From: an uncultured Verrucomicrobiota bacterium
GTDB lineage: Bacteria; Verrucomicrobiota; Verrucomicrobiia; Opitutales; Opitutaceae
DNA length: 35,144 nucleotides
Direction of reading: 5' to 3'
Assembly: GCA_903876795.1 (NCBI GenBank)
Contig: CAIRBK010000046.1
Span: 1-35,144, forward strand
Both the position numbers and the translations under genes were made by a program. Under the pieces are notes generated by a model. It worked only from the letters and a program-made list of their open reading frames with translations. It searched no databases and was not told the origin of the DNA. This document shows positions 1-35,144 of this stretch, one piece after another. Numbering within the stretch: the first letter of the stretch is position 1; every line of letters begins with the position of its first letter.

Positions 1-2077
<2,077 letters not shown>

Positions 2078-2242
2078 GAAGGTAGGTAAGCGTAGGGTGC
2101 CTGCGAGGGTTGGCAAACGACAAAATGGCGGGTGCGACGACGGGGTTTTGCAGAAGGTTACAGGCGGTTGGACCGCGAACGGGCGGGCGGGTTGCCGCCG
2201 CGTCGCCGATCTTTCATTCAAGTTTCGCCCGCGGAAGCGGTT

Positions 2243-3652
2243 TTAGGCCAGCCGCTTACCAGGCGAGCACCCAATACTCGTCTTGCGAGACTCGTTGGGC
2301 GGCGACACCGGAATCCATCGTTCCTGGAATTGAGGGCCCCAGGAATCGCTGACGGCGATTTCGCCCGTCATCTTATTGTAACCGATGATCATGCAGGCGT
2401 GGGCTGTTTTCGGGGCCGGGCCGAGGCCGGCCGGCGGGGGCAGGGGTTTCCACTTGGCGAGATCGGGGGCTTGTTTGCGTGCGACGGTGTTGGCGTCGGC
2501 GAGCGCGTTGTAGTCCTTGGTGGAATAGAGACCCCAGACGAGGGGCCGGCCCTCGTCGATGTAGCGGGCGATGGCGGGCACAGTGAGTTTGATGGAGACC
2601 TTTTCGAGTCGACGCCCCTGGCGACGCACGTAGCGGTCGAGACCTTGGGCCATGGTTTCGAAGGTGGTGCCGCCGCCGAAATCGGTGCCGCCGGCGGCCG
2701 CGAGTTCATACATGTCGGCGGGGATGCTGGCGTAGCGCAGGTAACGCTCGAAGGTGGCGGGCAGGCAATAGCCCTTGGGGCCTTGGTTAACCATGGGGAT
2801 CTGGTCGAGGATGACGTCGCCGCCGGGCCGCCGGTTGATGCGCTCCTTAAAGAGGCGGCGCACCTGGTCGTCGCCGAGCTTGGCGGCGGCGGTGCGGCCG
2901 GAGGGAAGAACCTTGAGTGAAACCATCTGTTCCTCGTCGTGGCTGACGAGCAGGGCGTGGCCGTTCCACTCCCAGCGCAGCGAGCGACGGCCGGCGTCGA
3001 GGCCGCCGACGGCGATCTCGCGCCTGGGTTCTCCCAGCCGTGACGAGAGGGTGGCGGTGAGGGTGTCGAAGTCGCGTTTGAGCGCATCCTCGAAGGCCTG
3101 GAGCTCCGCTTTCGAAGGCGGCATGATGGATTCGCGTTTCAAAAACGCCGGGTAGTCGCCCCGGTTGGCGAACTGGACATTGGCGGTGGTGATCTGGCCG
3201 TCGGCGGCCTGGAGGGAGACCATGTGCGCCTGGGCACCGAGCAGGCGGAGCGGTTTGGCGGGGTAGATGCGGTAGCCTTCAAAGTGGTTGGTCCTGCCTT
3301 CGACCTGGAGGTTAAGTCGGCGGGCGACGGCGGCGGGCTCGTCGTCCCAGAGGGTGTCATCGGCAAACAAGGGGGTGCCGATCAGGGTGTTGAGCTCGGT
3401 AAAATCGACGGCCGCTGCGGAGGGTTTGGCGGGGGCCTTCTGTTTGGCGACGAACTCGCGGTCGGCCTCGGAGAGCAGGGAAATCGGAAGGGTGAACGTG
3501 CGGCCGTCGGTCCGCCGCACGGTTACCTCGTCGGCCGTGGCGTTGATCAATTCGGCCTCGATGGTGCGGCCTTGGGTATCCGTCCAGGTGCGTGCGTAAA
3601 CGTTGGCGACAACGACTAAGGCGAGGGCGATGGAGGCGGCTGATCTGGACAC
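2243..3652 (-). CDS. Secreted SHD1-domain protein with C39-like cysteine peptidase domain
   Basis: Probably an exported cysteine-peptidase-like protein. From the GTG at 3652 the product has 469 residues. It opens with a signal peptide (VSRSAASIALALVVVANVYA), then an SHD1-like module of about 45 residues (RTWTDTQGRTIEAELINATA, ending LPISLLSEADREFV). This short beta-barrel is common in secreted Verrucomicrobia and Planctomycetes proteins. The C-terminal half resembles the C39/papain fold: QGPKGYCLPATFERYLRY with candidate nucleophile Cys296, then AHACMIIGYN with His418, then SDSWG with Asp436, in the right order for a catalytic triad. The frame stays open upstream to 3907, but that would overlap the GH3 gene and would bury the signal peptide, so GTG 3652 is preferred; TTG a few codons upstream is also possible. 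The substrate is unknown. The fold call is inference from motifs. Confidence 0.8.
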   Translation of the reverse strand: MSRSAASIALALVVVANVYARTWTDTQGRTIEAELINATADEVTVRRTDGRTFTLPISLLSEADREFVAKQKAPAKPSAAAVDFTELNTLIGTPLFADDTLWDDEPAAVARRLNLQVEGRTNHFEGYRIYPAKPLRLLGAQAHMVSLQAADGQITTANVQFANRGDYPAFLKRESIMPPSKAELQAFEDALKRDFDTLTATLSSRLGEPRREIAVGGLDAGRRSLRWEWNGHALLVSHDEEQMVSLKVLPSGRTAAAKLGDDQVRRLFKERINRRPGGDVILDQIPMVNQGPKGYCLPATFERYLRYASIPADMYELAAAGGTDFGGGTTFETMAQGLDRYVRRQGRRLEKVSIKLTVPAIARYIDEGRPLVWGLYSTKDYNALADANTVARKQAPDLAKWKPLPPPAGLGPAPKTAHACMIIGYNKMTGEIAVSDSWGPQFQERWIPVSPPNESRKTSIGCSPGKRLA

Positions 3653-3803
3653 GCGGCCAAGCAAAAACGGCCCGGGCGGGGGACGTCCATCCCAAACCGG
3701 CTGGCCCGGACCGGTGCCTGGGTGGGCCGTTGCTCCCGGCCCGGTCCCGCGTAGATCCGCCGGCTCCGAGCGCCGGGTCCGGATATCCGCGGAATGCGGT
3801 GTC

Positions 3804-6044
3804 TTATTTCTTTCGATACGTGGCGGCTTTTCCCGAGCCGGCGTGCGGGGCGATCCATACTTTGAAATCCCCCGATTCCACGCGATGGCGGCCCTGACGG
3901 TCCACAAAACCTAGCGCGTTATCGTCGAGGACGAATTCCGCCGTGCGGGTTTCCCCGGGGGCGAGCGTTAGCCGTTGCCAGCCGCGCAGCTCTTGCGCCG
4001 GGCGGCCGCCTTCGGAGCACGCCACGTCGCGGATGTAGAGTTGAGCCACGGCTTCGCCGGCGCGTTCCCCGGTGTTGGTCACGGTAGCGCGGGCGACGGG
4101 TGTTTGGCCGGCCCCGGCCGGTTCGGCAATCTCGACGTCTCCAAACTCGAAACGCGTGTAGGTCAGGCCGAAGCCGAAGGGGAAAAGCGGATCACGCGTG
4201 AGATCTCGATAATCGACCATTTCGGGCCGTCCGGTCGTCGCGTGGTTGTAGAATACCGGCACCTGCCCGGTCGCGCGCGGGAACGAGATCGGCAGGCGGC
4301 CGACCGGCGGGAGGTCCCCGCAGAGCACGGCGGCGAGCGCGGGGCCGCCTTGCAGGCCCGGATGCCAGGCCTGCACGAGTGCGCCGGTCTGGTTGGCGAT
4401 TTCGGTGAGCACCAAGGGGCGTCCGCTGAAAACGACCACCACGAGCGGTTTGCCGGTGGCGGCGAGTGCGCGCAACAACTCGGGCTGGCGGCCGGTGAGC
4501 GAGAGGTCGGCGCGGGAGGCGTTTTCACCGGACCAGCCGCGAGGTTCCCCGACGGCGGCGATGATAACGTCGGCTTCGCGGGCGGCGACGATCGCCTGCT
4601 CGAAATCGGCTTCCACGGCGGTAACCGACGACCGCGTGGCGTCCTCGTCGATCACCACGGACCCATCGGGGAGTGCGCGCGTGCGCGGCCCGGCCGGCAG
4701 CAATTCGCAGCCGCGCGCGACGGTGAGCGTGGCCGACTGGGCCAGCCGCGCGCGCAGGCCGGCGGCGAGCGTGACCACGTCTTCGGGCCGGCCGTGCGCG
4801 GACCATGTGCCGAGCATCTCGGTGGCGTCATCGGCCAGGGGGCCGACCAGCGCGATGCGGCGCGCGGATGTGGCGAGCGGCAGCACGCCGTCGTTTTTGA
4901 GGAGAACCAGCGAGCGGGCGGCGGCCTCCCTGGCGAGCGCGACGGACTCGGGTTGGAGAAAGGCTCGCTGCGGTGCGTCGGAATCGGCGTAGGGTTTTTC
5001 AAAAATTCCGGTCCGGAGTTTCACCCCCAACACACGCCGCACGGCCTGGTCGATCACGCCGAGTTGAACCGTGCCGTCGGCGACCTGTTGGGCGAGTGTG
5101 TCGCGATAGCTGCGCGAAACCATTTCGATGTCGTTTCCGGCGGTCAGCGCGAGGCGTGCGGCCTCGGCGTCGTTGGCGGCGTAGCCCCACTTGATGGCCT
5201 CGGTCACGCTCTCCCAGTCGCTGACGACCAATCCGGGGAATTTCCACTCGTCGCGCAGGACGCCGGTCAGCAACTGGCGGTTGGCGACGGCGGGGATGCC
5301 GTCGATCGCGTTGAAGGCGCTCATCACCGTGAGGGCGCCGGCTTTCACGCCCGCCTCGAAGGGGGGCAGGTGCGCGTTGCGCAGCGTGAAAGGAGTGATG
5401 TCGGTCGTGTTGTAGTCGCGTCCGCCGGTCGTGGCGCCGTAGCCTACGAAGTGTTTCAACGTGGCGGCGGCGCGGTCGGCCGCGCCCGGGTCGTCTCCTT
5501 GAAAACCGCGCACCGAAGCGGCGACGAGGCTTGCGCCGAGATACGGATCTTCGCCGAAGGTCTCGGCCACGCGGCCCCAGCGAGGGTCGCGCGCGAGGTC
5601 GCTCATGGGGGCGAAGATCCACTCTATGCCCGCAGCGCGGGTTTCCCTGGCCGCGACGGCCTGGGTTCGCTCGACGAGCGACGGGTCCCATGCCGAGGCG
5701 AGCGCGAGCGGGATCGGGAAGGTCGTGCGATAGCCGTGGATCGTATCGGCGCCGAAAACAAGCGGCACGCGCAGGCGCGAGTCCTCGACCGCAGCGTGCT
5801 GCAGGCGGTTGCGCAGCGCGGTGGCGATCTCGGGCGGAGCGCTCAGGATAAACGATCCGAGCCGCCCGGCGCGGACCTCGGCGATGGCCGCTTCGGCGTG
5901 TTCCGGCGTGTGGACCACGCCCTGGGAAAGCTGACCGATTTTCTCCTCCGGCGTCATGCGTTGAAGAAGGGCTTCGATGCGGTCGGTCGGGGTTTGGGCG
6001 GACATGGGAAGTGCGATCAGCAGGGTGAGGAACGGCAGGCGCAT
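3804..6044 (-). CDS. bglX: Glycoside hydrolase family 3 beta-glucosidase (BglX-like)
   Basis: Hydrolyses terminal beta-linked glucose or xylose from oligosaccharides, probably in the periplasm. From the ATG at 6044 the product has 746 residues and starts with a signal peptide (MRLPFLTLLIALPMSAQ). The in-frame opening upstream to 6104 would precede that signal, so the ATG at 6044 is chosen. The GH3 N-terminal barrel spans roughly residues 30-340; it has VPLVFGADTIHGYRTTFP, RDPRWGRVAETFGEDPYLG, TLKHFVGYG, and the nucleophile motif GLVVSDWESV with Asp276. The GH3 C-terminal domain lies about 375-610 (SLVLLKNDGVLPL, VVVFSGRPLVL). A fibronectin-III-like domain closes the protein (GEAVAQLYIRD). Length and domain order match BglX. 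It is divergent from murI, and the peptidase gene lies about 150 bp downstream. Confidence 0.93.
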   Translation of the reverse strand: MRLPFLTLLIALPMSAQTPTDRIEALLQRMTPEEKIGQLSQGVVHTPEHAEAAIAEVRAGRLGSFILSAPPEIATALRNRLQHAAVEDSRLRVPLVFGADTIHGYRTTFPIPLALASAWDPSLVERTQAVAARETRAAGIEWIFAPMSDLARDPRWGRVAETFGEDPYLGASLVAASVRGFQGDDPGAADRAAATLKHFVGYGATTGGRDYNTTDITPFTLRNAHLPPFEAGVKAGALTVMSAFNAIDGIPAVANRQLLTGVLRDEWKFPGLVVSDWESVTEAIKWGYAANDAEAARLALTAGNDIEMVSRSYRDTLAQQVADGTVQLGVIDQAVRRVLGVKLRTGIFEKPYADSDAPQRAFLQPESVALAREAAARSLVLLKNDGVLPLATSARRIALVGPLADDATEMLGTWSAHGRPEDVVTLAAGLRARLAQSATLTVARGCELLPAGPRTRALPDGSVVIDEDATRSSVTAVEADFEQAIVAAREADVIIAAVGEPRGWSGENASRADLSLTGRQPELLRALAATGKPLVVVVFSGRPLVLTEIANQTGALVQAWHPGLQGGPALAAVLCGDLPPVGRLPISFPRATGQVPVFYNHATTGRPEMVDYRDLTRDPLFPFGFGLTYTRFEFGDVEIAEPAGAGQTPVARATVTNTGERAGEAVAQLYIRDVACSEGGRPAQELRGWQRLTLAPGETRTAEFVLDDNALGFVDRQGRHRVESGDFKVWIAPHAGSGKAATYRKK

Positions 6045-6208
6045 GGATGGGAAGGGCCGCACGATGCGGGAAATTGAACCCAGGGCAAACGCCCGTTGCG
6101 GCAAGGCCCTATCCGCCGGCTGAAAATCTTTTTGACGTCGGCGCGGGGGCGGGGGGAATTTTTCCGGGCGGCTTGCCTTGCCGCGCGAGACCGCTAGGCC
6201 CGCAGGGC

Positions 6209-7102
6209 ATGATCGGTGTTTTTGATTCCGGGTTTGGCGGGCTCACGGTGCTCTCCGCATTGCTGCGCGCATTGCCGGATTACGATTACCTGTATCTCGC
6301 CGACAGCGCCAGGGCGCCTTACGGTGCGCGCAGCGCGGAGGTCGTCAACGAGTTCACGCTTGAAGCCGTGGAGTGGTTGTTTGCGCAGGGTTGTCCGCTG
6401 GTGGTTCTGGCCTGCAACACCGCCTCGGCGCGAGCGCTGCGCAACATCCAGCAATTGCACCTGCCGAACCGCTGGCCCGACCGGCGCGTGCTCGGTGTGG
6501 TGCGTCCTTCGGTTGAGGCGCTGGCGGGACTTCCCGTCGGCACCGTGGCCATACCGGACAAGACCGCCCCGGCGGACACCGAAGGTCTGGTGGCGGTGCT
6601 TGGCACGGAGGCGACCATCGCCTCGGATTCCTACGGGATCGAGCTGAGAAAATTCGCGCCCCGCATCCGCCTCGTGCAGCAGGCCTGTCCGCTGTGGGTG
6701 CCGTTGGTCGAGGCGGGCGAGCTCGACGGTCCGGGCACGGAGTATTTTTTGCGCAAGGCGCTCGAGCCCCTGTTGCCGCCGCATCCCGCGCCGCGCCGGG
6801 TGTTGCTCGGTTGCACCCACTATCCCCTTTTGTTGCCCGTGCTGCGCCGCATCCTGCCGAGTGAAATCGAGATTCTCGACCAAGGGGCACTCGTGGCGGA
6901 TCGGCTGGCCGACTGGATGCGGCGGCATCCCGACCAGGAAGCCCGGCTTACGCGCGGGGGAACGCGACGTTTTTGCACGACCGACGATCCCGAGTGGTTC
7001 GCCATGCGCGGCGAAAAACTCCTGGGCGCCCCGCTTCTCGCGGAGCAGGTTCGCCTGAGCGACCGCTGCGGGAAGCCCGCCTCGGCAGGCACCGTGTGCT
7101 GA
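6209..7102 (+). CDS. murI: Glutamate racemase
   Basis: Interconverts L- and D-glutamate, supplying D-Glu for peptidoglycan; cytosolic and cofactor-independent. The ATG at 6209 gives 297 residues beginning MIGVFDSGFGGLTVL, the standard racemase N-terminus with Asp6 and Ser7. The two catalytic cysteines are visible: VVLACNTAS (Cys69) and LLGCTHYPLLLPVL (Cys202). YGARSAEVV and VRPSVEAL are further family signatures. The frame is open upstream to 6047, but family alignment and the GGG just before the ATG favour 6209. Length is normal for MurI (about 260-300), with a slightly extended tail. It is divergent from the GH3 gene and about 210 bp ahead of the helicase gene. Confidence 0.95.
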   Translation: MIGVFDSGFGGLTVLSALLRALPDYDYLYLADSARAPYGARSAEVVNEFTLEAVEWLFAQGCPLVVLACNTASARALRNIQQLHLPNRWPDRRVLGVVRPSVEALAGLPVGTVAIPDKTAPADTEGLVAVLGTEATIASDSYGIELRKFAPRIRLVQQACPLWVPLVEAGELDGPGTEYFLRKALEPLLPPHPAPRRVLLGCTHYPLLLPVLRRILPSEIEILDQGALVADRLADWMRRHPDQEARLTRGGTRRFCTTDDPEWFAMRGEKLLGAPLLAEQVRLSDRCGKPASAGTVC

Positions 7103-7316
7103 CCGCCCGAGAGGATTTTTTAAGGTTTCGACGGCTCCGGGCTTTCCGATGCCAGCGCGCCTGTGCGGGGCGGACGGTCCGGTGTCTGGCCAAGATGGAC
7201 CGCATTGAGGAGGTCGATACGGCCAGCCCCACCCTCATGCCGGAGGCCGCAGCCGAGCCGCGGTGGATTTTTCCGCAGGCTTGTCGGAAGGCCTCCGCCG
7301 CGTCCTTCTGGAGGCA

Positions 7317-9893
7317 ATGCCGTCCGCGCCTACCGTCTCCGCCCCGCTCAAACCGCTCACCGGATTTCCCGATGCGGACGCCGTGCTCGACCGGTTCCTT
7401 GCGGCATCAAAGGAGCGCGGCCTTGAGCTCTATCCCGAGCAGGAGGAGGCCATCCTTGAGTTGTTCGCAGGGCGCAACGTGATACTCAACACCCCCACCG
7501 GCTCGGGCAAATCGCTGGTCGCGGCGGCGTTTCATTTCAAAGCCATCTGCGCGGGGCAACGCTCGATCTACACGTGCCCGATCAAGGCGTTGGTGAACGA
7601 AAAGTTCCTCTCTCTCTGCCGCGAGTTCGGCCCCGACCATGTGGGCATGATGACGGGTGACGCCAGCGTGAACCCCGACGCGGCCATCCTGTGCTGCACG
7701 GCCGAGATCCTGGCCAACCTCGCGCTGGCCGGCGGCGAGCGCGCCACCGCGATCAAGGCCGTCATCATGGACGAGTTTCACTACTACTCGGACGCCGAGC
7801 GCGGCTATGCCTGGCAGGTGCCGCTTCTCACCATGCCGTGGACGCGGTTCCTGCTCATGTCGGCCACGCTGGGATCGACGGAGTTTTTTGAAAAGGAACT
7901 CACGCGGGTCACTCATGCGCCGACCGTGACCGTGCGGAGCGACCGGCGGCCGGTGCCGTTGGAATTCGAGTATTCGGAAACGCCGCTGGTCGAGCGGCTG
8001 GCGGCGCTGCTGGAGGACAAGCGCGCGCCGATCTACCTCGTGCATTTCACGCAGCGCGCGGCGTCGGAGGCGGCGCAGAGCCTGATGAGTCTTAACGTGT
8101 GCTCCAAAGACGAGAAGGCGGCCATCGCGGCGGAGCTGGAGGGCGTGCGCTTCACGAGTCCTTATGGCAAGGAAGTGAAGCGCTGGCTGCGCCACGGCGT
8201 GGGCGTGCACCACGCGGGGCTCCTGCCGAAGTACCGCATCCTCGTCGAGCAACTCGCCCAGAAGGGGCTGCTCAAACTCATCTGCGGAACGGACACGCTG
8301 GGCGTGGGCATCAACGTGCCGATCCGCACCGTGGTGTTCACCCAGTTGTGGAAATACGACGGCAAGAAGGCGGCGATCCTCAGCGTGCGGGATTTCCGCC
8401 AGGTCGCCGGTCGCGCCGGTCGGCGCGGGTTCGACACGGTCGGTTATGTCGTCGTGCAGGCGCCGGAACATGTGATCGAAAACAAGCGTGCCGAGGAGAA
8501 GGCGGCCAAGGATCCGAAGAAAAAAAAGGCCGCCAAGCGCGCCGCGCCGGAGGGCGAGGTGGGCTGGGATGCGAAGACGTTTGAGCGGCTCATGGTCGCG
8601 CCCTCGGAGCCCTTGGTGTCGCGGTTCGACGTGACGCACGGGATGTTGTTGCAGGTGCTGGGTCGGGATGAGGACGGCTGCGCGGTGATGCGGCGGTTGA
8701 TCGCCGACTGTCACGAAACTCCCCATAAGAAGCGCGGACTGCGCAGGCGGGCGTTCCAGTTGTTCCGGGCGTTGCTGGAACGGAAGATCGTTTCGTGGAT
8801 TCCGCCGGAGCCGTCGGGGCGCAAGCTCCGCGTCAACGTGGAGTTGCAGGACGATTTTTCGCTGCATCAGGCGTTGTCGCTCTACCTGCTCGACACGATC
8901 AAGCTGCTTGACCGGGCGTCTCCGGATTATCCCTATGACGTGCTCACGCTGTGCGAGGCCATCGTGGAGGATCCGGAACAGATTTTGCGCCAGCAGATCA
9001 GCCGGTTGAAGGGCGACGCCGTGGAGCAGATGAAGGCCGAGGGCGTGCCCTACGAGGAGCGCATGGAGAAGCTGGACGAGATCGAACACCCGAAGCCGCT
9101 GCGCGAGTTTTTATACGATACGTTCAACGCGTTCGCGGCGGCGCATCCGTGGGTGGGCAACGAGAACGTGCGGCCCAAGTCGATCGCACGCGAAATGTAT
9201 GAGCGCTACATGTCGTTCGCCGATTACATCCGCGACTACGGCTTGCAGCGGGGCGAGGGGCTGTTGCTGCGGCATCTGTCGCAGGTGTGGAAGGTGCTGG
9301 CGCAAACGGTGCCCGACGAGGCCAAGACCGAGGAGGTCGTGGAGATGGAGACTTATTTCCGCGAGCTGATCCGCGGCATCGATTCGAGTCTGCTGGAGGA
9401 GTGGGAGCGGCTGCGGAATCCCGACTACGTCGCGGCGGAGCTGGCCGGCGACAAGCCGGTGCGTCCGTCGAGCCACGACATCACGCGCGACGCGGCGGGG
9501 TTCAGGCGGCTGGTGCGCACGGCGATCTTTGGGTTTCTTCAGGAGGTGGCGGCGCGCGACTGGGAAAGCGCGGCTTCGCGTCTGGCGACCGGCGAGGCGC
9601 TGGCCGAGGGCGAGAACGCATTGATGACGCCCGAGGCGAAGCGGATCGAGCGGGCGTTCGCGGCCTACTTCGACGCGCGCGGGCGTTTCCGCCTGGACCC
9701 CGAGGGGCGGGCGGCGAAGCACACGCATTTCGGCGAGCCGGGCGAGGGGGCCTTCACGGTCGCGCAGGTGCTCGTGGACCAGGACGAGTTCAATGACTGG
9801 GAGGCGCGTTTCACCGTGTCGTTGGCCGAGTCGCGCGCGCAGGCGAGAGCGGTGGTGCGGTTCGAGGAAGCGGGCGCGATCGGCCTGGGGTAG
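7317..9893 (+). CDS. Ski2-like DEAD/DEAH-box helicase with C-terminal DUF3516
   Basis: Superfamily 2 RNA or DNA helicase of the Ski2/Mtr4-like group; the substrate is unknown. From the ATG at 7317 the product has 858 residues. Motif I is TPTGSGKS at about 59-66, motif II is MDEFHYY at about 151-157, motif III is MSATLG. The second RecA fold has [21 protein letters not shown] and [19 protein letters not shown] lysine-rich linker ([17 protein letters not shown]) precedes the helical C-terminal region, which matches the DUF3516 type seen in bacterial Ski2-like helicases. A GTG at 7263 is an alternative start with no visible Shine-Dalgarno. The ATG at 7317 has GGAGG upstream, though at a tight distance. 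It ends 32 bp before the convergent deoxyribosyltransferase gene. Confidence 0.88.
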
Positions 9894-9925
9894 GCGCGTA
9901 GGGAAGCGCGCCGGCCGTGTGAGTG

Positions 9926-10654
9926 CTAGAGCAGGTCGCGCTCGACCTTGCCCTCAAGGATCGCCTCGAACTCGCGGCGCAGGTCCTTTTGTTTGCCTTG
10001 GAGATTGGGCATGAGGCAGAGCCATTGATAAACTTCCTCGCGCAGGTGTTTCGGCATGACGGGCTCGGTGGCAACGATGCGGTCGAGGGCGCGCACGCAG
10101 GCGCCTGCGATCTGCTCGCACATCGCCTGGGCGTCGGCGGAGCTGTGCTGGCCGGCCAGGCGGACGACTTCGTCGAGTTTGTTGCGGAGGGGAGAGGAGC
10201 GCAACCGGGACTGCATGGCGGATTTATAAAGCCCCATGCTGTCGAGCACGACGCTGGCGGTGCGCGGATAGAAGCTCGTCATGAGGTTCCAAGGATCGCC
10301 TCGCTGGTCGCCGGCATGTCGGAAATCGCTGCGCAGGATCACCGAGGGGATGTCGGCGAACTTGGCGAACATGAATTCCACCACGGTGCCCGCGTCGAGC
10401 TCGGGGCCGTCGTAGTTGAAAAGGCCGAGGTCGCAGGCCAGCAGGGCGCGCAAGTCGTGGTCGCGGATGCTGTGCGCGGTGGTGCGGCGCTGTTCCAGGT
10501 TTTGGGGCAGGACGCAGAGGTATTTGCCGTGGGATTTCTCGTAGATGGCCTCGGCGAGGTAGGCGTTGCCGATGAGGTGTTTCAGGCTGAAGAGCTCGCT
10601 GGCGAAATAAACGGTGTAGCTCTTTTTGGGGGTGGATTTCAGGCCGCGTGCCAT
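9926..10654 (-). CDS. Nucleoside 2-deoxyribosyltransferase-like protein
   Basis: Resembles the nucleoside 2-deoxyribosyltransferase family (PF05014 type), which breaks or exchanges the N-glycosidic bond of deoxynucleosides. The ATG at 10654 gives 242 residues; a TTG two codons upstream is also in frame. Family features are YTVYFASELFSLKHLIGNAYLAEAI near the N-terminus and LLACDLGLFNYDGPELDAGT followed by VVEFMFAK. The glutamate at about residue 93 is in the position of the catalytic nucleophile. The C-terminal 100 residues are helical and not specific. It is the last gene of a minus-strand cluster, 33 bp after pilT. Salvage or nucleotide-signal processing are both possible; the substrate is not readable from sequence. 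Confidence 0.72.
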   Translation of the reverse strand: MARGLKSTPKKSYTVYFASELFSLKHLIGNAYLAEAIYEKSHGKYLCVLPQNLEQRRTTAHSIRDHDLRALLACDLGLFNYDGPELDAGTVVEFMFAKFADIPSVILRSDFRHAGDQRGDPWNLMTSFYPRTASVVLDSMGLYKSAMQSRLRSSPLRNKLDEVVRLAGQHSSADAQAMCEQIAGACVRALDRIVATEPVMPKHLREEVYQWLCLMPNLQGKQKDLRREFEAILEGKVERDLL

Positions 10655-10693
10655 GAGCAATGAGCAAGCCTCAGGGTGTGCTGACGCACAACG

Positions 10694-11851
10694 TTATTTC
10701 CTGCCGGCGGTTGTCCTGGCTTCTTCGGGCAGGAAATTCAACGGGTCGTTGGCGGCGAGAAAGGCGTTTTCGCGGGTGATCAGCCCTTGGTTGAGGATTG
10801 CCTGAAGATGGTGATCCAGTGTGTTCATGCCGTCTTTGGTTCCGGTTTCGATCACCGACTGGATCTGGTGAATGGCTCCGCTGCGGATGACGTGGGACAT
10901 GGGCGGGGTGTTTTTCAGGACTTCCATGGCAAGGATGCGGCCGCCTCCGACGCGCGGGATGAGTTTGCCGCCCAGGACACTGTGCAAACTGATCGAGAGG
11001 CGTATGGAAATCTCGCGCACGCGATCCGGGGGGAACATATCCACAATCCGCGTGACCGCGCTCTTCGTATCGCGCGTGTGGAGCGAGGAGATCACCAAGT
11101 GTCCGGTTTCCGCCGCCGAAAGGGCCAGCGAGGTGGTCTCCGGGTCGCGCATTTCGCCGACGTAGATGACGTCGGGTGCCTCGCGAAGGGCGCTGCGCAA
11201 CCCCTGGGCAAAACTGCCGACATGGCGATTGATCTCACGTTGGGAAAAAAGCGCGAGGTCGCTTTTGAAAAGGAACTCGATCGGGTCTTCCAGGGTGATG
11301 ATGCGCACCCGGCGTGTCCGGTTGATTTGATTTAGGAGCGACGCGATGGTGGTGGATTTGCCCGAGCCGGTTTGCCCGGTAACCAGGACGAGGCCCTGAT
11401 TCAGGTGGCAGATTTCTCTCCAGACTCGCTCGCTGGAGAAACCAATCCGGTCGATGTCGGGGATGGTCCGAGGGAGGACGCGAATGACCGCCGCCAGTCC
11501 ATCGTGATCGTGGAATGCGTTGATGCGAAAATTGGTCAGGTGATCCGTCCATTCCCAGGATGCATCGATGTCAGCTGGCGGAGTGGCTTTGAGCAACTCG
11601 ATCTGTTTTGGTTTTAGCAAAGGGAACAGCAGTCGCTCGCAAATGGCCTGGGTGAGGGCGGCTCCGTCCTTCATGCGGTGCAGTTCACCGTCGTAGCGGT
11701 AGGTGATCGGTTCGCCGACTTTCAGGTGCAGGTCGGAGTAACGCGAAAGCCCGTTGATGTGGTGCTCGTTTTCGACGAACCGTCTCAGTACATCCTCGAT
11801 CGAAAGAAGCCGGCCGCCGGCGGGATAAACGGAATCGCAGCGTAGGGACAT
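10694..11851 (-). CDS. pilT: PilT/PilU-type type IV pilus retraction ATPase
   Basis: Hexameric ATPase that depolymerises type IV pili for twitching motility, acting at the cytoplasmic face of the pilus base. It has 385 residues, normal for PilT/PilU. The N-terminal PAS-like part carries SDLHLKVGEPITYRYDGEL. Walker A is GQTGSGKST at 159-167. The Asp box is IITLEDPIEF, the Walker B segment is DVIYVGEMRDPET near 227-239, and the His box is HLVISSLHTRD near 251-261. PilT and PilU cannot be separated safely here; the tail after the ATPase core is long and ends with lysine. It follows the gluconokinase fusion by 29 bp and so probably shares its transcript. No other pilus gene is in the window. Confidence 0.9.
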   Translation of the reverse strand: MSLRCDSVYPAGGRLLSIEDVLRRFVENEHHINGLSRYSDLHLKVGEPITYRYDGELHRMKDGAALTQAICERLLFPLLKPKQIELLKATPPADIDASWEWTDHLTNFRINAFHDHDGLAAVIRVLPRTIPDIDRIGFSSERVWREICHLNQGLVLVTGQTGSGKSTTIASLLNQINRTRRVRIITLEDPIEFLFKSDLALFSQREINRHVGSFAQGLRSALREAPDVIYVGEMRDPETTSLALSAAETGHLVISSLHTRDTKSAVTRIVDMFPPDRVREISIRLSISLHSVLGGKLIPRVGGGRILAMEVLKNTPPMSHVIRSGAIHQIQSVIETGTKDGMNTLDHHLQAILNQGLITRENAFLAANDPLNFLPEEARTTAGRK

Positions 11852-11880
11852 GGCCAGACGATTGGCAATCGGCCGATGGG

Positions 11881-12831
11881 CTAAAGACTGAAATGCCTGA
11901 TGATGGACTTCGCGAGGTCATCCGCCGTGGCGGAGACATCCAAGGTAAGGGCGGCACCCGGCGGCTGGAGGTCCCCCAGCTGGCTGTCCAGCAGGGCCTC
12001 CGTGGCGAAGTGATCCCGGCGTGCGGCCAGACGCGACCTCAGGGTCCCGACCGGGCCGGTCAGGTGGATCAATTTCACGCAACCAGGATCGGTGATGAGC
12101 GTCTCGCGATAGGCCTGCTTCAGCGCCGAGCAGGCGAGCACGGTGTTTTCGCCTGCGGCGAGCCGGGCGTCGATGTGGGCGCGCAAGGTGGCCAGCCAAG
12201 GCGCGCGGTCGGCGTCGTCGAGCGCCTCGCCGGCGGACATCTTGGCGATATTGGCCGGCGGGTGAAAATCGTCGGCGTCGGTGAACCGCCAGCCGAGCAA
12301 GGCGGCGAGCGCGCGGCCGACGGTGGTCTTGCCGCTGCCGGCCACTCCCATGAGGAGGAGTAGGCGCGGCTCGTTGAGTTCCCAGGAGCGTTTGCCCACG
12401 GGATCGCGGCCTTCGTCGATGTCGTTGAGATCAAAAAAAGTCTCGATAGGCTGGCGTGCGTCGATGCGGGAAAGGCCGCAGCGGACGATGCGATCCCGCA
12501 ACACGGGCGTGCGGTCGTCTCGCCAGCCGATTTTCATCATGAAACGATTCCAGGTGTTGCACTGGTCGTCGGAGCGAGGGCCGCCATGGTCGTGGGCCCA
12601 GGCGAGGACGTCTTCGTCGCAGCCACCGGCGAGCGTGCGGGTTTTGAGGGCGGCATAGTCGACCCCGAGAAACGCACAGGTGCGGCCGTCGAAGCCAATG
12701 CCAAGGTTGGCGTGGTAGTCGGCTGGGAGGAGCCCGGCGGCGTGGAGGCGGATTTTGTCGAGCATCCGCCCGAAATGAACGAGACGGCCGACCAGAGAGT
12801 ATTCGCTGCGAAGTCCGGGAACGAAGGGCAT
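11881..12831 (-). CDS. DUF5069 domain fused to gluconokinase (GntK-like)
   Basis: Two-domain protein of 316 residues from the ATG at 12831. Residues 1 to about 150 match the DUF5069 pattern (MPFVPGLRSEYSLVGRLVHF, DKIRLHAAGLLPADYH, FCxF-like CAFLGVDY, WAHDHG). From about 157 a gluconate kinase begins: MGVAGSGKTTVG (P-loop at 162-170), FTDADDFHPPANIAKMSAGE and ACSALKQAYRETL, all typical of thermoresistant gluconokinase. That enzyme phosphorylates D-gluconate to 6-phosphogluconate. The frame is open upstream to 13149, but that part would overlap the small membrane protein gene; a GGAGGG lies about 13 nt ahead of the ATG. DUF5069 has no known function, so the fusion is the only clue that it may act in sugar-acid metabolism. 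Confidence 0.82.
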   Translation of the reverse strand: MPFVPGLRSEYSLVGRLVHFGRMLDKIRLHAAGLLPADYHANLGIGFDGRTCAFLGVDYAALKTRTLAGGCDEDVLAWAHDHGGPRSDDQCNTWNRFMMKIGWRDDRTPVLRDRIVRCGLSRIDARQPIETFFDLNDIDEGRDPVGKRSWELNEPRLLLLMGVAGSGKTTVGRALAALLGWRFTDADDFHPPANIAKMSAGEALDDADRAPWLATLRAHIDARLAAGENTVLACSALKQAYRETLITDPGCVKLIHLTGPVGTLRSRLAARRDHFATEALLDSQLGDLQPPGAALTLDVSATADDLAKSIIRHFSL

Positions 12832-12839
12832 GGGGGACT

Positions 12840-13118
12840 TCAATCCCTCCAAATATAAAGGGCGGTGGCAAGCAGGCCGAACAACACGGTGGGGCCGACC
12901 AGCCACATCGGGTGAATGGGGACATGGTAGGTCTGGATGGCCCACCACATGGCCGCGCATTTGGCGGAAATCAGAGCCCAGCCCACCATCAGCCATAACT
13001 CTGCGCGCCGGCTGCGTGTTTCGCGCGGAGGGTTTACGCGCACCTCTTTCACAAAGGCCAAGTCGTAGTCTTTGGGGCGCGATCGGTGGGTTATGAGATG
13101 CAGTAAGTTGGCGAACAT
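12840..13118 (-). CDS. Small two-helix membrane protein, unknown
   Basis: Not recognised. The ATG at 13118 gives 92 residues. The N-terminal half is soluble and charged (HRSRPKDYDLAFVKEVRVNP, PRETRSRRAE). The C-terminal half has two hydrophobic stretches, LWLMVGWALISAKCAAMWWA and WLVGPTVLFGLLATALYIW, separated by a short QTYHVPIHP turn, so it is probably an inner-membrane hairpin. Its stop lies 8 bp before the DUF5069-gluconokinase start, which indicates co-translation with that gene. It is the first gene of the minus-strand cluster that runs to pilT and the deoxyribosyltransferase gene. A competing frame of the fusion gene covers the same bases but has no domain match. Confidence 0.6.
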   Translation of the reverse strand: MFANLLHLITHRSRPKDYDLAFVKEVRVNPPRETRSRRAELWLMVGWALISAKCAAMWWAIQTYHVPIHPMWLVGPTVLFGLLATALYIWRD

Positions 13119-13391
13119 AGTGATGTGAATGGAATTTTAACCGGATCAAACTAATCGCATGTAGCGGCTGATTTCAAACGCGTTGCCCATCTTTGCGGTG
13201 TCTTGGGGTGTTGGCTATGTTACGTTTTTTCTTGCGCTTATAAATCTCCGCTTCATAACTGGCGACTTCATCGTCAGAGAAGCGTTAGATGACAGGAACT
13301 GGTGAGTCGTCAGTGGGTTTGGACCCGGGATGATTTGAAACCCGATAGTCGGGAACGGACTGGCAGCAGACGGGGATCGACGAATCATCAT

Positions 13392-13769
13392 ATGAGTTCC
13401 AAACTCTACGTAGGCAACATGTCCTTCAAAACCTCCGAAGACGAGCTCCGCTCTGCTTTCGGCCAGTTCGGTAACGTCACCGACGTTTACGTCGCCATGG
13501 ACAAGATGACCGGCCGCCCCCGCGGTTTCGCGTTCGTCACTTTCTCCTCCCCCGAGGAGGCCAAGATCGCCGCTGAGAAAATGAACGGCACCGATCTCGG
13601 TGGCCGCGCTCTCACGGTCAACGAGGCTCGTCCCAAGGAAGAGGGCGCTGGTCGCTCCTTCGGTGGCGGCGGCGGCGGCGGTGGTGGTCGCGGCGGCTTC
13701 GGCGGCGGCGAGCGCCGTGGCGGTTTCGGTGGTGGCGGCCGCTCCGGCGGCGGCGATCGCCGTTACTAA
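13392..13769 (+). CDS. RRM-domain RNA-binding protein with glycine-rich tail
   Basis: Cytosolic single-stranded RNA-binding protein of the small bacterial/cyanobacterial RRM family. The ATG at 13392 gives 125 residues. One RRM occupies residues 1-80: RNP2 is LYVGNM (5-10) and RNP1 is RGFAFVTF (44-51), with both aromatic RNP1 residues kept. The rest is low-complexity glycine and arginine (RSFGGGGGGG, RRGGFGGG), as in cold-inducible RNA-binding proteins. The frame is open back to 13302, but the RRM consensus starts at MSSKLYVGN. A strong hairpin terminator follows at 13810. The roughly 270 bp upstream is divergent with the small membrane protein gene and must hold both promoters. Its targets are unknown; cold-shock-type regulation is plausible but not shown. 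Confidence 0.93.
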   Translation: MSSKLYVGNMSFKTSEDELRSAFGQFGNVTDVYVAMDKMTGRPRGFAFVTFSSPEEAKIAAEKMNGTDLGGRALTVNEARPKEEGAGRSFGGGGGGGGGRGGFGGGERRGGFGGGGRSGGGDRRY

Positions 13770-13809
13770 TTCCATTTCGGTCTAAACGACCGATCCCGAA
13801 TTTTTCGAG

Positions 13810-13842
13810 GGCGGGTCGCCGTTGGGCGACCCGCCTTTTTTG
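13810..13842 (+). terminator. Rho-independent terminator after RRM gene
   Basis: A perfect 11-bp stem (GGCGGGTCGCC at 13810-13820, GGCGACCCGCC at 13825-13835) with a GTTG loop, followed by six T, one G and a further T run. It lies 40 bp after the RRM gene stop and has no T run on the minus strand, so it serves the plus-strand gene. Confidence 0.93.
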
Positions 13843-13891
13843 TTTTTTTCAGTTTCTAAACTGGCGTCTGGAGCACCCGATGTTTGGGTGT

Positions 13892-14293
13892 TCAGACACG
13901 TGGGAACGGCGAGAGCGGCACCAAAGTGCGGACCGCCGCGACCACCTCTGCCGGACTGAAGGGCTTGCGGAGCATGGCTTCGACGCCGAGTGCGGCGATT
14001 TGGGGGATGATCTTATGATCGGTCGTGGATGTCAGCATGATCACCGGCAGCTGGCGCAGGGTGTCGTGGGATTTGAGCATGGTGAGCATCTCCACGCCGT
14101 CCATCGTGGGCATGGCCACATCAATCAGCAGGAGGTGCGGGGAGATGCGCTCCATGGCAAACAAGGCTGTGAAGCCGTTGGTGGCCTCATCGATGTCGCA
14201 GTCGAAGGGTGCGAGTGCCTGGCTGACGATGCGTCGCACGGCCTTCGAGTCATCGACGACGAGGATGCGCGGGCGTTGGACGGCTGGTGACAT
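13892..14293 (-). CDS. Single-domain response regulator (CheY-like receiver)
   Basis: A stand-alone receiver of 133 residues, without an output domain. It would be phosphorylated by a histidine kinase and signal by protein-protein contact. The acidic pocket is Asp14-Asp15 (ILVVDDSKAVRR), the phospho-acceptor is Asp58 (LLLIDVAMPTMDG), the switch threonine is Thr88 (IMLTSTTDHK), and the conserved lysine is Lys110 (MLRKPFSP). The C-terminal tail is short. It is convergent with the RRM gene across the terminator. No kinase or chemotaxis gene is next to it, so the partner cannot be named. Confidence 0.9.
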   Translation of the reverse strand: MSPAVQRPRILVVDDSKAVRRIVSQALAPFDCDIDEATNGFTALFAMERISPHLLLIDVAMPTMDGVEMLTMLKSHDTLRQLPVIMLTSTTDHKIIPQIAALGVEAMLRKPFSPAEVVAAVRTLVPLSPFPRV

Positions 14294-14373
14294 GGAGTTA
14301 TCAGCGCGAGTCGGCGGGCGTTGGCAAAGAGATTGTGCGTGCAGGCGTAGTGCGGGGGCCTTTTAACCGCCGG

Positions 14374-14820
14374 ATGGAACCGTTTTGGTTATTGTGGCAA
14401 CTCACGGTGAGCGCGGCATTGGCCGGATTGTGTTGGACCGTGCAACTGGCGATATATCCCCAGTTCGGGCGGTTGCTGGACGAGGCCGGCGTGGATCGGT
14501 TTCGAGCTTATCATGCGGACTATACGCGCGGCATGGGTTTCGTCGCGGCTCCGCTTATGGTGGCTGAACTCGGTCTGTCGATTGGCTGGCTTATGGAATC
14601 GCCTCACGACTGGAGTGCGCGGATCGCGGCGGTTCTTACGGTTGTGCTGTGGGGATGGACTTTTCTCGTGATGGTGCCTTTGCATAACCGCCTGCAAGCC
14701 GCCCCGGACGGGCGGGATGCGGCGCGATTGGTGGCGGGCAACGTCGTGCGTACGGCGGTTTGGACGCTGCGCACAGGGATTTTGGTGCTGGCTTTGCGGC
14801 CCCTGCTTAGTTCGCGGTGA
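14374..14820 (+). CDS. Four-helix integral membrane protein, unknown
   Basis: Not assigned to a function. The ATG at 14374 gives 148 residues with four hydrophobic segments: FWLLWQLTVSAALAGLCWTV, MGFVAAPLMVAELGLSIGWL, IAAVLTVVLWGWTFLVMVPL and VVRTAVWTLRTGILVLALRP. A QLAIYPQF motif after helix 1 and VPLHNRL after helix 3 resemble small membrane proteins of the DUF1772-like kind, which is a weak guess. The longer frame from 14287 adds a polar stretch overlapping the response-regulator gene and is not favoured. Its last 14 bp overlap the end of the convergent metallo-hydrolase gene. Confidence 0.68.
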   Translation: MEPFWLLWQLTVSAALAGLCWTVQLAIYPQFGRLLDEAGVDRFRAYHADYTRGMGFVAAPLMVAELGLSIGWLMESPHDWSARIAAVLTVVLWGWTFLVMVPLHNRLQAAPDGRDAARLVAGNVVRTAVWTLRTGILVLALRPLLSSR

Positions 14821-15754
14821 GTTCGTCGTAGGCTGTGCCGAGGTTGGCGCCAAGGCGGTTGGGCAGGGGCTGGTGGAAATCGGGGAAGCCCGGGAGGTTT
14901 TCGAGGGCGACGATTTCGGTCTTGGGCTTGCCTGCGGCGACTTGTTTTTGGGTGTAATCGAGGAGACCGGAGAGGTAGTCGCGCAACACAAGCAGGTCGG
15001 CACGCGTGCCGGTGACTCCGAATTTGGGGTTGCCGTGACCGAAGACGTAGAGGGCGTCGGCGGGGTAGTCGGCGGCGACTTTTTCGAGCAGGACAATCCA
15101 GGCCCGGATACTGGCGCCGCCCGGTCGGTCGATCACGGGATAGACGCGATTGAACATGAGGTCGCCCATGTGGACGATGTTGGCTTTTTCGAAGGTCACG
15201 ATGATGTCGCCCTTGGTGTGGGCGGGGCCGAAGTACCGGGCCTGCACCGTCTCGTCGCCCAACTCCGTGCGCCAGGAGTCGGCAAACGTGAGGTCGGCGT
15301 AAACCTGTTGATCCAGGTTTTTGGCCTGCTCGGCGCGAATGCGTTGAAGCCCGGGAACGTTGGCGTGGGCTACGATGTGCTTTGCGGCGGGTTTGAGGAC
15401 CACGTTGCCGGCGGTGTGGTCACCGTGGTGGTGGGTGTTGATGACTACGTCGAACTCGCGCCCCGAACGACCGGGCAGATCGGATAGGAACTTGGCGGCG
15501 GTATCGGGAAACTGGGCATCCACTGCGGCTACCGCGCTGGCGTTGACCAGCCAGCCGATCGTGCCGCCGCGACCGGTGAAAATACCTACGCCGCGTCGCA
15601 GGGATGTAAACGTGGTGACGGTGGGCGGCGGGGTAGGTGTGGGAGCGGTGGCTGGAGGGGAGGCTGGCGCGGGCTGGGCGTTGACGAGCAACCGGGGCAG
15701 GAGGGCGACCGAAGCTGCGAGGGTGGAGCGGTGAAGGAAGGTGCGGCGGTTCAT
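14807..15754 (-). CDS. Exported metallo-beta-lactamase-fold hydrolase (Tat signal)
   Basis: Zinc-dependent hydrolase of the MBL superfamily, likely periplasmic. The ATG at 15754 gives 315 residues. The N-terminus MNRRTFLHRSTLAASVALLP is a Tat-type signal with the twin arginine followed by TFL. A proline/alanine-rich linker follows (residues 28-48). Metal-binding motifs are THHHGDH (107-113), GPAHTKGD (His179), HMGDLMFN (Asp198) and FGHGNP (His240). The set is typical of the glyoxalase-II/quorum-quenching-like subgroup rather than true beta-lactamases. The frame is open to 15796, but the Tat motif fixes the start at 15754. The substrate is unknown. It is divergent from the MarC gene. Confidence 0.87.
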   Translation of the reverse strand: MNRRTFLHRSTLAASVALLPRLLVNAQPAPASPPATAPTPTPPPTVTTFTSLRRGVGIFTGRGGTIGWLVNASAVAAVDAQFPDTAAKFLSDLPGRSGREFDVVINTHHHGDHTAGNVVLKPAAKHIVAHANVPGLQRIRAEQAKNLDQQVYADLTFADSWRTELGDETVQARYFGPAHTKGDIIVTFEKANIVHMGDLMFNRVYPVIDRPGGASIRAWIVLLEKVAADYPADALYVFGHGNPKFGVTGTRADLLVLRDYLSGLLDYTQKQVAAGKPKTEIVALENLPGFPDFHQPLPNRLGANLGTAYDELTAN

Positions 15755-15908
15755 AAATCGGTTGCCGGCCGGGGCTGCAGGCGGCGTGCCGATCATGTGA
15801 GTAAAGCGTAGCCGTTCTTTATTTCGGGATTAAGACGATGGATCGCGATTTTCGGAGCAAGGATGTGCGCTTGGCAGTTGGGTCGGACGGATGCATACTC
15901 TGGGCACG

Positions 15909-16544
15909 ATGAGCCTGCTCGAGTTTACCCTTTTGGCTTTCGGTTCGATTTTTGCGATTGTGGATCCTCTCGCATTGGTGCCGGCGTTTGTGACCATGAC
16001 CGCGCGCAACACGCGCGATGAGCAGTTGCGCATGGCGAGGCTGGCTTGCGCGGCGGCGGCGGCCGTGCTGGTGGCGTTTGTGATGGCCGGCCCCTGGGTG
16101 TTCAGGCTGTTGGGAGTCACGCTGCCGGCTTTCCAGATCGCAGGCAGCGTGTTGTTGTTCCGGATCGCGATGGACATGCTCTATGCCCGGCGCACGGCCG
16201 CCCGGGAAACGCTGGAGGAGATCGAGGCGGGCGTGGCCAAGGATGACATCGCGATCACGCCGCTGGGCGTGCCGATGCTGGCGGGCCCGGGGTCCATCTC
16301 GGCGGTGTTGATCTTACGCGCTCAAGCCGACGGATTGGCGCAACACGTAGCTTTGCTGGTGTCGATCGGTTTGGTGTGTCTGTCGGGGTATTTCATCCTG
16401 AGGTTCGCGGCCACCGGGGCGCGGCGACTAAATCCGCTGGCTCTCAAGTTGACGGCCCGTCTCATGGGGCTGCTGCTTGCGGCGGTGGCGGTGCAGTTTG
16501 CGCTGAACGCTCTGCGCCAACTGGGCGTGCCGTTGGAGTTCTGA
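15909..16544 (+). CDS. MarC-family integral membrane protein
   Basis: Member of the MarC/UPF0056 family of six-helix inner-membrane proteins with unclear transport role. The ATG at 15909 gives 211 residues. Diagnostic stretches are the N-terminal FGSIFAIVDPLALVPAFVTM (an asparagine or aspartate-proline in helix 1 is family-typical), FQIAGSVLLFRIAMDML, the AITPLGVPMLAGPGSISAVL loop, and the C-terminal LMGLLLAAVAVQFALNAL. An ATG six codons upstream (15891) is also in frame. Family length (about 200-220) fits either. It is the last intact core-like gene before the tRNA-Ser scar and probably marks the chromosomal side of the island boundary. Confidence 0.9.
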   Translation: MSLLEFTLLAFGSIFAIVDPLALVPAFVTMTARNTRDEQLRMARLACAAAAAVLVAFVMAGPWVFRLLGVTLPAFQIAGSVLLFRIAMDMLYARRTAARETLEEIEAGVAKDDIAITPLGVPMLAGPGSISAVLILRAQADGLAQHVALLVSIGLVCLSGYFILRFAATGARRLNPLALKLTARLMGLLLAAVAVQFALNALRQLGVPLEF

Positions 16545-16615
16545 GCCGATGCGCCTTGGTGCTGGGCTTAGCCATACGCTTAGACGGCATTTCCCGAGCC
16601 GGTGGAGGTAAAAAC

Positions 16616-16641
16616 TGGCGGAGAGGGGGGGATTCGAACCC
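16616..16641 (-). other. tRNA-Ser 3'-end fragment, candidate attachment site
   Basis: Read on the minus strand these 26 bases are the end of a tRNA-Ser gene: T-loop TTCGAAT, T-stem CCCCC, acceptor strand CCTCTCC, discriminator G and CCA. Upstream of the T-loop only GGG fits the T-stem; the next bases (TA) do not pair, and no anticodon or variable arm follows. So it is a fragment, not a gene. This is what remains when an element integrates into a tRNA 3' end and rebuilds the tRNA at its other end. The geometry puts the element at higher coordinates and predicts an intact minus-strand tRNA-Ser beyond the right edge. Confidence 0.8.
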
Positions 16642-16759
16642 TATTCTCCGTTACTGGCTAAGTCCCTAAATAACGCGGACTTAGTTGATTGTTAGTGGTT
16701 TAGAACGTGAATACAGAAGCAGAGAAATGCAGCGAAGGGAAGCCAGAAACAGAAGATTT

Positions 16760-16779
16760 GGCAACCTTTGGGCAACCTT
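16760..16779 (+). repeat. Short direct repeat beside the att scar
   Basis: Two copies of GGCAACCTT (16760-16768 and 16771-16779) lie about 120 bp inside the island. Short spaced repeats like this near an att core resemble arm-type integrase binding sites. That role is inference only; no integrase gene is in the window. Confidence 0.35.
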
Positions 16780-16799
16780 AACCGGCATGGTTTGCCAAC

Positions 16800-16831
16800 A
16801 AAAAGAGCGCGTCTGAAATTCAGACGCGCTC
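16800..16831 (-). terminator. Terminator overlapping the stop of a small ORF
   Basis: Perfect 13-bp arms (GAGCGCGTCTGAA and its complement) around a single central base at 16818, followed on the minus strand by TTTTT then GTTGG. The unusually small loop means the inner pairs probably open. The stop codon of the candidate 50-residue peptide is inside the first arm. Confidence 0.8.
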
Positions 16832-16972
16832 GGGAAATGGATGCTTTTCCTCAAGAACTGCCCACGCGGGGCTCAGGCAGAGAGCCCGAGCCGAAAGCCA
16901 CCCCGTCGCCATAATGCACCAGGTCATGATGCACGTCTTGAGGAAAAGACTAATCTTTGCCGTGAGGTTCAT
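16820..16972 (-). CDS. Candidate 50-residue membrane peptide
   Basis: Not recognised. From the ATG at 16972 the product has 50 residues: a short basic N-terminus (MNLTAKISLFLK), a hydrophobic stretch (TCIMTWCIMATGWLSA, then ALCLSPAWAVL) and a charged tail (EEKHPFPERV). One transmembrane helix is likely. The TGA at 16820 lies inside a strong terminator hairpin, which suggests a real dedicated transcript. The frame opens further upstream to a GTG at 17107 (95 residues), but that extension is low-information. The message could fold on itself: CTTTTCCTCAAG near 16850 pairs over 12 bp with CTTGAGGAAAAG near 16938. Size and shape recall type I toxin peptides, which is a guess; a fortuitous ORF is the alternative. 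Confidence 0.4.
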   Translation of the reverse strand: MNLTAKISLFLKTCIMTWCIMATGWLSARALCLSPAWAVLEEKHPFPERV

Positions 16973-17263
16973 ACGCACATCTGCCACCGCTACGAGGGTG
17001 ATTTCGTTGCCAAGGGTCGCTTGGCGCGTTGCAGCGACATGCTGCGAGGTTTGCACGGTTAAGGTAGTGCGGACCTGGAGTGCGGCTGAAGCCTCCGCTT
17101 GAACCACCGCGTGGGCACACGGCGACGACGGGCTGTAAATTGATTAAAGAACAGGAACAGCCTACGGGATTTTCTTCTCCACGTCAAGAAAAATCTCGAC
17201 ATTTAGCGTGGCCCAGCTAAAAGCCCTGCCCCTCCCTCGGGCGGAGGGGGCTCGGCTCGTCGA
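16973..17263. other. Island-edge stretch without a firm gene
   Basis: Apart from the possible 5' extension of the small-peptide ORF (to 17107) I see no gene here. At 17228-17251 a hairpin of eight GC-rich pairs with one bulge (GCCCCTCC against GGAGGGGGC) lies just after the DUF6573 stop; on the minus strand TTTT follows five bases later, so it may be a modest terminator. A TTGACG reading toward the small peptide lies around 17193, with TAGGCT 17 bases further on, a weak promoter candidate. Confidence 0.35.
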
Positions 17264-17713
17264 TCAGTCCTCGTCGGGGAGCATGATCGTGAGACATGGG
17301 CGGCCGGTCTCGTCGGGGTGGGAAATGACCTTCAAGGTGTGGAGGCGCTTGCGGCCGGTGCCGGTGATGATGACGCGAAACAGGCGCCTACCCTGCCAGA
17401 CGCGCACGGGGCAGGCTCGGGACATGTGGAGGATGTCATGCCAGACGCCCCGCCAGTCGTTCGCGTGCTTCGGGCTCGCGACCGCCTGCTCGATGAGGGC
17501 GAAGACCGCCGCCGTCATGGCGACGTGAACGCTCGGGAAATGCTGACGGGAGACCTCGGCGAGGTCGCCGGTGGAGGCGTCGGCAAGGACGCCGTCGGCG
17601 ATGGCCTGGGCGCGGGTGTAAACGCTGATGACGGTGAAGCCGTCAAGCGGATGGCCGGGCTGGTGGATCTGGTCGCCGGGCTGAGGTGTAGGATCACGGG
17701 AGATGTCACGCAT
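17264..17713 (-). CDS. DUF6573-family protein, mobile-element associated
   Basis: From the ATG at 17713 the product has 149 residues. The core VISVYTRAQAIADGVLADAS followed by GDLAEVSRQHFPSVHVAMT and the ending LKVISHPDE, RPCLTIMLPDED match the DUF6573 pattern found on plasmids, integrative elements and islands. No enzyme motif is visible and no function is known. The frame stays open to 17908, but that part looks like antisense composition and lacks family similarity. It lies between the att scar and the BREX locus, which supports the view that this part is imported DNA. It is the only mobile-element type gene at this end. Confidence 0.65.
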   Translation of the reverse strand: MRDISRDPTPQPGDQIHQPGHPLDGFTVISVYTRAQAIADGVLADASTGDLAEVSRQHFPSVHVAMTAAVFALIEQAVASPKHANDWRGVWHDILHMSRACPVRVWQGRRLFRVIITGTGRKRLHTLKVISHPDETGRPCLTIMLPDED

Positions 17714-18046
17714 GGGATGTCGGAGGAGTGCGCCCCAACGAGGGCGCGGATGGGAGTAGCGGGCCGCGCTACGCGGAGCCTTCAGATGGCCAAACCGAAA
17801 AAACGGCCGCCCCCGAGGGATGCCGACGGGAAGCACCGGCTGCGCAAGGTGGAGCGCAGCGGGACGGGACGCGGGACGACGCAGTCGCCAGCGCCCGCCA
17901 GCGAGCAATACCTAGAGGCGTGGACGGGCGGAGTGCGCAGCGCGAAGACCGCCAGCCGTCGCAGGTGCTACCCTAAAGGCACCCTCTGGTCACGGCCACG
18001 CACGAAGAATTCGAGCCTCCGGCGAGCATCGGCACACGGGTTTTCC
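17714..18046. other. Gap between DUF6573 gene and brxA
   Basis: No confident gene. A plus-strand ORF from the ATG at 17786 to 18058 would give a 90-residue very basic peptide (MAKPKKRPPPRDADGKHRLR at the start) and has GGAG seven bases before its ATG. It overlaps the brxA end by 12 bp. It has no recognisable domain and its tail looks random, so it may be fortuitous. The promoter of the DUF6573 gene must also lie here. Confidence 0.25.
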
Positions 18047-18778
18047 TCAATCCCGTAACCCTACCTGCTCCTCATTGAGGCTTAGGCGCGTTACCATGAG
18101 GCGCGGATTCAAGCTAGGCAGCGAAGTAGTCGGCAGAATCGGCAGTGTGAAGGGAAACAACGCTTGGTTTGCCGTGAGTTGCTGGGTCGGCAGCGCGGAT
18201 TTCTGCGAAACTTTTAGTGCCGCCTCCAGCAACCACGCGGCGAGGTCGCCTTGGGTCACTTTCCGCGCCGCACCACGGGCGTATTCCTTCGTTTCCCCAT
18301 CGAGCTTGAGCACACCCCAATCGAGGATGCTGCTTAGGTTGTAGCGACCGACCCGGTCAACGAAGCCGCGATCTCCGGCCTTCTCGGTAAGTCGGCGCAC
18401 CAACTCAGCGGCGGTGAAGGACTCGTTGAGTCGGAGCAAGCGCCCGGTGTTTTCCGCACAGAGGGCGAAGAAGGAGTAGGATACCAAGGACAAGCCCCAC
18501 ACTAGCTCCAGGGAGTAGCGTTCGCCGTGTTCGCGATAGAGCCCCAGCGCGGCGGCGGTAAATGCCTCGTTTTCTTCGGTCGGGGCGAAGATCACTTGCC
18601 GGACGTTGGAAAGCGCCTTGGTGATCGCCACCTTGCCCTTGTTGGTTTCGGCGATGAGGTCCGACAGTGGCGCTCGTGCCGCCTCGAAGTCGGCTCCTGA
18701 TGCCCGCAAGCGAAGGGCGAGCGCGAGCCAATCGAGCCGGATCTTTTTTCCGAAACCTATGCGCTGGGTCGTGCTCAT
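18047..18778 (-). CDS. brxA: BREX type 3 BrxA-like protein (last gene of locus)
   Basis: Last gene of the BREX locus, 243 residues from the ATG at 18778. BrxA proteins (DUF1819 group) are small, mostly helical, DNA-binding in type 1 systems. Here the assignment rests mainly on position, since type 3 loci end with pglZ-brxA, and on a helical makeup with segments such as YSLELVWGLSLVSYSFFALC, LVRRLTEKAGDRGFVDRVGR and LSSILDWGVLKL. The start overlaps the pglZ stop by four bases (ATGA), so it is translationally coupled. A pairable CCTCAAT/ATTGAGG lies at the end, but no clear terminator. Direct sequence similarity to DUF1819 is not obvious by eye. Confidence 0.65.
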   Translation of the reverse strand: MSTTQRIGFGKKIRLDWLALALRLRASGADFEAARAPLSDLIAETNKGKVAITKALSNVRQVIFAPTEENEAFTAAALGLYREHGERYSLELVWGLSLVSYSFFALCAENTGRLLRLNESFTAAELVRRLTEKAGDRGFVDRVGRYNLSSILDWGVLKLDGETKEYARGAARKVTQGDLAAWLLEAALKVSQKSALPTQQLTANQALFPFTLPILPTTSLPSLNPRLMVTRLSLNEEQVGLRD

Positions 18779-20778
18779 GCTGCGCCCTCCTTATGCTTGC
18801 GGAATAGAACGAAGGGAACCGCCATCTCCTCCAAGGAGTCGCCACCGTGGCAAACGATGGTGCGGCCTTTGTCGGTGAACGCCTTCCCCTGCGGAGCGAT
18901 GACAGGGATGATGTTGGCCGGCAGGCCGGAGTGCCGCGCGATGCGGCTTCCCGGCACCGCTTTCACGCAGGCCTCAGCGAAGGTCGCGTCGTTGAATAGC
19001 CGATTTCGCTCCCCTCGACTTTCGCAGAGCACGCCTTGTTGCGGCGCACCGATGCCGGTTGCCTCGGTGTTGCCGTGATCTGCGGTGAGCGCGACGGTGA
19101 AGCCGTGGTGAAGCAGGGCGGCGAGCAGGGTTTGGAGTGCTTGGGTCTTGGCCCACTGCTCGACCTGATTGATCATGCCGGCACTGCCGAGCTGCATTCC
19201 GTGCATGATTTCGTCCACCTTGAACAGAGTGATGCCGAGCGCCTTGGTCTCCCCTGTTATTACTTCGACGGCGCGATCTTTGGTATCCTCGTCGCCGGGC
19301 GCCGCGATGAAGGCGATTTCGTGTTTCGCCAAACCGCGTCCGGCCCAGAATTGCCCCCAGCGTTTTTCGTCGTGGGAAGTTTGTTGGAGCGTATCCGCGA
19401 AATAGGAAGGCAGCTTGCCGCTGAAGACCGCTTGGCGCGAAATGGGCGTGATCGACGGCAGCCAAGCGAAGGTTGCGGTTTCTTCGATCAGCACGCCGGG
19501 CATTTCGGGCTGAAGGATCGCCTTGAGCGCCATCCATTGTTCTAGCGCGAGCCCGTCCACGAGCACCAAGGCCACTCGCTTGTCTTCGCCTCGTTCCAAG
19601 GCACGAGCGAGGCAGGCAGAAACGTGATGCACCATCGCGAGTGAAGCGGCGGGCTGATTGTAGAGACGCGGATAGTTGTCCCGCATCCAGCCGGAAAACT
19701 CCGTATCCAACGCGGAGCGGAGAGCGGTGTAGCGGGCGAGCAGCGATGCCTGAACTGCCTTCTCCGTCTTTAGCCAAAGCTGGCGAAGCTGGCCCCAGCG
19801 CAGCGCAAAAGCCTGCCATTCCGCGAGCGTCCCGGTAGCCTTGGGCAGCGCTTTGGCCAAACCATCGAGCAACTCCTCCAAACGGAGCGCCGGGTTTTGT
19901 TTTTCCGGGTCGAGCAGACCAACTCTCACCCAGCGTTCGGAAGACGCCTCTTTCCAATCCCACGGAATCGGCGCGAGGATGCCGTCGGCAAACAGGGTGT
20001 CGATAAACACACGCACGTCGTCATGCCCAAAAGGGAGCATGCGCGGGCCGGGCACGCGAAACGCGTCGGTGGTCGGCTCCGCCACCAGATCGCGGCCGCC
20101 ATCGGTTTTGCGGAGGAAAACCGGCCAGCGTTCTTGCAGGAAGAGCCAGAAAATCGCGCGCTCGCGGAGCAGTGTCTTGAGCGGCCAAGCATCGAAGCGC
20201 TCGCCTAGCACAGCCTCAAGGTAGCCGAGCAAAATCTCTGGGATCGGCAAACGGCGGTAGTGGAGCCGACACAGAAAAGTGAGGAGCTTGGGTTCGGAGT
20301 TCAGCGTCACCGGGTCTACCTCGAAGAGGTGCCGGAGCATGAACTCTTTGGTGAGCTTCTCCCCCATGCTCTGGTTGGCGTGGGCACTCTGGGCACGGTG
20401 CAACGCGTCGTAGAGCGACGCGTCGAGGTGGCGGATCACGTCGTAAGCGAGCTTGGGGAACAGGTCGTGCAGCGTGAGCGTGAGGCGGCGCGCGCGGGTC
20501 AGGACATCGAAGGGCAACGTCTCGAAGTCGCGTTCGCCGGGCGCGAAGGCGACGACTATTTCTATCGTCTCGCCTGCATCCCAACGGCTGCGAAAACGGG
20601 TCTCGTAATCGAGCCGGAACGACAGCGCTTCCTCGTAGAAGACGACGGCAAACCCTTTCTGCTCCAACGCGGCCAGCAAGCCGGGCTCGCGCAAGATGCC
20701 GTCGGAGTCGCACACCGCTGTCACCGGTTTGAGGCCGGGGACAAACTGCGAGAGGATAGATGCACGCCAATCGTTCAT
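18775..20778 (-). CDS. pglZ: BREX type 3 alkaline-phosphatase-fold protein PglZ
   Basis: Core BREX protein with an alkaline-phosphatase fold; required for defence, exact chemistry unsettled. From the ATG at 20778 it has 667 residues. The phosphatase-like part lies in the C-terminal half: metal-binding VALVLVDGLALEQWMALK (Asp408), ATFAWLPSITPISRQAVFSG (Thr444 region), LTADHGNTEATG (Asp567, His568) and IVCHGGDSLEEMAVPFVLFR (His644). The N-terminal half is helical and variable. The frame is open to 20856, but the brxHII stop overlaps the ATG at 20778 (ATGA), which fixes a coupled start. Its own stop overlaps brxA in the same way. All expected metal ligands that I can place are present, so this gene looks intact. 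Confidence 0.92.
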   Translation of the reverse strand: MNDWRASILSQFVPGLKPVTAVCDSDGILREPGLLAALEQKGFAVVFYEEALSFRLDYETRFRSRWDAGETIEIVVAFAPGERDFETLPFDVLTRARRLTLTLHDLFPKLAYDVIRHLDASLYDALHRAQSAHANQSMGEKLTKEFMLRHLFEVDPVTLNSEPKLLTFLCRLHYRRLPIPEILLGYLEAVLGERFDAWPLKTLLRERAIFWLFLQERWPVFLRKTDGGRDLVAEPTTDAFRVPGPRMLPFGHDDVRVFIDTLFADGILAPIPWDWKEASSERWVRVGLLDPEKQNPALRLEELLDGLAKALPKATGTLAEWQAFALRWGQLRQLWLKTEKAVQASLLARYTALRSALDTEFSGWMRDNYPRLYNQPAASLAMVHHVSACLARALERGEDKRVALVLVDGLALEQWMALKAILQPEMPGVLIEETATFAWLPSITPISRQAVFSGKLPSYFADTLQQTSHDEKRWGQFWAGRGLAKHEIAFIAAPGDEDTKDRAVEVITGETKALGITLFKVDEIMHGMQLGSAGMINQVEQWAKTQALQTLLAALLHHGFTVALTADHGNTEATGIGAPQQGVLCESRGERNRLFNDATFAEACVKAVPGSRIARHSGLPANIIPVIAPQGKAFTDKGRTIVCHGGDSLEEMAVPFVLFRKHKEGAA

Positions 20779-23579
20779 GCCGAGAAAACCTCCAACATGA
20801 GGAGCGGGTGAAGCTCGGGCAATAGATCGCGTTGGCGTTCGAGCTGAGCGCGCCACGCCAGACGCTCGCCTTCAAGCTGACGCAGACGGAACTGCCTCAC
20901 CTCCGGCAGACCGATTTCGCCCAAGAGTTTTGCGCGCACGCGGTAGCTGTATTCCCCCTTCTCCTCGTCTTGCTGCACTTGGGCGAGGTGACGGCTTTTC
21001 AGGTCGAAATAGACCTCGCGCAAAGTCTCGCGGGCTGCGGCGTTCGCCCTCTGGTAGGCCTCGGCCGAAGCCTCGGGCGCGAGCACGCCTGAGCAAGTCC
21101 ATGCGTCCATCATCAGCCGCTCGAAAAGGTATTTGGCGGTGGGTGCGAGATTGCGGCCATCGGCCTGCACGAACAGCGGACTGAGCCGGGCGCGGCTGCC
21201 GGTATCGGAGGAAATGCGAACCTCCCAGAGTGACCACACGCCGCGCAGACCGGCGGGCGCATCGGCGAGGCGAAGCGTCGGCACGGGAGCCCCGGCGGCG
21301 ACGCGCGGCAGTCGGGTGAGCATGGCGCGAACCTTGGGGTGCTCCAGGCTGAGGAGCGCGCCGCCCGGCACCGGTTCGCGGCCGGGCATGGTGTAGGTCT
21401 CGAACGCGGCTCCGCCGGGCCAGCGGATGCGCACCCGGTCTAGCTCGGCATCGAGCTGACCGTTGTAGCCCGCGAGGTAGTGGCCGACCATGCGCTCCAC
21501 CCAGTCAGCGATGGGGAGCTTGGGCGCGGTGTCGGGCTGAAAAGGCTCTGGGGCGGTGAGCACGCGGTTTTTCTCCTGCGCGTTACCCGCCTGCTGGCGA
21601 ATTTCCTCCGCCACGCGGCCGACCGTCTCGGGCACACGGTCGGGATGAAGCAAGGCCTCCAGATAAAGACGGTCGAAGAGTTTGCCGGCCTCGGCGGAGT
21701 CGAGCACGTCGCTGGTTTTATCCACACCCATATCGGCGAGGATGACGGCGAGCTTTTCCTCCAACACCTCGCGGACGCGGAACTCTACGGTATCGGCGAA
21801 GACGAAGTTGAAGGCGCGCACCGGATGTTTTTGGCCGATGCGATCCACGCGGCCGATGCGCTGCTCCATGCGCATGGGATTCCACGGAATGTCGAAATTG
21901 ATGATGACGTGGCAGAATTGCAGGTTCAGCCCCTCGCCGCCGGCATCGGTGGAGATAAGCACGCGCGTTGCTTTGCCAAAGGAGGCCTGCACCTGCTGCC
22001 GCTCCTCCATGCTCATGCTGCCGTTGAGGCGGACGGTGGAGATGCCGCGCGCACCGAGAAACTCGGCCAGCATTTCCTGCGTGGGCACGAACTCGGTAAA
22101 AATCAGCACCTTCATGTCCGGGTCGCTCTCGGCGCGTTCCAGATCGCGGATAAGGTCGATCAAAGCCTCGGCCTTGGCGTCGGCTCCTCCCGCCTCGACT
22201 TGGCGAGCGAGGCGGAGCAGGCCGTCGATTTCGCCGCGCTCGTTGGCCATGCCTTCACGCAACGCGGTGAAAACGATGTCGAGTTGTTCCTGGCCGTTGA
22301 GGTCGCTCCATTCGTCCTCCGGGTAGTCGGCGGGTATGGAAATGCCGCCGTGCGCCTTGGCCAGCGCGGGCAGGTTGGCTTCGTCGGACGCCGTGGTGAG
22401 CGCGGCGAGGCGCTTTTCCAGCGCCGTGCGGATCGCCCGCGTGGAGCTGGTGACGAGCCGCTGCATGAGGATCATGAGGAAGCCGAGCGCCGGCTTCCGG
22501 TCGCGCAGCGCTTGGTTGTAGCCGTGGCGCACGTAGCTGGTGACGGCCTCGTAAAGCTGTTCCTGGTCGGCGTGGGTGCCCCACTCCACGGGGCGGAGCT
22601 GGGTGAAGCGCGGCTTGAAGAGCGGTTGCCCGTCGGCGGTGACCGCCTGCCGTTTCTCGGTGCGGATGACGTAGGGCTGAACGCGTTCGCGGGTGACACT
22701 CTCCACCGCCGGGAACGCCTGCTTATCGAGCAAGGTGAGCAAGCGGTGGAAGGCGTCGGTTTTGCCTTGGTGGGGCGTGGCCGAGAGCAAGAGCAGGTAA
22801 GGAGCGGCCTCGGCCAAGCCCAAGCCGAGCTGGTGGCGGGCGACCTGCTCGGTGCTGCCGCCGAGGCGGTGGGCCTCGTCGATGACGATGAGATCCCAAC
22901 CGGCGGCGATTAGATCGTCGAAGCGGTCTTTGTTGTAGGCGGCGAGTTCCTCGGCCGTCCAACCGCGCCGTGCCTCCAGTGGCTTTACGGAATCGAGCGA
23001 ACAAATGACCTGGTCGCAGGCGCGCCACACATTGTCGCCGGGCACAACCTTGCGGAGGGTATCGAACTCCGCCGGGGCGAGGTGACGCAGCTCCTCGCCG
23101 AAGTGGATTTTCATCTCGGCCTGCCACTGCTTCACAAGGCCCTTGGGAGCGATGACGAGCACGCGACGCACGCGGCCCCGGAGCTTGAGTTCGCGGATGA
23201 TTAGCCCGGCCTCGATGGTTTTGCCGAGACCTACCTCGTCGGCGAGGAGGTAGCGCACGCGGTCGCCGGACACGGCGCGGCGGAGTGCGCGGATTTGGTG
23301 CGGCAGGGGGATGACGGCGCTATCGCTCGGCGCGAGGAGCACGTCCTCAAACGCGAGGTTGGCGAGCCGCGCGGCGCAGAGGGTGAACTTGACCCGCTCG
23401 ACGTGGCCTAGATCGGACGCCTCCAACGGGCGCACCTCGGAAGCGCGGACACGGACAAAGGTATCGTCCTGGGGGAGCCAGAGGCGCAAAGCCTCGTCGC
23501 CCCACAGGTCGAAGCGTTCCTCAACCTTAGCAGGTTGGCGGTGAGGAATGCTCCAGACCCATATGCCGGGCTCAACCAT
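20775..23579 (-). CDS. brxHII: BREX type 3 SNF2-like helicase BrxHII
   Basis: SNF2/RapA-like superfamily 2 ATPase of type 3 BREX, presumably a DNA translocase. From the ATG at 23579 it has 934 residues. Motif I is ADEVGLGKTIEAGL (Lys120), motif II is IVIDEAHRLG (Asp234), motif III is LLLSATPHQGK. The second RecA lobe has VLIFTEFVPTQEMLAEFL, STDAGGEGLNLQFCH and EQRIGRVDRIGQKH. A long C-terminal region of about 300 residues (LEALLHPDRVPETVGRVAEE and on) is typical of the BrxHII type. The ORF opens to 23621, but MVEPGIWVWS at 23579 fits better and gives an 8-bp overlap with the rloB-like stop. The stop overlaps pglZ (ATGA). Looks intact. Confidence 0.9.
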   Translation of the reverse strand: MVEPGIWVWSIPHRQPAKVEERFDLWGDEALRLWLPQDDTFVRVRASEVRPLEASDLGHVERVKFTLCAARLANLAFEDVLLAPSDSAVIPLPHQIRALRRAVSGDRVRYLLADEVGLGKTIEAGLIIRELKLRGRVRRVLVIAPKGLVKQWQAEMKIHFGEELRHLAPAEFDTLRKVVPGDNVWRACDQVICSLDSVKPLEARRGWTAEELAAYNKDRFDDLIAAGWDLIVIDEAHRLGGSTEQVARHQLGLGLAEAAPYLLLLSATPHQGKTDAFHRLLTLLDKQAFPAVESVTRERVQPYVIRTEKRQAVTADGQPLFKPRFTQLRPVEWGTHADQEQLYEAVTSYVRHGYNQALRDRKPALGFLMILMQRLVTSSTRAIRTALEKRLAALTTASDEANLPALAKAHGGISIPADYPEDEWSDLNGQEQLDIVFTALREGMANERGEIDGLLRLARQVEAGGADAKAEALIDLIRDLERAESDPDMKVLIFTEFVPTQEMLAEFLGARGISTVRLNGSMSMEERQQVQASFGKATRVLISTDAGGEGLNLQFCHVIINFDIPWNPMRMEQRIGRVDRIGQKHPVRAFNFVFADTVEFRVREVLEEKLAVILADMGVDKTSDVLDSAEAGKLFDRLYLEALLHPDRVPETVGRVAEEIRQQAGNAQEKNRVLTAPEPFQPDTAPKLPIADWVERMVGHYLAGYNGQLDAELDRVRIRWPGGAAFETYTMPGREPVPGGALLSLEHPKVRAMLTRLPRVAAGAPVPTLRLADAPAGLRGVWSLWEVRISSDTGSRARLSPLFVQADGRNLAPTAKYLFERLMMDAWTCSGVLAPEASAEAYQRANAAARETLREVYFDLKSRHLAQVQQDEEKGEYSYRVRAKLLGEIGLPEVRQFRLRQLEGERLAWRAQLERQRDLLPELHPLLMLEVFSA

Positions 23580-24297
23580 CGGCCTTTTGGGCGGGAGCGG
23601 CGGCAGCGCGAATCGCCGCAATCAGACGATCTACTTCGGTCGAGGGGTTGCAGGGAAACGTTGAGTTTCCAGCTCTGTGATAGTTGCGCACCCAAGCGGC
23701 GTTTGCCACCGCTCGCGCTAGCTCTGTTTGCTCTACTAGCGGAGGCATGAGAACTTTGGTCTCTTCGCCATGCTTGGTGTATTTTGTCTTTAAGGCTGCG
23801 GCCAATTTGGGAACCACGTTCTTACATTTCGCCATCGGCGAAGTGGTTCGGCCGCCCTCTAAATGTAAAAGTAACCAATATTCGAAACAGGGAGTGCTGT
23901 GGGCGCAGTTCACCTTCTTGCTAGCCGCAAACTGCAAGCCGTTGTTTAACTTGCCGTGTTCCTCGGGCACGTCGGTATCGAAAACAATCCAGATTTCGTC
24001 AAAATCCGGCACTTGCGAGTAGCCCGTCTCGCCATTTTTGAAAGCCTTGCGCCGTTTCGTTCGCTCCTCCAGCGCTGCTTCCGCCAGCCTCTGCGGATCG
24101 CCGATACCAGCGCCCTCGATGCACACCTCCACCGTGCTAAGGGCGAGTTTCTTCTTGAGCGCCTCGAAGTAGGCCGGTTCGGTGACTATCCCCTCCGTCG
24201 CGATGAGGATGCCTCGCGCAGGAGGTTTGATGCCGCGTTCCCGATGAAAGGAAGACGGCCTTGCAGAGAGCTTCTTGCGGTATTTTTCACTCCCCAT
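23572..24297 (-). CDS. rloB: RloB-like TOPRIM protein (AbiL-type second component)
   Basis: Resembles the RloB family, a TOPRIM-like putative nuclease that pairs with an RloA ATPase in phage-defence modules (AbiL-like). It has 241 residues from the ATG at 24297, which overlaps the RloA-like stop by 11 bp. Family features are IATEGIVTEPAYFEALKKKL (TOPRIM glutamate), IWIVFDTDVPEEHGK (DxD) and the HSTPCFEYWLLLHLEGG block seen across RloB proteins. The N-terminus is basic. The next gene, brxHII, starts within its last codons, so this pair is transcribed with the BREX genes although it is not a BREX component. Base composition is less GC-rich than in the flanking BREX genes. Confidence 0.85.
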   Translation of the reverse strand: MGSEKYRKKLSARPSSFHRERGIKPPARGILIATEGIVTEPAYFEALKKKLALSTVEVCIEGAGIGDPQRLAEAALEERTKRRKAFKNGETGYSQVPDFDEIWIVFDTDVPEEHGKLNNGLQFAASKKVNCAHSTPCFEYWLLLHLEGGRTTSPMAKCKNVVPKLAAALKTKYTKHGEETKVLMPPLVEQTELARAVANAAWVRNYHRAGNSTFPCNPSTEVDRLIAAIRAAAAPAQKADG

Positions 24298-25591
24298 GAT
24301 CGGTTCCTTTTCCTAGCAGGCCGGACGGGATAAAGGGCACGGCACCATAGCGCCCGGCCAAGTAGCCACGCACCAATGATTCCTTTTTACGTGGTTTATA
24401 ATCGGTCAGCGGATAGAGGTGGGTTGCGCCTTCATCGTCTTTGTCGGCGAACCATACCTGATCGCGCCGAAGCAGCGTCGGATCGAGCAAAAGCGGATTG
24501 TGGGTGGTGAAAAGCAACTGCGCACCATTCTTATTGTGTATATCGCTGAAAACGAGGCGCAACAGGGCCGTGACCATGGATGGATGGAGACTCGCCTCGA
24601 TTTCGTCGAAACTCACAATATAACCGTCACTCAGCATCTTGAGCCAACGTCCGGCCAAAGCAAAATAGCGCTGCGTGCCCGCCGACTGTTCGCCCCACGG
24701 GATTTGATACTCCTTACCGCCCGCCCCTCGGTGACCAAGCTGAATGTCATAGTCTTTGTTGTTTTTGATAATCTCTTCCACAACTGCGTCTGGAAACTGG
24801 GGGGGGAGATCTTCGCGACGAAGATCGCGCTCTTTCGCTTGAGCGGAGAGAATACCAAAGTCGGCGTGTTGAATGAACTTGGTGATCAGGTTCTTCGCAT
24901 TGGCGTTTTCGTTTAGGTAACGCACGGTGAAGCCGGGCGAAAGCGGAGGGAAATCCGACCCGAGCCGCATAAACGACAAGCGCGCTTTGAACCAAAGAAA
25001 AACAGGCTCTAGCTCTTTATTATTCCATTTGGCCGCTGTAGATAAAAATAGCGCGTTGTCGCGCGTGAACTCCACGATTTTGGCATCGCGCTTAAAATCC
25101 GTCGGGCGCTCTGGCTTCCACGAATAGGTCGAGGTTTCGTCGTTCCAGAGCCGCTCATACCAGACCTGCTCACGTCCCGTGGGGAAAGCGGAGAGAGACT
25201 CGTAGAGCACCCGAGTTTTGTTGAGCACCAGCACGAAGTGGTAGCGCACGCCCGCCGCCACGAAGCGGAGCGCCAATTCGGTCGGTTCGCCAACACTGGT
25301 CTCGTTGAGCAGGAACGGCTCAACTCCGGTAGGATCGCCGACATCCAGCTCCTTGGCCGAGTTCTCGACGAAGTGAGCCAGGAATTTAAGGGCGAAGAGG
25401 ACGTTGGTCTTACCCGCTGCGTTTGCCCCGTAAATAGCCACGCCTTTGAGGAGTTTGACGTTGTCCAGACCCGGTAATTTCGGGTCGATCACGTTCTCCA
25501 AAAGGGTCTTGTCGTAATTGCTCGCGACAAAACTTAGCCGCTGCTCTTCATTGAAGGAGCGGAAATTTTTGACCGTAAAGTCGATGATCAT
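24287..25591 (-). CDS. rloA: RloA-like AAA ATPase (AbiL-type first component)
   Basis: ABC-type AAA ATPase of the RloA/AbiLi group, related to OLD-family ATPases. It has 434 residues from the ATG at 25591. The N-terminus MIIDFTVKNFRSFNEEQRLS is the usual SMC-like first strand; Walker A is YGANAAGKTN (55-63); the signature region is EQSAGTQRYFAL (301-312); Walker B is IVSFDEIEASLHP (Asp329, Glu330); and the switch histidine is in TTHNPLLLD (362-370). RloA ATPases control a partner, here the RloB-like protein encoded 11 bp inside its end. It begins 76 bp after pglX, so it likely sits in the BREX transcript. Intact by motif. Confidence 0.88.
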   Translation of the reverse strand: MIIDFTVKNFRSFNEEQRLSFVASNYDKTLLENVIDPKLPGLDNVKLLKGVAIYGANAAGKTNVLFALKFLAHFVENSAKELDVGDPTGVEPFLLNETSVGEPTELALRFVAAGVRYHFVLVLNKTRVLYESLSAFPTGREQVWYERLWNDETSTYSWKPERPTDFKRDAKIVEFTRDNALFLSTAAKWNNKELEPVFLWFKARLSFMRLGSDFPPLSPGFTVRYLNENANAKNLITKFIQHADFGILSAQAKERDLRREDLPPQFPDAVVEEIIKNNKDYDIQLGHRGAGGKEYQIPWGEQSAGTQRYFALAGRWLKMLSDGYIVSFDEIEASLHPSMVTALLRLVFSDIHNKNGAQLLFTTHNPLLLDPTLLRRDQVWFADKDDEGATHLYPLTDYKPRKKESLVRGYLAGRYGAVPFIPSGLLGKGTDHGE

Positions 25592-25667
25592 GCCGAAACG
25601 TAAGCGTATTTTTGAAGCCTAAGCAAGTTTTGAGAGCAAAATGCGCAGAAAGAAGCTTGAGCCTGCA

Positions 25668-27833
25668 CTAGCTCGCCGACGCGCCGGAGCGGAGGGCGGC
25701 GTTGTCGTAGAGCATTTGGAGTTGTTCGTCTTCGTTGAGCACGCTTTCGGGGAGCATGTCGGCGACGGCGAGGATGGTGTAGTAATCCTTGCTTTGGTAA
25801 CAGTATTTGAACCCCACCCGGATCGCCTCGGTGCGGACTTCGCGGAGTTTCTTTGACCTCGGGACTTTGGGGCGCGGGGTGGCGGCGGCCATTCCGGGCA
25901 AGGTGGGGGCCTTGTCGGGGTTGCGGGCGGCGGAGATGTAGCCTTCGGGCAGGTAGAGCCAAAACTCTTCGAGCAGGCGTTTGTTGCGCAGGGTCTCCAC
26001 GTCGATGTTCTTCTTGGGATCGGGCACATACCACCGATCCTTGGCCTTGTGGCGGAGCTGGGCGTGATCTTTGTCGAGGTTGCGCAGCTCTTTGAACTGC
26101 GTGCTCAGGTAGCTGTGAATCTGGCTCGGGACTTCGCCCACGCCGTCGTAGCAGAGGAAGTTTTGATCGAGCAGGACGCGCAATTCAGGGCGAGCTTCCC
26201 ACTTCTTCCAGCTGGCGCTGAGTTGCTGCATGAAATCGGGAGTAATGTCGCCGGAGGTCGAGGGGCGCTCTTTGATATACTGGCGCACCCAGTCGATGGC
26301 GGTGCGTTCGTCTTCCACGAAGATGGCAAGCTGGCCGACTGAATCCATCTGCAAACGTTTCTGATCGTAGAGGTGGGCTTGTTCGGGGAGATACCATTTT
26401 TCGTCCCGCTCGACGAAATGCTCGCCGAGTCCTAGTTGGAACTCCGCCGAGGAGAGCGGGACGGGGGTCGAGTGCCCGAGATAGAAGGCGATCATCCGAT
26501 CATGGAGAATACGCGGATCGCGTTCGGCGATGGGGACAAGCTGACCGCCCTTGATCTTTACCACCGGGAGATTCTTCAAGTGCGTGCGGACGAAATCCCA
26601 AACGCCCGCGACCGTAGAGCCGGTCTTGGCAAACCGATCCTCAAGCCCCCCGTTGGGTTTGTAGGCTGAAATAACTAAGTCCTGCTTTACGGCCGTGGTC
26701 GTGGTGACTGAGCGGAAACTCCGTTGCTGTTTGTCGAGCGCGGCAACATTGGCCACGACGAAGCCGGCTTGCTGCAACGTGGTGTGAATGGAGTTCCATA
26801 CCGCTGCTTGAGAATTAGAGAACTCCACCGTCATCCAACGTCCCGGCTTTAGGATTCTATAAAATTCCTGAAAGCAACCGAGCATCAACCCCTGATACTC
26901 TGGAAGCTCCTTTCCTTTAGGGGCGTCGATAATTGCTTCGGTCTTTGTTTGGGTCGCTACGCCATGCCATGACTCAATCAGGAGATTGAGGTCGGAATAA
27001 GGGATGTTTTCACCGAAGGGAGGATCAGTGAAGATATAATCTAAGCATCCGTCGGGAAGTGTTAAGGCATCGGCCGAACCAGTGTTTATTAGGGAAATTT
27101 CACGATTGAATCGGGTCAGGCGGAAGACGCTTGCAAGGCGGTCTAGCTTTCCGTCGAGAACATACCACGGGCTACATTCAGAATGCTGAGATGCGATATA
27201 ATAGACGCCGCTAAGCGTTCTGTTTACCTGAGAGAAATGAGACGGGCTGTAGCGATTCATACGCGAAAGCCCCCAAATCGCTTGTTCAACGAAGAACAGT
27301 AGCATTTGGCGGATTCGCCCATCTCTGTGTTGTTCGGCTTTTAGCCAAAGCGCACCAAGAGATTGAGCCGCTCGGGGAAGAAAAAACTGATGAGTATGGC
27401 TAAAGCCTTTGGGCTCAATACGAGAGCCATGATACATCTGCTCAATGGGCCAACGGTTCGACGGTATGATGGAAGGCCACGGGAGATTCTCGATCTTGGT
27501 CAAAAGTGCCAAGTCACTTTGATCCGGCACCTTCTCGTGCTTCACTTTGCCGACACGGTATTGGATTAAGCACGGCTTGAATTTAACCCGTTTCCAAGGG
27601 GTTTTAAGAACCGGATCGATAGTCGCCTCCAGGACGCGGTCGAGTTTGCGCTTCGTGAGCGGTGCGGTGCAATGGGGACAAGGAAACTCGGCTTTCACGC
27701 CGCCCGTATCCTCGTCGGTCGCTTCTTCCGTGAAGGTCAATTCGCTACCGCATTCCGGGCAGGTAAAAACCTCGCTCCACACCGTGTAATCTATCCGGCG
27801 TTTCGAGCCGTCGGTGTGTTTGGTTTCATACAT
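25668..27833 (-). CDS. pglX: BREX type 3 methyltransferase PglX, C-terminal part after in-frame stop
   Basis: C-terminal 721 residues of the adenine-specific DNA methyltransferase PglX (PglXI type). In BREX it marks host DNA so that unmodified phage DNA is attacked. A zinc-ribbon-like CPECGSELTF with a second CPHC pair comes first, then a second catalytic-type motif FTDPPFGENIPYSDLNLLIE and the strand RWMTVEFSNS. The reading frame from the N-terminal part (27918-28538) continues unbroken into this one, apart from one TAA at 27918-27920; the 28 codons between that stop and this ATG also read sensibly (NYNTPVNADAFETEATRLLK). The ATG at 27833 lies in the middle of the family sequence (GWMYET) and has only a weak ribosome site. 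As an independent protein it would lack motif I, so activity alone is unlikely. Confidence 0.85.
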   Translation of the reverse strand: MYETKHTDGSKRRIDYTVWSEVFTCPECGSELTFTEEATDEDTGGVKAEFPCPHCTAPLTKRKLDRVLEATIDPVLKTPWKRVKFKPCLIQYRVGKVKHEKVPDQSDLALLTKIENLPWPSIIPSNRWPIEQMYHGSRIEPKGFSHTHQFFLPRAAQSLGALWLKAEQHRDGRIRQMLLFFVEQAIWGLSRMNRYSPSHFSQVNRTLSGVYYIASQHSECSPWYVLDGKLDRLASVFRLTRFNREISLINTGSADALTLPDGCLDYIFTDPPFGENIPYSDLNLLIESWHGVATQTKTEAIIDAPKGKELPEYQGLMLGCFQEFYRILKPGRWMTVEFSNSQAAVWNSIHTTLQQAGFVVANVAALDKQQRSFRSVTTTTAVKQDLVISAYKPNGGLEDRFAKTGSTVAGVWDFVRTHLKNLPVVKIKGGQLVPIAERDPRILHDRMIAFYLGHSTPVPLSSAEFQLGLGEHFVERDEKWYLPEQAHLYDQKRLQMDSVGQLAIFVEDERTAIDWVRQYIKERPSTSGDITPDFMQQLSASWKKWEARPELRVLLDQNFLCYDGVGEVPSQIHSYLSTQFKELRNLDKDHAQLRHKAKDRWYVPDPKKNIDVETLRNKRLLEEFWLYLPEGYISAARNPDKAPTLPGMAAATPRPKVPRSKKLREVRTEAIRVGFKYCYQSKDYYTILAVADMLPESVLNEDEQLQMLYDNAALRSGASAS

Positions 27834-27917
27834 CCAACCTAACTCGGTTTCGACTTCCTTCAGTAGTCGGGTGGCCTCGGTCTCGAATGCGTCGGCATTA
27901 ACAGGCGTATTGTAATT

Positions 27918-27920
27918 TTA
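27918..27920 (-). other. In-frame TAA within pglX
   Basis: Codon 207 of the frame that starts at 28538. It separates SPVASFIA from NYNTPVNADAF with no shift of frame, so one base change would restore a 956-residue protein. Confidence 0.8.
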
Positions 27921-28538
27921 GGCGATGAAGGAAGCGACCGGCGAAAGATCGTTTATGACGACCCGTCGGGCACCAAGTTTTGAAATCGCCTTACCTTCCT
28001 CATCCAAAATTGTGCCGTCTTCTTGCACGCGGTAGCCCAGTGCCTGAACCTCGGCGCGATCACCACAATACTTAGCCGCCACGCCGGTCATGCCAGTGCC
28101 GCAAAAGCCATCAAAGACCACGCCGCCCGGCTCTGTATAATGAAGAATATACTTCATGATAGCCCGGTGGGGCACTTTTGTGTGATAGGAGTGTGCGCCG
28201 TAGATTGGATGATTTTTGCCTTCGCTGACATCCGCCGCGAACGGCTCCCGGTGGTAGGGCTTTTTCGGATCGTAGGCCGTGCCGTAGTGCTTGACGAAGT
28301 CGGCGAGCCAAGGATTGGGGCAGGCGGTGTAGTAAGGCGGATCGGACAGGGCGAGGATGGCCTCGTCGGTGCCGAGGGGAAAGCCCTCGATCTGACGAAA
28401 CGCGGACTCCTTCAACTTCGCGGCGAGGAGTTTTAAGAAATGCTCCCGCCGGGCTTCTTCGGAGGGAAAGCTCTGCCCGAGGCACTCGACCGGCCCGGTC
28501 TTGGCGGTAGAAAGGTTGAAGGAGGATTGGTCAGACAT
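27918..28538 (-). CDS. pglX: BREX type 3 methyltransferase PglX, N-terminal part before in-frame stop
   Basis: First 206 residues of PglX, from the ATG at 28538. It holds a DPPYYTACPNPW motif (66-77) and the S-adenosylmethionine-binding motif VFDGFCGTGMTGVAA (141-155). It ends at NDLSPVASFIA followed by TAA. Type 3 PglX proteins are one chain of about 900-1000 residues; the combined frame 25668-28538 is 957 codons including this stop, so a single protein is the ancestral state. The fragment would carry the cofactor site but none of the target-recognition region. The start lies 265 bp after the HEPN gene, in a stretch with an inverted-repeat element. Whether this is a true mutation or a sequence error cannot be told from one copy. 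Confidence 0.85.
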   Translation of the reverse strand: MSDQSSFNLSTAKTGPVECLGQSFPSEEARREHFLKLLAAKLKESAFRQIEGFPLGTDEAILALSDPPYYTACPNPWLADFVKHYGTAYDPKKPYHREPFAADVSEGKNHPIYGAHSYHTKVPHRAIMKYILHYTEPGGVVFDGFCGTGMTGVAAKYCGDRAEVQALGYRVQEDGTILDEEGKAISKLGARRVVINDLSPVASFIA

Positions 28539-28563
28539 TATAAATAAAGAGGATCGGAGTTTT

Positions 28564-28667
28564 TAACCACGGATTACACGGATAACACGGATTTTTAGGA
28601 GGATACGGAGGTTCGGAATTAAGATTGGGGGCTTGGTATCCGTGCAATTCGTGTAATCCGTGGTAAA
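28564..28667. repeat. Imperfect inverted-repeat element between HEPN and pglX genes
   Basis: Arms ACCACGGATTACACG (28566-28580) and its exact complement (28650-28664) lie 69 bp apart; allowing about three mismatches the arms reach 27 bp. Inside the left arm ACACGGAT recurs in tandem. Such CACGGAT-rich palindromic elements occur between genes in several environmental phyla. It is only 26 bp upstream of the pglX start and could fold in the transcript. Confidence 0.7.
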
Positions 28668-28685
28668 ACGGTTTTGGGGGCTGAG

Positions 28686-28790
28686 TGGTATTGAAAAGTT
28701 TTTCGGCTTTAGCGCGGTGCGGAGGGCTAATTGGTGAAGTTTTTCGAGATTAGACCTGAGACTGGTGAAATTTCTTTGGATTAGACGCGA
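28686..28790. repeat. Degenerate direct repeats of about 30 bp
   Basis: Two similar units begin at 28732 and 28763 (TGGTGAA, then a T-rich run, then GATTAGAC), with a period of 31 bp; a more degenerate third begins at 28686. They fill the non-coding gap right after the HEPN gene. No gene is seen here. Confidence 0.5.
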
Positions 28791-28803
28791 TTGGAGGACG
28801 GGT

Positions 28804-29244
28804 TTAGGCGAGGGTGGGATGTTTTTCGCTGAGCCATGATTCCACCGTGGCACGGAGTTCGGCGGCGAAAGCCACCAATTCTCGGGCTTCCTCGGGGCTG
28901 ATGTGGCCGGCGGAGTCGTATTCGGCGGTGTTGCGCTTGCTGCGGCAGGTATCGAGGTAATCGGCGTCGTCTTGCCGGTCCGTGCCGAGGATGAGCGGCA
29001 GGGCTTGCAGGGTGCGGTAGTGGGCGAGGGTTTTTTCCGGCCGGTAGCCCTCGGCGTAGAGTAGGATGGTGCAGAGCTTGAGCGCGGCGTTATAGGCGAT
29101 GCCAAACTGCCAGTCGGGGGAGAGGCGCTCGGTGCGGGCGTCGTCGAGGTCGCGCTCCACGATGGCGAACAGCTCGGCGAGCTGGGCGCGGTTGGTGCGG
29201 TGGGGGCGGAGCCAGCCGTTTTTAGACCATTGTTCCAAGCTCAT
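28804..29244 (-). CDS. HEPN-domain protein, partner of adjacent nucleotidyltransferase
   Basis: A helical protein of 146 residues from the ATG at 29244, which has AGGAG at good distance. Its start overlaps the nucleotidyltransferase gene end by 23 bp, the usual arrangement of MNT/HEPN toxin-antitoxin pairs. The HEPN-like core is LSPDWQFGIAYNAALKLCTI (helix with conserved Asn/Ala) and CRSKRNTAEYDSAG. HEPN toxins are RNases with an R-x4-6-H motif. Here Arg104 is followed by NTAEY with Tyr109 but no histidine in the expected place, as in UPF0332-like members. It may therefore be a weak RNase or a binding subunit. It lies inside the BREX locus, between brxC and pglX, and is not a known BREX core gene. 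Confidence 0.72.
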   Translation of the reverse strand: MSLEQWSKNGWLRPHRTNRAQLAELFAIVERDLDDARTERLSPDWQFGIAYNAALKLCTILLYAEGYRPEKTLAHYRTLQALPLILGTDRQDDADYLDTCRSKRNTAEYDSAGHISPEEARELVAFAAELRATVESWLSEKHPTLA

Positions 29245-29806
29245 CGGCTCCTCCTATGATCCAGAGTTTGGGTCCGGCCAGAACCGTGGTGACGAAGGCG
29301 TCGCCGGAGCGTGCCTTGGCGGAAAGGGTGTCGGGGGCGAGCACATGGGGGTTGATCTCGCGTCCCAAGGCTTCGGCGACTGGGCGAAGGCGCGGGGCGA
29401 GCGCACGCAGCCCGACGCTGCCAACGAGCAGTAAATCCACGTCGCTGGCGGCACCCGCTGTGCCAGAGGCTTGGGAGCCAAAGACGAAGGCGAGGCGCAC
29501 GCCAGCGAGGCCGACGAGCGCCGTCACCAGTCGCTCGCGCAGGCCGGTGGTCTTGAGCGCAAGACCTTGCAGCTCGGGAAACACCGGGTGGGAGGTATTG
29601 GCGCGGTAGTAAAGCCGGTTGCCGTCGCGCCGGGCAACGATCAGCTCGGCGGCGGCGAGTTTGCGCACCTCGGCTTGCAAGGTGCCGAGCGCGAGCTGGC
29701 TGAGACGAGATAACTCACGCAAGTGCAGCTCCTTGCCGGGGTCGGCAAAGAGCAGGCGCAGCACCTCGGCGCGCACTTGCGGGAAAAGTATGGTGAGGAC
29801 ACTCAC
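29222..29806 (-). CDS. Winged-helix and nucleotidyltransferase (MNT) fusion protein
   Basis: A 194-residue two-domain protein from the GTG at 29806. Residues 1-75 form a winged helix-turn-helix (VRAEVLRLLFADPGKELHLR, then LSRLSQLALGTLQAEVRKL and a wing GNRLYYRAN). Residues about 100-155 form a minimal nucleotidyltransferase with the signature VFGSQASGTAGAASDVDLLL (Gly110-Ser111, Asp122 and Asp124). MNT proteins of this kind can AMPylate and silence a HEPN partner, encoded next with 23 bp overlap. The attached DNA-binding domain suggests autoregulation; a dyad AGCATACGGACGTATGCT lies 19-36 bp upstream. The function in this locus, antitoxin or BREX regulator, is inference. Confidence 0.82.
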   Translation of the reverse strand: MSVLTILFPQVRAEVLRLLFADPGKELHLRELSRLSQLALGTLQAEVRKLAAAELIVARRDGNRLYYRANTSHPVFPELQGLALKTTGLRERLVTALVGLAGVRLAFVFGSQASGTAGAASDVDLLLVGSVGLRALAPRLRPVAEALGREINPHVLAPDTLSAKARSGDAFVTTVLAGPKLWIIGGADELGTMV

Positions 29807-29824
29807 GGGATTATGAATGCTTTA

Positions 29825-29842
29825 AGCATACGGACGTATGCT
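29825..29842. promoter_or_regulatory. Dyad upstream of wHTH-MNT gene, candidate operator
   Basis: AGCATACGGACGTATGCT has two 7-bp half sites around GGAC and sits 19-36 bp before the GTG of the wHTH-MNT gene, where a repressor would block expression. Binding by the encoded wHTH is inferred from position. Confidence 0.45.
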
Positions 29843-29955
29843 CTGGCCATACAAAAAGCTTGCGGCGCGGTTTTAGGGGCGGTTTATTTACCCCACTACT
29901 TCGGCCACCGACTCGTTCGGAGCCGTCCGGCAGACATTGCGATTTGCCACCGATA

Positions 29956-29982
29956 AACCACCGATCACCTCGGTGGTTTTTT
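29956..29982 (+). terminator. Hairpin with T run, likely terminator
   Basis: A perfect 9-bp stem (AACCACCGA / TCGGTGGTT, 5-base loop) is followed on the plus strand by TTTT after the stem, giving a run of six T that begins within the stem end. On the minus strand, the direction of the BREX genes, only TTTA follows, so it could partly separate brxC from the MNT gene. No plus-strand gene is seen upstream. Confidence 0.5.
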
Positions 29983-30017
29983 CGCGTCTGGTGGCGGACG
30001 CCGCCGCGAGCTTGGTC

Positions 30018-30187
30018 AGCTTAGTCAGTCGGGAAGTGACTAAGCTGGTCGTGGGGCGGGCGAACTTAGTCACAGAATTGACTAGGTTGGGCGTGGTCGT
30101 GGGGAACCTGGTCAAGGAAACGGGGTGGTTTTTGACTAGGTGGAGGGTGCCCGCAGATAACCTAGTCACAGCGCAAGTGACTAAGCT
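30018..30187. repeat. Array of four dyad repeats with core TTAGTCA/TGACTAA
   Basis: Four inverted repeats in 170 bp, between brxC and the wHTH-MNT gene. Units are 30018-30046 (AGCTTAGTCA, 9 bp, TGACTAAGCT, perfect), 30063-30088 (AACTTAGTCA, 6 bp, TGACTAGGTT), 30105-30142 (AACCTGGTCA, 18 bp, TGACTAGGTG) and 30159-30187 (AACCTAGTCA, 9 bp, TGACTAAGCT). Extra half sites CTTGGTCAG flank the array on both sides. Together with 29807-30017 this fills a 434-bp gap with no firm gene. A minus-strand ORF (30235 to 29888, 115 residues) starts 5 bp after the brxC stop, but its protein merely repeats the DNA pattern (SLVTxxxTKL), so the DNA-level symmetry looks primary. It could be a regulator binding array or a chain of RNA hairpins. 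Confidence 0.7.
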
Positions 30188-30240
30188 GGTTGGCTTGGTC
30201 AGTGGGCGGCGGAGGGTGACGGAGGCGGCGGGCATGACGA

Positions 30241-33200
30241 TCAGGCGAGGACGATGCGGACTTTTTTCTCGTCGCGACCTTTGAGCAGGGTGTCGAGGTG
30301 CTCGTGGAGGCGGCGGCGGAACTCCTCGGGGGTGGCGGGGCTGCCATCGGGGAAGAGCGCGGTCTTTAGCGCGCCGACATCAAGGGTGAGCTTGGTGAGG
30401 CCGGACAGCGCCTGCTGGAGGGCGTCGATGAACTCCTTACTGACGATTTCTGGCAGTTGGCCGGAGGTGACAAACTCGTTGAGGAGCTTTTTCTGGGCGG
30501 GCTTGAGCAGGTCGAGGTTGGCCTTGGTGGTGGGATCGTCGCGCAGGTCGGAGAGCAGGGACTTGTTCCAAGCTTCGTGGATGCGGGCGAGTTCGGCGGT
30601 GAGGTGCTGGAGCCGGGCCTCGGCGGAGGAGGCGGCGGCGGGCTCCATGCGCGGCCAGAAATCGGCCTGCGGCTCGGCATCGAAATCCTTCTCGGTGAGT
30701 GGGCGGCCGGTCTTGAGATCGGTGAGCTGTTTCTCGAACTCGTCGAGCTGGGCGCGGTTGATAACCTCGACGACGGCTAGGCGGCGGAGGGCGACGGTGC
30801 GCTCGTCCTTCATGAGCGCTTCCTTGGCCTTGTCCTGCGCGATGCTGAGGCGGGCGCGGCGGTAAAGCTCCAGGTAGGCCTTCACGTAGTCGGCCTTGAG
30901 CTTTTTCAGGTCTTTTTCGAGCTGGGCCTTGAACGCGGCGGACTCGCGGTTGGCAGGTTCGCGAACCTCGGTGCGGAGCCGGGTGCGGGTTTTTTCGCTG
31001 GCGGCGACCCACGGGTGGTCTTCGGGCAAGATGGCCTCGGCCTGGCTGAGGTAGGAGGTGAGCTGGCTAACCTCGCGGATGAAGCGCTCAAGTGATTCGA
31101 CCTCGGCGAGACGGGTGAAGGCGGGCTTGTGCGCCTCGATGTCCTTGGCGGCGGTGTGGAAGTTTTTGAGCTTACCGGGGGTGTTGTAGGCTTGGAGACT
31201 TTCGAGGAAGTCCTTGCAGCGCTGCATGGTGTCGCCGAGCTGCTGCATCTCGGAATCCGAGTAGAGGGTGACGCCCCAGAAAGGCAGACCGCCGAGAAGC
31301 TGCTGGCGCGCAAGGACGAGTTTCTCGACCCGCTCGGTGATGGTTTTTTGCGACTGTTGCACGGGCACCGGATCACCCTGGGTGACCTGCACGGCGAGGC
31401 CGGGCGCGAGACCGAGCAACTCGAAGAGCGCGCGGAGACCGACGACGTTCCAATCCTTCGGCTTTTCGAGGTGTTTGAAAACGGCGAGGTCGGCGACGGG
31501 CGTGGTGGCGAGCCCGGTGAGGTTGGTAGCGTCGAACTTCACGCCGGGGAGCGACAGGACGGCCTGCCCCTCGTAAACGAGGGCGGCGGCGAGCACGGCG
31601 ACCCAGATCGGTTCCAGCCGGAAGGCGTCGGGCGCCATGTAGTCCACGCTGTGCTCGACGGTGGTGATAATCTCGGAGCGGTTGAGCACCTGGCCCTGCC
31701 CCTTGGCGTCGAGCTTATCGACCAAGAACCGGGCGGCGGGCGAAGCGGCGGAGGTAATGCGGTCGCCGTCGAGGAGACCGAGGGCGTCGAGGACGGCGTT
31801 GGCCTGCTTGGAACGCGTGGACAGGCTGAGGCCCCGGAGCGCTTCTTGGGCGGCCTGGGTGGCGTTGCCGTCGCGCCCGTAGGTGATGAGCGTGGAGAAG
31901 ACCGGATACTGCGGGGCGGCGTTGTGGAACTGCCCGGCGAGACAGACGGAGCCGACGAGATTGACCGAATCGCGGATGGTGAGCGAACCGCTGCCGCCCG
32001 CGCCCTTGAGCCAGTTGAGGAGGGTTTTTTTGGAGCCCTGGTAGGTGACGGTGACGGCGGAAAGCAGGTGCTCGCGGAGCCACTTGGTGAGGCGAAGGAG
32101 ATGCTCGGCGGCCTTCTTTTCGTAGATCTGCTTCTTCCCGCCCGAGGAGGTGGAGGCGAGTTCGAGGGCACCGGCGTAGAGTTTTAGGGCCTGGATGAAC
32201 TCGGGCTGCTTATCGTCGAGACGGAAGAACACCTCGTCGCCGCGTTTCTCGTCGGAGAACTTGGGCGGGTCGAAAGGCTGGATGAAATAGAGATAGAACT
32301 CGCGGGCAGGGACGGCGGTGGAGCGCTCGTTGGGCGCGCCGAAGAAGAGATAGCCGAGGCGACCGGCCTTGTGCTCGCGCCACTCCACCTCGTGTTGCCA
32401 AATCTGGTAGCCGGTGACGTGGGTGGGCACATCGGTGCATTCCATGACCTGCCGGAGCGCGTCGTAGTAGAAACGGTCGAGGGTGGCGTCGTCGAGGGAG
32501 TCGGAACGCTTCTCGATGAGCGCGTCGTAGTCGTCGGTCTTGCGCAGATCGAGGAACCATTGGCGGTTGTCGAGCTGGTTGGTGAGGAACTGGCCGCTTA
32601 CGGTTTTGTGGATCTCCCGCAAGGTGTGTTCCACCACGGTGAGAAGGTCGTCGGCCGGATCGCCGCCGAGGTCGGCCGCGCCGGGGTGATAGAGGCACAG
32701 GTGATCGCGTAGCTCCTCGGGCGTGAGGCCGAGCGGGGCGTGGATGTCGCCGGTAGTGAGGCGGTGGACAGACAGGCCGCGAATGATGCGGACGGCCATA
32801 GGACGGTAGGTCTTTTTGGGCAGGGCACTCTGAACCCTGGACTCCAGCGTGCCGCTGCAATCCATGATGGCTTTTACGTCGGGATTGGCCCGATGGGCGG
32901 CGTTGTCGATGATCGCCTCCCAATAGCTATCGTAGGCGAGGATGCCGGGACGGTCGGTGGGAACGGCCTGACCGACGAGAGTCTTGATTGCCTGAGAGAT
33001 GATTTGCAGGACGCCGCGTTTCTCAACGATGGGGATGCGCTGGAAGGTATCGACGTAGTCGGGATGAATGGGAAACAGCGCGCAAAACTCATCCATGCGT
33101 TCGGTCATGCCGCCGTAGAATTTGGCGTAGGGCGCGAGGTAGGCGCGAACCTGCTCCATCTGCGCGGGAGTTTTTTGGAGGAGGCGCTGGGAGACGACGA

Positions 33201-33957
33201 ACTTCACGTCGGTCGTGACGATCTTAACCTGTTGGAAACGATCCTTCACGCGGCCCAGGGTATCGGCCACATGGGCGAACCGTTGGCTGTCGAAAATCGC
33301 TTCTTGGACGCCCGCCATGATGCGAAAACGGAGATCCTTGCAGACCTCGCCCAACTCGCGGAGGAAGCCGAGATCAAGGATGAGTTCCTGGTCTTTTCTG
33401 CTGCGGAGGTAGTCGAGCAACTCGTCCACGACGAGGAGCAAACCGTGGTTGGGGTGCTTCTTTTGGAACGCCGCCATCATGTCCTCGATGGCGGTCTTGT
33501 TTTCACGAACCTTGTCGGCAGGGGGGAAGTTGAAGGGGCAACCCCACTCCTCCATCGCCTCTTGCAGATGCCCGCAAATGATGTCGCGCAGCCCCATCGT
33601 GACCGCGCCGATTTCGATACGCTTCACCTTAAAGCGTCCGGCGATGGTGCCGGCGGCGACGCGAACGAGCGGGTTAGCGAAAAGATCGGCGAGCGAGGCG
33701 TCCTCGGCAACGGCGGAGACGACGGACATCAAGTGGGACTTACCGGTGCCGTAGTTGCCGACGATGAGCAGGCCGCGGTTGTCGTTGTGCTGGTCGTATT
33801 GGAGCTGGGGGAAAATGAGTTCGTTCAGCCGTTGCGCCATCGGATCGGAGATGACGTAGGTCGAAACGAGGGTCTTCGCTGCGTCTTATTTATCCGCGTC
33901 GCGAAGTTGGATGACCGACTCAATGGGGTGAAACTGAACGAGATCCTGATAGTTCAT
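30241..33957 (-). CDS. brxC: BREX type 3 P-loop ATPase BrxC (DUF6079), interrupted by in-frame TAA at codon 24
   Basis: Large P-loop ATPase of BREX, the type 3 form belonging to DUF6079. The natural start is the ATG at 33957, directly after the brxF stop (TAAATG). It reads MNYQDLVQFHPIESVIQLRD then ADK, a TAA at 33886-33888, and continues in the same frame with DAAKTLVSTYVISDPMAQRL. The rest is open to the TGA at 30241, 1199 codons from the internal ATG at 33840. Walker A is LIVGNYGTGKSH (about residues 66-75 of the full frame), followed by SVVSAVAEDASLADLF. A LLLVVDELLDYLRS strand near residue 175 fits Walker B. The long C-terminal part has helical, coiled stretches. Initiation at 33840 would keep Walker A but lose 39 residues, and no ribosome site is visible there. 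Confidence 0.88.
33886..33888 (-). other. In-frame TAA within brxC
   Basis: Codon 24 of the frame that starts at 33957. Flanking codons GAT AAA before and GAC GCA GCG after read as conserved family sequence, so one base change would restore the gene. Confidence 0.8.
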
Positions 33958-34449
33958 TTAGGTCTGGTAGAAAGAGGGAATGCCTGCGGAAAGCGATGCG
34001 ACCGTTAAGCCCGAAAGTGGCCGTGAAATATATTCGGGATGATCGGGGTAGGCGCGGATATAGCGACCGTTGGCGAACTCGCCGGTAAACGCGGCGATGA
34101 CGAGACGATGCTGGCTAAGTTGGGCCACCAGACGCAGCGGATCGCACTGTAGCTCCGGTAAAAAGAGCAGGTCGAGATTGTCGAGGGCGAGACCGGTAGC
34201 GCCGGGAGGCAATAGGCCTGACAGGATGCGAGAGAGCGCGAGTGGACGCTGGCGCGCAGAGACATTGGCTAGTGCGGCGGCCAAATCCGAGCCGACGGAG
34301 ACGTAGCTCAGCGAATGGCTGTCTGAAATGGCGCGCAGCAAAGCAGTCTTGCCCGAGCCGGTCGGGCCAAGCGCCAATACGAGGCGTTCCTTGGCATGAC
34401 TGGCTTGGCGCAGGATTGTGGTAAAATCCTCTGCGTGAAGACTCGGCAT
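33958..34449 (-). CDS. brxF: BREX type 3 P-loop protein BrxF
   Basis: First gene of the type 3 BREX locus; a small P-loop protein of unknown biochemical role. From the ATG at 34449 it has 163 residues; a GTG at 34455 is also in frame. Walker A is LALGPTGSGKTALLRAI (P-loop at 28-35) and a Walker-B-like strand is ATGLALDNLDLLFLPEL. Size and position directly before brxC match BrxF. The stop TAA is followed at once by the brxC ATG, so the two are coupled. No Shine-Dalgarno is obvious; two dyads with GCCCGAT half sites lie upstream and may control the operon. Confidence 0.85.
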   Translation of the reverse strand: MPSLHAEDFTTILRQASHAKERLVLALGPTGSGKTALLRAISDSHSLSYVSVGSDLAAALANVSARQRPLALSRILSGLLPPGATGLALDNLDLLFLPELQCDPLRLVAQLSQHRLVIAAFTGEFANGRYIRAYPDHPEYISRPLSGLTVASLSAGIPSFYQT

Positions 34450-34464
34450 AAACACGCAAAAAAT

Positions 34465-34486
34465 GCCCGGATTTTTACCATCGGGC
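34465..34486. promoter_or_regulatory. Dyad just upstream of brxF
   Basis: GCCCGGAT and ATCGGGC arms, with a TTTTACC centre, lie 16 bp before the brxF ATG. The half site GCCCGAT is shared with a second dyad at 34562. Candidate operator near the BREX promoter; the protein is unknown. Confidence 0.35.
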
Positions 34487-34561
34487 GAGAATTAACCCAC
34501 AGCGGATGCAATAAAGATGGCTGTAGGGGCGTGAGTTCTGGAAGTCCGTGCGGAGCGTAAT

Positions 34562-34578
34562 GCCCGATTAAATTGGGC
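34562..34578. promoter_or_regulatory. Second dyad upstream of brxF
   Basis: GCCCGATTAAATTGGGC, eight-base arms with one mismatch around a central A. It shares the GCCCGAT half site with the dyad at 34465 and lies in the 225-bp gap between brxF and the capsid-like gene, which must hold the BREX promoter. Confidence 0.35.
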
Positions 34579-34629
34579 GTCCCACCTCGATTGCCTCGGG
34601 AATGAACATGGCCGAAGTGAGTAGGCATG

Positions 34630-34661
34630 AAAAAGGGCGGCGGTCGTGAGACCGGCCGCCC
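34630..34661 (-). terminator. Terminator of the capsid-like gene
   Basis: An 11-bp GC-rich stem with one bulged G (GGGCGGCGGTC against GACCGGCCGCCC) around GTGA, followed on the minus strand by TTTTT. It lies 20 bp after the stop of the capsid-like gene and insulates the BREX operon from it. Confidence 0.88.
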
Positions 34662-34680
34662 TCGGGTGCCGCGTTTGGGT

Positions 34681-35144
34681 TTAGCTGCCGGTGACCTTGC
34701 GGGCGCAGACGGAGGAGGTGACGCGGATGTCTTCCGACCAATCGACGGCGAGGATGTCGGAGCGGGCGGAGTCCTCGCGATACATGCGAACCACGTCCAC
34801 GCCGCCGCGACGCAGGCGGAAGGTTTTCATGAAGCTGGGATCGTAGAGCGTGGGGCTCTGGCTGGCGTGGAAGATCACCAATTGCTGGCCGATGATGTTC
34901 ACGTTGGCCTTGGCCGCGCCGAGCTTGGCGGTGTCCTTGGCGAGGATGCCGACGCGGATGTCGATGCTCGGATTGAGCAGGAGCGAAGAGAACTGCGACA
35001 TGGTGACGCCGACGGAGGCCGCGCCGGGGAAACGGGCGATGACCTTGGCGTTGTTGCGAAGCTTATTCCAAAGCGGCAGGCCGATGACGAGACGGTTGGG
35101 CATGCGGCCGGTGTCGGTGGCGAGCGCCTCGATCTGCTCGTCGA
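34681..35144 (-). CDS. Phage major-capsid-like protein, C-terminal part
   Basis: Partial: the frame is open to the right edge (EQIEALATDTGRMPNRLVIG), so the ATG at 35103 is internal. About 154 codons are visible. The pattern resembles the C-terminal half of an HK97-like/protein-E-type phage capsid: TGRMPNRLVIGLPLWNKLRN, then VRVGILAKDTAKLGAAKANV-like strand region, IIGQQLVIFHAS (the usual WG-x-x-LL position), and RMYREDSARSDILAVDWSED at the end. Neighbouring phage genes are not visible. It may be part of a prophage or satellite next to, or carrying, the BREX locus. Assignment is by pattern only. Confidence 0.55.
   Translation of the reverse strand, partial: DEQIEALATDTGRMPNRLVIGLPLWNKLRNNAKVIARFPGAASVGVTMSQFSSLLLNPSIDIRVGILAKDTAKLGAAKANVNIIGQQLVIFHASQSPTLYDPSFMKTFRLRRGGVDVVRMYREDSARSDILAVDWSEDIRVTSSVCARKVTGS

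Follow-up and report, generated by a model that had tools for sequence, protein, structure and literature searches.

Introduction

Loss of BREX through disruption of the methyltransferase gene pglX is already in print. Such disruptions are called frequent in PMC9122589, and PMC9716671 describes pglX as interrupted in diverse microorganisms (citing Goldfarb 2015) and, in the type 1 BREX of Ca. Regnicoccus MAGs, as either truncated or present as two partial genes. The cases in these two sources share with the locus described here a broken BREX methyltransferase gene among other BREX genes that remain. Two further systems are close in other respects. For StySA BREX of Salmonella strain ER3625, PMC9009780 holds mutations in brxC and pglZ responsible for the lack of restriction and modification, so that, as in our case, two BREX genes of one locus are mutated. 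In the Streptomyces Pgl system pglX is phase variable, and here too BREX is off at the methyltransferase gene (PMC9122589).

The locus we analysed lies in a window that is the whole of one 35,144-nucleotide contig (C46) of a draft genome (3.57 Mb, 103 contigs, 98% complete, 2.16% contaminated). Like type 3 BREX (brxF-brxC-pglXI-brxHII-pglZ-brxA) it has all six genes present on one strand, but it differs in having one TAA each in pglX and brxC and two inserted accessory gene pairs. We consider it probable (roughly 0.74) that two point nonsense mutations, at pglX codon 207 and brxC codon 24, have recently put this type 3 BREX out of action. The Ca. Regnicoccus system is of type 1, whereas ours is of type 3 with a single-codon stop and a second stop in brxC (PMC9716671); the StySA lesions are in brxC and pglZ and were shown genetically, whereas ours are in pglX and brxC and are read from sequence only (PMC9009780); and switching in Streptomyces Pgl is reversible, whereas neither a repeat array nor a second pglX copy was seen at the stops in the window (PMC9122589). 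In the open literature searched we found no description of just this locus, a type 3 BREX with two stops; it is a new case of a kind of loss that has been described before.

A type 3 BREX gene set on one strand

All six genes of the type 3 set lie together on the minus strand, in the order brxF, brxC, a PDC-M05 gene pair, pglX, an AAA_21/RloB-like pair, brxHII, pglZ and brxA. The type 3 BrxF and PglZ models of NCBIfam both score above cutoff: brxF (33958..34455) matches NF033453 and is named BrxF by PADLOC, and pglZ (18775..20856) matches NF033449 BREX_PglZ_3 as well as PADLOC PDLC02558 (profile positions 1-664 of 666). The helicase gene brxHII (20775..23621; PDLC02500, positions 2-928 of 933) and brxA (18047..18778; PDLC02444, positions 4-248 of 251) are, like pglX, named as BREX by PADLOC and by no NCBIfam model, and brxA has no Pfam match either. 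For brxC (30241..33957, its TAA read as X) the general NCBIfam BrxC model falls below cutoff (80 against 400 bits), and PADLOC BrxC PDLC02482 and Pfam DUF6079 match strongly. The initial annotation had judged brxF, brxHII and pglZ to look intact, and this holds: each is open and matches its PADLOC family over most of the profile, as does brxA. The uninterrupted pglX and uninterrupted brxC that would be expected of type 3 BREX are what this locus lacks.

Both accessory pairs, identified by profile matches, are likewise on the minus strand. PDC-M05A/PDC-M05B (28804..29806) sits between brxC and pglX; it has weak MntA-antitoxin and HTH matches below cutoff, and tblastn gave no match to it in 34 related loci, many of which are cut short. 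The second pair (23572..25591), an AAA_21 ATPase (AbiLi/AriA-like) with a RloB-like protein, sits between pglX and brxHII and recurs in the same place in one of the 34 loci (L040, a Bacteroidia MAG, at about 2910 to 4700). An imperfect inverted repeat (28562-28592 and 28638-28668; 31-nt arms, 87%) lies between the PDC-M05 pair and the pglX start, and a search of the genome for an 18-nt piece of this repeat gave a single site when no mismatch was allowed. Upstream of brxF the neighbouring gene is an ORF that the contig end cuts short (34681-35144, minus strand); it resembles a family of phage major head proteins (phrog_1005, E 1e-16), so that the BREX locus adjoins phage-like sequence.

In-frame stop codons in pglX and brxC

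At window positions 27918-27920 the plus strand reads TTA, which is TAA on the minus strand, and this TAA stands in one frame between ...VVINDLSPVASFIA and NYNTPVNADAFETEATRLLKEVETELGWMYET..., as codon 207 of 956 counted from the ATG at 28538. Upstream of it is an ORF of 206 amino acids (27921..28538, minus strand) that holds the first DPPYY, an FxGxG-type motif (DGFCGTGMTG) and a core strand at residues 192-197 (strand placement from an AlphaFold2 model, below). Downstream is a reading frame of 749 codons and a stop (25668..27917, minus strand) with a four-cysteine region, DPPF, the remainder of the methyltransferase core and a C-terminal region. In the PADLOC PglXI profile (PDLC02541, length 919), positions 12-204 align with the upstream ORF (E 5e-100) and positions 206-856 with the downstream frame (E 2e-274). 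On this reading of the sequence pglX is one protein with a single codon interrupted and no sign of insertion or deletion; an indel or frameshift origin of the break was rejected, the profile being contiguous across one codon. The minus-strand reading and the profile match both confirm the TAA at codon 207 that the initial annotation had reported. Its description of the two parts as a cofactor-binding half and a recognition half is only roughly right, since DPPF (residues 505-508), the C-terminal region and five of the core's later strands in the model also belong to the downstream part. The next ATG after the stop is at 27833, 84 nt or 28 codons further on.

The second TAA that had been noted in brxC of the same locus is also present, at 33886-33888 on the minus strand, as codon 24 counted from the ATG at 33957. 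A restart at the ATG at 33840, 45 nt past this stop, would give a product that lacks 39 residues and keeps the Walker A motif GNYGTGKSH. No indel is apparent in pglX or brxC. By eye, no close Shine-Dalgarno match precedes the restart ATGs at 27833 and 33840, nor does one precede the normal pglX and brxC starts, and its absence at the restarts is therefore no argument against reinitiation.

Comparison with related loci

We compared the two genes by tblastn with 34 related loci from the genome collection, counting matches of more than 60 residues; the figures for L016 and L017 are the same, and a single genome supplied both the L038 and the L046 contig. The best matches in named genomes are to MAGs titled Candidatus Didemnitutus, Pedosphaera, Akkermansia and Opitutaceae. 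None of the 34 loci has a stop in its pglX match. The column of pglX codon 207 is covered in 33 of them (L022 does not reach it), and every one has a residue there: 22 Tyr, 3 Ser, 3 Arg, 2 Ala, 1 His, 1 Gly and 1 Asn. For brxC codon 24, 17 of the 18 covering loci have a residue (9 Ser, 8 others) and the remaining one a gap; no stop occurs among them. All 14 aligned relatives, which were picked for matching from residue 1, retain the first 40 residues of BrxC; in other loci the match starts at residue 1 (L017, L025), 4 (L042), 6 (L044) or only 98 (L018).

A scan of 387 genomes of the phylum, the window's own included, gave seven pglX matches at E 1e-60 or better, again with its own included, and the other six contain no stop. 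Plasmid matches comprise six records, all below 60% identity, five of which match over at least 80% of PglX, each in one piece as judged from match extent. The possibility that the two pglX ORFs are normally separate genes, which the initial annotation had named as a finding that would overturn its reading, is ruled out by these comparisons, as no relative examined in the 34 loci or the phylum scan is split at or near codon 207. A family-conserved ORF carrying a stop absent from its relatives is the pattern of a pseudogene, here probably as a recent nonsense allele. Stops seen in pglZ of L014, L028 and L023 were not counted as interruptions, as each precedes the conserved start or falls at the extreme end.

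Neither viral contigs, plasmids nor the 94 nearest genomes yielded a closer copy of the locus by which the stops could be dated; those 94 genomes, the window's own included, hold no other full-length pglX copy, and one order-level genome (G082) has fragments only. Each species is represented by a single genome in the whole-genome sets that were scanned.

Sequence constraint and private changes

Where the other rows are invariant in pglX, the window differs from them at 0 of 51 columns before the stop and 2 of 86 after it; for 26 relatives the corresponding ranges are 0-6 and 0-8. At columns conserved at 92%, the window deviates at 3 of 84 before and 8 of 161 after the stop (relatives, 0-14 and 0-29). 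At the invariant brxC columns after the stop, the window deviates at 2 of 149, eleven of the 14 relatives at 0-3, and three distant ones at 13, 26 and 87.

Relative-rate comparisons were made for nine outgroup/sister pairings, of which four were used (outgroup L015 or L016, sister L014 or L028). Against sister L028, private amino-acid changes in the window and in the sister number 84 and 102 for pglX and 92 and 96 for brxC with outgroup L015, and 88 and 81 for pglX and 104 and 95 for brxC with outgroup L016. The intact brxHII gives 58 and 58 (L015) and 57 and 63 (L016) in the same comparison. One comparison points the other way: against sister L014, pglX has 120 changes in the window and 58 in the sister with outgroup L015. 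This is not repeated with outgroup L016 (68 and 72), and pglX may therefore have a separate history in the window/L014 pair. The other five pairings, with pglX counts of 100 v 96, 100 v 70, 120 v 87, 84 v 111 and 122 v 64, were left out for two reasons: in brxC, brxHII, pglZ and brxA, L014 and L028 resemble each other more than either resembles the window, and L015 is no sister.

Judged from these alignments, either the lesions look recent or both genes look to be still under selection, and a functional gene would likewise be free of further decay. Of the four options that the initial annotation had offered, decay or relaxed selection has the strongest support, because a nonsense codon breaks a family-conserved ORF and a lesion of the same kind is present in a second core gene, but the word decay overstates its age, since nothing else tested in pglX or brxC looks eroded.

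Genome background of the stops

That pglX and brxC are otherwise as constrained as in relatives is also compatible with a consensus error or a population mixture, in which one or both TAAs would be an assembly artefact or a minority allele and BREX would be intact, and the draft state of the genome (103 contigs, 98% completeness, 2.16% contamination) leaves room for this. To assess the background rate of interruptions, we took the ORFs in 800 kb of G002, a genome of the same genus, and matched them to 1.06 Mb of the window's genome, with the window itself in the set. Matches were kept if they did not overlap and reached at least 50% identity and 100 residues, and any stops within 8 residues of a match end were left uncounted. 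The 122 matches retained cover 45,408 codons and contain two raw stops, and no query was split into two kept pieces. One raw stop precedes the ATG where conservation begins and the other is in a frame opposite a better-scoring open frame; we judged both (a 5' leader and an antisense shadow ORF) not to be interruptions. Genuine interruptions thus number 0 in 45,408 control codons, whereas pglX and brxC together have 2 in 2,194 codons. A simple calculation gives 0.002 as the probability that both stops would fall in these two genes, a figure that is illustrative only as the stops were chosen because they had already been noticed. The control reaches genes shared with G002 at this threshold, among which there will be few defence genes or none.

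TAA is a normal stop in this genome, ending 70 of 302 long ORFs sampled, and none of the 42 tRNA genes found, all of them typed and with no Ile tRNA among them, reads a stop codon. Taken together, the clean control and the lack of a suppressor among these tRNAs argue against recoding and against a generally error-rich assembly, though not against error at these two codons in particular. Genome-wide recoding of TAA was rejected on the tRNAs found and the control, with about 30% of the genome sampled and an incomplete tRNA set, and the earlier proposal of error-rich sequence finds no support in a control free of genuine interruptions. For an error or mixture confined to this locus, two independent errors, both creating stops inside one locus, would be a coincidence, and no indel accompanies either; we regard this explanation as improbable, yet as the foremost competitor of recent inactivation. 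Two codon-composition scans over 0.66 Mb of the genome (206 and 59 candidate in-frame stops listed) were not used as evidence: their lists contain many antisense and gene-junction cases and the stricter scan missed the known pglX stop, and the same-genus control was used in their place.

Position of the pglX stop in the protein model

We modelled read-through PglX with AlphaFold2, using an alanine placeholder at residue 207 and 27 sequences (mean pLDDT 82.7, pTM 0.70). In this model residue 207 lies inside a helix (residues 200-210, pLDDT about 87-91) directly after strand 192-197; its neighbour N208 is near-invariant and Y209 is invariant. According to a 2026 survey (PMC12839542), the methyltransferases of type 3 BREX carry, between core strands 2 and 3, an insert of about 250 residues that serves target recognition and bears a four-cysteine motif, and they have HTH-like domains at the C-terminus. 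PglX of the window fits this plan, with invariant C260, C263, C287 and C290 followed by DPPF at 505-508. In the model, strand 192-197 is read as core strand 2, in which case the stop would cut the catalytic core ahead of the insert, and neither half would be a domain. A PDB fold search returned general methyltransferase matches and added nothing.

These features bear on whether the two parts of each gene are made separately, by reinitiation at the ATGs at 27833 and 33840, and work as split proteins. Downstream ATGs do lie 84 nt (pglX) and 45 nt (brxC) past the stops, conserved columns are kept downstream of both, and BrxC would lose only 39 residues and retain Walker A. A naturally split methyltransferase would be expected to show a split common to relatives or one at a domain boundary, whereas the pglX break is inside a modelled core helix, beside N208 and Y209, and none of the relatives examined is split. 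A restart at 27833 would also drop PglX residues 207-235, and the BrxC N-terminus that would be lost is kept in the 14 relatives chosen for matching from residue 1. Reassembly of split proteins, another option raised earlier, is disfavoured by the core-helix break, the distance of 28 codons to the next ATG and the lack of split relatives, and we think it quite unlikely.

Phase variation and regulated silencing as unlikely alternatives

Still less probable is that the TAAs belong to a reversible switch or to programmed readthrough. For the type 2 system of Streptomyces, phase variation of pglX has been observed, and it is suspected to be more widespread (PMC9122589). The same stop codon appears in both lesions, and the arms of a single weak inverted pair (33 nt, 73%) lie within brxC and ahead of brxF, although this pair is probably a chance occurrence. 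Against this, the stops look like substitutions, no tandem array overlapping either codon was found, the genome has no second pglX but only a distant relative on contig C54, and there is no suppressor among the tRNAs found. Neither a repeat tract nor an invertible segment nor a further pglX copy, the marks of a phase-variable pglX, was detected at the locus or in the genome. TAA accounts for 130 of the 353 one-step nonsense changes available in pglX and 98 of the 343 in brxC, so that finding TAA twice calls for no particular explanation. A standing reversible off-state of a costly BREX, in which most cells would be silenced and rare readthrough or revertants would supply PglX and BrxC under phage pressure, would explain the constraint downstream of both stops if true, but we hold it to be highly improbable.

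Expected consequences of the probable recent inactivation

Under recent inactivation by two nonsense mutations, ribosomes would be expected to stop at PglX residue 206, and the resulting fragment, without the remaining methyltransferase core and the target-recognition insert, would provide no active methyltransferase. Modification and restriction both depend on the methyltransferase in type 1 BREX, and it is from type 1 that the need for PglX and BrxC is known; by analogy, the locus should give neither modification nor restriction. The brxC stop may be partly bypassed by a start at the ATG at 33840 that keeps the ATPase motifs, and for this reason we take the pglX lesion to be the decisive one. 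Bypassing the pglX break would be harder: the restart codon lies 28 codons further on, and a product begun there would be without residues 1-235.

If real, this would be a further natural BREX locus silenced at the methyltransferase, in the less explored type 3, and one in which two core genes are hit while the accessory defence pairs of the same locus stay open. It would also make gene presence alone an unsafe basis for calling a BREX active, as a list of ORFs shows a brxC of 1199 amino acids and a pglX of 721 amino acids. With the pglX stop ahead of the recognition insert, the genome should lack the corresponding methylation mark.

The same genome has a second cluster of BREX-like parts, on contig C54 (L125:2798-16616), whose best PADLOC hits are HmaC/DUF499, HEC-09, an HmaB/DUF1156 methyltransferase (a 997-amino-acid ORF), PifA and a PLD-type helicase. 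This cluster might have relaxed selection on the broken BREX, and it would confound a methylome test of the BREX locus.
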